Origin: Aquisphaera giovannonii | GTDB lineage: Bacteria > Planctomycetota > Planctomycetia > Isosphaerales > Isosphaeraceae | Reading direction: 5' to 3' | Length of the DNA stretch: 64,000 nucleotides | NCBI RefSeq assembly: GCF_008087625.1 | Contig: NZ_CP042997.1 | Coordinates: 9,796,001-9,860,000, forward strand | Shown here: positions 1 through 64,000 of the stretch, piece after piece | Numbering within the stretch: position 1 is the first letter of the stretch | How the letters are laid out: every line of letters begins with the position of its first letter | Notes under the pieces: model-generated | Databases searched by the model: none | Told to the model about the DNA's origin: nothing | Seen by the model: the letters and a program-made list of their open reading frames with translations, nothing else | Translations under genes and position numbers: made by a program

Positions 1-873
1 CCGGCCGATGGGGCAGCGACGGACGACCAGGCTGCCGCCGACCGCCAGGCCGTCGGGGAGGGTCGTCAGGCGATCGCAGCACTCCAGGACGAGATCCTCG
101 CCGACGGTCAGGTGCCCGGGCAGGCTCTCGATGTGGGCGCCGATCACCCGCAGGTTCCCCTTCACGACCAGGCGGTCCGGCAGGGCGGCCAGGCTCGGGG
201 CGCTCTGGATCGTCAGGTCGCCGTGGACCTCGAAGGGGTCGGGCAGCCGGGCCAGGGACGTGCAGCCCGCCAGCTCGATCGACCGCCCGACGAACAGGCC
301 CTCCGGGAGTCGCTCCAGCCGCCGAAGCTTGCGGAGGCGGAGGTCGCCGCCGATCCGCAGCTCGGACGGCAAGGCGGCGAGCGGGCACTGGTCGTCCCCG
401 CTCAGGGTGCGGAGGGCCATCGCCGGGGTATGCGACGTCTCGGCCTCCCGGAGCCACTTCCGCTCCCACCAGGGCGGCTCGGGGCAACGGCCGCCGACCC
501 GCAGGTCCCCCGAGACGCACAGGCCATCGCCGATCCGCGTCAGCCGCTGGCATTGGCGGAGGTCCAGGTCGCCCCGGACCGTCAGGCCCGCCGGCAGCGA
601 GCGGATGCGCAGCTTCGCCAGCGAGAGCGAGTGGCCCGCCGCCAGGCCCTCGGGGGCCCGGCCCCCCGCGAGCAGGAGCACGCACGCCTTCCACGCCTCG
701 TAGTCCCGGGCCACGTCGCCGAGCCGGGAGCCTCGCGGCCCCGGCGCGGCCGGCGACGGGCGATCGACGGGCTCGATGACAGGCTGTCCCGAGTCCGACG
801 GCCCCGGAGCGGGAATCGGCGGGGCCGAAGGCACGCCCAGCCATCCCAGGAGTCGTTGCAGCAGAGGTCCCAT
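1..873 (-). CDS. Leucine-rich-repeat-like protein (C-terminus outside window)
   Basis: The minus-strand frame stays open from an ATG at 873 to the window edge, giving 291 visible residues. After a short Pro-rich N-terminus, residues from about 90 onward contain degenerate units of 20 to 24 residues following the pattern LPxGLxVxGxLxL, often with a Cys in the next strand, as in bacterial leucine-rich-repeat solenoids. There is no signal peptide or membrane segment, so a cytoplasmic location is likely. A binding or scaffold role is inferred from the fold alone. The start lies 22 bp after the stop of the upstream RQGD gene and the SDR-like gene precedes that, so the three probably form one operon. 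The repeats are too irregular to name the ligand. Confidence 0.75.
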   Translation of the reverse strand, partial: MGPLLQRLLGWLGVPSAPPIPAPGPSDSGQPVIEPVDRPSPAAPGPRGSRLGDVARDYEAWKACVLLLAGGRAPEGLAAGHSLSLAKLRIRSLPAGLTVRGDLDLRQCQRLTRIGDGLCVSGDLRVGGRCPEPPWWERKWLREAETSHTPAMALRTLSGDDQCPLAALPSELRIGGDLRLRKLRRLERLPEGLFVGRSIELAGCTSLARLPDPFEVHGDLTIQSAPSLAALPDRLVVKGNLRVIGAHIESLPGHLTVGEDLVLECCDRLTTLPDGLAVGGSLVVRRCPIGR

Positions 874-895
874 GGCCTTCCCCGATATCCCGCGA

Positions 896-1219
896 TCAAT
901 CGGACACGGGCCGGGATCCCCGATCGTCGAACTCGCGCTGACGCCAGACCCGGTACGCGCCGCGGGGGAGGGTGATCGTATCATGCTCGGGATGCACGAC
1001 GCTCGCCTCGTCGGCGTCCACCTCCAGGAAGAGCTGCGTGCCCGGAGCCCCGTCGATCAGGAGCAATCGCGCGGTGCGACGGTCCTCGATCCGGTGGCTG
1101 TGCCCCGTCGTGTCGCCGGAAGCCAGGACCGGGCGCCTCAGCCGCTGGGCCGCGGGCGGGACCGACTCGATCCGCTGGATCAAAATATCACCCTGCCGCC
1201 ACAACGTCCCGACGTTCAT
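896..1219 (-). CDS. Small RQGD-motif protein of unknown function
   Basis: This encodes 107 residues with a WRQGDI motif near residue 7, TGHSH near residue 39 and a C-terminal YRVWRQREF stretch. From memory, small proteins of this pattern (RQGD, then TGHxH, then YRVxRQREY) occur in actinobacteria and planctomycetes without an assigned function. The ATG is preceded by a strong GAGGGGGG site that overlaps the stop codon of the upstream SDR-like gene, leaving only 10 bp between them, so translational coupling is likely. The leucine-rich-repeat-like gene follows after 22 bp. No signal peptide or cofactor motif is visible; the conserved His residues could bind metal, but that is a guess. Confidence 0.8.
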   Translation of the reverse strand: MNVGTLWRQGDILIQRIESVPPAAQRLRRPVLASGDTTGHSHRIEDRRTARLLLIDGAPGTQLFLEVDADEASVVHPEHDTITLPRGAYRVWRQREFDDRGSRPVSD

Positions 1220-1229
1220 GACGCCCCCC

Positions 1230-2639
1230 TCACCAGGCCGTCGGCCGGTAGTCCTTGAAGAAATGCCCGTGCTCCCGATGCCCGCGGAGGCCCTGCACGA
1301 TCGGGTCGTAGATCCTCGCCGCGCCGTCGACCTCGTCGAGCGGGGGCACGAACCCGCGGGCCCGCATCCGCAGCCGCGTGGAATGCGCCCCCTCGTGCGT
1401 GATCCAGCCGACGTCCACGCTGTTCATGAGGATGCCGTCGCGGGCGAAGTCGGCCGCGGAGGTGCGGGTCATCATGTTCAGCGCCGCCTTGCTCATGTTC
1501 ACGTGCGGGTGGCGGTCCGTCTTGGAACCCCGCCCGAACTGCCCGTCGAGGCCCGCCACGTTCAGGACGTACCGATCGGGGAACGGCGACCGCAGCAGCA
1601 GCGGCTTCAGGCGTCCGGTCAGCAGGAACGGGGCGGCGGCGTTGATCAGGAGCACCTCCAGCAGCTCGACCGGCGGCACGTCGGCCAGCCGGGCGGTCCA
1701 GCTATTGGACTCCCGGCGATCGATCGGCTCCTCGCGGGGCCCGACCGGGAGCGCCGGGCTCGAGGCCCCCAGGGCGGAGGCGCCGGGCACGCCGCCAAGG
1801 AGGGCCGGGGCCTCCAATTCCGGCGGCAGCCCTGTGCCGGGATGGACACCGAGGAGTGCCCCGATGTTCGCCGGGAGGGCCTCGGCCGGCATCCGCTCCA
1901 GGGCCGCCGCGTCGGCGAAGTGGTCGGCGGGGAGTCGGACCGTCTGGGCGGCGTTGTGGATCAGGATCTCCAGGGACGGGAGACCGGCCAGCAGCCGATC
2001 GGCGAAGGCCAGGACCTCCGGCAGCATCCGGAAGTCGAGCGCCTCGATCCGCAGCCGACTCCGCCAGGAGTCGAAGTCCGGCTCGCCGGCGTAGCGGAGC
2101 GCGGCGTCCCTGGGGAAGCGGGTCGTGACGACGACCTCGGCCCCGTCCCGCAGCAGCTTCAGGGCGGCCTGGTAGCCGATCTTCACCCGCCCGCCGGTGA
2201 CCATCGCCCGCCGCCCGGACAGGTCCGCCCGCTGAACCCGCTTGTCGAAGTTCAGCCGGGCGCACCCGGGGCAGAGATGATGATAGTGGAAGTGGACCTC
2301 CCGGTATCGCTCCTTGCAGATGTAGCAGCGGCGGGACCTCGCTCGCAGCAGGCCGGAGCTGGGCGGCCCGCCGGCCGGGTCCATCGGCGTGGAGCCCGGC
2401 AGGGGCGCGCGCCTCACCCGGCCGGTCTGCTCGACCAGGGCCCGGTCGTCCTGGCGACGGGACTCGGCGGAGGCCTTCCGGCGCTTCCCCCGGGTCTTCC
2501 GGTAGATCCGGGCGATCAGCCGCTCGACGCGCTCCGGATCCGGGGCCGCCTCGGGGTCCTCGCGCAGGGCCTCCAGGACCCGGAGGCAGGCCGCCCACTC
2601 GTCCGCGCTGAAGTCCTGGTCGGGATCCGCCGTCGCCAC
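1230..2639 (-). CDS. SDR-family protein with N-terminal zinc ribbon and altered catalytic residues
   Basis: This is a 469-residue protein. A charged N-terminus leads to a CxxC...CxxC zinc ribbon (Cys105, 108, 123, 126), followed by a Rossmann fold of the short-chain dehydrogenase type: the nucleotide-binding TGGRVKIG at 148-155, a HNAA turn near 228 and Asn333 in the fourth helix. The usual YxxxK pair is not intact. Lys384 is present in HPHVNMSKAALN, but the Tyr position holds Val380, and the strand that normally carries the catalytic Ser reads NVAGL. An insertion of about 60 residues (roughly 260-320) lies before the second half. It is the first gene of the three-gene operon and starts about 35 bp downstream of a tRNA-like gene on the same strand. 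Nucleotide binding is likely; classical dehydrogenase chemistry is doubtful. Confidence 0.8.
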   Translation of the reverse strand: MATADPDQDFSADEWAACLRVLEALREDPEAAPDPERVERLIARIYRKTRGKRRKASAESRRQDDRALVEQTGRVRRAPLPGSTPMDPAGGPPSSGLLRARSRRCYICKERYREVHFHYHHLCPGCARLNFDKRVQRADLSGRRAMVTGGRVKIGYQAALKLLRDGAEVVVTTRFPRDAALRYAGEPDFDSWRSRLRIEALDFRMLPEVLAFADRLLAGLPSLEILIHNAAQTVRLPADHFADAAALERMPAEALPANIGALLGVHPGTGLPPELEAPALLGGVPGASALGASSPALPVGPREEPIDRRESNSWTARLADVPPVELLEVLLINAAAPFLLTGRLKPLLLRSPFPDRYVLNVAGLDGQFGRGSKTDRHPHVNMSKAALNMMTRTSAADFARDGILMNSVDVGWITHEGAHSTRLRMRARGFVPPLDEVDGAARIYDPIVQGLRGHREHGHFFKDYRPTAW

Positions 2640-2673
2640 GCGACCGCCTCCGGGAGAGTCGTCGGGGTCCCGA

Positions 2674-2747
2674 TGGGGCCGGCCGGAGTTGAACCGGCCG
2701 CCATCCCGATTGAGGGTCGGGCCGCTCTACCGCTGAGCTACGGCCCC
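2674..2747 (-). tRNA. Atypical tRNA-like gene, copy 1
   Basis: The minus strand folds as a cloverleaf: acceptor GGGGCCG/CGGCCCC, D arm GCTC-AGCGGTA-GAGC, T arm GCCGG-TTCAACT-CCGGC and discriminator A. The anticodon arm is odd. The stem CCCGA/TCGGG closes a loop CCCTCAA, so the residue before the putative CTC anticodon is C and not the near-universal U33, and an extra G lies between the D and anticodon stems. CTC would read Glu codons, but the body does not resemble bacterial tRNA-Glu. No CCA is encoded. It could be a divergent tRNA, a tRNA pseudogene or a tRNA-like RNA with another job. Confidence 0.6.
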
Positions 2748-2806
2748 ACCGGGCAGGGCCCATTGTCGGGCGCGTCGCGTCGGCACGCCAGGCACTGCGG
2801 TCCCGG

Positions 2807-2882
2807 CGGGGCCGGCCGGAGTTGAACCGACCGCCGTCCCATTTTGCGAAAGTGGGCCGCTCTACCGCTGAGCTACGGCCCC
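2807..2882 (-). tRNA. Atypical tRNA-like gene, copy 2
   Basis: This is a tandem relative of the copy 59 bp downstream, with the same acceptor stem, D arm and T loop. The anticodon arm is 19 nt in place of 17. CCCA/TGGG is followed by a C-A mismatch and a self-complementary TTT-CGC-AAA core, so a normal 7-nt anticodon loop cannot be drawn; a 5-bp stem would leave a 9-nt loop. The T stem keeps five pairs including one G-U. Discriminator G. The intact cloverleaf core and tandem arrangement support a real structured RNA, but no amino acid can be assigned. Confidence 0.55.
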
Positions 2883-3032
2883 GCCGGGCTGGGGCCATTC
2901 TACGGTGCCGATCGTGCCGGCGCCGATCGGGGCGTGCCCTCATGCCTGCCCCGCGCGAGCCATGCGCCGTCGAGGCGTGGAGGCTCCCCGAGGCGATTCG
3001 CCTCGCCGCCCCGGCCCGGGCCTCCCATGGGA

Positions 3033-4340
3033 TCAACGGCCCACCGGCAGCGTGAGGACCGGCCCTCCCGGCTGCTGGCGGCCGAAGTCGAGCCGGCTGA
3101 GCGAGAGCACCAGCATGAAGGTCGCCTTGCTCTGCGTGTCCCGGTCGTCGATGTAGTACCAGTAGCCGCGGTACTTCACGGCGACGAACGCGGCGGGCGG
3201 CGGCTTGTGCCCCCGGCAGGCGTGGACGGTGAACAGCCCGTCGGTGATCGCGCGGCCGTCGAGCGGCCGGCCGTCCGGGCCGGGGGGGAGCTTCACGAGC
3301 CCCGCCTCCAGGTGCTCGCACGGCACCTCGACCCCGTTGGCGAGATAGAAGTAGACCTGCGCCGTGGACCGCAGGTTGAAGTGCAGCTCGTCCTTCGCAG
3401 GCAGGGCGGCCGGCAAGGCCTCGGGGGTGATCCCCGGCCCGGCGACGATCTCGTAGCGCGACAGGCCCGGCCGGAGGTCCAGCAGGGCGATCGCCTCCTC
3501 GAGGACCGGATGCCCCTGCGCGCCGGGGTTCACGTCGAAGACGAGCCGGCGCTCCTTGCGGATCAGGGACCAGCTCGTCCCGTCCCCGCGGGGGCGGTAC
3601 TCCAGCCCGTCCTTCGCGGCGTCGACGACCGCCGAGCCCGACACGGCCGAGCCCGGCAGCGGCCCGCCGACCTCGACATCTCGCTCCGCCGGATGCACCG
3701 CGCCCAGGCCCAGGTCCTGCGCCTGCTGGAACAGCTCGACCACGCGGCGGAATCGCGCGAAGTCCGGGGGGACCTCGCGCTGCGGGCCGCTGGCCGTCGG
3801 CGCGTTGGGGATGCCGTTGATCCGCTCGACCCACAGCCGCATGACCGTCGCGATGGGCCAGCTCGTCTGCTGGAGGAGGACCAGGGTCTCGGGCGAGATC
3901 GGCCGGAGGAACTTCTCCGTCGCGGCCCCGTTGTCGGCGGGGATGAGGGTCAGGGTCGGGCGGTTCGCGCCGCTGACGTTGACGTCCGGGAGGACGGAGG
4001 TGAACGTCCGGAAGACCCCCCGGTTGCTCACGGTCGCGGGATTGGGAGCGAGGAAGAACGGCCGGGCCTCGGCCTGCCCGGCCAGCTCGTACTGGGCCGC
4101 GATCGAAGCGACGTTGAGGTTGAGCGCGATCTCGTTGTAGCGCATGTGGACGAGGTTGCGCAGGAGCTGCTCCTCGTCGACGTGCCGCACCGCCTCGTTG
4201 TACCTGCCGTGCGACTTCTCCAGCGTGAAGGGGCCGAAGGCGCATCCGCTCCCGGCGAGTGCGAGCAGGAGGATCAGGGCGGCGCAGCAGGGAGCGCGAT
4301 GCGACCTGGGCTTGACCACATCCCGCCCCTTCCTTGACAC
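3033..4340 (-). CDS. Exported lipoprotein of unknown function
   Basis: 435 residues. The N-terminus has a basic start, a hydrophobic stretch and a lipobox-like LAGSGC with Cys33, so it is probably a lipid-anchored envelope protein. Just after the anchor comes a conserved-looking segment (YNEAVRHVDEEQLLRNLVHMRYNE, about residues 47-70) that I have seen in uncharacterised lipoproteins of several Gram-negative phyla. The rest is a mixed alpha/beta region ending with an aromatic VKYRGYWYYIDDRD stretch. No enzyme motif is visible. It stands alone on the minus strand, upstream of the two tRNA-like genes. Function unknown; the lipoprotein call is fairly secure. Confidence 0.75.
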   Translation of the reverse strand: MSRKGRDVVKPRSHRAPCCAALILLLALAGSGCAFGPFTLEKSHGRYNEAVRHVDEEQLLRNLVHMRYNEIALNLNVASIAAQYELAGQAEARPFFLAPNPATVSNRGVFRTFTSVLPDVNVSGANRPTLTLIPADNGAATEKFLRPISPETLVLLQQTSWPIATVMRLWVERINGIPNAPTASGPQREVPPDFARFRRVVELFQQAQDLGLGAVHPAERDVEVGGPLPGSAVSGSAVVDAAKDGLEYRPRGDGTSWSLIRKERRLVFDVNPGAQGHPVLEEAIALLDLRPGLSRYEIVAGPGITPEALPAALPAKDELHFNLRSTAQVYFYLANGVEVPCEHLEAGLVKLPPGPDGRPLDGRAITDGLFTVHACRGHKPPPAAFVAVKYRGYWYYIDDRDTQSKATFMLVLSLSRLDFGRQQPGGPVLTLPVGR

Positions 4341-5516
4341 GCCTCCCGAAAGACATGGGCCGGGCAGCGAGCATCCCGGCGAGCGGGGATTGTGCCGATT
4401 TCCTCACATCCGTCAAGGCGGACGAGTGGGCCCGGGTTGGACTCGAAATCGTCTGCGAGAGCCTGGCCCATCCCTCGCCGGGAGCCCCGCCTCATCAATT
4501 TCAGGGGCGCAACACATTGGCCTATCACGGTTTGATTCCCGAGAGCGGGAGCCGAAATCCGAGGCGTGTCGAAGCCGTAGGTCGGTAGATGGCTTGCCTT
4601 CGAGCGTTATCGAAGAAAACGACAATCCACCCCCGACGACTTCATCCGGCGGCAGGACTTCACAGGACGCGACCAGCCGAACCCCATGCAGGCCAACAGA
4701 CTGAGACGCCCCGGCGGACAAATCCAAGCGTAAACCGCGAAACGTAGCGCTTAGTCTATCTATAGAGGGACCGGGCGATGGCCGTGGGATTTCGGCCCGG
4801 CGAATCCATCCGTCATCGTGGAACCGCAGGGGCGATTGCCTGGAAGATACATCTTGGAGGGTTCCAAGCATTTCCGTCGGGTTGTTTGGCGGCCGCCCTT
4901 CCTCAATCCGGAAGTTTGGAAAATGGAGGTCAAGCCGGCCCGCGCGGAGTGCACGGGCCGGCGGCGATGGCGAGGCAACGGATCGTGGCGACGCCCGGGA
5001 TTGCCAGGGGCTGAAGCAGCCGGCGTCGTTCGCAACGCCCCCGGCGAAGCCATTCGAAAACCGAGGTTAAGTTTTCCCGCCACAAGGGCTTGCGGATCGG
5101 ATTTCGAAGCAGGACCGCGCGACAACCAGAGCCACCCCGAGCCCGGAGCGGATCGGTCGCCGCTCGCCGACGCGGCCCATCCCGCGGGCGGCCATCGCGG
5201 TGAAAACCGAGACCGGCGAAGCCGTCCGAAAACCGAGGTTAAGGCAACTCCGCCAAACGACTTACGAGAACCCGCCGACGACACGACCGGCGCGCAACCA
5301 GAGCCACGAGAGGCCGCGTTGGCGAGGATAAGAAGACGCTCCTGGCCGGTGTGGCCCGTCGGGGTCATCCTCGGGGCGATGGCCGGCCCGTTGACGCCGG
5401 GGGGCGCGGTCGCTTAGAACGACCGGGGTGTCCTGGGAGCGGGACCGGGGCAAGGCCGGGGCCGGGGCGGATCGGCCGCGGCGGCCGCTCCCGCGCAAGA
5501 CGGAGTTCGCACCACG
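4341..5516. other. Long intergenic region without a supported gene
   Basis: This 1.2-kb gap lies between two divergently transcribed genes. Open frames on both strands reach 150-200 codons, but their translations are Arg/Pro/Ser-rich with no motif or good ribosome-binding site. The part around 4740-4765 is locally less GC-rich and could hold a promoter. The right half carries a degenerate direct repeat (5041-5307). I see nothing else here. Confidence 0.6.
5041..5307. repeat. Imperfect direct repeat, spacing 172 bp
   Basis: A 31-nt segment at 5041-5071, with core CGAAAACCGAGGTTAAG, recurs at 5213-5243 with two mismatches. Further right, CAACCAGAGCCAC occurs at 5123-5135 and again at 5295-5307 with the same 172-bp offset. 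The pattern is a decayed tandem duplication inside non-coding DNA upstream of the PVC haem protein gene. Confidence 0.7.
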
Positions 5517-8500
5517 ATGAATCCCAGAGCATGCGGCGGCCGCCCGAAGGGGCTGGCCCTGATCCCGGCCGTGGGGCTGAGCCTCATCCTGAACCTGGCC
5601 GGCGCCACGATGGACGCCGCGGCCGGCGAGTTCAAGATCGGCGAGCGGACGCTCAAGGTGCCGGACGGGTTCGTCGCGGAGCTGGTCGCGGGGCCGCCGG
5701 TCGCGGACCGGCCGATCACGATCGACTTCGACGAAACCGGGGCGCTGTACGTCGCCGACTCGTCCGGGTCGAACGACCCCGTCCAGAAGCAGCTCAAGGA
5801 GCGGCCCCACCGGATCCTACGGCTCGTGGACAGGGACGGCGACGGCCGGTACGAGACCCGCACCGTCTTCGCCGACCGGATGATGTTCCCGGAGGGGACG
5901 CTCTGGCACGACGGCTCGCTCTACGTCTCGGCGCCGCCGACCATCTGGAAGCTCACCGACACCGACGGGGACGGCGTGGCGGACCGCCGCGAGGAGTGGC
6001 TCACCAGGACGCTCACCGGCTGCGCGAACGACCTTCACGGGCCGTACCTCGGGCTCGACGGCCGCATCTACTGGTGCAAGGGAGCCTTCGCCGAGCAGAC
6101 GTACGAGCGGCCCGGCAAGCCGCCGTTCGTCACCAAGGCGTCCCACATCTTCCGGGCCCGGCCGGACGGCACGCAGATCGAGCCGGTGCTCACCGGCGGC
6201 ATGGACAACCCGGTGGACGTGGCGTTCACGCCCGGCGGCGAGCGGATCCTCACGTGCACCTTCTTCCAGCACCCCGGCGGCGGCAAGCGAGACGGCCTGA
6301 TCCACGCCATCTACGGCGGCGTCTACGGCAAGATCACCGGGCCCATCTTCGAGCCGGCCCACAAGTGGACCGGGCCGGAGGTCATGCCCGTCCTCCTGCA
6401 CATGGGCCCGGCCGCCCCCTGCGGCCTCACCCGCTATGAGTCGGAGGCGCTCGGGCCGGAGTTCCGCGACAACCTCTTCGCCTGCTACTTCAACCTCCAC
6501 AAGGTCAGCCGCCACGTCCTGAAGCCGGAGGGCTCCACGTTCACCGCGACCGAGGAGCCGTTCGTCTCCAGCCCGGACGTGGATTTCCACCCGACCGACG
6601 TGGCCGAGGACGCCGACGGAAGCCTCGTCGTCGTGGACACCGGCGGCTGGTACAAGCTCTGCTGCCCGAGCTCGCAGCTCCACAAGCCCGACGTCCTGGG
6701 CGGCATCTACCGCGTCCGCCGCAAGGACGCCCCGCGCGTCGAGGACCCGCGCGGGCTCTCCATCGACTGGAAGGCCCTCCCGCCCGCCGACCTGGCGAAA
6801 CTCCTGGGCGACCCCCGCCCGGCCGTCCAGCGCCGGGCCATCGCGACGCTCGCGAAGCGGGGCGAGGCGGCAATCGGGGCGCTCGCGCCTCACGACGTCT
6901 CGTCGCCGCTCGGCCGCCGCAACGCCGCCTGGACGGCGGCCCGGATCGACGGCCTGGTCGCGAGGTCGTTCGTCCGGGCGGCGATCGAGGATGCCGACCC
7001 GGACACGGCCCTGGCGGCGATCCACGTCGCCGGGCTGCACCGGGATAAGGAGGCCGCCTCCCCCCTGGTGACGAAGCTCGGCCAGCCGTCGGCCCACGCC
7101 CGCCGCGCGGCGGCCGAGGCCCTCGGGCGGATCGGCGACCCGTCCGTCGTCCCGGCCCTCCTCCAAGCGTTGGCCGCGAAGCCCGATCGCCCGCTCGAGC
7201 ATTCCCTGATCTACGCCGCGATCGAGATCGGCGACCGCGACGCCGTCTCGAAGGCCGCGCATTCAACGGACCCGGCGGTGCGCCGCGGGGCGATCATCGC
7301 GATGGACCAGATGGACGGCGGCTCGCTCGACCCGCGCGAGGTGGCTGGGCTGCTCACATCCAGCGACGTGCCGCTCCGCGAGGCCGCCTCGTGGATCCTG
7401 GGCCGCCATCCCGAGTGGGGCGGCGCCCTCGCCGGCTCGTGCCGCGAGCGGCTGGCGAAGGGGCCGGCGGACGCCGCCGGCGGGACGGAGCTGGAGAAGC
7501 AGCTCGCCCGGTTCGCCGGCGCGGCCGAGATCCAGGCGTTGCTGGCCGAGACGGTCGCCGACGAGGCGGCCCCGGCCGCGTCCCGCCTGGTCGCCGCGAA
7601 GGCCATGGCCCGCGCCGGGTTGAAGGACGCGCCGGACTCCTGGGTCGCGTCGCTGGCGAAGGTGCTCGCGGGCCGTCCGGCGAGGCCGGAGGCCCTGGAG
7701 CTCACGCGGCAGGCCGTGGCGACGGCCGCGGCGCTGGCGCCCCCGCCGGAGAAGGCGAGGGCACTGATCCCCGCGCTGGCGGCGATCGGACGGGACGAGA
7801 AGGCCGACGAGGCGCTCCGGCTCTCCGCCCTCGCCGCGGTCCCGGGGGGCCTGAAGCCGCTCGACGACGCGACGCTCGGATACCTCGTCGGGCACCTCGA
7901 CCGCGACCAGCCGGCGGCGATCCGGGGCGCGGCGGCCTCGGCGATCTCGAGGGCCGGACTTTCGAAGGGGCAGCTCGAGAGGATCGCGGGCTCGCTGAAG
8001 GCGGCCGGGCCGCTCGAGGTCGACCGCCTGCTGACGGCGTTCGAGCAGTCCGCGGATGGGGCGGTCGGCCTGACGCTGGTGAAGGCCCTGGGCGACTCTC
8101 CTGCCCTCTCCAGCCTGCGGGCCGAGGCGATCAGGCAGCACCTCGCGAAGTACGGCCCGCCGGTGCAGGCCGCGGCCGAGGGCCTCTACGCGAGGCTCAA
8201 CGCCGACGCCGCGAAGCAGCGGGCGAAGCTGGACGAGCTGGCCTCGAAGGTCGCCGGCGGCGACATCCGCCGCGGCCAGGCCGTCTTCCTGAGCGAGAAG
8301 GCCGCGTGCTTCACCTGCCACGCCATCGGCTACCGCGGCGGCGACGTCGGGCCCGACCTGACGAAGGTCGGCGAGGTCCGCACCGAGCGCGACCTATTGG
8401 AATCGATCGTCTTCCCGAGCGCCAGCCTCGTCCGGAGCTTCGAGCCGGTCGTCGTGGCGACCTCCGACGGCAAGGTCGTCAACGGCCTGCTGAAGCGCGA

Positions 8501-8675
8501 GACCTCGGACGAGCTCTTCCTCGTCACGGGCGTCAACCAGGAGGCGCGCATCGCCCGGTCCGACGTCGAGGAGATCCGCCCCGGCACCGTCTCCGTCATG
8601 CCCGCCGGCCTGGACCAGCAGCTCTCCGTGCGGGACCTGGCGGACCTGGTGGCGTTCCTGAAGGCGTGCCGGTGA
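5517..8675 (+). CDS. PVC-type haem-binding protein: beta-propeller, HEAT repeats, cytochrome c
   Basis: 1052 residues with an N-terminal hydrophobic export signal. Residues of about 40-410 form a glucose/sorbosone-dehydrogenase or NHL-like beta-propeller, with repeated DRDGDGRYETRTVF-type Asp/Gly motifs and a DVDFHPTDVAEDADG segment. Residues of about 420-880 are Ala-rich helical HEAT repeats. The C-terminus carries one c-type haem site, CFTCH (Cys931, Cys934, His935), followed by GGDVGPDLTKVG and the typical C-terminal domain ending VRDLADLVAFLKACR. This is the planctomycete PVC-type haem-binding CxxCH architecture. By family it is exported and may oxidise carbohydrates or alcohols, but the substrate is unknown. 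A second member lies at 51490-54489. It is preceded by a long gap and is probably monocistronic. Confidence 0.9.
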   Translation: MNPRACGGRPKGLALIPAVGLSLILNLAGATMDAAAGEFKIGERTLKVPDGFVAELVAGPPVADRPITIDFDETGALYVADSSGSNDPVQKQLKERPHRILRLVDRDGDGRYETRTVFADRMMFPEGTLWHDGSLYVSAPPTIWKLTDTDGDGVADRREEWLTRTLTGCANDLHGPYLGLDGRIYWCKGAFAEQTYERPGKPPFVTKASHIFRARPDGTQIEPVLTGGMDNPVDVAFTPGGERILTCTFFQHPGGGKRDGLIHAIYGGVYGKITGPIFEPAHKWTGPEVMPVLLHMGPAAPCGLTRYESEALGPEFRDNLFACYFNLHKVSRHVLKPEGSTFTATEEPFVSSPDVDFHPTDVAEDADGSLVVVDTGGWYKLCCPSSQLHKPDVLGGIYRVRRKDAPRVEDPRGLSIDWKALPPADLAKLLGDPRPAVQRRAIATLAKRGEAAIGALAPHDVSSPLGRRNAAWTAARIDGLVARSFVRAAIEDADPDTALAAIHVAGLHRDKEAASPLVTKLGQPSAHARRAAAEALGRIGDPSVVPALLQALAAKPDRPLEHSLIYAAIEIGDRDAVSKAAHSTDPAVRRGAIIAMDQMDGGSLDPREVAGLLTSSDVPLREAASWILGRHPEWGGALAGSCRERLAKGPADAAGGTELEKQLARFAGAAEIQALLAETVADEAAPAASRLVAAKAMARAGLKDAPDSWVASLAKVLAGRPARPEALELTRQAVATAAALAPPPEKARALIPALAAIGRDEKADEALRLSALAAVPGGLKPLDDATLGYLVGHLDRDQPAAIRGAAASAISRAGLSKGQLERIAGSLKAAGPLEVDRLLTAFEQSADGAVGLTLVKALGDSPALSSLRAEAIRQHLAKYGPPVQAAAEGLYARLNADAAKQRAKLDELASKVAGGDIRRGQAVFLSEKAACFTCHAIGYRGGDVGPDLTKVGEVRTERDLLESIVFPSASLVRSFEPVVVATSDGKVVNGLLKRETSDELFLVTGVNQEARIARSDVEEIRPGTVSVMPAGLDQQLSVRDLADLVAFLKACR

Positions 8676-9198
8676 GCGGAGAGGAGCCTCAAGCGATACG
8701 GTCCTCCGCTGCGAATCCGGTCGGGGTCATTCGCCTCGCCACCTTCAGCGCCCTGGTGAGCTCGGCTTTGCCCGCAACTCGGGCCGAGGGACCATTCTTA
8801 TCCCCTCCCCCCGCCGCGGGGGAGGGTTAGGGAGAGGGGGTCCGGGGGCCTTCGAGTGCCAGGCGAGCTCGCGAGGCGGCGAGGCCTCGACGGATACTCC
8901 CGGGTTGTTTTCGCATGTCTTCGGCGGTCGCCCCCTCTCCCTAGCCCTCCCCCGCGGTGGGGGGAGGGGACCGGAGTGCCGCATGCCCACTCGCGGGTCA
9001 TGACAGGCCCGGCAAGGCGCGAGCCGGAGCGATTGCCCCGGACGAAGGGGTGGGCCCCAGACGCCCGCTCGCTCCCCGCGGCGCGGCCGTCGGCATCGCG
9101 TTTGCCTTTATGAAGAATCGTGGCGATGAGCCAGGGCCTTCGGGGCCGGCCTCTCCGGGCCTCGCGGGATCGGACGATCGATTGAGGGCACAAGGCGA
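8676..9198. other. Intergenic region with a long inverted repeat
   Basis: No gene is supported in these 523 bp between two plus-strand genes. The main content is the inverted repeat at 8801-8970. The final 30 bp contain no clear ribosome-binding site for the recQ-like gene that follows. Confidence 0.6.
8801..8970. repeat. Inverted repeat, 40-nt arms around a 90-nt spacer
   Basis: The arm at 8801-8840 (a TCCCCTCCCC tract, a CCGCGG core, then GGGAGAGGGGG) is the reverse complement of 8931-8970 with only two mismatches. Each arm is itself a near palindrome built from C-rich and G-rich halves. It resembles the CCCTCTCC...GGAGAGGG repeats scattered in many bacterial genomes. No transposase is nearby. 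Confidence 0.85.
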
Positions 9199-10716
9199 AT
9201 GCCAGGGACCCAACCCGCCGCGGGGCCGGTGCACGACCGGGCCGCGCTGTCGCGTCGCTTGCAGGAGCATTTCGGCTTCCGGAGGTTCCGCCGGGGCCAG
9301 GAGCAGGCCGTCCGCTCGGCCCTCCTGGGGCAGGACACGCTGGTCCTGATGCCCACGGGCTCGGGCAAGAGCCTCTGCTATCAGCTCCCGGCGCTGGAGG
9401 CGGAGGGGGCGACGATCGTGGTGAGCCCGCTCATCGCCCTCATGAAGGACCAGGTCGAGTCGCTCCGCTCTCGGGGCCTGCCGGCCCTTATGATCAACAG
9501 CCACCTCTCCGCCGCCGAGCGGAGGGCCGCCGAGGAGGTGATCGCCGGGGGCTTCCCCGCGTTCGTCTTCACGACGCCGGAGCAGCTCGCCGACCCGGAC
9601 TTCCGGGCCCTGCTGCGAAAGACCCAGGTCGACCTCTTCGTCGTGGACGAGGCCCACTGCGTGAGCCAGTGGGGGCACGACTTCCGCCCCGAATACCTCA
9701 CGCTCGGCGACGTCATCGAGGACCTGGGCCGGCCCACCGTACTCGCCCTCACGGCGACCGCCACGAGCGAGGTGGCCGACGACATCCTGCGGCAGCTCCG
9801 CATCCCGGACGCCCGCGTCGTCTCGACGGGATTCGACCGCCCGAACCTGCACATCGCCGCCACCCGCGCCACGAGCGAGGAGGACCGGTTCGCCCGCGTG
9901 TCGCGGGCCGTGGCCCGCTGCACGATCGAGGGCCTGGGGGGCGGGATCATCTACGCGTCGACCGTGAAGGCCGTCGGCGAGCTGGCCGACCGGCTCCGCG
10001 AGGAGGGCCTGTCGGTCGGCACCTACCACGGCCGGATGAGGGCCGCCGACCGCGCCGCCAGCCAGGACGCGTTCATGAGCGGCGAGGTCCCCGTCATGGT
10101 GGCGACCAACGCCTTCGGCCTGGGGATCGACAAGCCGGACATCCGCTTCGTCATCCACGCCCACCTGCCGGGGACCCTGGAGGCGTACTACCAGGAGATC
10201 GGCCGGGCGGGCCGCGACGGCGGGCCCGCCCGCTGCGAGCTGATCTACACCGACGACGACCAGAAGCTCCACAAGTTCTTCCAGTCGGGCCGGTACCCCA
10301 CGCCCGAGGACCTCGTCAACGCGCACCACGCCCTCAAGCGGCTGGCGGAGACGCCGCCGCTGTTCGACGAGCTCCAGGCGATCTCGCCGCTGCCGAAGTC
10401 GCGCCTCAAGTCGGCGCTGAACCTGTTCCGCTCGAAGAAGATCGTCAAGGAGGACATCGGCGGGCGATACCTGCTGCTCCGGCCGGACCTCACGACGGCC
10501 GACCTGACGCGGATCGGCCGCGAATACGAGGAGCGCGAGGAGGCGGAGCAGCTCAGGCTCCGCCGGATCCTCGACCTGGCCGAGCGTCGGGCGTGCCGCT
10601 GGCAGTTCCTGCTCGACGAGTTCGAGCCGGACCTGCCCCACGAGCCCTGCGGCCATTGCGACAACTGCGCCGCGGGCCGCGGCACGCCGGAGGTCCCCCT
10701 GCGGAAGGCGTCATGA
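9199..10716 (+). CDS. recQ: RecQ-family ATP-dependent DNA helicase
   Basis: 505 residues. The superfamily 2 helicase core is complete: FRRGQEQAV (Q-motif region, about 31-38), Walker A MPTGSGKS at 51-58, motif II DEAH at 150-153, LALTATAT (motif III), and the second RecA-like domain with [18 protein letters not shown] and [11 protein letters not shown] RecQ zinc-binding domain follows with Cys466, Cys484, Cys487 and Cys490. The HRDC domain of longer RecQ proteins is absent, so it is about 100 residues shorter than the E. coli enzyme. The family unwinds DNA 3' to 5' in recombination and repair. It stands alone between an intergenic repeat region and a convergent gene. The presence of both core domains and the zinc site makes it likely to be active. 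Confidence 0.95.
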
Positions 10717-10772
10717 GCGATTGACGTGTCGCGACCGGCCCCGGCGCGAGAACTCCGCCGGGCCGATCGCGG

Positions 10773-11219
10773 CTACTTCTTCTCCTTGTCCTTCGGCACG
10801 TTCTCCGGCGGGGGCTCCATCGCGACGTCGTCCTTCGCGCCCGGGATGCTGGGCATCCTGCCCGGCGTCGGGAAGGCCTTGTCGGGGATGTCCTTCAGGT
10901 CCTTCTTGCGGTCCTTCTCCTCCAGCAGGGAATACCGCTTGTCCCCCTTGGAGCCGATCTCGTACCGCCCCCAGTACACCTGGCTGCTCGGGTTGTAGAA
11001 GTAGATGTACTGCGGCTGCGAGGGGTAGTAGATGCAGTAGTGGTACGTGTACGTCGTCGTGGTGACCGTCGGGTAGAAATAGTAGTTCGTGTAGTAGTAG
11101 CCGTTGTTCTGGCTGTAGTTCCACGACGAATCGTAGTACTGCCGCGGGCCGTAGGCGGACGCGTCGGGGACGTACAGGGCCAGGGCGGCCAGCAGGGGGA
11201 GGACTCGGCTCGGCTTCAT
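10773..11219 (-). CDS. Small exported Tyr/Asn-rich protein
   Basis: 148 residues from an ATG at 11219 preceded by GAGGAG at good spacing; the open frame extends further upstream but without a better start. An N-terminal signal peptide (MKPSRVLPLLAALALYV, cleavage near ASA) is followed by an unusually Tyr-rich stretch from about residue 24 to 85, with runs such as NGYYYTNYYFYP and PQYIYFYNP. A charged C-terminal tail follows, with EEKDRKKDLKDIPDKAF and a Lys-rich end. No domain is recognised. The composition suggests an exported surface or matrix protein. It starts the region that holds the kinase and caspases, but a link to them is not shown. Its 3' end faces the recQ-like gene. Confidence 0.75.
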   Translation of the reverse strand: MKPSRVLPLLAALALYVPDASAYGPRQYYDSSWNYSQNNGYYYTNYYFYPTVTTTTYTYHYCIYYPSQPQYIYFYNPSSQVYWGRYEIGSKGDKRYSLLEEKDRKKDLKDIPDKAFPTPGRMPSIPGAKDDVAMEPPPENVPKDKEKK

Positions 11220-11416
11220 GGCGGTTCTCCTCAAGGAGGACATGACATCGGCAACGGGCCTGCGGGCGAGGGGCTTGGACGCCCGACGGGCGGGTCCGGG
11301 GCGAGTCGCGCAGGACATCGACCGCCCGGTGCGGCCCGGAGGCCGCATCGTCCACACGACCTATCCGCGACGGACGGGAGCTCGGACGAGGGCCGCGGGG
11401 AGCCGGCCAGCCCCGC

Positions 11417-12613
11417 TCACTTCGGCTTCGAGTCCGGTAGGTCGGCCGGCTCGACGGACCTGTTGTAGTGGACGCCGAGCGACTCGCGGAGCTTGCCGAC
11501 GCTGCGGGTCATCTCGTTGTACCGCGTGTCCTTGGGGTCCACCGGCTTGCCGCGGGCCGTCGCGTCGGCGTCGCGGCTCCGCTCGTTGACGGCCCCCTCG
11601 TCGGCCGGGGGCTCGGCGTCGGCGGGCCAGGCCGCCTTGAAGCTGACGCTGATCGTCCCGACGGACGAGGACGAGGGGAGCAGCTTCGCCGCGGCGCTCC
11701 TGGCGTACTCGGAGACGTGGAAGGCGTCGGACCGCTCATTGGTGATGTGCCAGCCGGGGATGAGGCCTTCCTGGCCCTTCGGGACGATGACGACCTCGTA
11801 CTCCTTGTTCTCGCTGAAGGCGAACATCGATAGGCCGTCGATCGCGAGCGTGACGGCCACGTCGTGGTCGGCCCGGTTGCTGACCTTCACCGCGTAGACC
11901 TCCCCGCGCCGGATGTTGACGAAGGCCAGGCCGTCCTTGTCGAGCGTCGCGGCCCGGGGCCGATAGGTCTGGAGGTCGGGCGTCGCGTCGCCGGGGTCGG
12001 GGCCGACGAGGACCTCGATCGAGTACGGGCTCCCGGCGCGGGCCGAGATCCGGGTGCCCTCCACGCAGGGCGGCCGGATGTTGTCGAGGGCATCGTTGAC
12101 GGCCTTCTCGCGCTCGGCCGGGGCCGCCTTCGGGGGCGCGACCAGCGTGATCCCGGTCAGGGAGGCGATGGTCGTCAGGTCGAAGACGCCGCGGGAGGCG
12201 AGGTCGACGATCGGCTCGCCCTGGCGGTCCTCGATGTGGGCCTTGATCATGAGCGCCGTGGTCTTGGAGGCCTTGTCAGTGACGTCGCGGAACTCGCCGG
12301 AGACGATCAGCTCGGCGCTGCGGGTGGTCTGCACGCCCATCTTCTCGAGCTGCTCCATCAGCGACTTGGCGATGGCGGGGCCGCCGGTCGCGCCGTGGCG
12401 GGCCACGTCCCCCTTGGCGACGAACTCGCCGACCTGCACCGCGTTGCCCCGGTCCTTGACGGCCCCCATCACCTGCCTGGCCAGCTCGGCCATCTCCTTC
12501 TCGAGCGGGCCGGCCGCCGCGGCCCGGGCGCAGGCCGCGAGGGACAGGGCCGCCGCGGGCAGCAGGCGGGCCCAGCCGCACCACCTTCGTCGTCTCGAGC
12601 TCGTTCGCGACAT
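11417..12613 (-). CDS. Exported FlgO/CsgG-like protein, paralogue 1
   Basis: 398 residues from the ATG at 12613 with a purine-rich upstream sequence; a longer start at 12646 is possible. After a basic, hydrophobic signal peptide, residues of about 35-190 resemble FlgO/CsgG-type envelope proteins: LEKEMAELARQVMGAVKDRG, then a predicted strand, then a LMEQLEKMGVQ helix and SGEFRDV. The C-terminal half (about 200-330) is a beta-rich domain with YAVKVSNRADHDVAVTL and SVSFKAAWPAD. The protein at 18443-19573 matches it along its length, so the two are paralogues. It lies 67 bp downstream of the kinase-cytochrome gene on the same strand and may be co-transcribed. Function unknown; an exported partner of the kinase is an inference. 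Confidence 0.75.
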   Translation of the reverse strand: MSRTSSRRRRWCGWARLLPAAALSLAACARAAAAGPLEKEMAELARQVMGAVKDRGNAVQVGEFVAKGDVARHGATGGPAIAKSLMEQLEKMGVQTTRSAELIVSGEFRDVTDKASKTTALMIKAHIEDRQGEPIVDLASRGVFDLTTIASLTGITLVAPPKAAPAEREKAVNDALDNIRPPCVEGTRISARAGSPYSIEVLVGPDPGDATPDLQTYRPRAATLDKDGLAFVNIRRGEVYAVKVSNRADHDVAVTLAIDGLSMFAFSENKEYEVVIVPKGQEGLIPGWHITNERSDAFHVSEYARSAAAKLLPSSSSVGTISVSFKAAWPADAEPPADEGAVNERSRDADATARGKPVDPKDTRYNEMTRSVGKLRESLGVHYNRSVEPADLPDSKPK

Positions 12614-12680
12614 CACAGCCCTACCCTTCGGATCTCGATGGGCCATGCCCGGCCCGGGGCCCGCCGCCGGGCAGACGCGA

Positions 12681-15600
12681 TCAGTACCTCCGCTGCGGGG
12701 TCCCGCGACGGATCTGGAGATTGACCTCGTGGAACGTGGACAGCGTGCGGTCCTTGAGCGAGTCCCACTCGGAACGCTTGAGCGAGCCGCCGTCGGCCAG
12801 GACGCCCAGGCCGAGCTTCCCGAGCGCCGGGTTGTCGCGGATCCGGTCGCGCAGGCCCTTCGCGTCGGCCATGCCGAGCTCGGCGGCGACCTCGTCGGCC
12901 CCCATGTCCTTCTGGTAGAGCCGGGCGATCGTCGTGATCGGCTCCGGGAAGTCGCGGGCCGGCTTGCCCTTGTCGGCGCCGACCCGGAGGAACGGCCCAG
13001 TCGACTGCTCGACCGCGGCCAGGAACTGGGCCTCGTCGCCGGCGAGGATCTTGTCCCACTCCGCCTTGGCCGGAACGAGCCGCTCGAGCTTCTCGCGGGC
13101 GGCGCCGGCCGCGGCGGCCCCGGCGCGGAGGCGGTCCTGGAAGCGGATGACGCCGTCGCGATGGCAGGCCATGCACGAGAGGCCGGCGACGATCAGGGTC
13201 GTGCCGGATGTCCGGAGCGAGTCCCCGACGACCTCGGGCGGGCCGCTGTCGATCCGGTTCCCCCTGGCGTCCACGAGCATGTAGCCCTGGAGCCCGTTGG
13301 GGAGGCTGAAGAGGATCTCGCCGCCGGCGTGCTCGAAGGCCAGCCGCGGGTAGGGGTTGTCCGCGAACGCCGGGCCGAGCGGGTAGCGGAGGAGGTTGCC
13401 GGTCCCGTCGGTGTTCCGGAAGTCGTAGCTCTTCCAGTAATAGCCGCCGGCCGACTCGTGGCGATCGACGAGCCGATTGTGGCTGGAGACGCCGCTCGCC
13501 GTGAACCCGGCGCGGCGGAGCTGGTCGCCCAGGAAGTCGCGCCGGACGTCCACGCCGAGCCGGGCCTCCAGCTGCTCGGCGGTCGCGGGGATGTTCAGGA
13601 TCGCGTGATAGAGCTCCGGGCGGGCCGCCGCGTCCAGGAACCAGTCGGCGCGGACGTCCGGAGGCCCGGCGTCCTCGCCGACCAGCTCGTCGAGCTCGAT
13701 GGCCAGCGGGCGGACCGGGTCGCCGGACGGGCGATGGCGGTAGGTCAGGCCGTACGGATACACCTTGAGGATTCGGTCCCAGACCTCGCGGGCCTCCCAG
13801 CCCAGGCCGGTGACGTCGATCGCCAGCACGACCTGCCCGGGGCCGAGGGCCTCGGGCACCGCGACCTTGCGCCGGCTGCTCAGGCTGTTGAGCAGCTTCG
13901 ACACCCCCGCGCGGGCCAGCCGCAGCTCCTCGTCGGTGACCCTGGGGTTGTTGTGAAGGGTGGCGAGGGTGAAGTACCGCCAGCGGGGCCGCTCGGCCGG
14001 GTCGATCGCCCTGAGGTGGCCGACGATCGTCCCGAGCACGTCGGCGTCGCCCACCGGCTTGCGACGCTCGTGGCGGGGGAACGCCGCCCCGGCCGCGATC
14101 CAGTCGCGGATCAACGCCAGCTCGCCGTCGGAGGGCTTGGGCCCGGAGGGGGGCATGTCCTTGTCCTCGCCGAGCCGCTTCCACAGCTCGGACTCCTCCG
14201 GCTTGCCCGGGGTGACGTACGGCTTCTCCCCCTCGCCGCGCCTCGCGACCAGGGCGTCCCGATCGAGGACGTCGTAGCCGGGGACCTCGAACCGGACGCC
14301 GTGGCAGCGGTGGCAATGCGCCTTCAGGAAGGCGCGGGCCTTCCCGGGCAACTCGGGATCGGCGGCGACCTTCGACGCGTCCCCGGAGCCTGTCCCGGAG
14401 GATGGCCGCTGCGGCTCCGGTCCACCCCCTGCGACTCCCCCTTGGTATGGGGGAGAGCCCGACTTCGCTTCTCCCGTTGCCAAGGGGTGATTCGGGTCGG
14501 CCGCGACCTTCGACGCGGGCGGGAACGCTGTCTCGGAAGCCGGGCGTTGTGGATTACCCCCTCCAACTCCCCCTTGGTAAGGGGGAGGGCCGGATTTCAC
14601 TTCTACCAGGGGGGGCTTCTGGGACGGGCTCTCGGAGGCCTGGGCGACGGTGGTGGGATCGCGAGGCGGCTCGGACTTGACCGGCGGAGGCTCGGGCTCG
14701 GAGGCGGGCTTCGGCTCGGCCCGAGGGACCGGCTCGGCCTCGGCCTCGCTCCCGCCCGGACGCGCCTTCTCGCCGGAACTCGACGGCCATCGGGGGCCGA
14801 GGAGGGCGGCCAGCACCGCGAGAGTCCCGACGCCGATCAGTGCGGCGACCAGGCCGACGGCCCGGCCCCGGCGTTGACGCGATTCCGCCTTCTGGCCCCG
14901 CCAGTCGGCCGCGGCGGCCGCCGGGCGAGGGTCGGTCGCCTCCTGGACGGCGGTCGGGGCCGTGGCGGGGTGGGTCGACGGCGCCTTCGGGTTCCAGGTC
15001 AGGTCGGCATCCGGGGTGCCGGCCGGCCCGGCGAGGTCCTCTTGCCGGTGCCGCACCGCCCGGTCGCGGTCGGCCCGCTCGAGCTCCCGGACGAACTCGC
15101 GGCAGCTCGGCCAGCGGTCGTCGGGCTTCTTGGCGAGGGCCCGGGCGACGGCGGGCCGCTCCCCGGCCGGCAGGCCGAAGAGGTCCGGCTCGCCGTGGAG
15201 GTGGCCCAGCAGCACGTCCGCGACCGGGCCCCGGAACGGGAGCTGCCCCGTCCGGAGCTGGACGTAGGTGACGGCGAGCGCGTACTGGTCGCTCCGGCCG
15301 CTGATCTTGCCCGCGAGCAGCTCCGGCGACGCGTAGTGGGGCGTCATGCAGCCGGAGTGGTCCTCGAGGCCCGCCTTCACCACCTTGGCCAGGCCGAAGT
15401 CCGCCAGCCGCGTCGAGCCGCCGACCAGGAACACGTTGTGGGGCTTGATGTCGCGGTGCTGGACGCCGACGAGCGTGCCGTCCGCCGCGCGGTGCCGGGG
15501 CTCGTTGAGGAAGTCGATCGCCGCGGCGAGCTCGCCCATGTAGCCGAGCAGCTCCGCCGGGGGCACGCCGGGCAGGCCCTCCTTGCGGCACTCGGCCAGG

Positions 15601-15890
15601 CGGTCCGTCAGGCTCTTGTCGCACAGCGGCATCGCCACGACCAGGCGGTCGTCCACCTGGACGATGAACTGGACGTCCAGCAGGTGGGGATGGCGGATGT
15701 CGCGGATGACGTCCAGCGAGCGCAGCTCCGGGCGGGCGAGCGCCGAGTCCAGGCGGATGAACTTCAGGGCGACGCGCACGCCCCCCGGGGCGATCGCCTC
15801 CCACGCCTCGCCCACGCCCCCCTCCCCGAGCTTCCGCACGAGTCGATAGCCGGTGACGGGTTCGGCGCCGGCCTCGAGGCGGAGTGGCAT
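12681..15890 (-). CDS. Transmembrane Ser/Thr protein kinase fused to c-type cytochrome domains
   Basis: 1069 residues from the ATG at 15890, which has a strong AGGAGG site. Residues of about 13-275 are a Hanks-type kinase: glycine loop GEGGVG at 22-27, Lys43, HRDIK at 145-149 and DFG from Asp164, all intact. A Pro-rich linker, one membrane segment (about 343-365) and a low-complexity stalk with two PPYQGGV repeats follow. The outer part has a first haem site CHRCH (Cys526, Cys529, His530) in a planctomycete cytochrome c-like domain with MPPSGPKPSDGELALIRDWI. A larger domain follows with LHNNPRVTDEEL and SGVSSHNRLVDRHE, and a second haem site CMACH (Cys906, Cys909, His910). The kinase would face the cytoplasm and the haems the periplasm. 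A FlgO-like gene follows on the same strand. Confidence 0.9.
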   Translation of the reverse strand: MPLRLEAGAEPVTGYRLVRKLGEGGVGEAWEAIAPGGVRVALKFIRLDSALARPELRSLDVIRDIRHPHLLDVQFIVQVDDRLVVAMPLCDKSLTDRLAECRKEGLPGVPPAELLGYMGELAAAIDFLNEPRHRAADGTLVGVQHRDIKPHNVFLVGGSTRLADFGLAKVVKAGLEDHSGCMTPHYASPELLAGKISGRSDQYALAVTYVQLRTGQLPFRGPVADVLLGHLHGEPDLFGLPAGERPAVARALAKKPDDRWPSCREFVRELERADRDRAVRHRQEDLAGPAGTPDADLTWNPKAPSTHPATAPTAVQEATDPRPAAAAADWRGQKAESRQRRGRAVGLVAALIGVGTLAVLAALLGPRWPSSSGEKARPGGSEAEAEPVPRAEPKPASEPEPPPVKSEPPRDPTTVAQASESPSQKPPLVEVKSGPPPYQGGVGGGNPQRPASETAFPPASKVAADPNHPLATGEAKSGSPPYQGGVAGGGPEPQRPSSGTGSGDASKVAADPELPGKARAFLKAHCHRCHGVRFEVPGYDVLDRDALVARRGEGEKPYVTPGKPEESELWKRLGEDKDMPPSGPKPSDGELALIRDWIAAGAAFPRHERRKPVGDADVLGTIVGHLRAIDPAERPRWRYFTLATLHNNPRVTDEELRLARAGVSKLLNSLSSRRKVAVPEALGPGQVVLAIDVTGLGWEAREVWDRILKVYPYGLTYRHRPSGDPVRPLAIELDELVGEDAGPPDVRADWFLDAAARPELYHAILNIPATAEQLEARLGVDVRRDFLGDQLRRAGFTASGVSSHNRLVDRHESAGGYYWKSYDFRNTDGTGNLLRYPLGPAFADNPYPRLAFEHAGGEILFSLPNGLQGYMLVDARGNRIDSGPPEVVGDSLRTSGTTLIVAGLSCMACHRDGVIRFQDRLRAGAAAAGAAREKLERLVPAKAEWDKILAGDEAQFLAAVEQSTGPFLRVGADKGKPARDFPEPITTIARLYQKDMGADEVAAELGMADAKGLRDRIRDNPALGKLGLGVLADGGSLKRSEWDSLKDRTLSTFHEVNLQIRRGTPQRRY
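14433..14590. repeat. Two CCCCCTTGGTA repeats inside the kinase gene, 132 bp apart
   Basis: The palindrome-like sequence ACTCCCCCTTGGTA followed by GGGGGAG occurs at 14433 and again at 14565, in the same frame. Both encode PPYQGGV in the stalk of the kinase-cytochrome protein, and the surrounding 44 codons (including SKVAADP) are also repeated. The nucleotide motif is like a widespread intergenic palindrome, here carried inside a coding sequence. Confidence 0.75.
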
Positions 15891-16398
15891 GACGGCCTCC
15901 TGGGTGGACCTGCCGCCCCGTGTCCCGGGGACCGGAGTCGGGCTGACGGGCGGACGACGGCCGGCGCGGGCCCCTACCCCAACCACATAGGATCCGGTCG
16001 TCGCGCTCGGGCCGGGCATCGGGATCGTCCTCCTCCGGGGCAACGGCTCCCGGGCGGAGGACCCGGTCCGGGGCGATTCCGCGCCGAGCCCCGCCATTCT
16101 CCTATCTCCGCAGCCCGGATGTAACGGACTATCCGCGAATCTGCCCTCGACCCGACGTCGATGTGAGCGGGACGACCTGTCGGCGGAAAGGCCGCAGGCC
16201 GGCGAGCGTCGGCCCGGGCGTCCGGATCGCACTGACGTGCGAGGCCGGGGGCTTCGCCCGTCCGAACCGCCCGCTCACGCGGGTAGTCACCTTGCCGTGA
16301 CATCGCCGGTGATGCGTCGAGCCGAGGTCCCACTCCGGCCGCGTAGGCCACTGCCCCATGATCCATCAACACCGCGGGCCGGTACCCGAAGTCGCGGC
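15891..16398. other. Intergenic region, nothing identified
   Basis: The region lies between the kinase-cytochrome gene and the caspase-SUMF1 gene, both on the minus strand. It presumably contains the kinase promoter. A 76-codon open frame at 16129-16359 has no motif. I see no repeat, RNA gene or clear promoter. Confidence 0.5.
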
Positions 16399-18174
16399 TC
16401 AGCGAGGGGCGGCCGCGACCCGGGCCACGCGGAAGCCGAGGTCGTAGCACCGGTAGTCCGGCTTGACCCCGACGCGGCGCGCGGACCGCGCGTATCGCGG
16501 GTCGTCGGCCCAGCTCCCGCCGCGATACACCCGCCGCGGCGCCTCCGAAGGTCCGGCGGGATCGTCGGGGGCCGCGTGCTCGTAGGCGTGCTCGTCGTAC
16601 CCGTCCCGGCACCATTCCCAGACGTTCCCGTGCATGTCGTGCAGGCCCCAGGCGTTCGCGGGGAACCGGCCGACGGGCGCGGCGAAGGCGTGGCCGTCTC
16701 GGGCCGCGATCGTCGTCCAGTCGGGGAACTTCGCCCGGGCGGTGCCGTCGGCGACGTTGCCGACCGAGGCGAGCGACTCCGGGTCGGGCCCGCTCGCGTA
16801 TCGCGAGGTCGTCCCCGCGCGGCAGGCGTACTCCCACTCGGCCTCCGTCGGCAGCCGGTAGGTCGCCGCTTCCTTTGAGCCCAGCCACGCGCAGAAGGCC
16901 GCCGCGTCGTTCCACGTCACGTTCGAGACCGGATGCTCGTCGGTCTGGGGGAAGCCGGGGTCTCGCCAGTTGTATTTCGGATCGGCCTCGAACCTCCCCT
17001 TGGACTCGTTCCAGCCGCGGCATCCCTTGCCGCCGCGCTCCGCCTCGGTGCGGTAGCCGGTCGCCTCGACGAAGCGGCGGAACTGCCCGACGGTCACCTC
17101 GGTCGCCCCCAGGTGGAACGGCCGCGTGATCCGCGCGGGGTGGGCGGGCTTCTCGTCGTCCTCCGCGTCCTCGTCGTCCGCCGAGCCCATCAGGAACGAG
17201 CCGGCCGGGATCGGCACCAGCTTCATCCCCAGGCTGTTGGTGATCGGAGAGTCGGCCCCGCCGGCCGCGGGCGTGCGGGTCTTGGACGTGTCTGCCGCGC
17301 CGGGGCCCGCCAGGCGGACGAGCGGGAACAGGTCGCGGCTCGTGCCGCGCAGCTCGGGCATCTGCCGCACGCCGTTCTTCTCCCGGACGTAGTCCCGCAC
17401 CCGCCGCTTGGCGTACTGGGCCAGCTCCTCGGGGGAGACCAGCGAGTCGCCGTCCAGGTCGGCCTCGCCGCCGAGCCCCTTGATCACGAAGTGGAAGAAG
17501 ACCCCGTGCTTGAGTTCCTCGTACTCCTGGGCCTTCTCCCCCTCGGAGCAGCTGAAGAAGGCCATCACCCCGCCCGGCGGCGGGACCACCTGCGGCCGGC
17601 TCAGGCTCTCGAGGTCCACCTCCGCCCTGGATCGCGAGTTCTTCGTCCGCGGGTCGTTGCGGCAGGCGTCGACCAGGAGCAGCTTCAGGCCGGCCCGGCA
17701 GGCCTCCAGCTCCTTGTAGACCTCGTCCAGCGGGATCAGGGTCGAGCGGTCGGCGAGCCTCGCGTCGGCCGGGCAGAAGTAGTTGGCCTTCTCGCCCGCG
17801 AACTGGACGCCGTGCCCGGCGAAGGCCACCACGACGGAGTCGGCCGGCTCCAGGTCCTCGAGGAGCAGCTTCAGCTCCTTGCGGATGTTGGCCGCCACCG
17901 GCAGCAGCCGCGGCCGCCGAGCCCCCAGCGTCTGCGTCATCAGGACGACGTTCGTCGGCTCGTAGCCGCCGGCCCGGAGCACCTCCGCCAGGCCGGTCAC
18001 GTCCTCCTCGGAATACGCCAGCTCGTGCAGCTCGTTCGGGTCGTACGCCCTGACCCCGACCAGCAGCGCGTAGGAGGCGCCCGGCTTCCCCTCGCGCCCG
18101 GCCGACGCAGCGGCCGCGAGCGACGGGGCCAGGAGGAGCGCCAGGGCGATCCGGAGGGGCGATCGATCGCGCAT
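16399..18174 (-). CDS. Exported caspase-like protease with SUMF1 (formylglycine-generating-enzyme-like) domain
   Basis: 591 residues with a cleavable signal peptide (hydrophobic 9-24). Residues of about 33-290 are a peptidase C14 caspase/metacaspase fold: AFAGHG with His121, and LLLVDACRND with Cys171, give the intact His-Cys dyad. SCSEGEKAQE and a DLDGDSLVSPEEL acidic loop follow. After a linker, residues of about 310-588 are a sulfatase-modifying-factor (SUMF1) domain: LGMKLVPIPAGSFLMGS, EVTVGQFRRFVEATGY, RLPTEAEWEYACRAG, HGNVWEWCRDGY and the ending RGGSW...GFRVAR. Such domains in bacterial conflict and signalling proteins are usually ligand-binding and not oxidases. Its signal peptide puts it outside the cytoplasm. 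A divergent FlgO-like gene starts 268 bp away, so they may share a promoter region. Confidence 0.92.
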   Translation of the reverse strand: MRDRSPLRIALALLLAPSLAAAASAGREGKPGASYALLVGVRAYDPNELHELAYSEEDVTGLAEVLRAGGYEPTNVVLMTQTLGARRPRLLPVAANIRKELKLLLEDLEPADSVVVAFAGHGVQFAGEKANYFCPADARLADRSTLIPLDEVYKELEACRAGLKLLLVDACRNDPRTKNSRSRAEVDLESLSRPQVVPPPGGVMAFFSCSEGEKAQEYEELKHGVFFHFVIKGLGGEADLDGDSLVSPEELAQYAKRRVRDYVREKNGVRQMPELRGTSRDLFPLVRLAGPGAADTSKTRTPAAGGADSPITNSLGMKLVPIPAGSFLMGSADDEDAEDDEKPAHPARITRPFHLGATEVTVGQFRRFVEATGYRTEAERGGKGCRGWNESKGRFEADPKYNWRDPGFPQTDEHPVSNVTWNDAAAFCAWLGSKEAATYRLPTEAEWEYACRAGTTSRYASGPDPESLASVGNVADGTARAKFPDWTTIAARDGHAFAAPVGRFPANAWGLHDMHGNVWEWCRDGYDEHAYEHAAPDDPAGPSEAPRRVYRGGSWADDPRYARSARRVGVKPDYRCYDLGFRVARVAAAPR

Positions 18175-18442
18175 GGAGGACGCCTCGTTCTCGGGATCGG
18201 GAGGTTCGGGCCCGGCCGCTTCCGATTGATGATAGAACGGCCATGTTGCTCGATTGTGTCGGGGGAGGCAAGGACCGCACGGATTCCATCGGCAAGCGTG
18301 CCCGATGCCCGCCCTCGATTGTCAGCGGGGCCCGCACCGGGTTAGTCTGAAGCCCATCGATCCGCGGCCCGCGAGGCGGCCGGGAAGGTCGCCGGGAATC
18401 CCCCCGTCGGCCGGCGGACCGAGCCGGATCCAGGACATCGCC

Positions 18443-19573
18443 ATGCCCCTGCCGTCGACCGGTCGCGTCGGGCCCATCGCCGCGCTCTGCCTCGTGACGT
18501 CCGCCTCCATCCCGGCGGCGTCCGCCGGCGCGGACGACCTGAACCGCGCGCTGGGCAAGCTCTCCGAGCGGATCAAGCGGGCGGCCGACGCCGAGGGGGA
18601 GACGGCGGTGGTCCTCAGCCCCTTCACCGCCCCGCAGAGGATGGCCGCCAACGGCTCGCCGGGGATCCGCAAGGCCCTCGAGGCGGAGCTGAAGCGGCGC
18701 GACGTGCTCGTGAAGAACGGCGCCCGGCTCGAGGTGAAGGGCGACTACGGCGAGGCGGAGGACCCGGCCGGGAAGGCGGTGGTCCGGATCCACGGCCGGC
18801 TGATCGACCGGGACAGCGGCCGATCGCTGGCCGAGCACAGCGTGGACGTCGACAACCTCACGTCGATCGCCGGCCTGGTCGGGGCCACGATGTCCGTCCC
18901 GATCGAGCCGGTGCCGGCGGACCGCGAGCGGGCGATCCGGGAGGGCCTCAGCCGGCCGAGCGCCCACGTCAGCTCCAGCCGGATCTCGGCCGGCCCGAAG
19001 AGCCCCTTCGCGATCGAGATCCTGGCCGGCCCCTCCGGCGGGGCGATCCGGCCCCGCACGGCCGAGGTCATCAACGGGCAGGCCTACCTGAATATCCGGT
19101 CCAGCGAGCGCTACGCCATCAAGCTGATCAACGATGCGCCCTTCGAGGTGGCCGCGACCCTGATGATCGACGGCCTGGGCCTCTTCGCGTTCAGCGAGCA
19201 CCCGGAGTACAGCTACGTGATCATCCCGGCGCGTTCCAGCGGCGTGATCACCGGCTGGCATCGGACGAACGACGAGGCGGAGGAGTTCGTCGTGACCGAG
19301 TATCCCCGGAGCGCCGCGGCCGAGCGGTCGCTCGCCCCGTCGCCGGACCTGGGCGTGATCACCGCGTGCTTCGCCGCCGCCTGGCCGGCGGGCGGCAACC
19401 CGCCCCTCGACGAGGGGATGGAAGGCCGCTCGGTCCGTGCCACCGGGCGGGGGCCGATCACCCGGGCCGAGCTCGCCGAGGTCGAGCGCAAGACGGGCCG
19501 ATTGCGGGCCGCGATCAGCGTCCGCTACACCAAGGACGACGGCCCCGGGGCGGTGCCGGACCGCCCGGAGTGA
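18443..19573 (+). CDS. Exported FlgO/CsgG-like protein, paralogue 2
   Basis: 376 residues from the ATG at 18443, the start that places a signal peptide at the N-terminus (MPLPSTGRVGPIAALCLV, cleavage near ASA); the frame is open further upstream. Residues of about 35-180 are FlgO/CsgG-like, with LNRALGKLSERIKRAAD and a KALEAELKRRDV helix. The C-terminal half matches paralogue 1 at 11417-12613: YAIKLINDAPFEVAATLMIDGLGLFAFSE, a VITGWHRTNDEAEEFVVTEY segment and ACFAAAWPAGG. It is transcribed away from the caspase-SUMF1 gene and converges on the caspase-TPR gene, whose stop is 32 bp away. Two such paralogues around two caspases and a kinase suggest a linked function, which is inferred. Confidence 0.75.
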   Translation: MPLPSTGRVGPIAALCLVTSASIPAASAGADDLNRALGKLSERIKRAADAEGETAVVLSPFTAPQRMAANGSPGIRKALEAELKRRDVLVKNGARLEVKGDYGEAEDPAGKAVVRIHGRLIDRDSGRSLAEHSVDVDNLTSIAGLVGATMSVPIEPVPADRERAIREGLSRPSAHVSSSRISAGPKSPFAIEILAGPSGGAIRPRTAEVINGQAYLNIRSSERYAIKLINDAPFEVAATLMIDGLGLFAFSEHPEYSYVIIPARSSGVITGWHRTNDEAEEFVVTEYPRSAAAERSLAPSPDLGVITACFAAAWPAGGNPPLDEGMEGRSVRATGRGPITRAELAEVERKTGRLRAAISVRYTKDDGPGAVPDRPE

Positions 19574-19604
19574 GCGCGGCCGGGGCGAGGAAGGGCCCGG
19601 CGGC

Positions 19605-21023
19605 TCAGGGCGTGCCCAGGCGGGAGTCGAGCCGAGCGGCCTTGCGGAAGTCCTCGGCGGAGCCGGCCTTGTCGCCGGTCGCCTCGCGGGCGATCGCCCG
19701 GTTGTAGTAGGCCTTCGCGTTGCCGGGGTCGATCTCGATCGCCCGCGTGCAGGCCGCGATGGCGTCCTCGGCGCGGTTCAGCCGGGTGAGGATCGCCCCC
19801 TGGCCGACGAAGGCCACGGCCAGGTCGCGGTTGATCTGGATCGCCCGCTCATAGTCCGCCAGGGCCCCCCTGAGGTCACCCTGGGCGCCGAGGGCGGTGG
19901 CCCTTCCGACGAAGCCCGCGGCGTCGGCCGGGTCGGTGCGGATCGCCTCGGAGTATTCCCGGGCGGCCTGGGGGAGCCGGCCCTTGGCGTGATGGAGCCT
20001 GGCCAGGCCGAGGTGCGCCTTGGCGGAATTCGGGTCGGCCTGGATGGCCCTGGCGAACTCGCGCTCGGCCGCGGCGTCCTCGCCCCGCCGCCGCATCGCC
20101 TCCGCCCGGTCGACGATCTCGACGGCCCCGGCCCCGGCCCCGGCGCGGGCGGCCGAGGGCCGCGGCCCGGCCAGCGACGCCACCACCCAGGCCTTCGCGG
20201 CCTCGTGGTCGCCGCGGAAGACCGGGGTCTGGATCGCCGAGAGCGCGTCGCGGGCGTGGGTCTTGGTCTCGCGGCGGACGAACGTCTCGAGCTCCTCGAG
20301 CGTGATCCGACGGTCGCCGTCCAGGTCGGCCCCCCCTTCCCACGCCCGGATGACCTGGTGGAAGAAGATGCCGTGGCGCAGGACCGGATCCTCGAAGCTC
20401 CGCTGCTCGCTGTTGCAGCTGAACAGCGCGGCGCTGCCCCTGGGCAACGCGGCCTCGGAAAGCCGCCGGGGGGGCTTCACCGTGACGCCCAGCCCGCGGG
20501 CGTTGTCGGCCTCGGGGTCGTTGCGGCAGGCGTCGACGAGGAGCAGCTTCAGGCCGGCCTGGGACTTCTCGATCTCCTCGTTGATGGCCTTGATGTTGAT
20601 GAGCGTCGCGGGGTCTTTCAGGTCGGCGTCGGCCGGCAGGAAGAAGCTCTCGCCCGCCTGGCCGACCTCCACGCCGTGCCCGGCCATCGCCACGACGAGC
20701 GAGTCGTCCGGCTCGAGCGTCGCCAGCAGCAGGTGGAACTCCCTCTGGATGTTCTTGCCGGACGGCCGGAAGCGGGGATTCGACTGGCGGTCGTGCATCA
20801 GGACGATGTTCCGGGCCGGCACCCCGGCGTTGCGGAGCACCCCGGCGAACGCGATCACGTCGTCGGAGGCGAACCGGAGCGCCTTCAGCTCGTCCTTCCT
20901 CTCGTATTCCGAGACCCCGACGAGGAAGGCGTAGGTGTCGCCGCGGGACGGCGACGCCGTCCCCAGCAGGGCGACCAGGCCGAGCGTCGCCCACAGCCCG
21001 CCGCGGCGTCGAGATCGTGTCAT
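19605..21023 (-). CDS. Exported caspase-like protease with TPR repeats
   Basis: 472 residues with a signal peptide (hydrophobic 9-22). The caspase domain spans about 29-270: VAMAGHG with His116 and LLLVDACRND with Cys166 form the dyad, followed by FSCNSEQRSF and an acidic DLDGDRRITLEEL loop as in the caspase at 16399-18174. The two caspase domains are clearly related, but this protein ends differently. After an Ala-rich linker, residues of about 305-465 form four or five TPR units (AEREFARAIQADPNSAKAHL, AREYSEAIRTDP, ALADYERAIQINRD, AIAACTRAIEIDPGNAKAYY). TPRs bind peptides or partner proteins. The gene converges on FlgO-like paralogue 2 and diverges from the WYYPDGRPY-repeat gene. Confidence 0.92.
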   Translation of the reverse strand: MTRSRRRGGLWATLGLVALLGTASPSRGDTYAFLVGVSEYERKDELKALRFASDDVIAFAGVLRNAGVPARNIVLMHDRQSNPRFRPSGKNIQREFHLLLATLEPDDSLVVAMAGHGVEVGQAGESFFLPADADLKDPATLINIKAINEEIEKSQAGLKLLLVDACRNDPEADNARGLGVTVKPPRRLSEAALPRGSAALFSCNSEQRSFEDPVLRHGIFFHQVIRAWEGGADLDGDRRITLEELETFVRRETKTHARDALSAIQTPVFRGDHEAAKAWVVASLAGPRPSAARAGAGAGAVEIVDRAEAMRRRGEDAAAEREFARAIQADPNSAKAHLGLARLHHAKGRLPQAAREYSEAIRTDPADAAGFVGRATALGAQGDLRGALADYERAIQINRDLAVAFVGQGAILTRLNRAEDAIAACTRAIEIDPGNAKAYYNRAIAREATGDKAGSAEDFRKAARLDSRLGTP

Positions 21024-21415
21024 GGGCTCGAGTCCTCGGTATTCGTCCCCGCCCGGCGGGGGCCGTCGATCGGCCGGCTGCGCCCGGCCCGCGTCCGCGC
21101 ACCATACTCACTCTATATACGTATCCGCGGGGGCGCCCGGACTCCGACATCGCGGCCGGAGAAGGCGCGTCCGGGCCCGCGCGGCGGCGAAGCGGGCGTG
21201 CACACGGCCGTCCGGTCGAGGCACGCGTCGAGGATAACATCGGGGCGGGGGCGTCACGCACCGGAAATTGTGTCGCATTCTTGCGGGGGATTCGCGAAAT
21301 GCGGATGATAACTCCAGGATCGTCCATCGATCGAGCGTCCGCGCCACGTCCCGAGCGGCATCAAGGGCCGCCGCGAGCCCCGAGATCGAACCCCTTCGCC
21401 ACGGAGTGGACCGCC
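21024..21415. other. Divergent intergenic region, probable promoters
   Basis: It separates the caspase-TPR gene (minus) from the WYYPDGRPY-repeat gene (plus). A locally A/T-rich stretch at 21101-21126 includes CATACT and TATATAC, which could serve as -10 elements, but no convincing -35 partner is seen. The start of the plus-strand gene has only a weak upstream GGAG. No gene or repeat is identified. Confidence 0.4.
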
Positions 21416-23575
21416 ATGCGTGCGCCGAGTCGGGCTGGCATCGCGTCGTTGTCCGTCCTGCTGACCGGCCTCCTCGCGGGCCAGGGGCCGGCCCACGCCC
21501 AGTTCCGGATCGGCGGCGGCCAACGCGGCCAGTCCAACGCGCAGGAGGCCGCGCCCGGCTTCGGCGGGCAGAGGGGCAATGGCGGGACGGTCTTCCCCGG
21601 CAACTTCCCGCAGCAAGGCGGCGTCGGCGGGATACTCTTCCCCGGCGGCTTCCCGCAGCAGGGCGGCGGCGGGATGGAGAGGCAACCCCAGGGCCGACGG
21701 CCCCAGCGTGGCGAGGGCGATGCGTCCAACGGCCGTCGGGGGCCGACCAACGGCAACCCGACGGGTCCGAATCCCGGCCAGCCGTTCCAGGGTTCCGACG
21801 GCCGGTGGTACTACCCGGACGGGCGGCCCTACGGGTCGGTCCATCCCGGGCCGGGCGGGAACCTCGGCCAGCCCTACCAGGCCACGGACGGGAACTGGTA
21901 CTACCCCGACGGCCGCCCCTACACGGGCGTCGCCCAGCCGGCCATGGGCGGGAACCAGGGCCAGCCGTTCCTGGCCACCGACGGCAACTGGTATTACCCG
22001 GACGGGCGCCCCTACACGGGCGTGGCCGCCCAGCCGGCCGCCGCCAACCCGGGCCAGCCGTATCTCGCGGTGGACGGGAACTGGTACTACCCGGACGGCC
22101 GCCCCTACGTCGCCCCCGCCGCCGCGGCGGCGCCGGCCTCGACCGCCGCGACGCCCTCTCGCCCGGCCGCCACGGAGCCGGCCACGCCGGCCGCGAACAT
22201 CATCCCCGACCTGGCACGCCCCGCGGCGATCGCCGGGAACTCGGTGCGGACCCGCCTCCCGGCCGCCCGGCCCCCCGTCCGCGAGTCGCTCGGACAGGAG
22301 CTGACGCGCTCGCTCGAGGAGGGCATCGAGAGGATGGAGGACAACCTCCGCGCGGCCCTCTTCGGCGAGGCCGACGAGGCCGCCTTCCTCGCCATCTACA
22401 AGCGGTCGTTCACCGAGGACACGCCGCAGTTCCGCCTGGCCCGGAAGAACATCAAGTCCCTCGACGCCGACGAGCTCCGCCAGGGGCTGGCCATCGACCA
22501 GGTCGTCGACGCGGGGGCCCAGGTCTATCCCTCCAAGCTCGAAGTCAGCGCCCGGTTCGGCGCCTTCAAGCGGGAGGTGCTCGAGGGCCGGTCGGCGGCC
22601 GAGCTCGACCAGGCGTCGAAGGCGCTGCTGAAGACCTACGAGCGGATCGCCCGGGCGCCCGAGTTCGCCGACACGGGCGTGCCGGCCCCGGAGCAGGTCC
22701 GCGCGGAGGTGGCCCGGCTGCGGGGCCTCTTCGAGGTGCGGCAGAGGCTCGCCGCGCCGGCCCCCGCGGAGGGGACGGTCGCGATGGACAGGCGGCTCTG
22801 GGTCGTCTCCTACCCCGGCCTGCCCCGCGACGCGATCCAGGCGGTCGATCCGCAGGTCTGCCTCTGGGGCACCGGCACCGGCGCGATCGACGTCCGCGAG
22901 GCCGGGCTCGTGGACCTGGGCGTCCCCCTGCTCAACCGCGTGGCCTCCCCGCTGCCCGAGGCGCCGAAGCCCCCCGCCCGCTCCGGGGCCCTCGTCTACA
23001 GCGCCAAGGACGCCCCCGCCCCCGTCAACTACGTCATCGACGGGGCCTCCTTCGAGCTGAAGCCCGGTGAGTCGCGATCCCACGAGGTCGCGGCGAATTC
23101 CCGGATCACCTACGACCGGGGCGGAGGCCTCGGCAACATGACCTACCAGCTGGCCGCGGGCTCGTATCGGTTCGCGGTCGAGGACCGGGCCTGGCAATTG
23201 ACCAAGCCGACCTTCTCGGCCGTCATCGACAACTCGGCCAACGGCTGCGATTTCCGCTGCGAGGTCGACGGCCAGGCGAGGACCGTCCCCGCGAGGAAGA
23301 CGCTGGAGGTGGCCGGCAACTACCCGATCTCGATCCGGTTCGAGCGCGAGGAGGGCCAGCCGGCGTCGACCAAGGTCCTCGACGAGCCGCGGCCGGTGAC
23401 CGTCGGCGTGGCCCCGGGCTCGACCGCGCTCGACCTCTATCCCGGGACGAGCCAGGAGCTCTGCGTCCGCCCCGTGGCCCCGGAGGCCGTCGCCTCCCTG
23501 CCGCAGGCCGAGCCGACGTCCCCCGCCAGGGCCGGCCGGCAGCCGCTACTCCCCACGGTCGACGACCTCCAGTGA
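21416..23575 (+). CDS. Exported protein with four WYYPDGRPY repeats
   Basis: 719 residues from the ATG at 21416, which gives a clear signal peptide ending GPAHAQ. Residues 30-110 are Gly/Gln/Arg-rich. Four tandem units of about 30 residues follow (about 118-232), each with a GQP(F/Y) start and a D-G-x-W-Y-Y-P-D-G-R-P-Y core. An Ala/Pro linker leads to a helical, charged region (about 275-450). The C-terminal third is beta-rich, containing DGASFELKPGESRSHEV, ITYDRGGGLGNMTYQL and WQLTKPTFSAVIDNS, of a type I associate with planctomycete surface proteins. No catalytic motif is visible. It is last in the kinase/caspase region and likely exported to the cell surface; the repeats may bind ligand or wall. 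Function unknown. Confidence 0.75.
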   Translation: MRAPSRAGIASLSVLLTGLLAGQGPAHAQFRIGGGQRGQSNAQEAAPGFGGQRGNGGTVFPGNFPQQGGVGGILFPGGFPQQGGGGMERQPQGRRPQRGEGDASNGRRGPTNGNPTGPNPGQPFQGSDGRWYYPDGRPYGSVHPGPGGNLGQPYQATDGNWYYPDGRPYTGVAQPAMGGNQGQPFLATDGNWYYPDGRPYTGVAAQPAAANPGQPYLAVDGNWYYPDGRPYVAPAAAAAPASTAATPSRPAATEPATPAANIIPDLARPAAIAGNSVRTRLPAARPPVRESLGQELTRSLEEGIERMEDNLRAALFGEADEAAFLAIYKRSFTEDTPQFRLARKNIKSLDADELRQGLAIDQVVDAGAQVYPSKLEVSARFGAFKREVLEGRSAAELDQASKALLKTYERIARAPEFADTGVPAPEQVRAEVARLRGLFEVRQRLAAPAPAEGTVAMDRRLWVVSYPGLPRDAIQAVDPQVCLWGTGTGAIDVREAGLVDLGVPLLNRVASPLPEAPKPPARSGALVYSAKDAPAPVNYVIDGASFELKPGESRSHEVAANSRITYDRGGGLGNMTYQLAAGSYRFAVEDRAWQLTKPTFSAVIDNSANGCDFRCEVDGQARTVPARKTLEVAGNYPISIRFEREEGQPASTKVLDEPRPVTVGVAPGSTALDLYPGTSQELCVRPVAPEAVASLPQAEPTSPARAGRQPLLPTVDDLQ
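21771..22109 (+). repeat. Tandem coding repeat, four units of 90-93 bp
   Basis: The codons for WYYPDGRPY recur at about 21806, 21896, 21989 and 22082. Units differ mostly at synonymous or linker positions, with unit lengths of 90 and 93 bp. They lie wholly inside the exported repeat protein and keep frame. Confidence 0.85.
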
Positions 23576-23602
23576 GCCGTCGCCGGCCGGGGGCTTCCCC
23601 CG

Positions 23603-24502
23603 TCACGCCGGGAAGTGCTTGGCGATCATCCGGCGGAGGAAGGCCAGGGACTCGGCCATCTCCTCCATGCCGTTCATCCCGTCCTCGATGCTGACCCAGC
23701 CGCGATAGCCGTGCTCGGCCAGGATGCCGAAGATGGCGTCGTAGTCGTTGAGCCCCCTGCCCGTCACGCCGTGGCGGAGGTTGGGCGAGTAGCCGAGCGT
23801 GCCGTCGCTCTGGCGCAGCTCATCCAGGGTCGTCCCCTCGGCCAGCGAGCGGTCGCTGGCGTGCATGCTGACGACCCGGTCGGCGACCCGGCGGAGGAGC
23901 TCGACGGGGTCGTCGCCCGCCACGATCGCGTTGGACGGGTCGTACTGGACCCCGAAGTGCGTCCGATCCGGGATGGCGTCGAGGAGCTCCAGGAAGACGT
24001 CCTGCTTCTGGGCGAACTCGGGGTACTTCCAGAACCCGTCCTTGTAATGGTTCTCCAGGCCGAGCACGACGTCGTGCTCGCGGGCGACGGGGAGGACCTG
24101 GCCGATGCACTCGACGACCCAGGCCAGCCCCTGCTCCCGGCCCACCTCGGGATAGCGCTGGCCGGACAGGACGCGGCAGACGGTCCCGGGCCCGCCGAGC
24201 CGCCGGGCGACCCGGACGAGCTGCGCCTCCCGGTCCACGGCACGCCTCCGGCCGTCGGGATCCGGGTTGGTGAAGTCCGGGGAGCAGCAGAGCATGGGCA
24301 TGGCGAAGCCGGCGTCCCGGATCGCCTCGCCGACCGAGTCGACGTACGCGTCGTCGAGGCTCTCGAAGAAGCCGTCGTACATCTCCAGCCCGTCCGCGTC
24401 GAGCGACCGGGCCATCTCGATCCAGTCGAAGACCGACATCGTGCGGTCCCCGGCGATCTGGTCGATGTAGCACTTGGGGAAGGCGGCGAGCTTCAGACTC
24501 AT
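23603..24502 (-). CDS. Sugar phosphate isomerase/epimerase (TIM barrel)
   Basis: 299 residues, cytoplasmic. The start ATG has GGAGG at good spacing. The sequence follows the xylose-isomerase-like TIM barrel: DGLEMYDGF near residue 36, AMPMLCCSPDFTNPD (about 68-82), VLGLENHYKDGFW with the conserved Glu/His metal ligands (about 146-158), FGVQYDPSNAI (about 183-193), VVSMHASDR, and a C-terminal GWVSIEDGMNGMEEM. The metal-binding Glu, Asp, His and second Glu are in place. The substrate cannot be told from the sequence. It is divergent from a Gfo/Idh/MocA oxidoreductase gene; such pairs act together in catabolism of inositol-like or keto sugars, so a joint pathway is likely. Confidence 0.9.
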   Translation of the reverse strand: MSLKLAAFPKCYIDQIAGDRTMSVFDWIEMARSLDADGLEMYDGFFESLDDAYVDSVGEAIRDAGFAMPMLCCSPDFTNPDPDGRRRAVDREAQLVRVARRLGGPGTVCRVLSGQRYPEVGREQGLAWVVECIGQVLPVAREHDVVLGLENHYKDGFWKYPEFAQKQDVFLELLDAIPDRTHFGVQYDPSNAIVAGDDPVELLRRVADRVVSMHASDRSLAEGTTLDELRQSDGTLGYSPNLRHGVTGRGLNDYDAIFGILAEHGYRGWVSIEDGMNGMEEMAESLAFLRRMIAKHFPA

Positions 24503-24746
24503 GGCGTCCTCCGGGGAACCGGCCGGCCGGCGGCGTGGTCATGGGCGTGCGGCACCGCAATGTGCCCGCCGCGACGGGCCAGGAGTTCGTCGTGCCCCGC
24601 CGCGCGAGCCCCGCGAAAAGCCCGCCCGGCGGGTAGCCGTTACGGAGCCCCCGGGCCCACGGTAGCATAGAATCGTCCCCGAGTTGATCCCGCCGGGGGC
24701 GGGAAGCGGCGGTGGCGAGGCGCTCGCGAGACGCGAAAGGCGGCCC

Positions 24747-25841
24747 ATGTCGAGAACCCCGGTCCGCACGGCGCTCGTCGGCTGCGGCAAGGTCGGTCGG
24801 ATCCAGGCGCAGGCCTTGCGGTCGCTGGACACCTCGGAGTTCGTCGCGGCCTGCGACCCCGACCCCGCCCGCGCGGCGGCCTTCGCCGAGGAGTTCGGCG
24901 TCCGGCCCTTCACGGACCTCCGCGAGCTGCTCCGCGACGGCGGCGCGGAGGCCGTGTCCATCTGCACGCCCCACCCGCAGCACGCGGCGCCGGCGGTCCT
25001 CGCGGCGGAGGCCGGCGCGCACGTCCTGGTGGAGAAGCCCCTGGCCGCCTCCGTGGACGACTGCGACGCCATGATCGCCGCGGCGGCGAGGGCCGGGGTG
25101 AAGCTCGGCGTCATCAGCCAGCGACGGTGGTTCGAGCCGGTCCGGCGGATGAAGCGGGCGATCGACGAGGGCAAGATCGGCCGGCCGGTGCTCGGCGGCT
25201 TCACCATGTACAGCTGGCGCGACGAGGCCTACTACCGGTCCGATCCCTGGCGGGGCCGCTGGGACACCGAGGGGGGCGGCGTGCTGATCAACCAGTCGCC
25301 GCACATGCTGGACCTGCTCCTCTGGCTCATGGGCGACGACGTCGCCGAGGTCTCCGCCTACTGGTCCAACCTGAATCACCCCTACGTGGAGGTGGAGGAC
25401 ACCGTGGTCGCCTCGATCCGGTTCGCCCGCGGCGGGCTCGGGTCGATCGTCAGCAGCCTCTCGCAGAAGCCCGGCATCCACACGAAGGTCCACATCCACG
25501 GCGAGTCGGGCGCGTCGGTCGGCGTGGAGACCGACCGCGGCGCCACGTTCATCGCCGGCATGACCGCGATCGCCGAGCCGCCGCTCAACGACATCTGGAC
25601 CGTCCCCGGCGAGGAGCGGGAGCTCGCCCGGTTCGAGGCCGAGGACCGCGCGCAGTTCGCGGCCGTTGACGCCACGAGCCACTACCACCGGCTCCAGATC
25701 GAGGACTTTCTCCGGTCCGTCATCGACGACCGCCCCCCCGCCGTCACCGCCGAGGACGGCCGCCGCGTCGTCGCTTTGATCGACGCCATCTACCGATCCG
25801 GCCGCGAGGGCAAGCCGGTGCGGCCGGAGCGGTCACGATGA
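24747..25841 (+). CDS. Gfo/Idh/MocA-family NAD(P)-dependent oxidoreductase
   Basis: 364 residues from the ATG at 24747, preceded by AAAGG and placing the Rossmann motif VGCGKVGRIQAQAL at the N-terminus as usual for the family. Other marks are CDPDPARA (end of the second strand), ICTPHPQHAA, the catalytic-type VEKPLA motif (about 92-97), and the C-terminal alpha/beta domain with GGVLINQSPHMLDLLLWLMGD, which carries the conserved Asp and His region. The length is typical. The family oxidises or reduces sugars, inositols or their derivatives. It starts 244 bp from the divergent epimerase gene, consistent with co-regulation, although no operator is visible. Confidence 0.92.
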   Translation: MSRTPVRTALVGCGKVGRIQAQALRSLDTSEFVAACDPDPARAAAFAEEFGVRPFTDLRELLRDGGAEAVSICTPHPQHAAPAVLAAEAGAHVLVEKPLAASVDDCDAMIAAAARAGVKLGVISQRRWFEPVRRMKRAIDEGKIGRPVLGGFTMYSWRDEAYYRSDPWRGRWDTEGGGVLINQSPHMLDLLLWLMGDDVAEVSAYWSNLNHPYVEVEDTVVASIRFARGGLGSIVSSLSQKPGIHTKVHIHGESGASVGVETDRGATFIAGMTAIAEPPLNDIWTVPGEERELARFEAEDRAQFAAVDATSHYHRLQIEDFLRSVIDDRPPAVTAEDGRRVVALIDAIYRSGREGKPVRPERSR

Positions 25842-25891
25842 TAGCTCGGGCCCGGGCCGGCCGGAATCAAGCAGGGCCGGGCCGGTCGTCA

Positions 25892-25927
25892 CGTGGGAGC
25901 CAGCTCCGTCCGGCGACCGGGTGAGCC
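25892..25927 (-). repeat. Dispersed 34-nt repeat, copy A
   Basis: The minus strand reads CTCACCCGGTCGCCGG followed by a CGGAG...GGCTCCCACG part. Two other copies lie at 41430-41463 and 54620-54653 with a few substitutions. All three are in intergenic DNA. Confidence 0.8.
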
Positions 25928-25982
25928 TCCTCGGGCGGGGAAGCCCGGCTCTTGGTCACGGGCGCGCGGGCCGCCCCTACCG

Positions 25983-26486
25983 TCAAGGTTTCTGCTTTTC
26001 CCAGGGGAGGGGCGGCGGGACGAAGCTGAGTCTCCCGGGCTGGGCCGCCCCCGGCGTCCCGGCGGGGAGGACCGTGACCGATCGGATCTTCGCCGCGGCG
26101 ATGGCCAGCGGGGGGTGCTTCTCGCCGGGCGCGAGCCTCCCGATCCCGACGTTGCGGAACAGCCGGTCGGAGAACGGGAGTCGCATGGCGGCCGGGACGG
26201 AGTGCTCCCGGCGCACCTCGCGGACGTCGAGGCAGACGCCCTCGCCGTCGGCCTCGACGACGATCCCCTCGTAGGTCGTCACGACCGACCGGAACGCCGT
26301 GGGGGGCCGTTCCTCGACCTCGATCCGGCATCGTGTCCCCGGTTTGAGGACCGGCGGGCCGGCGACGCTCGCGATCGGCCTCGCCCTCGCCCCGGCCCGC
26401 TCATCTGGGAATCCGAGGACTCGCGATGGTGCCAGGATCGCCAGGCCCGCGGCCGCGGCGACGACCCTCCTGCGTGAGATCGGCAA
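25983..26486 (-). CDS. Exported protein of unknown function
   Basis: 167 residues. The start is TTG at 26486, chosen because GGGGAGG lies 5 bp upstream; no ATG gives a signal peptide. The N-terminus SRRRVVAAAAGLAILA is basic then hydrophobic and resembles a Tat-type or Sec signal. The mature part looks beta-rich, with RCRIEVEERP, VTTYEGIVVEADGEGVCLDVREV and a Pro-rich end. No family is recognised. It is isolated on the minus strand downstream of the truncated formaldehyde-activating-enzyme-like copy and has no evident functional partner. Confidence 0.65.
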   Translation of the reverse strand: MPISRRRVVAAAAGLAILAPSRVLGFPDERAGARARPIASVAGPPVLKPGTRCRIEVEERPPTAFRSVVTTYEGIVVEADGEGVCLDVREVRREHSVPAAMRLPFSDRLFRNVGIGRLAPGEKHPPLAIAAAKIRSVTVLPAGTPGAAQPGRLSFVPPPLPWEKQKP

Positions 26487-26645
26487 ATCGGCCTCCCCGG
26501 CAACGTCCAGACGGCGCGGCCAACGACCGCACCTTCGCGTGCCGCGCGGGGTTGTAGCACGGCCAGGCGACGGCGTCCAGGCGAGGCATCGCGGGGGTGC
26601 CTGTGCCCGCCACTCGTCATCCTGGGGGCCTTTCTCCTGGGCCGC

Positions 26646-26842
26646 TCAGAGTTCGCCGTCCACGCCAAGCTTGTGGTAGTAGTGCTCCACCTTGTCCTGG
26701 TTCTCCAGCAGCCAGTCGATGGTGGGCTCGTCGGCCAGGGCCTTGCGGATGACCTTCAGCGTGGCCTCGCGATGGACCCGGAAGAGCTCCCCGTGGTCGA
26801 GCTCGCCCGCCTCGACGACCGTCAGGGCCTGCCAGACCGAAT
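26646..26842 (-). pseudogene. Truncated 3' copy of the formaldehyde-activating-enzyme-like gene
   Basis: The last 64 codons match the end of the gene at 27794-28342 in frame and without gaps, ending in KLGVDGEL and its own TGA. In the middle, 144 bp (26668-26811) are identical to 27816-27959, while about ten codons on each side have diverged. Beyond about 26842 similarity stops and the sequence runs into the 3' end of the PIN-toxin gene. There is no start codon or N-terminal two thirds. It is a remnant or displaced 3' end; it could be transcribed with the toxin gene but is unlikely to make a folded enzyme. Confidence 0.85.
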
Positions 26843-26858
26843 CAAGGAGGGCGAGCCC

Positions 26859-27338
26859 TCACGGTGCCGCCGGCGGTGCAGGAGGAGGCGAAGGATTCAC
26901 TAGACTCGTCGGGGCGATCGGAACGACGCCCGGGTAGCGGGCGAAGTCGATCGTGTTGAGCGTCAAGATATGGGAAATGCCGCTGGCTTGCATGAGCGCG
27001 ACGAGCCTCGCGTCGTGCACCTGAACTCCTCGGACCGCTTGGGAGATTAGAATCCTCCGCCAGATGGGATAGGCGGCCGGGTTGTCCGGGATGACGCGAA
27101 AGAGACGCTCGATGGCGCGTAGCCGCCTTTCGGCGTCGGCGATCGAGAGGCCAAGTCCCCCGCGAGCCGCGGCCGGTCGCGTGCAAACGTTCCAGAATTC
27201 GGCCAGATTCTGGGGAGCCACGACGAGGTTATCGGCGCGGCCCCGGAGGGCACGCACCGCGGCGCGGATGGTCGAGTGATGCGGGTCGCTCGTCTCCAGG
27301 AGTCGGAGCAGGAAGCCGGAGTCGACGAGGACGAACAT
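26859..27338 (-). CDS. vapC: PIN-domain ribonuclease toxin, VapC-type
   Basis: 159 residues. The PIN fold is recognisable: VLVDSGFLLRLLE with the first acidic residue at Asp6, APQNLAEFWNV with Glu near 48, VQVHDARLVALMQ with Asp near 118 and HILTLNTIDFARY with the last Asp near 138. These acidic residues bind the metal for RNA cleavage in VapC toxins. The C-terminus carries an extra Pro/Ala-rich tail (about 15 residues) that may come from the junction with the truncated copy behind it. The start codon overlaps the stop of the antitoxin gene (TGATG), typical for such operons. By family it cleaves RNA, often tRNA, when free of antitoxin. Confidence 0.9.
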   Translation of the reverse strand: MFVLVDSGFLLRLLETSDPHHSTIRAAVRALRGRADNLVVAPQNLAEFWNVCTRPAAARGGLGLSIADAERRLRAIERLFRVIPDNPAAYPIWRRILISQAVRGVQVHDARLVALMQASGISHILTLNTIDFARYPGVVPIAPTSLVNPSPPPAPPAAP

Positions 27339-27625
27339 CAGTCGTGGTCGGCGTAGAGATCCGCCCTCGAAAAGTCGGCGGGCAACGGCGGCAGGCCGGG
27401 CCCCACCGCCAGTTCGTCAAGGAGTGCTTCGAACTCGCTGTCGGAGAGCGAGGCCGCCCGGCCCGGCGACAGGCCTGCGGACTCGACAGGCCGCCCGCCC
27501 CCCTGCCCGGCCGCATCTCGTTCGATGAGCAGGACGACGTACTCTTCGGGCGCCCGCCCGTCGCGAGCCGCGCATTCCCGGAGCCGCCGTTCAAGATCAT
27601 CCGGCAAATGCACCGTCAGGGTCAT
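27338..27625 (-). CDS. Antitoxin of the PIN-toxin pair
   Basis: 95 residues from the ATG at 27625, with GGGG upstream; a GTG at 27658 would add 11 residues. The N-terminus MTLTVHLPDDLERRLRECAARDGRAPEEYV looks like a ribbon-helix-helix DNA-binding region, with the strand TLTVHLP and two helices. The C-terminal part contains SDSEFEALLDELAVG and an acidic DFSRADLYADHD end that would wrap the toxin. By family it should neutralise VapC and repress the operon. The overlap of its stop with the vapC start supports translational coupling. Confidence 0.85.
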   Translation of the reverse strand: MTLTVHLPDDLERRLRECAARDGRAPEEYVVLLIERDAAGQGGGRPVESAGLSPGRAASLSDSEFEALLDELAVGPGLPPLPADFSRADLYADHD

Positions 27626-27793
27626 CGGCTTCCCCGCCTGGGTTTCGTGCCCTCGCACCGTAAGGGTTAAAGTACCACGCGAGTCTCCCGCTTCGCCATC
27701 GCCCTCCCGGGGGTGGCAGGGCGGGGTCGGCTCGCTCGCCCCAGGCCCACGCAGTCACGGGTCGGAACACGGCCTCCTCGATCCGCGGGCCGA

Positions 27794-28342
27794 CTACAAG
27801 TCTCCCTCGAGCCCCAGCTTGTGGTAGTAGTGCTCCACCTTGTCCTGGTTCTCCAGCAGCCAGTCGATGGTGGGCTCGTCGGCCAGGGCCTTGCGGATGA
27901 CCTTCAGCGTGGCCTCGCGATGGACCCGGAAGAGCTCCCCGTGGTCGAGCTCGCCCGCCTTGACGACCGAGGGGTCCAGCCAGACCGAATAGATGATGCC
28001 CAGGTCGTTGACCTTCTCCCTCGGGATCACCCCGGCGCGGACGGCGTCGAGCACGCCGTTGGCGATCGCCGCCTGCACCGTACCCATCAGGATATTCGTG
28101 TATCGCGCGTCCTTCACGGTGACCTTGCTGACCATCACCGTCGCCGGGCGCACCTGCACGTCGCTGTTGAGGATCGCGAAGACCCGCGAGTGCCCCTTCA
28201 CCTGGTCGCCCACCAGGTTCGCCAGCGCATGCCCCACCGGGCCTTCGAGCTCGCCGATGACCACCTCCGGCTCCGCGCAGAGGTAGTCCTCCGAGCCCTC
28301 CACCAGCGCCTCGCCCGTCTTCAGCAGGATCCGCTCGCCCAT
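27794..28342 (-). CDS. Formaldehyde-activating enzyme (Fae)-like protein
   Basis: 182 residues from the ATG at 28342, preceded by GCGAGG; longer starts at 28363 and 28453 are less likely, given the family length of about 170-180. Similarity to Fae is visible in KTGEALVEG near the N-terminus, HALANLVGDQVKGHSRVFAIL, PATVMVSKVTVKDA, a GTVQAAIANGVLDAVRAGVIP helix and a C-terminal EATLKVIRKALADEP. Fae condenses formaldehyde with tetrahydromethanopterin in C1 metabolism, and planctomycetes carry such genes. The segment aligning with the catalytic-His region reads AEPEVVIG, so the His appears to be replaced and activity is uncertain. A truncated copy of its 3' end lies at 26646-26842. Confidence 0.75.
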   Translation of the reverse strand: MGERILLKTGEALVEGSEDYLCAEPEVVIGELEGPVGHALANLVGDQVKGHSRVFAILNSDVQVRPATVMVSKVTVKDARYTNILMGTVQAAIANGVLDAVRAGVIPREKVNDLGIIYSVWLDPSVVKAGELDHGELFRVHREATLKVIRKALADEPTIDWLLENQDKVEHYYHKLGLEGDL

Positions 28343-28902
28343 GTCCAAGACCTCGCCTCTCATGCCGATCGTCGCCCGATGTCGAGGGTCCCGACATCCC
28401 GATTCGATGCCCACAGAAGATAGCAGACCGGCCCGGCGCCCTTCGATGGGCATCGTCGAGGCCCACGAAATAGGGTCGCCATCTTGCCAGGCTTACCGAA
28501 AATCGCGGCTCCGCGGGCGGGAAATGCCCCCGAAGCGACCTCGGGGCGTAACACAAGTTCAGGCCGAGGCCTCCGGACGATCTTCATGCCCCACAGGGTG
28601 CTTGCCCGGACCGGGGCCGCGTCTTACTATGTCTGCTAAGAAACGTTGAGGGAATGGTCCAGGAATTGATGAAGTGGCCCAGGGCCCGAGGCGCGGGCAG
28701 CCCGCGTGCAAATGGCCGATCCGGGCGGATCGGCGTCGAGGGCCCTTCGAGACCGGCCGCCGCCCAGGACGCGGCCCCGGATGTGCCGACACGCAACCGG
28801 CGGGCGAACCATCGTGCAGCCGCACCTCCCGCCCGGCCGCCCCACCCGATCGACCTCCCGGCGCGGCCGCCCTGCCGGGGTTTCCAGTAAACAGAGGTTG
28901 AA
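28343..28902. other. Divergent intergenic region, nothing identified
   Basis: The region separates the Fae-like gene (minus) and the aminotransferase gene (plus), and must hold both promoters. Small open frames exist on both strands but none has a motif or good start. The A/T-richer stretch near 28620-28660 (CTTACTATG...) is the best place for a promoter. No repeat or RNA is seen. Confidence 0.45.
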
Positions 28903-30174
28903 GTGATCGGTCAATCCACGCGCGACATCCCCCTCAAGCTCGGCAAGTTCGACCTGGCGACCTCGGCGCGTTGGCTCGAGGCGAGGATGCGTCATCCGGT
29001 CCGTCGCGGGGCGATGAGCCCTCGCGAGAAGGCCCTGGCCGACCGGATCAAGACGCTGAAGCGGGAGGCGGGCTCGCACTCGCCGAGTGCCCCCACGCTC
29101 ATCAAGCTCATCCCCGAGCTGCGGCTCCGCGTGGACGCGTGCTTCCTGTCCAACCCGTACGCCACCGGCCTCTTCCTGGAATACCTCCAGCGCGAGGTGA
29201 TCCGCACGGGCCGGCTCCGCAAGCTGCTGGAGTTCTACCCGTCGCAGAACCGGGTGATCGCCGGCAAGCTGAGCCGGTCCATCGACATCCCTGCGGACCA
29301 TCTCTTCATCGGCAACGGCGCCGTGGAGATTATCCAGGCCATCATGCACCGGTTCACGGGGCACAAGATCCTGGTGAACCTGCCGACCTTCTCGCCGTAT
29401 CACGAGTTCGCCCGGGCGGACACGCAGGTCGTGTACAACGTCGTGAAGAAGGAGGACGACTTCCGGTTCGACCCCGCGGCCTACGTCGCGCGGGTGAAGC
29501 GGGAGAAGCCGGACACGATCGTCCTGATCAACCCCAACAACCCGGACGGCGGCTACATCCCCCACGCCACGCTCGTCCGGATGCTGGAGGAGCTGCGGGA
29601 CGTCCCGAACATCATCCTGGACGAGAGCTTCATCCATTTCGCCTGCGAGGGGGACGCCTACGCCTTCCGCAGCCTCGGCGGCGAGACCGATCGGTTCCCG
29701 AACCTGATGGTCGTCAAGAGCATGTCCAAGGACTTCGGCGTCGCCGGCATCCGCGCCGGGTATGCCGTGATGGCCCCGGCCCGCGTCCGCGAGCTGCTCG
29801 AGAACGGCTACCTGTGGAACTCCTCCGGGCTGGCCGAGTACTTCTTCGACCTGTACTCCCGGCCCGAATTCCTGGCGGAGTACGAGCGCAAGCGGGTGCA
29901 CTACATCCGCCACTCGCGGCGGTTCTTCAAGGCCCTCTCCGCGATGCCGGGCCTGTACGCCTACCCGACGAGCGCCAACTTCATCCTCGTCGAGCTCCGC
30001 AACGGCATGGTCGCGGAGGACCTCGTCTGCCAGCTCCTCGTCCGCCGCGGCATCTACACTCGCACCTGCGACGACAAGAAGGGCCTGGAGCCCGGCAAGT
30101 TCCTCCGCGTCGCGTCCCGCACCCGCTCCGAGAACCGCTTCGTGCTCCGCGCCTTCCGCGACATCCTGCGCTGA
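28903..30174 (+). CDS. Class I/II pyridoxal-phosphate aminotransferase, histidinol-phosphate-type
   Basis: 423 residues. The start is GTG at 28903, with AGAGG eight bases upstream; an in-frame ATG at 28987 is possible. The protein has the fold type I aminotransferase marks: FIGNGAVEIIQAIMHRF (cofactor phosphate region, about 130-146), PTFSPYHEF, LINPNNPDGGYIP (about 205-217), ILDESFIHFA with the PLP-pairing Asp, VKSMSKDFGVAGIRAGY with the Schiff-base Lys near 275, and a C-terminal FLRVASRTRSENRF with the substrate-binding Arg. It resembles HisC/CobD-like enzymes with an N-terminal extension of some 60 residues. The substrate is unknown; a role in amino-acid or polysaccharide precursor synthesis is possible. 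It appears monocistronic. Confidence 0.88.
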   Translation: MIGQSTRDIPLKLGKFDLATSARWLEARMRHPVRRGAMSPREKALADRIKTLKREAGSHSPSAPTLIKLIPELRLRVDACFLSNPYATGLFLEYLQREVIRTGRLRKLLEFYPSQNRVIAGKLSRSIDIPADHLFIGNGAVEIIQAIMHRFTGHKILVNLPTFSPYHEFARADTQVVYNVVKKEDDFRFDPAAYVARVKREKPDTIVLINPNNPDGGYIPHATLVRMLEELRDVPNIILDESFIHFACEGDAYAFRSLGGETDRFPNLMVVKSMSKDFGVAGIRAGYAVMAPARVRELLENGYLWNSSGLAEYFFDLYSRPEFLAEYERKRVHYIRHSRRFFKALSAMPGLYAYPTSANFILVELRNGMVAEDLVCQLLVRRGIYTRTCDDKKGLEPGKFLRVASRTRSENRFVLRAFRDILR

Positions 30175-30823
30175 GCGGGCAAGGCACGCGCGACGTAGCC
30201 CCCGCCGCAGCCTCCACATCCCGACCCCCGTATCCCGGGCGCCGCCGCCGGGCTCCCGGGAGCATGGCCGCATGCTCGCGATCGGGGAAATCACCTTCCC
30301 TTTCCGGGAGGCCCGCCACCCCTCCAAATGCGCAGTCATCTACCCCGACAATGACGCACCCACACACGATCCGACGCCTGCCGCTCCCGTCACAAACGTC
30401 GCCGCTTTTGAGCTAGCATCGCCCCGTATCCCCCGATATCGTCTTCCATCGAAGCATCCGGGATTCGGATTCCCGCGGTCCGAGACGACAGCCGATCATC
30501 GGCCGCCGGACCTCGAGCCGCAGGAAGCAGGCGATCCCGCCTTCCATCCTCTCGACGGGCGTCTCTCTCGCGCCCGACGCCGATCGGCCTCTCATCGAGC
30601 CTGTTCCATCGAGGGCTGGCGCCGAATGAAGAAGACGAACACGAGCCTCCGTCCCTAGGTCACGGTCCGCGCCCGGCGAGCGAGCGGAATCGCGGGGCCA
30701 TCGCACATCCTCGTCCCTCCGGGGTCTCCTCGAGCCTTCCGGCCGGCTTCGGGCCGCGACCGGCTCCGGCGGGGCCTCGCCCGGGGGATCCCACCCGTCA
30801 CCCCTTCGATCGGGAGCCTCGAA
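30175..30823. other. Intergenic region, nothing identified
   Basis: This 650-bp gap precedes the small lipoprotein and pseudopilin genes, so it probably holds their promoter. The stretch 30320-30450 is less GC-rich than its surroundings. Open frames are short and without motifs. No repeats or RNA genes were recognised. Confidence 0.45.
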
Positions 30824-31030
30824 TTGACTGAGTCTCGCCGCATGGAACGTCGTCGCCTGCTCCGCCTCGCCCTCGGCCCCCCGCTCGCCCTGCTGGCGGG
30901 CTGCGGCGGCTCGGGGGACGGCACCCACGTCCAGATCGGCGACGCGACGAAGGCGGAGGTCCAGGCCCGCGCGGAGGGCTACAAGGCCAGGGCGCTCGCC
31001 AAGAAGGCGCAGAAGGGCACCAAGAAGTAG
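30824..31030 (+). CDS. Small lipoprotein upstream of the pseudopilin gene
   Basis: 68 residues from a TTG at 30824 preceded by GGGAG; an ATG at 30842 would give 62. The N-terminus [21 protein letters not shown] is a textbook lipoprotein signal with lipobox LAGC. The mature part is a Gly/Ser spacer, then [35 protein letters not shown], a short basic helix. Small lipoproteins of this sort often accompany DUF1559 genes in planctomycetes, and the DUF1559 gene starts 87 bp downstream. A role in surface filament assembly is an inference. Confidence 0.75.
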
Positions 31031-31117
31031 GCCCGGCCCGCGCCTCCTGGCCCGTCGGCCGCGCGCCGGTTCATCGGTCGATCCTCCGATCCCCGTCCTC
31101 AGAGAGGGACCCACGCC

Positions 31118-32224
<1,107 letters not shown>

Positions 32225-32305
32225 CCACAGGCGCCACCGACGCCGCATCCCCAGGGGGGCCTCGCCGGGCGATCCCGGCGCGGCCCCTCGCGCCGTCCCC
32301 CGGCC

Positions 32306-33082
32306 TCACGCCTCGGGAGGGGCCTCGGCCGGCCGTCGCGGCGACATGCCCAGGATCAGGGCCGATCCGGCCGCCGCCAGGGCCGCCACGAGGACGTGGA
32401 GCATGGCCCGGGTCTCCGGCGTCATCGAGATCGCGCGATCCGTCTTGCCGGTCGAGAACGCAACGGCCCCGATGACCTCGTAGGCGGCCGCGCCGAGCCC
32501 CGCGCCGAGCAGCCCCCCCGCCAGCGAATGGAACCATCGGCCCCGCCGGCCGAGCCCGAGCGCGAACGCCAGCCCCCCCGCCGCGCCGGCGGCCGCGCAG
32601 ATCGACCCGACCGTGAGCAAGGGCTGCACCAGGTCCTGCGCCTGGGGGTCCCGATCCCTCAGGAAGCCGGGCAGGACGCCCAGCGAGACCAGCCCCCCCG
32701 CCGCCGCACCCGCCGCGCATCCGACCAGCGCGGCCCTCGCCCCGGCGGCCGCGGCGCGACGGGCCAGCCCGCCGGCCAGCCCCAGGCAGCCCCCCAGGAT
32801 CGCCCCCAGCGAGGCATACGTCGCCGCGGCGCTGGCGAGGAGGGCCTGCCCGTATCGGCGGACGGCCTCGGGGCTCACCTCCCTCCGGATCTTCGGGCTG
32901 AGGGTGTCCCCGTAGGCCCGCAGTATGGCCTCGCCGGCGAGCCACGCGGCGACGCCGGCGATCAGACCCGCGGCGAGCGCCATGGCCAGGATCCGCGCCT
33001 GGCCCGGCGACGTCCCGAGGGGCGCCGGAGGTGCCCCGTCGACGGATTCGGCCGGGGGGAGACCGGGGCGGGGTATGTCCAT
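32306..33082 (-). CDS. Multi-pass membrane protein of unknown function
   Basis: 258 residues from the ATG at 33082, chosen because GGAGG lies eight bases upstream; the frame is open further upstream but Arg/Pro-rich. After a Pro-rich cytoplasmic start, about six or seven Ala/Gly-rich hydrophobic segments follow, such as ILAMALAAGLIAGVAAWLAG and LASAAATYASLGAILGGCLGLAG, with short charged loops (TLSPKIRREVSPEAVRRY; FLRDRDPQAQ). The Gly/Ala-rich helices pack tightly, but no transporter or enzyme motif is seen. It converges on the pseudopilin gene. Function unknown. Confidence 0.7.
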   Translation of the reverse strand: MDIPRPGLPPAESVDGAPPAPLGTSPGQARILAMALAAGLIAGVAAWLAGEAILRAYGDTLSPKIRREVSPEAVRRYGQALLASAAATYASLGAILGGCLGLAGGLARRAAAAGARAALVGCAAGAAAGGLVSLGVLPGFLRDRDPQAQDLVQPLLTVGSICAAAGAAGGLAFALGLGRRGRWFHSLAGGLLGAGLGAAAYEVIGAVAFSTGKTDRAISMTPETRAMLHVLVAALAAAGSALILGMSPRRPAEAPPEA

Positions 33083-33613
33083 CGGGATGCCTCCGCGTGC
33101 AACGGGTCGGGGATGTCTCGGGCCGCGAGGTCGTCGCCGGCCGGCGGGGATGTCAGCGGGGTCCGTGCCGCGCCCGGCGTTGAGAGCGAGAGGGGGAGGG
33201 CCTCCGCCGGGGAGCAGCCCCCCGATGCATCGACAGATTAATGACCCGCAACGCCTCGCGGCAAGATCCCTCCTCGACGCCACGCCCCCGGGGAGCCCGC
33301 GTCCGGGCCCCGCCGGCCGGATCGAGACGTCGCGAGAGTGCGGGCACCAGGGAGCGGCGCCGGGCTTCGGGCCCGTGTGATAGCGATCGCGTCACACGCC
33401 GCATGCGGCGTCGGCGTGCCGCGATGCCTCCGGAATTCCCGGGCCGCCTGTCTCGCATTCGAGGCGGATGGTTCATCCCATCGGTAGGGCGCCGCACTCG
33501 GGACGGCAGGGTCGCCACGCGGGTCCCGCCGCCCCGGCATCATTCCGGATGACCGGGACCCTCGGCGGCATGCGCCCGGCGACACCGCGAGGTCCCTTCA
33601 ATGGGAGGGGGAT
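33083..33613. other. Divergent intergenic region, nothing identified
   Basis: Between a minus-strand membrane protein gene and a plus-strand peptidoglycan-binding gene. A short palindrome CGCCGCATGCGGCG occurs near 33397-33410 and could be a regulator site, but a single occurrence proves nothing. No gene or larger repeat is seen. Confidence 0.4.
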
Positions 33614-34879
33614 ATGCCCCTGAGATCGAGGCTATTCGGCGGGGACTCCAAGCTCGAGGCCGCGTCCCAGGCCGACTCGGCGCACGTCACCCCGGGCGCG
33701 CGCGGGGAGCACGTGTCGAAGATCCAGAAGGCCCTGAACCTGGTCGACGGGGCCGGGCTCGACGAGGACGGCATCTACGGCAACGGCACCGCGAGGGCGG
33801 TGCTCCGGTTCAAGCAGGCCCGGGGCATCGTCAACCGGGCCTATCAGAGCCAGGCGGACGACATCGTGGGCCGGATGACGGTCGCCGCGCTCGACCGCGA
33901 AGTCTTCGCCAGGGAGGGCCTCTCCGGGGGTCGCATCCGGATCGTCCCCCTGCATCCGATCCTCGAGCCGATCCACCCGACCGAGCACATCCGCCGCTCG
34001 CCCGGCCTGCTGCTGGGCTTCAAGGTCGAGGACCTCTCACCGCGGCTCGGGCTCAGCTTCTCGTCGACGAGCCTGCGATTGGAGCCCCGGAACCACGCCG
34101 TCGTCACCATCGCGAACGGCGGCGGCGGGTCGGTGACGTCGAGGAATACGACGAAGGCGCGCGACTGCCTGGACAAGACGACGTGGATCTACGACCTGTT
34201 CACCCAGAAGCCTATCGGCGTGGGGGCGCCCGAGGATGGAGGCTCCGAGACCATCCGGGGCGACGCCTACAACCTGATCATCTGGGCGTTCCGGCCCGGG
34301 GATGCCACGATCACCGCCTCTCCCCGGGGTGGAGGAAGCCCGGCCACCCTCCAGGTGCAAGTCCGCGCGCCCAGCACCGGGGCGGTGACCGGCTACCCCG
34401 CCCCCACCAAGGCCGACCCGGGCTCCAAGGGCTACGTCTCGGCGAAGGACAGCGAGGATAGCGCGAACAAGCAGCGAGACAATGCGTGCCGGCCCGTGAA
34501 GCCGAAGGTCGGGGAGGGGAGGAACATCAATCTGGGGGGCGAGTACGAGACGCCGGGGTTCGAGGACTACACCACGAGCCTTCCGCATAGCGGATTCTCC
34601 GGGAAGCACACCGGCGACCGATGGGTCTTCCGGCCGTGGACCGACGATCCCCAGGCGGGCGTGGGCAACAGCAAGGCGCTCAACATCTGCTCCCGCGGCA
34701 CACCGCTGGACAACGATGCCATCGCCTCCATCAGGCGCATGGCGGCCAAGGGCTGCCGGATCACCTACTGCGGCGAGAAGAAACACATCGACGCGCTGAA
34801 GACGGCCTTCCCCGGCCACACCACCCTGGACGACCTGGTCATCGGCTCGACGAATTGTTATGTGATGGAGCTGCCCTGA
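33614..34879 (+). CDS. Peptidoglycan-binding-domain protein with unknown C-terminal domain
   Basis: 421 residues; the ATG is preceded by GGGAGGGGG. No signal peptide is visible. Residues of about 25-98 form a peptidoglycan-binding type 1 domain: GARGEHVSKIQKALNLVDG, DGIYGNGTARAVLRFKQARG and DIVGRMTVAALD, like those in wall hydrolases and phage or contractile tail parts. Residues of about 140-270 look like a beta-sandwich, and the C-terminal 130 residues (FEDYTTSLPHSGFSGKHTGDRWVF ... ITYCGEKKHIDALK ... STNCYVMEL) are of a type I do not recognise. No tail, capsid or lysis genes are near, so a phage origin is not supported. It may act in the envelope or be delivered by another system. Confidence 0.75.
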   Translation: MPLRSRLFGGDSKLEAASQADSAHVTPGARGEHVSKIQKALNLVDGAGLDEDGIYGNGTARAVLRFKQARGIVNRAYQSQADDIVGRMTVAALDREVFAREGLSGGRIRIVPLHPILEPIHPTEHIRRSPGLLLGFKVEDLSPRLGLSFSSTSLRLEPRNHAVVTIANGGGGSVTSRNTTKARDCLDKTTWIYDLFTQKPIGVGAPEDGGSETIRGDAYNLIIWAFRPGDATITASPRGGGSPATLQVQVRAPSTGAVTGYPAPTKADPGSKGYVSAKDSEDSANKQRDNACRPVKPKVGEGRNINLGGEYETPGFEDYTTSLPHSGFSGKHTGDRWVFRPWTDDPQAGVGNSKALNICSRGTPLDNDAIASIRRMAAKGCRITYCGEKKHIDALKTAFPGHTTLDDLVIGSTNCYVMELP

Positions 34880-34951
34880 GCCGCCCCCGCGATGCCGGGG
34901 TTGAGTCATGACGCATCCCGCCCCGAGGCGGCTCCCGCCGCGTGACCTCGA

Positions 34952-36121
34952 TTACGGCTTCAGGACGACCTTGATGCACTCGTCCTGCTTGTCCCGGAAG
35001 GTCCGGTACATCGCCGGGGCGTCGTCGAGGTTGGCGCGGTGGGTGATGAGGAAGGTCGGGTCGATCTCGCCCTTCCGGATCCGCTCCAGGAGCGGCTTCA
35101 TGTAGCGCTGCACGTGGCACTGGCCGGTCATGATCCGCAGCGACCGGTTCATCACCGAGCCCATCGGGAACTTGTCGATGAGCCCGCTGTAGACGCCGAC
35201 CACCGAGACGGTCCCGCCGCTGCGGCAGCACATGATCGCGTCGCGCAGGACGTTCGGCCGGTCGTTCTCCAGCATCAGGCCCTGCTTGACGCGGTCCACC
35301 AGGAACATCGCCGTGGAGCCGTGGGCCTCCATCCCCACCGCGTCGATCACCGAGTCCGGGCCGCGGCCGCCGGTCATCTCCATCAGCGTGCGGTAGACGT
35401 CGTGCTCCTCGTAGTTGATCGTCTCGGCCTTCACCTTCTCCCGGGCCACGCGGAGGCGGGCCTCAACGCGGTCGATGCCGATGACCCGCTCGGCGCCCAG
35501 GAGGTAGGCGCTGGCCATGGCGAAGAGGCCGACGGGGCCGCAGCCCCAGACGGCGATGACGTCGCCCGGCTTGATGTCGCACATCTCCGCCCCCATGTAG
35601 CCGGTGGGGAAGATGTCCGAGAGGAACAGCACCTGCTCGTCGGTCATTCCGTCGGGCACCTTGATCGTCCCGACGTCGGCGAACGGCACCCGCGCGTACT
35701 CGGCCTGCCCGCCCGCGAATCCGCCCATCATGTGGGAGTAGCCGAAGACGCCCGCGGGCGAGTGCCCCATCAGCTTCTCGGCGATCCAGGCGTTCGGGTT
35801 GGAGTTCTCGCAGCACGAGTACATCTGCCGGCCGCACTGGTAGCAGCTGCCGCAGGCGATCGGGAAGGCGACGACCACCCGGTCGCCCTTCTTGACCTTC
35901 CTCGTCCCCTTGCCGACCTCCACGACCTCGCCCATGAACTCGTGGCCGAAGATGTCGCCCGGCTCGACCGTGGGGATGAAGCCGTTGTAGAGGTGCAGGT
36001 CGGAGCCGCAGATCGCGGTCGAGGTGATCCGCACGATCGCGTCCTGGTCGTTGAGGATCTTCGGGTCGGGGACCCGCTCCACCCGCGTCTTGCCGGGCGA
36101 GACGAACGTGTTCGCTCTCAT
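34952..36121 (-). CDS. Zinc-dependent alcohol/formaldehyde dehydrogenase (MDR family)
   Basis: 389 residues from the ATG at 36121; GAGGG sits seven bases upstream, so the ATG at 36127 is too close. Medium-chain dehydrogenase marks are [11 protein letters not shown] and [12 protein letters not shown] (catalytic zinc ligands), [16 protein letters not shown] (structural zinc Cys cluster), and [15 protein letters not shown] for NAD(P) binding near residue 190. The overall sequence resembles glutathione-independent formaldehyde dehydrogenases. By family it oxidises alcohols or aldehydes with NAD(P). An SRPBCC-domain gene lies 70 bp upstream on the same strand, an arrangement I have seen in bacterial stress or redox clusters, so they probably form an operon. 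Confidence 0.9.
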
Positions 36122-36190
36122 GATCATCCCTCGTTCGGTGTCTCGTATGCTGGTGGGGGGGACGCCGACGGGAGGCGGCCCCGCGCCCGT

Positions 36191-37189
36191 TCATCGCGCC
36201 GGGATCGACCCCGGCGGCTGCGCGGGGCGCTGGGCGATATGCGTCCCGTCGAAGCCGCCCGAGGAGAGGACGACCTCGCCCGTCTCCATGACCTGCTTGA
36301 AGTGGCGGAGGTCGTCGGACACCTGCTGGTCGGGGGACTCGCCGAAGAGCCAGGCGAACCAGAGGCCGAGGGCACCGCCCGGCGGGTCCACCCACATCCG
36401 GACGTGGACCTCCGTGCCCCGCCCGCCCGGCGCCGGCGCGAATCGGACCGAGCCGCGGGTGTCCACCCGGCCGCCGACCGACTCCCAGCCGATGAGCTGG
36501 TTGGGCACGTCCTTGGTGATCTCGGCGTCCCACTGGACCGTCATGCCGGCCGGGGCCTTGGCCGTCCATCGGGAACGCGTCTCGCCCTCGACCTCGACGG
36601 ACTCCAGGTGGGACATGATCCGCGGCAGGTTGCGGAAGTCGCGCCAGAAGCGGTAGAGCTCCTCCGCGGGGCGGTTGATCGTGACCGACTTGATGACCTC
36701 GCTCGCGGCCCGCCTCGCGGGCCGGCGGCTCCGGCCGAGCTGGAGGGCGTTGCCGGCGTCCAGCACGGTGATGCCGGCGATGGCCGCCGTGGCGGCCGCC
36801 ATCCGGTTCGGGTCCTCCGGCCCGGAGGCCATCGCGCCGGACAGGAGGGACAGGTGCACGGCGTCGCCCGCGACGCGGGCCCAGAGCCAGCCCGTCGGCT
36901 TCCGCGTGGCGAGGATGCCAATCCCGCAGGCCACCTCCTGGAGGCCCACGAGCCGGAGGATGGTCTCATCGGCGTGGTCGCCGCGGGCCCCGATGAGCCT
37001 CGCGATGCCGCGGGGCGCCGCGAGCGACGCGAGGCCCAGCCCGATGCTGAACCAGCCGAGGGCCTTCGCGAGCCGTTCGCCGCCGTCTCCCCGGCCGGAC
37101 ACGGCCTCCGGATCGATCGCGGACCGAGAGCGCGGGAGCTGTCGCGAGCCGGGGTACGCCGGCCTGGGGCTGAGGTGCGTCGTCGTCAT
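36191..37189 (-). CDS. SRPBCC-family membrane protein
   Basis: 332 residues. The first half contains three or four hydrophobic segments, such as LAKALGWFSIGLGLASLAAPRGIARLIG and ILRLVGLQEVACGIGIL. The second half, from about 165, is a SRPBCC/polyketide-cyclase-like (COG5637) domain: KSVTINRPAEELYRFWRDFRNLPRIM, a segment GETRSRWTAKAPAGMTVQWDAEI, and GTEVHVRMWVDPPGG near 265, ending in DDLRHFKQVMETGEV. SRPBCC domains bind hydrophobic ligands in a central cavity. It lies 70 bp upstream of the zinc alcohol dehydrogenase on the same strand and is probably co-expressed with it. The ligand is unknown. Confidence 0.85.
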   Translation of the reverse strand: MTTTHLSPRPAYPGSRQLPRSRSAIDPEAVSGRGDGGERLAKALGWFSIGLGLASLAAPRGIARLIGARGDHADETILRLVGLQEVACGIGILATRKPTGWLWARVAGDAVHLSLLSGAMASGPEDPNRMAAATAAIAGITVLDAGNALQLGRSRRPARRAASEVIKSVTINRPAEELYRFWRDFRNLPRIMSHLESVEVEGETRSRWTAKAPAGMTVQWDAEITKDVPNQLIGWESVGGRVDTRGSVRFAPAPGGRGTEVHVRMWVDPPGGALGLWFAWLFGESPDQQVSDDLRHFKQVMETGEVVLSSGGFDGTHIAQRPAQPPGSIPAR

Positions 37190-37678
37190 GGTCGCTCCGT
37201 TCTCCTTGGGACCTTCCCGGGCGCGGGCCGATGCCCGGCGCTTGCCCCGTACGGGCGCGCGGGATCTGCGGGGCGCCTCCGACCCGAGGGGGCGCGTCCC
37301 GGACGCGGCCGGCCTCTCCGGGCTGCCCGGCCGATCGATGAATCCGGTGCGGCGCGGTCTTGCTGGGGCGGACCGCGATCCATCGCCCGAACGGACCGAG
37401 CCGTGCCGGGACGACGGTCCGCCGGGATCCCCCTCTCACGGTGCTAGCGATTCTCGGGCCGTAATCCCGCGGAGACGTGTGGGATTATCAGCAAAACAAC
37501 GCGCGAGCCATGCGTGGGCTCAACTCGGCTCGCGCGGACGAGGGCGAGCTCGCCCCGGCCGATCGGGGTCCGATCCCGGCCATCCGGGCTCGTGCGGGCA
37601 GCCCCGGGGCGTCGCGGAGCCGGGCGTGCAGGATGACGGCGAGGGGCCCGCGGGCGGCCCCCTCGCATCGCGGCGGGG
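37190..37678. other. Intergenic region, nothing identified
   Basis: This gap separates two minus-strand genes and should contain the promoter of the SRPBCC/dehydrogenase pair. The less GC-rich stretch GGGATTATCAGCAAAACAAC near 37483-37502 stands out but has no recognisable partner motif. No gene or repeat is identified. Confidence 0.45.
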
Positions 37679-39898
37679 TCAGGAGTGGCCGTTGGACGCC
37701 TGGAGGATGACGGGGCGTGCGGGCGTCGGGTCGGCGAAGCGGAGCGGCATGCCGTCCTCGGCCCGGTGGTAGAGGGTCCGGTGCGGGAACGGGATCTCGA
37801 TGCCCAGCTCGTCGAACCGATTCTTGATCCGGCGGAGGAGCTCGCGCTTGACGCTCCACTGCTGGAGGGGGCGGGTCTTGATGAAGAACTTGATGACCAC
37901 GCTCGACTCGCCCAGCGTATCGACGCCGAGCATCGTCGCGTCCTCGAGGATCATCGGGGCGTAGAGCGGATCCTCTCGCAGGTCGCGGGCGAGGGACGCG
38001 AGGACCTCCATGACGCGGTCCACGTTCTCCTTGTAGGCGACGCCGATCTCGAAGAGGGCCCGGGACCAGCCGTGGGTGGAGTTGGTCACGGCCGTGACCT
38101 GGCCGTTGGGGACGAAGTGGACGCGGCCCTCCAGGTCGCGGAGGACGGTCATCCGCAGGGTGATCTTCTCCACCTGGCCGGACAAAGCGCCGATCTGGAC
38201 GACGTCGTTCAGCTTGTACTGGTTCTCCAGCAGGATCACGAAGCCGTAGAAGTAGTCGCGGATCAGGTTCTGGGCCCCGAAGGCGACCGCCAGGCCGAAG
38301 ACGGCGGCACCGCCGAGCAGGGGGGCGATCGGGATGCCCGACTCCTGGAGCAGCATCATGCCGCCGCCGACGACGACGGCCACGGAGACGGCGTTGTGGA
38401 AGACCCCCACCAGCGTCCGCGCCCTCGCCTCGCGCTCGACGCTGGACCCGCGGGCCCCGCTGTGGGCGAGCAGCCGGATGACCCGCTCGGTGAAGAACCG
38501 GGAGAGGACCTGGGCGACGGCCATCGCCAGCAGGATGACCAGGATCTTGGGCCCGTGCTCGATGAGCCAGGCGAGGACGTTGTGCAGGCTGAACGGGTTC
38601 TCCAGCCTCCGGACCTCCGCCTCGGCGATCTTCACCTCGGCGCGGGCGGCCTCCGCCTTGCGGAGCGTCTCGATCCGGTCGGCCTGGAGCGACGCCTGCG
38701 CGGCGTGCAGCTCCTCCAGGCGGGTGGTGCTCTCCTGGACCTCGTCCGACGCTTCCTTCAGCTTCTTCTCGGAGTCCTGCACCTTGGCGAGCAGCGGGTC
38801 GAGCTCATCCCGCGGCGCCCCGGCGAGCGAACGCTCGCGGAACCGGGCGGTGAGCGCGGCGTGGATCTCCGTCGCGTTCTCGCTCCGCTTGCGGGCGGTG
38901 GCGAGCATCTTCTGCTCGAGGGCGATGTCCCGCTCCAGGCTCTCCTGCCGCTCGGTGATCGACCTCGCCGCGGCCTCGGCCTCCTTCTCCGCCTCGACCT
39001 TGGTCTGGGCGTCCTTCTCGGCCTGCTCCAGCTCCTTGCTGACGGGCCTGGAGCGGGGGCCGGCGGGCGTCGCGGGCGACGACGACGCGGCCGGGGCCTC
39101 CGCCTTCGCGGCCCCGTCGTGCCCCGTCGTCGAGGGCGGCGCCGGGAGCCCGGGGATCGCGGGCGAGGCCGGCGCGGCGGGCGCCGGTTTCGTGCCGCCG
39201 CCCGACGCCGGCGCGGGGCCCCCCGGCGCGGCGGGGGCGGGCTCGGGCGAGGGGGCCGCGGCGTCGGACGGCCTCGTCGGGGCGGCGTCCGGGGCGGGCC
39301 TCCCCTCGAGCCTCGCCAGCGCCTGGCGGTCGCGCGCGATCTTCTGGCCGAGGTTGGCGGCCAGCTCGACCGAGGTCCGCCGGGCCTCGATGGCCAGGTC
39401 GAAGCGCTGCTTGGTCAGCTCGCGGGCCTTGATCAGGCGCTCGACCTTGGCCTCGGCCTCCTTCCGCTTCGCGGCGTCGCCCGGCGGGAGACCCTTCAGC
39501 TCCGCCCTGGCCACCGTGAGCGCCTTGTCCACGCGGTCGAATGTGGCCTCGGCCTGGGCGTACTCCCCCTTCGGGTCGTCGATCTCGCCCTTCAGGTGGG
39601 CGAGGCGCTTCTCGTCGTCCTCGATCGCCCGCTGGAGCCGGGTGATCTGCTCGGCGACCGACTCCGCGGCGGGCTCCGCGGCCGGGGCCGTCGCCCGGCG
39701 GGCCGACCGTTGCTTCGGCGGGGCGGCCTGGTAGGCCAGCGCGAGCGGGGCCGGATCCGAGCCCCCTGGGCGAGGCATCGGCGTCGTCGCGCCGGCCGGC
39801 CGGCTCTCGGAAGGTCGGGACGGCTCCTCGCTCCGCGAGGGCGAGGCGAGGCCAAGCCAGGCGATCAGCGACAGCGTCGAGGGGAGCACATATCTCAA
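37679..39898 (-). CDS. MscS-type mechanosensitive channel with long coiled-coil N-terminus
   Basis: 739 residues from a TTG at 39898, chosen because AAGGAG lies seven bases upstream and a signal peptide follows (LPSTLSLIAWLGLASPSRS); GTG at 39889 is the alternative. Residues of about 60-420 are exported, with Lys/Glu-rich coiled coils (SVAEQITRLQRAIEDDEKRLAHLKGEI; QEKMLATARKRSEN) broken by an Ala/Pro stretch. Membrane segments begin near 465 (ILVILLAMAVAQVLSRF), followed by the pore-lining VFGLAVAFGAQNLIRDYFYG helix and the MscS beta-domain (NDVVQIGALSGQVEKITLRMTVLRD, FVPNGQVTAVTNST). The C-terminus is the MscS vestibule. Such channels release solutes on osmotic downshift; the long N-terminus recalls MscK. 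It appears monocistronic. Confidence 0.92.
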   Translation of the reverse strand: MRYVLPSTLSLIAWLGLASPSRSEEPSRPSESRPAGATTPMPRPGGSDPAPLALAYQAAPPKQRSARRATAPAAEPAAESVAEQITRLQRAIEDDEKRLAHLKGEIDDPKGEYAQAEATFDRVDKALTVARAELKGLPPGDAAKRKEAEAKVERLIKARELTKQRFDLAIEARRTSVELAANLGQKIARDRQALARLEGRPAPDAAPTRPSDAAAPSPEPAPAAPGGPAPASGGGTKPAPAAPASPAIPGLPAPPSTTGHDGAAKAEAPAASSSPATPAGPRSRPVSKELEQAEKDAQTKVEAEKEAEAAARSITERQESLERDIALEQKMLATARKRSENATEIHAALTARFRERSLAGAPRDELDPLLAKVQDSEKKLKEASDEVQESTTRLEELHAAQASLQADRIETLRKAEAARAEVKIAEAEVRRLENPFSLHNVLAWLIEHGPKILVILLAMAVAQVLSRFFTERVIRLLAHSGARGSSVEREARARTLVGVFHNAVSVAVVVGGGMMLLQESGIPIAPLLGGAAVFGLAVAFGAQNLIRDYFYGFVILLENQYKLNDVVQIGALSGQVEKITLRMTVLRDLEGRVHFVPNGQVTAVTNSTHGWSRALFEIGVAYKENVDRVMEVLASLARDLREDPLYAPMILEDATMLGVDTLGESSVVIKFFIKTRPLQQWSVKRELLRRIKNRFDELGIEIPFPHRTLYHRAEDGMPLRFADPTPARPVILQASNGHS

Positions 39899-40344
39899 GA
39901 CCGATCTCCTTCCGCATGACGACGGGCGCCCATCGGGCCGTCGAGGAGGCCCCTGGGCGCGGGCAGCACTTATCGAGCAATTTCCCGGAACCCTCAACCC
40001 CAGTTCGGCGCCGGGAACCGCCGACCGCGTCGGACGACTCGGCGAGACGCTCGCGAATTCGCGAGAGGGGCGTTGCGCCCCGGACGGCCACGGCGGAGGG
40101 GAGAGATAGCCGGGCCCTTGAGCGTCCCCGGTTGAAAGGCACCGAGGCCTCCGATAACCTGGCAATCCGAATGCCGGAATACGGCCAGTCCGGCATGCAG
40201 CCATCCGGTGCAAGTCGCGCGCCGACCGCGGCCAGGAGGACGGCCCGGGGCATCCGGCGGTACGGCCCTTGCGGCGAAACCGGATCGCACGGGCGCGAAC
40301 CGTTCAGGGGACCCGCCACGTCACCGTCATCCATGGGGTGGAGC
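39899..40344. other. Divergent intergenic region, nothing identified
   Basis: Between the MscS-type gene (minus) and a Tat-exported epimerase gene (plus). The frame of the channel gene stays open into this region but lacks a signal peptide there, so it was left out. No repeat, RNA gene or clear promoter pair is seen. Confidence 0.4.
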
Positions 40345-41265
40345 ATGTCGAAGAGCATCGCGGACGGTCGGACGAGCCGGCGGTCCTTCCTCGGCGGCGT
40401 GGCGTCCCTGGCGGGATGTGTGGCGCTGCCTCGCGTCGCGATCGGGGGCGAAGGCTCGAGGCCGAACTCGGTATTCGGCGGCGTGCACGTCGGCTGCAAC
40501 ACGTACAGCTACCGAGGCGAGCGGGAGACGGCCGAGGACACGCTCAGGGCCCTGCTCGAGGACGGCCTGAGCGAGGTCGAGCTGAAGGCCGGGCCGATCC
40601 GGTCCTTCGCCGGCATGCCCGCCGCGCCGAAGTCCGGCGATAAGCCCACGCGGCCCAAGGACGCCCAGCGGCACGCGCAACTGGCCCGGTGCGTCGAGCT
40701 GAGGAAGATGTACAACGACGCGGGCGTGAACATCCACATCCACAAGCTCGAGTTCGGCCCGACCGACGAGGACATCGACTTCAGCTTCGAGGTCGCGAAG
40801 GTCCTGGGCTGCAAGGCGATCACCACCGAGCGCAGCGACCGGATGGTCAGGCGGCTCGCGCCGTTCGCCGAGAAGCACAAGGTCTGGGTCGCCTTCCACA
40901 ACCACACCGACAACACGCCGACGATCGAGGACATCGACCCGCTGATGCAGGCCGGCGACTACGTCGGCTTCAACTTCGACATCGGCCACTACGTCGCCGG
41001 CACGAAGGGCAAGTCGCCGATCCCGGTCATCGAGAAGTATCACGACAAGATCATCAGCCTGCACCTGAAGGACCGCAACGCCGCCGGCGGCAACCTCCCC
41101 TGGGGCGAGGGCGAGACGCCGATCAGGGAGGTGCTGCAGCTCGTCAAGAAGGAGCGGTGGCCGATCTACGCCGACATCGAGCTGGAGTACCGCGTCCCGA
41201 AGGGTTCGACCGCGGTGAAGGAAGTGGCGAAGTGCGTCGCGTACTGCCGGGAGGCGCTCGCCTGA
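40345..41265 (+). CDS. Tat-exported sugar phosphate isomerase/epimerase
   Basis: 306 residues from the ATG at 40345; an in-frame ATG at 40333 would add four. The N-terminus TSRRSFLGGVASLAG is a twin-arginine signal, so the protein is probably exported folded. The rest is a xylose-isomerase-like TIM barrel: VGCNTYSYRG, LEDGLSEVELKAG, INIHIHKLEF-type strand (VNIHIHKLEFG, about 133-143), ITTERS, WVAFHNHTD with metal ligands near 190, GFNFDIGHYVAG with Asp/His near 222, ISLHLKDRN and YADIELEY. Planctomycetes carry many Tat-exported members, thought to process sugars outside the cytoplasm. Substrate unknown. No partner gene is adjacent. Confidence 0.88.
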   Translation: MSKSIADGRTSRRSFLGGVASLAGCVALPRVAIGGEGSRPNSVFGGVHVGCNTYSYRGERETAEDTLRALLEDGLSEVELKAGPIRSFAGMPAAPKSGDKPTRPKDAQRHAQLARCVELRKMYNDAGVNIHIHKLEFGPTDEDIDFSFEVAKVLGCKAITTERSDRMVRRLAPFAEKHKVWVAFHNHTDNTPTIEDIDPLMQAGDYVGFNFDIGHYVAGTKGKSPIPVIEKYHDKIISLHLKDRNAAGGNLPWGEGETPIREVLQLVKKERWPIYADIELEYRVPKGSTAVKEVAKCVAYCREALA

Positions 41266-41334
41266 AGTGAGCCGAGAGGCCCGGGGCCGGTCGACGGATG
41301 GCCGAAGGTTTGCCGTCGCGCAGCCTCGCCATCA

Positions 41335-41380
41335 TTCCTCTCCCTCGCCCGCTTGCGGGAGAGGGGCGGGGTGAGGGTCC
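41335..41380. repeat. CTCTCCC...GGGAGAGG palindromic element
   Basis: CCTCTCCCTCGCCCGCTTGC is followed by GGGAGAGGGGCGGGGTGAGG, giving a hairpin with a TTGC-type turn. This matches a repeat found in intergenic regions of many high-GC bacteria. It lies just after the epimerase gene and could end transcription, though no T run follows. Confidence 0.7.
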
Positions 41381-41429
41381 ACGATCGCCTTGGCCCCGGG
41401 GGTGACTTCGACCCGAGGGTGAGCCTCGG

Positions 41430-41463
41430 CTCACCCGGTCGCCGGGCGGAGCCGGCTCCCACG
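41430..41463 (+). repeat. Dispersed 34-nt repeat, copy B
   Basis: Same 34-nt element as at 25892-25927 (opposite strand) and 54620-54653, starting CTCACCCGGTCGCCGG and ending GGCTCCCACG. Confidence 0.8.
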
Positions 41464-41519
41464 GGGTTGGCTGGACCAGACTTCCCGATCCGTACGCGGA
41501 CGCCGTCCCTCCACGAACC

Positions 41520-42227
41520 TCACCCGGCGCCCGGCCGCCTAGCGCCGGAGCGGGGCAAGGGCGGGGGCTCGGCGTCGTTGCCCCAGTCGGTCAGCATGGC
41601 CGGCTCGTCGGCCGCCGGCGACGGCCCGGATGGCCTCGAGAAGAGGCGGTAGGCGAGGTAGCCGGAGAGTGCCAGGCCGCCGAGGAAGATGAAGAGGGAG
41701 AAGCCGAGCTCCGGCGCCTTGCCTTCCTCCAGGATGACGTAATCCGGGGCGAGCGAGCTGTCGAGCCTCGACAGGCGGTCGCCGACGCGACTCTTCACGT
41801 CGATCCCGTACTGGAGCATCCCCTTCACGTCGCGGGTCGAGACGAGCCGGTCGCGATTCGCGGCCAGCGCCTTGAGCGCGGCGGCCTCGTCCCCCTTGTC
41901 CAGCTTCCTGAGGTCGTTGATGGTCCCGAGGATCTCCGGGTCCTTCGTCAGGACGAGCAGGTGCGTCGGGCTATCCTCGCCCGAAGTCCCGCGGACCGGG
42001 ATGTACGCCTCCTTCACGCCCCCGATCAGCTTCGATCGGTACATCGCCTCGACCAGGTTGAGCCGGCATCCGTTGACCTGGAACCAGCCGTGGCGCGGCT
42101 TCTCCTTCACGAACTCGTCATAGCTGAGCACCCGGCACTCCCGGTGCACCAGGCCCATGTACAGGCCCTGCCCCCCGCCGATGACCATGACCACGGCGAT
42201 CAGCACGACGAAGCAACCCAGCCGCAT
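41520..42227 (-). CDS. Membrane-anchored protein of unknown function
   Basis: 235 residues with a hydrophobic N-terminus (about 4-27, LGCFVVLIAVVMVIGGGQGLYMG) and a second membrane segment near 175-196 (LGFSLFIFLGGLALSGYLAY). The intervening 145 residues form a soluble domain, with YDEFVKEKPRHGWFQVNGCRLNLVEAMYR and KDPEILGTINDLRKLDKGDE, probably outside the cytoplasm. It ends in a Pro/Arg-rich tail. No family is recognised. It is downstream of the DUF1501 gene on the same strand by 168 bp, but a common function is not evident. Confidence 0.75.
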   Translation of the reverse strand: MRLGCFVVLIAVVMVIGGGQGLYMGLVHRECRVLSYDEFVKEKPRHGWFQVNGCRLNLVEAMYRSKLIGGVKEAYIPVRGTSGEDSPTHLLVLTKDPEILGTINDLRKLDKGDEAAALKALAANRDRLVSTRDVKGMLQYGIDVKSRVGDRLSRLDSSLAPDYVILEEGKAPELGFSLFIFLGGLALSGYLAYRLFSRPSGPSPAADEPAMLTDWGNDAEPPPLPRSGARRPGAG

Positions 42228-42395
42228 GGACCCGCTCCCCGCGCGAGGATTTGACGGCCCTGGGACGGCGTCGCGCCTGCGACACGCCCCGTCCCGGCCC
42301 GCCCCTCACATCGAACCACAAGGAGCGGGCCCGAGCAAGAAGTTGACAGGCCGCGACGGGCGGACGAGGGGGACCGGCCGAGGCCCGCGGCCCGC

Positions 42396-43877
42396 TCAGG
42401 CCAGCAATTGCTTCACGACGTGGGCCGGCTCCACGCCGGTGAGCTTCTGGTCCAGGCCCTGGTAGCGGAAGGTGAAGCGGCTGTGGTCGAAGCCCAGCAG
42501 GTGCAGGATCGTCGCGTGGAAGTCGCGGACGTGGACGGGGTCCTTGACGATGTTGTAGGAGAAGTCGTCCGTCTCCCCGTGGATCGCCCCGCCCCTGGCC
42601 CCGCCGCCGGCCATCCACATGGTGAAGCAGCGCGGGTGATGGTCGCGGCCGTAGTTGTCGTGGGAGAGGCCGCCCTGCGAGTAGATCGTCCGGCCGAACT
42701 CGCCGCCCCAGATGACGAGCGTCTCGTCCAGCAGGCCGCGCGCCTTCAGGTCCTGGACCAGGCCCCAGCAGGCCTGGTCCACGTCCCTGCACTGGGAGGG
42801 CATCCGGCCGCCGACGTTGGCGTGGTGGTCCCAGTTGTTGTGATAGATCTGGACGAACCGCACGCCGCGCTCGACCATCCGCCGCGCCAGCAGGGCGGAG
42901 TGGGCGAAGGAGCCGGGCCTGCGGGCCTGCTCCCCGTAGAAGGCGTACGTGGAGGCCGGCTCGCGCGTGAGGTCCGTCAGCTCGGGGACCGAGGACTGCA
43001 TCCGGAAGGCCAGCTCGTACTGCTCGATCCGGGTGTGCGTCTCGGGGTCGCCCACGACCTTCGCGTTCATCTCGTTGAGGGCGCGGAGGCCGTCCAGCGT
43101 ATTCCGGCGGACCTCGCCCGGCACGCCCGGCGGGTTGTTGATGAAGAGGATCGGCTCGCCGCCGCTGCGGAACGAGACGCCGGCGTGCTCGCCCGGGAGG
43201 TAGCCGGAGGACCAGAGCCGCCCGGAGATCGCCTGGAGCTGCTCCGTGTTCGTCGGCTTCGCCACCAGGACGACGAACGTCGGCAGGCTGTCGTTGAGCG
43301 AGCCCAGCCCGTAGCTGGCCCACGAGCCCAGGCAGGGCCGGCCGGTCACCTGGTTGCCCGTCTGGATGAACGTGATGGCCGGCTCGTGGTTGATGGCCTC
43401 GGTGTGCATGCTCCGGATGAAGCACAGGTCGTCGACCATCCGCGACGTGTACGGCAGCAGCTCGGTCATCCACATGCCGCACTCGCCGTGCTGCGCGAAC
43501 TTGTACTTGGACGGGGCGATCGGGAACCGCTTCTGGCCCGAGGTCATCGTCGTGAGCCGCTGGCCCTGGCGGACCGAGTCCGGCAGGTCCTTGTCGTACC
43601 AGCGGTCCATCTGCGGCTTGTGGTCGAACAGGTCCATCTGCGACGGCCCGCCGACCATGTGCAGGTAGATGACGTGCTTCGCCTTCGGCGGGAAGTGCGT
43701 CCTCGCCGCGGCCGCGCGGTCGGGCACGGCCGAGGTCGACCCCGCGGACGCCCCCATCGCGGCGAGGCCGTCGCGGCCGAGCAGGGCGGCGAGCGCGCCC
43801 CAGCCGACGGCGTTCACCCCCCGGCCCAGGAGCTGGCGGCGGGTCTCCATCCGGAGGTAGTCGTGCAGGGGGTTCAT
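42396..43877 (-). CDS. DUF1501 protein (Tat-exported, sulfatase-like fold)
   Basis: 493 residues. The N-terminus METRRQLLGRGVNAVGWGALAALLG is a twin-arginine-like signal. DUF1501 marks are KHVIYLHMVGGPSQMDLFDHKP near 65-87, GQRLTTMTSGQKRFPIAPSKYKF, LPTFVVLV, LGRRMVERGVRFVQIYHNNWDHH-type segment (RRMVERGVRFVQIYHNNWDHH, about 320-340), LVIWGGEFGRT near 392-402 and HHPRCFTMWMAGGGARGG. The fold is related to alkaline phosphatases/sulfatases. It is paired with the DUF1549/DUF1553 gene 42 bp upstream, the standard planctomycete arrangement, so the two are likely one operon and partners in an envelope process that is still unknown. A second pair lies at the right end of the window. Confidence 0.95.
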   Translation of the reverse strand: MNPLHDYLRMETRRQLLGRGVNAVGWGALAALLGRDGLAAMGASAGSTSAVPDRAAAARTHFPPKAKHVIYLHMVGGPSQMDLFDHKPQMDRWYDKDLPDSVRQGQRLTTMTSGQKRFPIAPSKYKFAQHGECGMWMTELLPYTSRMVDDLCFIRSMHTEAINHEPAITFIQTGNQVTGRPCLGSWASYGLGSLNDSLPTFVVLVAKPTNTEQLQAISGRLWSSGYLPGEHAGVSFRSGGEPILFINNPPGVPGEVRRNTLDGLRALNEMNAKVVGDPETHTRIEQYELAFRMQSSVPELTDLTREPASTYAFYGEQARRPGSFAHSALLARRMVERGVRFVQIYHNNWDHHANVGGRMPSQCRDVDQACWGLVQDLKARGLLDETLVIWGGEFGRTIYSQGGLSHDNYGRDHHPRCFTMWMAGGGARGGAIHGETDDFSYNIVKDPVHVRDFHATILHLLGFDHSRFTFRYQGLDQKLTGVEPAHVVKQLLA

Positions 43878-43919
43878 GGTCGCGCCTCGGCGGGGGTCAT
43901 CGCGGACGGTCAGGGCCGC

Positions 43920-47018
<3,099 letters not shown>

Positions 47019-47323
47019 GGAGTCGTCCCCTCGACCCGGGTGGGGCGGGTTGCAGTCCAGTCGGATGCGGATCGGGGCGGGCAGGCGCGGCGGGCTGCCT
47101 CGCGCACGACGAGGCATCGAAGGCGGTGTCCATGAATCGTAATCCCCCGAATGATCGGGCCGCAAGGAGAATCGGGCCGAAACGAAGACCCCTCGGGGCC
47201 CGGAGTCCCGGCCCCCGGGCGTCGCGGCGATGGCCCCGCGACGACCGTTGTGGGAAGATCGTCGCGGAACGGATGGAAGTGATCGCGGCGCGACGGCGGC
47301 CTGGTCACCCCGGAGATCCCTCG
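47019..47323. other. Divergent intergenic region, nothing identified
   Basis: It separates the DUF1549/DUF1553 gene (minus) from the zinc-ribbon membrane protein gene (plus). The part around 47125-47165 is less GC-rich (AATCGTAATCCCCC...). No repeat, RNA gene or clear promoter pair is seen. Confidence 0.4.
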
Positions 47324-47992
47324 ATGCGCATCTCGTTCGCCTGCCCTTCCTGCAACGCCGGCGGATCCGCCGACGCGGCGTACATCGGCCGCGAGGTGCG
47401 ATGCAGGCAGTGCAACACGCGGTTCGCGATCCGCGACCCGGAGGCCTCGGGCCCGGACGTCTACGCCCTGGAGGAGCCCGAGGCGCCCGCGCCCCGGCGG
47501 GTCGGGGCCTCCGGAGGCGGCGAGGGCCGATCGGGGCCGGAGGCCGTGTTCGTCCCCGCGAGGACCGACGAGCGACCGGGGCGGCCCCGCCGGGCGAAGG
47601 AGGCTTCCCCGAGGCCGCGGCCGCGCCGCGGACGCGACGCGCCGGACATCCCGTGGGCGAGATGGCTCGCCCGGGGCGCCGCCGCGTTCCTGGCGATCGT
47701 CGGGGGCATCGCCCTGCTCGCCCCGAACGGGCTCTGGCTGGCCGGCTGCACCCTGATGGCGGCCGGCGGCCTGTTCGTGCTGATCGGCCACTTCGGCGGG
47801 GCCTACGTCGCCTTCACCGAGGACTTCGTCCACGGCTTCTTCTACCTCACCTTCCCGCTGTACACGGCCTACTACATCGCCACCAACTGGGACGACATGT
47901 GGGTCTTCTTCGCCTGCTCCACCGCCGGCGCGGGGCTCGCCTCGGTGGGCATCACCCTGGTCGAGCACGCGGCGGCCGCGGCGGCGGGATGA
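47324..47992 (+). CDS. Zinc-ribbon membrane protein
   Basis: 222 residues from the ATG at 47324 with GGAG upstream. The N-terminus RISFACPSCNAGGSADAAYIGREVRCRQCNTRF is a small zinc ribbon (two CxxC pairs), as found at the start of many planctomycete membrane proteins and related to the MJ0042 type. A basic Pro/Arg-rich linker (about 40-105) leads to three or four hydrophobic segments (AAAFLAIVGGIALLAP, LWLAGCTLMAAGGLFVLIGHF, FFYLTFPLYTAYYIATNW, FFACSTAGAGLASVGITL). No transport motif is seen. Function unknown. It precedes the beta-lactamase-like gene by 106 bp on the same strand, so they may be co-transcribed. Confidence 0.8.
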   Translation: MRISFACPSCNAGGSADAAYIGREVRCRQCNTRFAIRDPEASGPDVYALEEPEAPAPRRVGASGGGEGRSGPEAVFVPARTDERPGRPRRAKEASPRPRPRRGRDAPDIPWARWLARGAAAFLAIVGGIALLAPNGLWLAGCTLMAAGGLFVLIGHFGGAYVAFTEDFVHGFFYLTFPLYTAYYIATNWDDMWVFFACSTAGAGLASVGITLVEHAAAAAAG

Positions 47993-48098
47993 CCGCCGCA
48001 ATCCGGCCCGTCGCGCGACGAGTCGCCCGAAGCTGCAAGGTCCACCGGCCCGGGATTTCGCCCCCGGATCCGCCCCCTTCCCCCCACGGAATCGCCCC

Positions 48099-49289
48099 AT
48101 GCTCACACGCCGCCCGATCGCCGCATATCTGGTCGCCCTCGTCGCAATCGCACCCGCGTGCCATGCCGCGGATGGGCGAGAGTCCCTGGACGCGACCCTC
48201 GCCCCCTATCTCGAACGTGACAAGCTCCCCGCCCTGGCGGCGGCCGTGGCGGTGAAGGGGGAGGTCGTCGCCGCGGGGGCCGTCGGGACGAGGCGGGCCG
48301 GGGAGAAGATCCCGGTCACGCTCGACGACCGCTTCCACATCGGGTCGGACACGAAGGCCATGACGGCGACCCTCGCCGGGATGCTCGTGGACGAGGGGAA
48401 GCTCCGCTGGGACTCGACCGTCGGCGAGCTGCTGCCGGACCTGGCCGCGGGGCTGGACCCGGGCGTCCGCGGGGTGAGGCTCGCCCAACTCCTCTCGCAC
48501 ACGAGCGGGCTGCCCGGCGACGACGAGGCCTTCGGCGAGCTGCTGGGGAAGTCGTACTTGCAGGAGGGCAACCTCGACGCGATGCGGACCTGGCTCGCCA
48601 AGGAGTACGGCAAGCGGCCGCTCGCGACGAAGCCGGGGGCGAAGTTCGCCTATGCGAACATGAATTACATCATCGCCGGCGCCGCGATCGAGCGGGCCGC
48701 GGGCCGGACCTGGGAGGAGTTGATCCGCCGCCGCCTCTTCGAGCCCCTGGGCCTCCGCTCGGCCGGGCTGGGAAACCAGGCGAGCCTCGGCCTGGTGGAT
48801 GCCCCGCTCGGTCACGAGGAGCGGGACGGCAAGGTCGTGGCGTTCCTGGCCGGGCCCAACGGCGACAACCCGGTCGTCCTCGGTCCCGCCGGCACGGCGC
48901 ACATGTCGGTGCTCGACTTCGCCCGCTGGGCCGCCTGGAACGCCGGCGGCGGCAGGCGGGGCCCGGCGTTGGTCCGGCCGGAGACGCTCGCCCGGCTGCA
49001 CGCGAAGGTCATCGACATCCCGGCCCGCAAGGGCACCGCGCCCGGCACGCCCACCATCGGCGGCTACGCCATGGGCTGGGGCGAGGTGAACGTCCCGTTC
49101 AGCCGGGAGCCGCTCCTCCACCACGCCGGCTCCAACACCAAGAACCTCGCGCAGGTCTGGATCGACCCGAGGCGCGACCTGGCGATCGTGCTGATGACGA
49201 ACCTCGGCGGCGACCGGGCCGACGACGCGCTGAAGAAGCTGGCGGCCGAGCTCTACGGCCGTTACGCCGGAAGTGCGGGAAGGCCCTGA
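48099..49289 (+). CDS. Exported serine beta-lactamase-like hydrolase (class C / PBP4 type)
   Basis: 396 residues with a signal peptide ending CHA (a Cys near 22 could also make it a lipoprotein). The serine-hydrolase motifs of the beta-lactamase/esterase family are in order: SDTK, with the nucleophile Ser and Lys near 83-86 in HIGSDTKAMTATLAG; the second motif YANMNY near 185-190; and the third LHHAGSNT near 345 in the place of KTG. Segments RLAQLLSHTSGLPG and LFEPLGLRSAG are typical of the family. Members hydrolyse esters, amides or D-peptides; true beta-lactamase activity is not implied. A 62-nt palindrome lies 36 bp after its stop. The zinc-ribbon gene precedes it. Confidence 0.92.
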   Translation: MLTRRPIAAYLVALVAIAPACHAADGRESLDATLAPYLERDKLPALAAAVAVKGEVVAAGAVGTRRAGEKIPVTLDDRFHIGSDTKAMTATLAGMLVDEGKLRWDSTVGELLPDLAAGLDPGVRGVRLAQLLSHTSGLPGDDEAFGELLGKSYLQEGNLDAMRTWLAKEYGKRPLATKPGAKFAYANMNYIIAGAAIERAAGRTWEELIRRRLFEPLGLRSAGLGNQASLGLVDAPLGHEERDGKVVAFLAGPNGDNPVVLGPAGTAHMSVLDFARWAAWNAGGGRRGPALVRPETLARLHAKVIDIPARKGTAPGTPTIGGYAMGWGEVNVPFSREPLLHHAGSNTKNLAQVWIDPRRDLAIVLMTNLGGDRADDALKKLAAELYGRYAGSAGRP

Positions 49290-49325
49290 GTGCTTCGCCA
49301 CCCCTCGGAGTTCCGGTTCCATCGC

Positions 49326-49387
49326 CGGGAGGGCGAGGCTCCCGCCGAGCCCCCGCGCGGGGGCTCGGCGGGAGCCTCGCCCTCCCG
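49326..49387. repeat. Perfect 62-nt palindrome
   Basis: The left half, CGGGAGGGCGAGGCTCCCGC and onward to 49356, is the exact reverse complement of 49357-49387. With 31 perfect pairs and no spacer it could form a cruciform or a very strong RNA hairpin between the beta-lactamase-like gene and the sigma factor gene. There is no T run, so it is not a textbook intrinsic terminator. The core AGGCTCCCGCCGAGCC recalls dispersed repeats of environmental bacteria. Confidence 0.95.
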
Positions 49388-49517
49388 AAGAACATGCCGT
49401 GACGGAGCATCGAGGCCCGTCTCGCGGACTTCCTTGCGTCTCCTGTAAGGAAGTCGGAGCCGGGCCGACCAATACTCTCGGAGGGGACGGACGGGCCCCC
49501 TGGAGGGACGCTCCGAC

Positions 49518-50045
49518 GTGGGTGCCGAGGACCGGGAATCCCTGTTCACGCGGTGGCTGGACGGGCACGGGGGCGCCGTGCTGAAGGTGGCCCGCGCCTA
49601 CACGCTCACGGCCGAGGACCGCCGGGACCTCGTCCAGGAGATCCTCCTCCGGGTCTGGACCTCCCTGCCGGGCTACCGCGGCGAGGCCGGCCTGTCCACC
49701 TGGTCGTACCGCGTGGCGCTGAACACGGCGCTGGACTGGCACGGCAAGGAGAAGCGGCGGCGGGGACGGCAGCGCCCGATCATCGAGGTCGAGGATCCGC
49801 CCGATCCGGGGCCGGACGGGCCCCGGCAGGCCGCCCGTCGCGAGCTCGTGGAGCGGCTCTACGCCGCGATCCGACGGCTCCCCCCGGCCGACGCGGCGCT
49901 CGTGCTGCTCTACCTGGATGACCTCAGCTATCGCGAGATGGCCGAGGTGCTGGGCATCTCCGAATCCAACGTGGGCGTGAAGCTGAACCGGGCGAGGAAG
50001 GCCCTGGGCGAACTCCTGAAGGAGGACTCACATGGACACAAATGA
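49518..50045 (+). CDS. ECF RNA polymerase sigma factor
   Basis: 175 residues from a GTG start at 49518, with GGAGGG upstream. Sigma region 2 is recognisable in LTAEDRRDLVQEILLRVWTSLPGYRG, followed by STWSYRVALNTALDWHGKEKRR (about 55-80). Region 4 follows with RLPPADAALVLLYLDDLSYREMAEVLGISESNVGVKLNRARKAL (about 120-165). Region 3 is absent, as in ECF sigma factors. It directs RNA polymerase to specific promoters, usually under control of an anti-sigma factor. The next gene overlaps its 3' end by 14 bp and encodes a membrane protein that could be that partner. Confidence 0.94.
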   Translation: MGAEDRESLFTRWLDGHGGAVLKVARAYTLTAEDRRDLVQEILLRVWTSLPGYRGEAGLSTWSYRVALNTALDWHGKEKRRRGRQRPIIEVEDPPDPGPDGPRQAARRELVERLYAAIRRLPPADAALVLLYLDDLSYREMAEVLGISESNVGVKLNRARKALGELLKEDSHGHK

Positions 50046-50655
50046 CGCCAAGGAGGCGTGGCACGCGCAGCCGTCCCGCCCCCGCCTCGCGACGGACGCC
50101 GGCTCGGTCATCGAGGACGTCCGCCGGGACCAGCGGGCCTTCGCCGCCACGATCTTCTGGCGCGACGTCCGCGAGGTCGGCACGTGCGCCCTGATGGTCC
50201 CCCTGTGGATCGTCGTCGGGGCGAGGTCCGCCATGCCCTGGACGTGGTACCTGGCCGTGCCGGCGATGCTCTGGGTCGCCGGGTTCATGCTGGCCGACCG
50301 GCTGCGGCACCCGCGACGCCCGGTCGACTCGTCCGAGCCGCTCCGCCGCCACGTGGAGCGTTCCCTCGAGGAGGTCGAGCACCAGATCTGGATGCTCCGC
50401 AACGTGTTCTGGTGGTACCTGCTCCCCCTCGCCCTGGCGATGTTCGCGTTCGTGGGGCAGGTCGCATGGCGATTGCCGATGGGAGTCTGGCCGGCGGCCC
50501 TCTTCGGGCTCCTGGCGTCCGCCATCCTGTCAGGCACCCTGGCCGGCGTCTACTGGATCAACCAGCACGCGGTCCGGGCCGACCTGGAGCCGCGACGCAG
50601 GAAGCTGGACGCGCTGCGGGCGAGCCTCGCGGACGAGGAGCCCGCAGCAGGTTGA
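50032..50655 (+). CDS. Membrane protein overlapping the sigma factor gene, possible anti-sigma factor
   Basis: 207 residues; the start lies inside the sigma factor gene (14-bp overlap) with AAGGAGG well placed, so the two are translationally coupled. Four hydrophobic segments are predicted (about 53-67, 70-85, 128-145, 155-175), with a soluble N-terminus of some 45 residues (AKEAWHAQPSRPRLATDAGSVIEDVRRDQRAF) and a charged C-terminus. A zinc-type HxxxCxxC anti-sigma motif is not visible. Anti-sigma function rests on gene order alone. A comparable class of four-segment proteins does accompany ECF factors in planctomycetes, to my recollection. Confidence 0.75.
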   Translation: MDTNDAKEAWHAQPSRPRLATDAGSVIEDVRRDQRAFAATIFWRDVREVGTCALMVPLWIVVGARSAMPWTWYLAVPAMLWVAGFMLADRLRHPRRPVDSSEPLRRHVERSLEEVEHQIWMLRNVFWWYLLPLALAMFAFVGQVAWRLPMGVWPAALFGLLASAILSGTLAGVYWINQHAVRADLEPRRRKLDALRASLADEEPAAG

Positions 50656-50720
50656 TTGTGGGTATTCCCGCCCGGCGCGAGGCCCGGGCGGGCCGATCGG
50701 GGCTTCGGTCTCCGCCGCGA

Positions 50721-51302
50721 TCAGACGGCGAGGACGCCCGCGCGGATCAGGTAGGCCAGGCGCTCGCGCTGCTCGGGCGAGAGCAGGGCGTGGATCTGGC
50801 CGAGATAGCGCACGAGGGCGTCGCGGAGCTGCGTCGCACTCCGGACGCGGCGGTCGCCCGCGCCGGTCGCCCTCGCCGCGTCGAACTCGGCGCCGGCCAG
50901 GGAGTCGGCGTAGTCGGCCATGGCGCGACGGTCATCGACCTCGGCCTGGGCCCGCTCGATCTTCAGGTCGTCGAGGAGCCTCGCGAACGCGGCGACCTGC
51001 TTCTCGTCCAGGCCCAGCTCGTTCGCCAGGAATCGCAGCGGCCGACGGACGCCGAAGCCCCCGCGGCCCTCGAACTGCTCCCGCTCCGGATGATGCCCGT
51101 GGCGTCCCATGAAATAGCCCCTGCGCTCGCGAGGGTCGTGGGGGGGAGGGGGCGGCGGCGGCACTTCGGGGTATTCGCCCCGATCGTGCTCATGAGGACG
51201 CGGCGGGGGAGGCGGAGGCCCGTGGTCGTGGCCATGCCCGGGGCCGAATTGGTGGTGGTGGCGGTGCATATGGCGCGCACGGCGCCGCATTTCGTCGCAC
51301 AT
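50721..51302 (-). CDS. His-rich CpxP/Spy-like protein (heavy-metal sensor type)
   Basis: 193 residues from the ATG at 51302 (AGGA upstream); a TTG at 51320 would add six. The first 85 residues are rich in His, Pro and Gly (RHMHRHHHQFGPGHGHDHG; PPPPPPRPHEHD), which suggests metal binding. The C-terminal 100 residues are helical, with LANELGLDEKQVAAFARLLDDLKIERAQAEVDDRR and LLSPEQRERLAYLIRAG, the LTxxQ-like pattern of periplasmic CpxP/Spy/ZraP proteins. There is no clear signal peptide, unlike that family, so it may be cytoplasmic. It converges on the sigma/anti-sigma pair, whose control it could share. Confidence 0.75.
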   Translation of the reverse strand: MCDEMRRRARHMHRHHHQFGPGHGHDHGPPPPPPRPHEHDRGEYPEVPPPPPPPHDPRERRGYFMGRHGHHPEREQFEGRGGFGVRRPLRFLANELGLDEKQVAAFARLLDDLKIERAQAEVDDRRAMADYADSLAGAEFDAARATGAGDRRVRSATQLRDALVRYLGQIHALLSPEQRERLAYLIRAGVLAV

Positions 51303-51460
51303 GGATCGTGTCCTCTCCAACTCGCCGGGGCCATTCGCTCCCGGCGGGGAACTTCATCCGGCGTGGGCCCATCGCCTCACGCCGCCCGAATCATAGCCGC
51401 GGCCCGGCCGAGGTCAAGCGCCGCCCGTCCCCTCCTCCCCTCCCGCATCTTCTCTTCCTC

Positions 51461-51493
51461 TCTTCTCCGTGCCCTCCGTGCCTCCGCGGTTAG
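51461..51493 (-). repeat. 33-nt gene-end motif, copy 1
   Basis: On the minus strand, CTAACCGCGGAGGCACGGAG leads into GGGCACGGAGAAGA, starting over the stop codon of the PVC haem gene at 51490. The motif recurs at 54828-54860, next to another stop codon, with three transitions. Both are followed by purine-rich (minus strand) low-complexity DNA. Confidence 0.8.
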
Positions 51494-54489
51494 TTCTTCT
51501 CGGCCTTCGCCGGCGCGACCTGGACGCGCGAGGCGAGGTAGGCGAAGAGGTCGCGGATCTCCTCCGGCGTGAACCGCTCGAGCTGGCCCTCGGGCATCAT
51601 CGACACGTCCGTCGTCTTGACGTCCTCGACGTCCTCGCGGGGCAGGACGATCCGCTCGTTGGCCGTCTGGATCGTCAGCGACTTGTCGTCCTGGGCGCGG
51701 ATGATCCCGGCGACGATGCGGCCGTCGGTCGTGGCGACGTTCGTCAGCTTGTACTCCCGCGCGACGCTGGCGCTCGGGTCCAGGACGTTCTCCAGGATGT
51801 AGTCCGGGTTCGCCCGGTCGGAGCCGGTCAGCTCCGGGCCCACGTCCCCGCCGGAGTCGAAGAGGCGGTGGCATTGGTGGCAGGTCCGGTTGAACACGAG
51901 CCGGCCCCGCGACGGATCGGCCGCCGGGTACTTGTCCGAGGCGAGGACCTCCTTGTACCGGGGGATCAGCGAGGCCTTCTCGCCGGCCGTGGAGCGGATC
52001 GTGCCCCAGGCCGCGGCCAGGCGGTCCTTCACCTTCGCGTCGTTCATCGCCAGGAGCTGCCGGGCGATCGTCGTGGTCACGTCCCGACGCGGGATTCGTT
52101 TCTGCTCGACGGCGTCGAGCAGCGCGAGCGCCCAGGCCGGGCGCCCGGCCAGCGTGGAGACGGCGTCCTCGCGCTCGGGCTCGGGGAGGCTCGCGTAGCG
52201 GTCCAGGATGGCCCGGGGCGTCGCCGGGTCGTTGTAGGCGGCGAGCGCCCGGATCGCCCTCGCGCGGACGGACGGGTCGTCGAGCATCGGGAGCAGGTCC
52301 GCCTCCAGGCCGGGGACGCGGCGCTCGACCAGCACGGAGAGGGCGCGGGCGCGGAGGTCCGCCGGGCTCGCGGCGTCGGTCGCGGTCTTGCGGAGGACCG
52401 ACAGGGCTCGCGGATCCTCCAGGTCCAGGCCGAGCAGGAGCGTCCGCTCGACGACCTCGGGGTCGTGCGAGGCCGCGAGCTTCGCGAAGGCGGCCGGCCA
52501 GTTGCCCGGCCTCGCGACGTGCTTCCGCCCGCGCAGGGCCTCGATCGCGCCGGCCAGCAGGTCCCGCCGGGCCTCGTCGGACGCGTCGCTCGCCGCGTCC
52601 AGGAGCCGCGGCAGCGCCTTCTCCGGATCCGCGGAGACGGCCCGGCGAGCCAGGTAGTTGCGATGCAGCGGCAGGCCGCAACGCGCCGCGATCGCCAGGG
52701 CCCGGCCCGGATCCTCCGCCGCCAGCGGCTCGAGGCCGTACCAGATCATCAGCGGCAGCATCGGGTCCGCGGGGTCGATCTTCGCCGCGGCGAAGGCCTC
52801 GGCCATCGCCCATCGCTCGGCGACCGGGATCCGCTGCATGGCCGAGGCGAGCGAGAGCAGGACCGACGGCGAGCGTTCGGCGCGGATCATCGCGACGAGC
52901 TTCGCCAGCCCCTCGCCCGACGGCGGCTCGCGATCGACGCGCAGGCGGACGGCCCAGCCCCGGAGGTCGTCCGCGGGGAAGTTGAAGTGGGCCTCGAGCC
53001 CTCGATCGTCGATCCCGCCGATCGCGTACAGCGCCCAGAGGGCACGCAGCCGTTGCGACATTTCGGGCTGGGCGGTGAGGACCGCGGCGAGGACGTGGCG
53101 AGCCTTGGTCATGTCGGCCCCCGCCGCGGCCCTCTCCTGGAGCAGGCGACGCGAGGTCCGGACGTACCACTCGTTCTTGTGGAGCACCATCCAGGCGAGC
53201 CGCTCGTCGTCCATCGCGGCGAGGTCCACCTTCGCGGGCTTGATGTCCCCGTAGCTCAGCTTGTAGATCCGCCCGTTCTCGCGGTGGGCGTTGTCGGCGT
53301 CGGTGTCGTGGCACTCGCCGCGGTCGGTCCAGTCCGTGAAATAGACGGCTCCGTCCGGGCCATACTTCAGCTCCAGGCCGCGGAACCAGGAGTCGTCCAC
53401 GAGGAGGAAGTCCTTCTCGTGGCGGGCGACGTAGCCGGAGCCGCTCCGCTCCAGGCGGTCGTGGTTGGCTCGATGGCCGTGGAGGTTGAACGTGAGCAGG
53501 GCCCCGCGATACGCGTCGGGCCAGTTGTCCCCCTGGTAGATCATGGCGCCGACGTGGGCGTGGCCGCCGCCGGCGGCGTCGTGGCGCTCGTGCCCCTTGC
53601 CCTCGCGGGACTCGGTCCAGTTGCCCCCGGCCCAGTGCAGGTGGTCGGCGCAGGTCTGCATCAGGCCGTAGGAGTTGGGGTTCATGTCCTGGCCGTACAT
53701 CCGCTGGAAGTGGGCCCCGGGGGCGACGTGGAACAAATGAGGGATCACGCAATTGGTGATGAACGCCTCGCCGCGGGCGTCGAAGTCCAGGCCCCACGGG
53801 TTGGTCGTGCCGTGGGCGACGACCTCGAAGGCCTGCCGGGTGGGGTGGTACCGCCAGACCCCGCAATTCATCTTCGTCCGCCGGTCGTCGGGCGTGCCGG
53901 GCTTGCCCACGTTCGAATTGGACATGATGCCGTTGCAGCCCCAGAGCCAGCCGTCCGGGCCCCACTTCAGGGCATTGAACATGTTATGCTCCGCCTTCAC
54001 GTCCCAGCCGTCGAGGACGACGGCCGGCTCGGAGTCGGGGCGATCGTCGCCGTCCTTGTCCGGGAAGAAGAGGAGGTTGGGCGTCGCGCAGACCCAGACG
54101 CCGCCGAAGCCGAGCTCGACGCCCGTGAAGTTGGTCCCCCTGTCGTAGAAGACCGTGCGGCGGTCGAAGCGGCCGTCGCCGTCGCCGTCCTCGAAGATGA
54201 GGATGCGGTCCTTGCCCTTCGGCCCGCCCAGCCAGATCGGGTACGACGTGTTCTCGACGACCCAGAGCCGGCCCTTCGGGTCGATCGTGAAGGCGATCGG
54301 CTGGACGACGTCCGGCTCGGCGGCGAAGAGCGTGACCTTGAAGCCCGGCGGGACCTTCATCCGCGAGGGCGCCTCGGCCGGCGAGACCGGCGCGCGGGCG
54401 TGCTCCTCGGCGGCGAAGGTACGGGACCCTATCGGAGAAGCGACCAGCGCAAATGGCAGGAACAACGGTGCGAGGCGTCGGGCGAGCAT
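51490..54489 (-). CDS. PVC-type haem-binding protein, second copy
   Basis: 999 residues from the ATG at 54489, with GGAG upstream and a signal peptide ending TFAAEE; an ATG at 54528 is less likely. The beta-propeller (about 40-395) starts MKVPPGFKVTLFAAEPDVVQPIAFTIDPKG and carries FEDGDGDGRFDRRTVFYDRG, DDRRTKMNCGVWRYHP and VYFTDWTDRGECHDTDADNAHR. HEAT repeats fill about 400-800. The C-terminus has a c-type haem site CHQCH (Cys870, Cys873, His874), then GGDVGPELTGSDRAN and a C-terminal region like that of the copy at 5517-8675 (AREYKLTNVATTDGRIVAGI). Oxidation of a sugar or alcohol outside the cytoplasm is likely by family. The gene lies next to the low-complexity region upstream of the M1 peptidase gene. 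Confidence 0.92.
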   Translation of the reverse strand: MLARRLAPLFLPFALVASPIGSRTFAAEEHARAPVSPAEAPSRMKVPPGFKVTLFAAEPDVVQPIAFTIDPKGRLWVVENTSYPIWLGGPKGKDRILIFEDGDGDGRFDRRTVFYDRGTNFTGVELGFGGVWVCATPNLLFFPDKDGDDRPDSEPAVVLDGWDVKAEHNMFNALKWGPDGWLWGCNGIMSNSNVGKPGTPDDRRTKMNCGVWRYHPTRQAFEVVAHGTTNPWGLDFDARGEAFITNCVIPHLFHVAPGAHFQRMYGQDMNPNSYGLMQTCADHLHWAGGNWTESREGKGHERHDAAGGGHAHVGAMIYQGDNWPDAYRGALLTFNLHGHRANHDRLERSGSGYVARHEKDFLLVDDSWFRGLELKYGPDGAVYFTDWTDRGECHDTDADNAHRENGRIYKLSYGDIKPAKVDLAAMDDERLAWMVLHKNEWYVRTSRRLLQERAAAGADMTKARHVLAAVLTAQPEMSQRLRALWALYAIGGIDDRGLEAHFNFPADDLRGWAVRLRVDREPPSGEGLAKLVAMIRAERSPSVLLSLASAMQRIPVAERWAMAEAFAAAKIDPADPMLPLMIWYGLEPLAAEDPGRALAIAARCGLPLHRNYLARRAVSADPEKALPRLLDAASDASDEARRDLLAGAIEALRGRKHVARPGNWPAAFAKLAASHDPEVVERTLLLGLDLEDPRALSVLRKTATDAASPADLRARALSVLVERRVPGLEADLLPMLDDPSVRARAIRALAAYNDPATPRAILDRYASLPEPEREDAVSTLAGRPAWALALLDAVEQKRIPRRDVTTTIARQLLAMNDAKVKDRLAAAWGTIRSTAGEKASLIPRYKEVLASDKYPAADPSRGRLVFNRTCHQCHRLFDSGGDVGPELTGSDRANPDYILENVLDPSASVAREYKLTNVATTDGRIVAGIIRAQDDKSLTIQTANERIVLPREDVEDVKTTDVSMMPEGQLERFTPEEIRDLFAYLASRVQVAPAKAEKN

Positions 54490-54619
54490 GGGCACGGCTC
54501 CGGGCGACAGACGGAGAGCGGAGACCATGCGAGGATACGGGCTGGGAGCGGCCCGGGCAACCGCGGGCGTCGGGATGGGGGCCGGCCCCGGGAAGCAAGC
54601 CGGCATCCGCCGTCCGAGC

Positions 54620-54653
54620 CTCACCCGGTCGCCGGCCGGAGTCGGCTCCCGCG
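54620..54653 (+). repeat. Dispersed 34-nt repeat, copy C
   Basis: Third copy of the element at 25892-25927 and 41430-41463, here next to the pyrimidine-rich tract. Confidence 0.8.
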
Positions 54654-54659
54654 GACAGA

Positions 54660-54860
54660 ACGACTCGCCTCCCTCGGTCTCCTCCCCTCTCTTCTCTATT
54701 CTCCTCCCGACCTACTCCCCTCTCTCCGTCCTCCCCTCCCCTTCTCTCCGTCTTCTCTTCCCCTCTCTCCGTCTTCTCTTCCCCTCTCTCCGTCCTCCCC
54801 TCCCCTTCTCTCCGTCTTCTCTTCCCCTCTTCTCTGTGCCCTCCGTGCCTCTGTGGTTAG
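54660..54860. repeat. Pyrimidine-rich tandem array ending in the 33-nt gene-end motif, copy 2
   Basis: From about 54700 the plus strand is almost pure C/T, with units of roughly 21-22 nt built on TCTCTCCGTCTTCTCTTCCC, about five in tandem. It ends in the gene-end motif TCTTCTCTGTGCCCTCCGTG (54828-54860), two bases from the stop codon of the M1 peptidase gene. With copy C of the dispersed repeat at its far end, the whole 54490-54861 gap is repeat DNA and holds no gene. Confidence 0.85.
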
Positions 54861-54861
54861 C

Positions 54862-57585
<2,724 letters not shown>

Positions 57586-57852
57586 GGAGGCTCTCTCGCG
57601 GTTCGGGGAGGCGACCGGTCGCTCGTCGCGTCGCCGGGCGGTCGCCGGGAATCAGGCTGGGAAAGGCGGCCTGCGGCAGGGCATCATGGCTGTTGCGGCC
57701 CGAAGATTCCTGTTCTACTCTCGGCGAAGGCTTTCGGTCAATCAGGCAACCTCGGGGCTTTCCACCGAATACGCCGAATGCAGGATCCAGGCTGTTTTCC
57801 GGGACCGTCGCGGCGATCAGCCCGGCCCGTCCCCTTGCTCGGATGATCCTCG

Positions 57853-59859
57853 ATGAACCGATACGGCTTTGTGCGGGTGACGTGTGCGACCCTGCGGACG
57901 ACGGTCGCCGACCCGGGCGCCAATGCCCGGGAGATCGTCCGGGTCCTGGGGGAAGTCGTCGATAGCGACGTGGTGGTCTTCCCGGAGTTGTCGCTGACGG
58001 GCTACACGTGTGCCGACCTCTTCGGCCAGGATGCCCTCCTGGACGGCGCCGTCCGGGGCTTGCAGGAGGTCCTGCGGGCGACGGCGGGGCGGAAGCAGCT
58101 CGTGGTGGTCGGGATGCCGGTCCGGGCGGAGAACAGCCTGTACAACTCGGCGGTCGTGCTTTCCGGCGGGGAGGTCCTGGGGGTCGTCCCCAAGCAGAGC
58201 CTGCCCAACTACAAGGAGTTCTACGAGAACCGCTGGTTCCGCCAGGCCGACGGCACGGAGGTGCCCGAGGTGGGGATCGCCGGCCGGGTCGTGCCGTTCG
58301 GGGTGGACCTCCTGTTCGAAGCCCCGGGCGTGCCGGGCTTCCCGGTGGTCGTCGGGGTGGAGGTGTGCGAGGACCTCTGGGTGCCGATCCCGCCGAGCTC
58401 GTTCCAGGCCGGGGCGGGGGCGACGCTCCTGCTGAACCCGTCGGCGAGCAACGAGACGATCGGCAAGAGCGGGTACCGCAAGAACCTGGTGCAGGGGCAG
58501 TCCGGGCGCTGCATCGCCGCGTACGCATACGCGGGCTCCGGGCCGACGGAGTCCACGACGGACCTGGTCTTCGCCGGGCACAACCTGATCGCGGAGAACG
58601 GCCGCCTGCTGGAGGAGTCCGCCCGGGTGGGCGACGGCACGCCCCTCCGGCGGGACTCGTACTGGATCACGGCGGACGTGGACGTCGGCCGGATCCTGAC
58701 CGAGAGGCGGGCGACGACGACCTTCGAGCAGGGGCCGCGGTTCGCCAGGCCGTACCGGCGGATCGGCTTCGAGCTGGCCGCAGAGATGCCGGGCCTGAGG
58801 CGGTTCGTGCCGGGTACGCCGTTCGTCCCGGTCGAGGGCCCGGAGCTGCACCGCCGCTGCGAGGAGATCTTCGGCATCCAGTGCGCGGGGCTGGCCAAGC
58901 GGGTGGAGCAGCTCCCGCGGGGCACGTCGCTGAACATCGGCGTCTCCGGGGGGCTGGACTCGACGCTCTCCCTGCTGGTCACGGTGAAGACCTGCGACCT
59001 GCTGGGGATCGACCGGACGCGCGTCCGCGGGCTGACGATGCCGGGCTTCGGCACCACGTCGCGGACGAGGCAGAACGCGCTGGACCTGATGCGGCACCTG
59101 GGCATCGCGTCGGAGACGATCGACATCTCCGAGCTGGCGCTCCAGTCGTTCCGCGAGCTCGGCCACCGGCCCTTCGATATCGACTGCCGGGGCCTCGACG
59201 TGCCGGCCTTCCGCGAGGCCCTGGCCCGCGTGCCCTCGGGGAAGCGGAGCGACCTGGTCTTCGAGAACGTCCAGGCCCGGCTGCGGACCTTCCTGCTCAT
59301 GTCGCGCGGGTTCGTCGTCGGCACGGGGGACCTCTCGGAGCTGGCCCTCGGCTGGTGCACGTACAATGCCGACCACATGAGCATGTACAATCCCAATTGC
59401 TCGATCCCCAAGACGCTGGTGAAGTTCCTGGTCCGCTACGTCGCCCAGAATGAGTTTCCCGAGGGCGCGGTGCGGGACACCCTGATGTCGGTCTTCGAGA
59501 CGACGATCTCGCCGGAGCTGCTGCCGGCCAGCGCCAGCGGGGAGATCGAGCAATCGACGGAGGGGATGCTCGGCCCGTACGAGATCCACGACTTCATCCT
59601 CTTCCACGCGATCCGCTGCGGCTACGCGCCGGAGAAGGTCCGCTTCCTGGCCGAGCACGCCGCGTTCACCCAGGAGTACCCGCGCGAGCTGATCGAGCGG
59701 ACGATGAAGACCTTCTTCGCCCGCTTCTTCCAGCAGCAGTACAAGCGGTCGTGCGTCCCCGACGGCCCGAAGGTCGGCACCGTGAGCCTCTCCCCCCGCG
59801 GCGACTGGCGGATGCCCAGCGACGCCGACCCGGCCGAGTGGCTGCGAGAAACCGAATAA
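57853..59859 (+). CDS. nadE: Glutamine-dependent NAD(+) synthetase
   Basis: 668 residues, the typical length of the two-domain enzyme. The N-terminal glutaminase (nitrilase-type) domain carries the triad Glu45 (VVFPELSLTGY), Lys114 (VVPKQSLPNY) and Cys172 (GVEVCEDLWVP). The C-terminal ATP-pyrophosphatase domain has the P-loop SGGLDS at 365-370, and downstream GTGDLSELALGWCTYNADHMSMYNPNCSIPKTLVK, typical of the bacterial NadE-glutaminase fusion. It makes NAD from nicotinic acid adenine dinucleotide, glutamine and ATP in the cytoplasm. The gene is alone on the plus strand, diverging from the M1 peptidase, with 267 bp between them; no regulator site is obvious. Confidence 0.97.
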   Translation: MNRYGFVRVTCATLRTTVADPGANAREIVRVLGEVVDSDVVVFPELSLTGYTCADLFGQDALLDGAVRGLQEVLRATAGRKQLVVVGMPVRAENSLYNSAVVLSGGEVLGVVPKQSLPNYKEFYENRWFRQADGTEVPEVGIAGRVVPFGVDLLFEAPGVPGFPVVVGVEVCEDLWVPIPPSSFQAGAGATLLLNPSASNETIGKSGYRKNLVQGQSGRCIAAYAYAGSGPTESTTDLVFAGHNLIAENGRLLEESARVGDGTPLRRDSYWITADVDVGRILTERRATTTFEQGPRFARPYRRIGFELAAEMPGLRRFVPGTPFVPVEGPELHRRCEEIFGIQCAGLAKRVEQLPRGTSLNIGVSGGLDSTLSLLVTVKTCDLLGIDRTRVRGLTMPGFGTTSRTRQNALDLMRHLGIASETIDISELALQSFRELGHRPFDIDCRGLDVPAFREALARVPSGKRSDLVFENVQARLRTFLLMSRGFVVGTGDLSELALGWCTYNADHMSMYNPNCSIPKTLVKFLVRYVAQNEFPEGAVRDTLMSVFETTISPELLPASASGEIEQSTEGMLGPYEIHDFILFHAIRCGYAPEKVRFLAEHAAFTQEYPRELIERTMKTFFARFFQQQYKRSCVPDGPKVGTVSLSPRGDWRMPSDADPAEWLRETE

Positions 59860-59906
59860 TCCGGACGACCGCGGCGTCATGACCTGCGAATGGAAGAAAC
59901 TGCATT

Positions 59907-60068
59907 CGTAAGGTGCGTCAGGCGCAGCGCGGACGCACCGGACCACCTGCGGATGGGGAGCAGGCGGTCATGCGGGGAGATGGCGAGGGTCCGGGTGCCC
60001 GAGTCAGGGTCCGCCCGTTCTGACGAGCCGATCCGGTGCGTCCGCGCTGGCGCTTGACGCACCCTACG
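59907..60068. repeat. MITE-like inverted repeat element, copy 1
   Basis: The arm at 59907-59941 (GTAAGGTGCGTC...GGACGCACCGG) pairs with 60033-60068 (CCGGTGCGTCC...GACGCACCCTACG) with one extra base and a few mismatches. Each arm contains an internal GGTGCGTC/GACGCACC hairpin. A relative lies at 62270-62425 on the far side of the following gene. Confidence 0.85.
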
Positions 60069-60086
60069 AAGAAGGAAGCCTCGATC

Positions 60087-62255
60087 ATGATGACACCTCT
60101 CCCGGTGGTGATCCTCTGCTGCGCGCAACTCTCGGCCCCGGCGGCCGCGCCGAAGCCCGCGACGAGCCGGGTGGCGGCGGTGACGGTGTACCAGGGCCAG
60201 GCGCTGGTGACCCGCGAGGTCGCGGTGCCCGAGGGTCCGGGGACGCTGGAGTTGCTCGTCGCCCCGCTCCCCCCCCAGGTCGTGGAGGGCTCGCTGTACA
60301 CGGAGGGCTCCGACGGCCTCCGCGTCCTCAGCACCCGATACCGGGCGCGGACCGTGAAGGAGGACCTCCGCCAGGAGGTCCGGCAGAAGGAGGAGCAGCT
60401 CAGGAAGCTCCAGGACGAGGCCCGCGCGCTCCAGGACCAGGCGGCCACGCAGACGCAGGACCTCCAGTTCCTCCAGAAGCTCGAGGGCTTCACCGGCTCC
60501 TCGCTCCAGAACCTGACGAAGGAAGGCCGGCTCGACAGCGAGTCGGTCCTGGCCCTGAGCAAGTTCATCATGCAGACCCGCGGCGAGAAGGCGAAGGCCG
60601 ACACCGGCCTGCACGAGCGGCTGCGGGCGAACACCGAGGCGATCGAGCTGGCGAAGAAGCAGCTCGCCGAGCTGGCGAGAGGGCCCGAACGCACCGAGCG
60701 AGAGGCGATCATCGTCGTGACCAAGGCGAGGCCCGAGGCGGGCTCCGTGCGACTGGGCTACCTCGTGAACTCCGCGACATGGTCCCCCCAGTACCGCCTC
60801 CGCGCCGGGTCCGACAAGGACCCCGTCCGGCTCGAGTACCTCGCCGCCGTGACCCAGCAGACGGGCGAGGACTGGCGGGGCGTCCGCGCCACGCTCTCCA
60901 CCGCGAGGCCCTCGCTGGATGCCAGCCCGCCGGACCTTCTGCCCCTCAACATGGCGAGCACCGAGCCGGCGAAGGGCGGCGCCGTCGCCGGCTCGGACGA
61001 TCGGTCCCGGCTGATCGCGGCCGAGCTCGCCAAGCTCGGCGACTTCCCCTTCGCCAAGGAGACGCCGCTCGAAGATGTCATCAAGTACGTGCGCGGCATG
61101 ACCGCCTCGCCGACCTTCCCGCAGGGGATCCCGATTTACGTCGATCCTTTGGGACTCCGCGAGGCCGACCGGACGAGCACGTCCCCCGTGACGATCGACG
61201 TAACGGGGATCCCGATCCGCACCGCCCTGACCGCCATGCTCAGGCAGCTCGGCCTGGACTATCGCGTGAAGGACGGCCTGCTGACGGTCACGTCCTCGTC
61301 CTCGATCGACGACGAGGACGGGGAGGCCGATCCCGACCGCGCGAGCCGGATGGAGGCGATGGGCTTCGGCATGGCCGGCATGGGCGGAGGCATGGGAGGC
61401 ATGGGCGGCATGTCGCTGGAGATGTCCCAGGCCTCGGGCAAGGCCATGCTCAACCGGGCGGCGGCCCTCGACCAGAGCCGTGAACTGCGCGTCAGCGACG
61501 ACAGGAGAGCGACCGCGGCGGACGAGCCCGGCCCCGGCGACGGCCCGGCGGTCTCGTTCTCGGTCGCGACCGAACTGGACATCCCCTCGCGGACCGATCC
61601 CCAGTTGCTGGAGGTCTCGCGGATCGAGCTGCCGGCCGAGTACTTCGCCAGGGCCACGCCGGTGCTCACGCCGCGGGTCTATCGCCTGGCGAAGCTGACC
61701 AACAAGAGCGAGACGGTCATCCTCCCCGGCGAGGCCACGATCTACGTGGGGAGCGACTTCGTCGGCCGGATGCGGCTGCCGCTGGTCGCGGCCGGCGAGC
61801 CGTTCCTGGCGGGCTTCGGCGTGGACCCGCAGTTGCAGGTCGCCCGCCGGCTCGTCGCCAAGTCCAAGGGCGTCCAGGGGGGCAATCAGGTCTTCACCTA
61901 CGAATTCCGCCTCAGCCTGCGGAACTACCGCGACCGGGCCGTGAAGGTCGAGCTCTGGGACCGCCTGCCCCGCCCGCAGGGCGAGTCCGTGGCCGTGAAC
62001 CTCGTGAAGACCTCCGCCGAGCTGAGCGACGACCCGCTCTACCAGCGGACCTCGCGGCTCGACAACCTGCTCCGCTGGGACCTCACCGTCCCCCCCGCCA
62101 CGACCGGCGACAAGCCGCTGACCGTCAACTACGAGTTCCGCCTCGAATACGCCCGCGACCTGCCCCAGCCGAGGTTCCTCTCCGGCGGCCTCGCCGAGGG
62201 CCCCATCGGCGGCGGAGCGATGGGCGGCATGGGCGGCATGGGCGGCATGAGATAG
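60087..62255 (+). CDS. MuiA-like DUF4139 protein with inserted STN-type domain
   Basis: 722 residues from the ATG at 60087 with AAGGAAG upstream; the short N-terminus is a weak signal peptide. The N-terminal domain (VTVYQGQALVTREVAV, about 31-46) and a long coiled coil (EDLRQEVRQKEEQLRKLQDEARALQDQ ... LAELARGPERTE, about 95-210) are typical of mucoidy-inhibitor MuiA/DUF4139 proteins. DUF4139 follows with AGSVRLGYLVNSATWSPQYRLR (about 218-240), and resumes after residue 450 (FSVATELDIPSRTDPQLLEVSRIELPAEYF; NKSETVILPGEATIYVG; KVELWDRLPRPQGE). Between these halves (about 316-406) sits an STN-type domain (VTIDVTGIPIRTALTAMLRQLGLDYRVKDGLLTVTS), then an MG-rich run. The C-terminus repeats GGMGGMGGMR. 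The gene sits between two MITE-like repeats. Function unknown. Confidence 0.85.
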   Translation: MMTPLPVVILCCAQLSAPAAAPKPATSRVAAVTVYQGQALVTREVAVPEGPGTLELLVAPLPPQVVEGSLYTEGSDGLRVLSTRYRARTVKEDLRQEVRQKEEQLRKLQDEARALQDQAATQTQDLQFLQKLEGFTGSSLQNLTKEGRLDSESVLALSKFIMQTRGEKAKADTGLHERLRANTEAIELAKKQLAELARGPERTEREAIIVVTKARPEAGSVRLGYLVNSATWSPQYRLRAGSDKDPVRLEYLAAVTQQTGEDWRGVRATLSTARPSLDASPPDLLPLNMASTEPAKGGAVAGSDDRSRLIAAELAKLGDFPFAKETPLEDVIKYVRGMTASPTFPQGIPIYVDPLGLREADRTSTSPVTIDVTGIPIRTALTAMLRQLGLDYRVKDGLLTVTSSSSIDDEDGEADPDRASRMEAMGFGMAGMGGGMGGMGGMSLEMSQASGKAMLNRAAALDQSRELRVSDDRRATAADEPGPGDGPAVSFSVATELDIPSRTDPQLLEVSRIELPAEYFARATPVLTPRVYRLAKLTNKSETVILPGEATIYVGSDFVGRMRLPLVAAGEPFLAGFGVDPQLQVARRLVAKSKGVQGGNQVFTYEFRLSLRNYRDRAVKVELWDRLPRPQGESVAVNLVKTSAELSDDPLYQRTSRLDNLLRWDLTVPPATTGDKPLTVNYEFRLEYARDLPQPRFLSGGLAEGPIGGGAMGGMGGMGGMR

Positions 62256-62269
62256 AGGTCATATGGCCG

Positions 62270-62425
62270 CTTTTGTAGGGTGCGTCTTGACGCACCGGAC
62301 CGGTTCGTCACCGGGACCGGCCCCGGCTCGCCCCGCATGCGGGGCCCCTCTTCGCGGCCCCAACTGGTCCCACATGACGCGGCGGTCCGGTGCGTCCGCG
62401 CTCCGCTTGACGCACCCTACAAAAG
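62270..62425. repeat. MITE-like inverted repeat element, copy 2
   Basis: CTTTTGTAGGGTGCGTC at 62270-62286 is the exact reverse complement of 62409-62425, and GACGCACCGGACC pairs with GGTCCGGTGCGTC further in. The left arm lacks about 14 bases of the inner part. It belongs to the same family as 59907-60068. Confidence 0.85.
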
Positions 62426-62429
62426 AGGA

Positions 62430-63920
62430 TCAGGCGAGCAACTCCTTGCGCACGCGCCCGTCGCCCTCGACGCCGATGAGGCGCTGCTGGAGGCCCTGGT
62501 AGGGGTAGCGGAAGGTCTCGGCGTCGAGGCCGAGCTGGTGGAGGATGGTGGCCTGGAAATCGTGGACGGTGACCGGATTCTCGGTGATCTGGTAGCCCAG
62601 GTCGTCGGTCGCGCCGAAGGAGAGGCCCGGCTTGAAGCCGCCGCCCGCGACCCACAGCGTGAAGCAGTGCGGGTGGTGGTCGCGGCCCAGGAACGTGGAG
62701 CCCCCGCGGGCCTCGTTCATCGAGGTCCGGCCGAACTCGCCGCCCCAGACGACGATCGTCTCGTCGAGCAGCCCCCGGCGCTTGAGGTCCTTGATCAGGG
62801 CCGCGACCGGCCGGTCGATCTCCTTGCACTTCTGGGGCAGGTGGACGACGATGTCGTCCCCCGCGCCGGTGCCGTGGCAGTCCCAGCCCCAGTCGAAGAG
62901 CTGGACGTAACGCACGCCGCGCTCCACCAGCCGGCGGGCCAGCAGGCAGTTGTTGGCGAACGAGGCCGCCCCCGGCTGGGCCCCGTAAAGCGCGATCGTC
63001 TCCGCGGATTCCTGGCGGATGTCCATGACGTCGGGGACCGACATCTGCATCCGATAGGCCAGCTCGTACTGGCTGATCCGCGTCAGGGTCTCCGGGTCGC
63101 CGAACTCCTCCAGCTCGTACTCGTTCAGCCTCCGCAGGGCGTCCAGCGTCCGCCGCCGGTCGGCGCGGTCCATGCCCTTCGGGTCGCTGACATAAAGGAT
63201 CGGGTCGCCCACCGTCCGGCACTGGACGCCCTGGTAGACGCTCGGCAGGAAGCCGGTGCTCCAGAGCGCCTTGCCGCCGGTCGGGTCGGTGCCGCCGCTG
63301 ATCAGGACGACGAAGCCGGGGAGGTCCTGGTTCTCCGAGCCCAGGCCGTACGTGATCCACGAGCCCATCGCGGCGCCGCCGTTGCGGGGCGTGCCGGTGA
63401 ACATGAACAGCTCGGCCGGGGCGTGGTTGAACTGGTCCGTGTGCATCGACCGGATCACGGCGATGTCGTCCACGACCTCGCCGACGTGCGGCAGTAGGTC
63501 GCTGATCGTCTGCCCGCACTCGCCCTTCTTGCGGAACTTGTACGGCGAGCCGAGCAGCTTGGGATGCCCCTTGATGAAGGCGAACCGCTGCTTCTTCAGC
63601 AGCTCGTCCGGGCACGGCTGCATGTTGTGCTTGACGAGCAGGGGCTTGTCGTCGAACAGCTCCTGCTGCGGCGGCCCTCCGGACATATGAAGATAGATCA
63701 CCCGCTTCGCCTTCGCCGGGAACTGCGGCGGCCTCGGCGCATTCGGGTTGTCGGCGTCCGAGGTCGAGGGCCCGCGGCCCGCGCCCAGGGCGTCCCGGCC
63801 GCCGAGCATCGCCAGGGCGAGCGCCCCGAGGCCGCCCGACTGGCCGAGGAACTGGCGGCGGGTCGTGGCGCGGGCGTGCCGCAGGGACAGGTCCAGCTCG
63901 TCGAGGAAGTCGCGGCTCAT
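62430..63920 (-). CDS. DUF1501 protein, second copy
   Basis: 496 residues. The N-terminus RATTRRQFLGQSGGLGALALAML is a twin-arginine-type signal. It shares the family marks with the copy at 42396-43877: RVIYLHMSGGPPQQELFDDKP, GVRYVQLFDWGWDCHG (about 344-359), VVWGGEFGRTSMNE near 400 and HHPHCFTLWVAGGGFKPG. The start lies 4 bp after the stop of the DUF1553-type gene that enters from the right edge, so this is a second DUF1553/DUF1501 operon. The role is unknown; export and a sulfatase/alkaline-phosphatase-like fold are inferred from the family. Confidence 0.95.
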   Translation of the reverse strand: MSRDFLDELDLSLRHARATTRRQFLGQSGGLGALALAMLGGRDALGAGRGPSTSDADNPNAPRPPQFPAKAKRVIYLHMSGGPPQQELFDDKPLLVKHNMQPCPDELLKKQRFAFIKGHPKLLGSPYKFRKKGECGQTISDLLPHVGEVVDDIAVIRSMHTDQFNHAPAELFMFTGTPRNGGAAMGSWITYGLGSENQDLPGFVVLISGGTDPTGGKALWSTGFLPSVYQGVQCRTVGDPILYVSDPKGMDRADRRRTLDALRRLNEYELEEFGDPETLTRISQYELAYRMQMSVPDVMDIRQESAETIALYGAQPGAASFANNCLLARRLVERGVRYVQLFDWGWDCHGTGAGDDIVVHLPQKCKEIDRPVAALIKDLKRRGLLDETIVVWGGEFGRTSMNEARGGSTFLGRDHHPHCFTLWVAGGGFKPGLSFGATDDLGYQITENPVTVHDFQATILHQLGLDAETFRYPYQGLQQRLIGVEGDGRVRKELLA

Positions 63921-63924
63921 GGCA

Positions 63925-64000
63925 TCAGCCCCTGGTGAGGACGCCGTCGAGGTTCAGGAGCACGTTGGCGAGCGTGGTCCACGCGGCGAGGTCCGCCGGC
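63925..64000 (-). CDS. DUF1553 protein, C-terminal end only
   Basis: The last 24 codons (ADLAAWTTLANVLLNLDGVLTRG, then TGA at 63925) match the end of the DUF1549/DUF1553 protein at 43920-47018 (LAAWTMLANEMMNLDEVLNK). The gene continues beyond the window. It is 4 bp upstream of the DUF1501 start, the usual order of this operon. Confidence 0.85.
   Translation of the reverse strand, partial: PADLAAWTTLANVLLNLDGVLTRG

Follow-up and report, generated by a model that had tools for sequence, protein, structure and literature searches.

Introduction

Little is established about what caspases do in bacteria, where they are mostly discussed as intracellular effectors of cell death or conflict; in the metazoan apoptosome, cytochrome c, the WD40 protein Apaf-1 and caspases act together. 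Among prokaryotic caspases surveyed previously (Asplund-Samuelsson 2012, PMC3501461), an FGE-sulfatase domain was found in 33 of 671 and TPRs in many, and N-terminal helices were noted as possible signal peptides. The caspase-FGE-sulfatase and caspase-TPR fusions of that survey are the same as those in the gene cluster of the planctomycete Aquisphaera giovannonii described here, but the survey covers single proteins, and cytochrome, FlgO-like or Tyr-rich partners were not found in the text searched.

The ternary NTPase and TRADD-N/Death-domain conflict systems share caspase effectors, FGS, WD40 and TPR modules and a presence in planctomycetes with the cluster, but centre on intracellular NTPases and EAD/Death-like adaptors (PMC7159879, PMC8195603), whereas the parts of the cluster are directed outwards, with a c-type haem protein in the position of the NTPase. 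An NTPase core (STAND, MoxR or GTPase) and EAD-type adaptors are absent from the proteins of the analysed window, and no extra family recurs across 80 neighbourhoods. With the apoptosome the cluster has in common the presence of cytochrome c, WD40 and caspases, a functional analogy only: the arrangement is not homologous, the cluster having no AP-ATPase, a different caspase type and an extracytoplasmic location. The PSCyt1 (PF07635) cytochromes of planctomycetes appear to include the N-terminal haem domain of the cluster protein, which differs from them in continuing into an undescribed haem domain of ∼430 residues. The FlgO/CsgG/LptE outer-membrane proteins are resembled by the weakly LptE-like N-terminal fold of the FlgO-like protein of the cluster, which carries, in addition, a C-terminal beta domain. 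No description of a cluster of cytochrome, FlgO-like protein, caspase and the Tyr-rich protein P7 was found in the literature searched, which lay outside most subscription journals and preprints; the cluster appears to be new as a system, and the proteases and the kinase, taken singly, each add a member to an established family.

Gene content of the cluster

The window is a stretch of 64,000 nt from A. giovannonii (NZ_CP042997.1), within which the cluster spans positions 10773-23575 (13 kb) and encodes a PknB-type kinase-cytochrome, two exported caspases, two paralogous exported ‘FlgO-like’ proteins, the Tyr-rich protein P7 and a repeat-rich protein, P6. The genes lie on mixed strands, in several transcription units. 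Refined starts were placed at 15890 for the kinase-cytochrome (an ATG with a good Shine–Dalgarno sequence, AGGAGG, ahead of it), 18443 for FlgO-like 2 and 21416 for P6, the other starts in this genome of 73% GC being uncertain. Sec-type N-termini were recognised by inspection on all exported cluster proteins, with signal peptides judged by hydropathy.

The kinase-cytochrome and its haem sites

The kinase-cytochrome (P0003; 12681-15890, minus strand) comprises a Ser/Thr kinase (residues 16-222), a single TM helix (residues 346-366), a PSCyt1 domain and the second haem domain. Pfam finds Pkinase (9e-27) and PSCyt1 (PF07635; 1.6e-7) in this one protein, the motifs VALK, HRD and DFG are all present and assign the kinase to the PknB type, and two CxxCH sites (residues 527-531 and 907-911) lie C-terminal of the TM helix. 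The first, CHRCH (14301-14315, minus strand), is followed on its 3′ side by a DMPP motif with the distal Met (14142-14162, minus strand); CxxCH and distal Met are 98–100% conserved in an alignment of homologues and, with the profile match, predict membership of the PSCyt1 family. The second, CMACH (13161-13175, minus strand), is invariant as CxxCH in 75 of 75 homologues, and two His residues of the same domain, His318 (13452-13472) and His361 (13317-13340; alignment numbering, both minus strand), are at least 93% conserved and are candidates for ligation or catalysis. Conserved Trp, Tyr and His residues were also observed in this domain.

The model of the di-haem region (pLDDT 94), which contains no haem, has no fold match in the PDB at E ≤ 0.001, and the common fold of MauG, di-haem cytochrome c peroxidase and RoxA was not recognised in it, distant kinship being possible for a haem-free model. 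In profile searches only the first 100 residues of the region match cytochromes c and FoxE, and no Pfam match was found for the second haem domain, which is undescribed and of no known fold.

The earlier note on this DNA had presented the protein as a haem-linked kinase, which is true of this genome but secondary: in relatives the cytochrome is as a rule an exported protein on its own, and fusion to a kinase is lineage-specific, occurring among the cluster lineages only in the Aquisphaera type, Singulisphaera and one other. The tree implies at least two such changes within the clade of cluster cytochromes and one more outside it, and the kinase is a lineage-specific add-on to the cytochrome.

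Caspases and their partner modules

The caspase-SUMF1 protein (16399-18174, minus strand) matches Peptidase_C14 (PF00656; 1.7e-20) and FGE-sulfatase/SUMF1 (PF03781; 2.8e-67), and the caspase-TPR protein (19605-21023, minus strand) Peptidase_C14 (1.1e-13) and TPRs. The two are 42% identical and both retain AGHG and DAC dyad motifs, located in caspase-TPR at 20670-20684 (His) and 20520-20537 (Cys) on the minus strand; Pfam and motif inspection thus bear out the domain content read earlier from the window, including exported caspases with intact His-Cys dyads. The dyad is present in 67 of 74 caspase domain hits from cluster loci, most exceptions being truncated or split, and the aspartates of the S1 pocket, whose roles we assume to be those in trypanosome MCA2, in 71 (Asp of the ..DV motif) and 68 (Asp of DxC) of the 74. 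Since these aspartates are kept and the nearest solved relatives are metacaspases and MALT1, the cluster caspases are classed on sequence as orthocaspases with a predicted cut after Arg/Lys.

Cluster caspases carry SUMF1, TPR, WD40, Sel1 or no partner domain, and the cytochromes of a separate fusion clade carry SUMF1, TPR, WD40, LRR or a kinase; the SUMF1/TPR/WD40 palette common to both suggests that these are interchangeable recognition modules. The SUMF1 domains were compared with formylglycine-generating enzymes: the fold matches, but the copper-binding cysteine pair GGSxxCxxxxC is present in none of 41 SUMF1 domains (window sequence GGSWADDPRYAR), which makes formylglycine generation unlikely, and the lectin-like reading of FGS domains (PMC8195603) fits them better. 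At some loci, for example L054 and L076, the caspases are multiplied.

FlgO-like proteins

FlgO-like 1 (11417-12613, minus strand; 398 residues, exported) and FlgO-like 2 (18443-19573, plus strand, divergent from the caspase-SUMF1 gene) are homologous at 39% identity, and both are conserved. The name FlgO/CsgG, applied in the earlier note, has to be withdrawn: FlgO-like 1 is not a member of the Pfam FlgO family, and no FlgO/CsgG profile match was obtained in Pfam, NCBIfam or PHROGs, nor in any of 60 family members, whose lone profile match is to LptE (E 0.06). The model (pLDDT 88) consists of an N-terminal alpha/beta domain and a C-terminal beta domain, of which the former has a weak, LptE-type likeness by fold (Foldseek probability 0.90–0.96, E 7e-3 to 8e-3, low TM). 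Foldseek gave weak matches only, to LptE and PyrR. The same note's description of paired proteins is right for the window, where two real paralogues occur, but does not generalise, most loci of relatives having a single copy. Phylum-wide, the family was found in 8 of 244 genomes, all of the same class (Planctomycetia).

Tyr-rich and repeat-rich exported proteins

P7 (10773-11219, minus strand) is an exported protein of 148 residues with the core RQYY..YYY..YHYC.YYPS...YYYNP..YWGR followed by a Pro/acidic tail; some 15 Tyr are near-invariant and kept across orders. P6 (21416-23575, plus strand; ∼720 residues, exported) has a Gly/Gln-rich N-terminal half with PDGRPY/NWYYPDGRPY repeats and a conserved C-terminal half; the DNA of the N-terminal half contains a 93-bp tandem repeat. 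Both had been taken for low-complexity proteins, a label that suits the N-terminal half of P6 but not P7, the representative of a conserved planctomycete family. The FlgO-like, P7 and P6 families are without a Pfam name.

Thirteen copies of P7 were found in relatives, 11 of them within 5 kb of the cytochrome (chance about 1e-32); P7 is absent from many loci that have cytochrome, FlgO-like gene and caspase, and at locus L101 accompanies the cytochrome without either of the other two. P6 adjoins the cluster in Aquisphaera insulae as well (76% identity), is next to a caspase in a single further family and is otherwise unlinked; it is a loosely attached gene, and was ruled out as a core member on its linkage to the cluster in Aquisphaera only.

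Conservation and linkage across genomes

Loci were collected by a scan of 84,980 species followed by annotation in relatives. The whole cluster recurs in the same gene order in A. insulae; Singulisphaera acidiphila has kinase-cytochrome, FlgO-like protein, P7 and caspase-WD40, Rhodopirellula rubra has cytochrome, FlgO-like protein and caspase-WD40, and MAGs of Pirellulales and Gemmatales have comparable gene sets. The linkage is thereby seen in genomes of Isosphaerales, Pirellulales and Gemmatales.

Linkage was counted in 99 related genomes with two profiles and a caspase profile. A FlgO-like gene lies within 4 kb of all 22 cluster-type cytochromes (within 0.71 kb of 21), and a caspase within 8.3 kb of at least 18 of the 22; at a density of 0.49 caspases per Mb among the matches listed, about 0.9% would be expected per locus. 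The linkage is present in at least 13 of 14 genera. By site, P is about 1e-33, a figure that treats loci as independent; the safer value, counted by genus, stays <1e-14 when the highest caspase density is assumed. Of the A. giovannonii genome itself (10.5 Mb), these 13 kb contain both FlgO-like genes, the sole close cytochrome, the single P7 gene and two of at least five caspases (chance bound 1e-12).

In a tree of 76 cytochromes, a cluster clade separates (support 100/99) from a clade of long fusion proteins, the latter having neither FlgO-like genes nor caspases nearby. In the cluster clade a FlgO-like gene accompanies 55 of 60 entries and a caspase 42, several of the others being on short contigs; overall, about a quarter of loci have no caspase in reach, partly on short contigs. 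FlgO-like genes found without the cytochrome are mostly beside a caspase, which, with the pairing of P7 and cytochrome alone at L101, indicates that the parts of the cluster are partly separable. No other neighbour family is common across 80 loci beyond cytochrome, caspase, FlgO-like protein and P7, and genes for oxidoreductases or redox enzymes are not a recurrent feature of these neighbourhoods. Judged by hydropathy, the N-terminus is hydrophobic in 37 of 41 caspases of the cluster loci, in 53 of 55 partner proteins and in 14 of 14 Tyr-rich proteins.

Co-function, which the earlier note had drawn from clustering, is now backed by co-localisation conserved over at least 14 genera in several orders of Planctomycetia; comparison with other planctomycete genomes, proposed there as a check, gave strong co-occurrence of the cytochrome with FlgO-like genes and caspases, and the envelope-facing character claimed for the products agrees with the hydrophobic N-termini. 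The redox- or damage-responsive role suggested in that note is conjectural. It is near certain that the cluster is one functional module, conserved in Planctomycetia.

Proposed function and alternatives

The best reading, to which we assign a rough probability of 40%, is that the haem protein of this envelope module would govern or accompany regulated proteolysis. Its direct basis is the domain content, the catalytic and haem motifs, the export signals in the sequences, the co-localisation and the interchange of modules; the haem signal, adaptor role, caspase substrates and direction of signalling are those that we infer in what follows. The module would act outside the cytoplasmic membrane, with a core of di-haem c-type protein, FlgO-like protein and exported orthocaspases, often joined by P7. 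The di-haem protein may detect or process a periplasmic or surface-located oxidant or electron acceptor, and its state would be passed on by the FlgO-like protein as adaptor (or anchor), licensing the caspases to cleave envelope proteins chosen by the FGS/SUMF1, TPR, WD40 or Sel1 modules. In the Aquisphaera lineage, where the haem protein is fused through one TM helix to a cytoplasmic PknB-type kinase, the same signal would, we propose, also be sent inwards by phosphorylation. A more specific version, an extracytoplasmic analogue of the cytochrome c–caspase axis in which a new class of di-haem protein would directly control exported caspases via interchangeable WD40, TPR or FGS modules, and here a cytoplasmic kinase as well, is doubtful.

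The main rival is oxidative maturation of Tyr-rich proteins of the envelope or surface layer, whereby a di-haem oxidase or peroxidase would modify or cross-link P7, and perhaps the WYYPDGRPY repeats of P6, with the FlgO-like protein aiding the assembly step at the outer membrane and the caspases trimming components. Real support for it comes from the association of P7 with the cytochrome even without the rest (L101); P7 is also the partner most specific to the haem protein (11 of 13 copies within 5 kb) and has ∼15 near-invariant Tyr, and the haem domain has conserved Trp, Tyr and His. It is nonetheless only possible, on the tentative side, given that P7 is missing at many loci with cytochrome, FlgO-like protein and caspase, and that the cytochrome domain is unlike peroxidases and MauG-type enzymes by profile or fold.

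Caspases as executioners of a conflict or cell-death system, with FGS, WD40 and TPR modules as receptors for invaders or damage, would match the domain grammar of known conflict systems (PMC7159879, PMC8195603), the variation of partner modules and the multiplied caspases at L054 and L076. The export of nearly all parts, together with the absence of an NTPase (STAND, MoxR, GTPase) and of an EAD/Death-like adaptor, weakens this explanation; a nucleic-acid sensor is likewise absent, PADLOC matches only the generic caspase and kinase, and the pattern is vertical within genera, all of which leaves it improbable. Quite improbable, too, is a respiratory or metabolic accessory in which the cytochrome would be an electron carrier or enzyme that the caspases merely process or turn over: the PSCyt1 domain is similar to class I cytochromes and to FoxE, and such cytochromes are numerous in Planctomycetes, but of the many PSCyt1 proteins encoded in each genome it is this subfamily that is linked to caspases, and no redox-enzyme gene recurs nearby. 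A chance neighbourhood of unrelated genes, which mixed strands and several transcription units might suggest, is refuted by the recurrent linkage and retains a negligible probability.

Implications

The repeated association with a particular di-haem protein, with three uncharacterised exported families and with a haem domain of no known fold provides concrete, testable partners and substrates for the exported caspases, and makes of the kinase-cytochrome a possible haem-to-kinase transmembrane receptor. The reason why cytochromes meet caspases becomes testable in cultured Singulisphaera, Aquisphaera and Rhodopirellula, where the cluster points to proteolysis that may be controlled by oxidants or redox state at the cell envelope.

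Genomic surroundings of the cluster

A tandem pair of tRNA genes, tRNA-Glu(CTC) and tRNA-Ala(CGC), lies at 2672-2882 (-) of the window. The gene at 5517-8675 (+) encodes an exported protein that combines HEAT-like repeats with a CxxCH motif at its C-terminal end, by appearance of the membrane-bound dehydrogenase type, which is ordinary in planctomycetes; Aquisphaera insulae has a similar gene close to its own copy of the cluster (locus L021, 14761-17952). The RecQ-type helicase directly adjoining the cluster (9199-10716, +) does not recur at the other cluster loci. Within the cluster, the gene of the exported repeat protein P6 contains a 93-bp tandem repeat (21806-22108), its units encoding NWYYPDGRPY-type sequence.

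Variation among related loci

In three relatives' loci (L054, L076 and L079), caspases, counting genes and gene fragments together, number four to seven around a single cytochrome-FlgO-like pair, and caspase domains that have lost Cys or His occur in L079 (17553-18443) and L039. The di-haem domain is found within very long proteins in Poribacteria (L088, L090, L094 and L098), fused in L088 with leucine-rich repeats, cohesin and dockerin domains; a 1248-aa frame in L086 (6036-9779) apparently joins it to a far-end ribosomal protein L7/L12 C-terminal-like domain (Pfam match, 3.8e-21).

At locus L101, a divergent cytochrome (6768-9047) adjoins P7, the exported Tyr-rich protein (9074-9568), with FlgO-like protein and caspase both absent from the locus; the haem protein and P7 can occur as a pair without the rest of the cluster.
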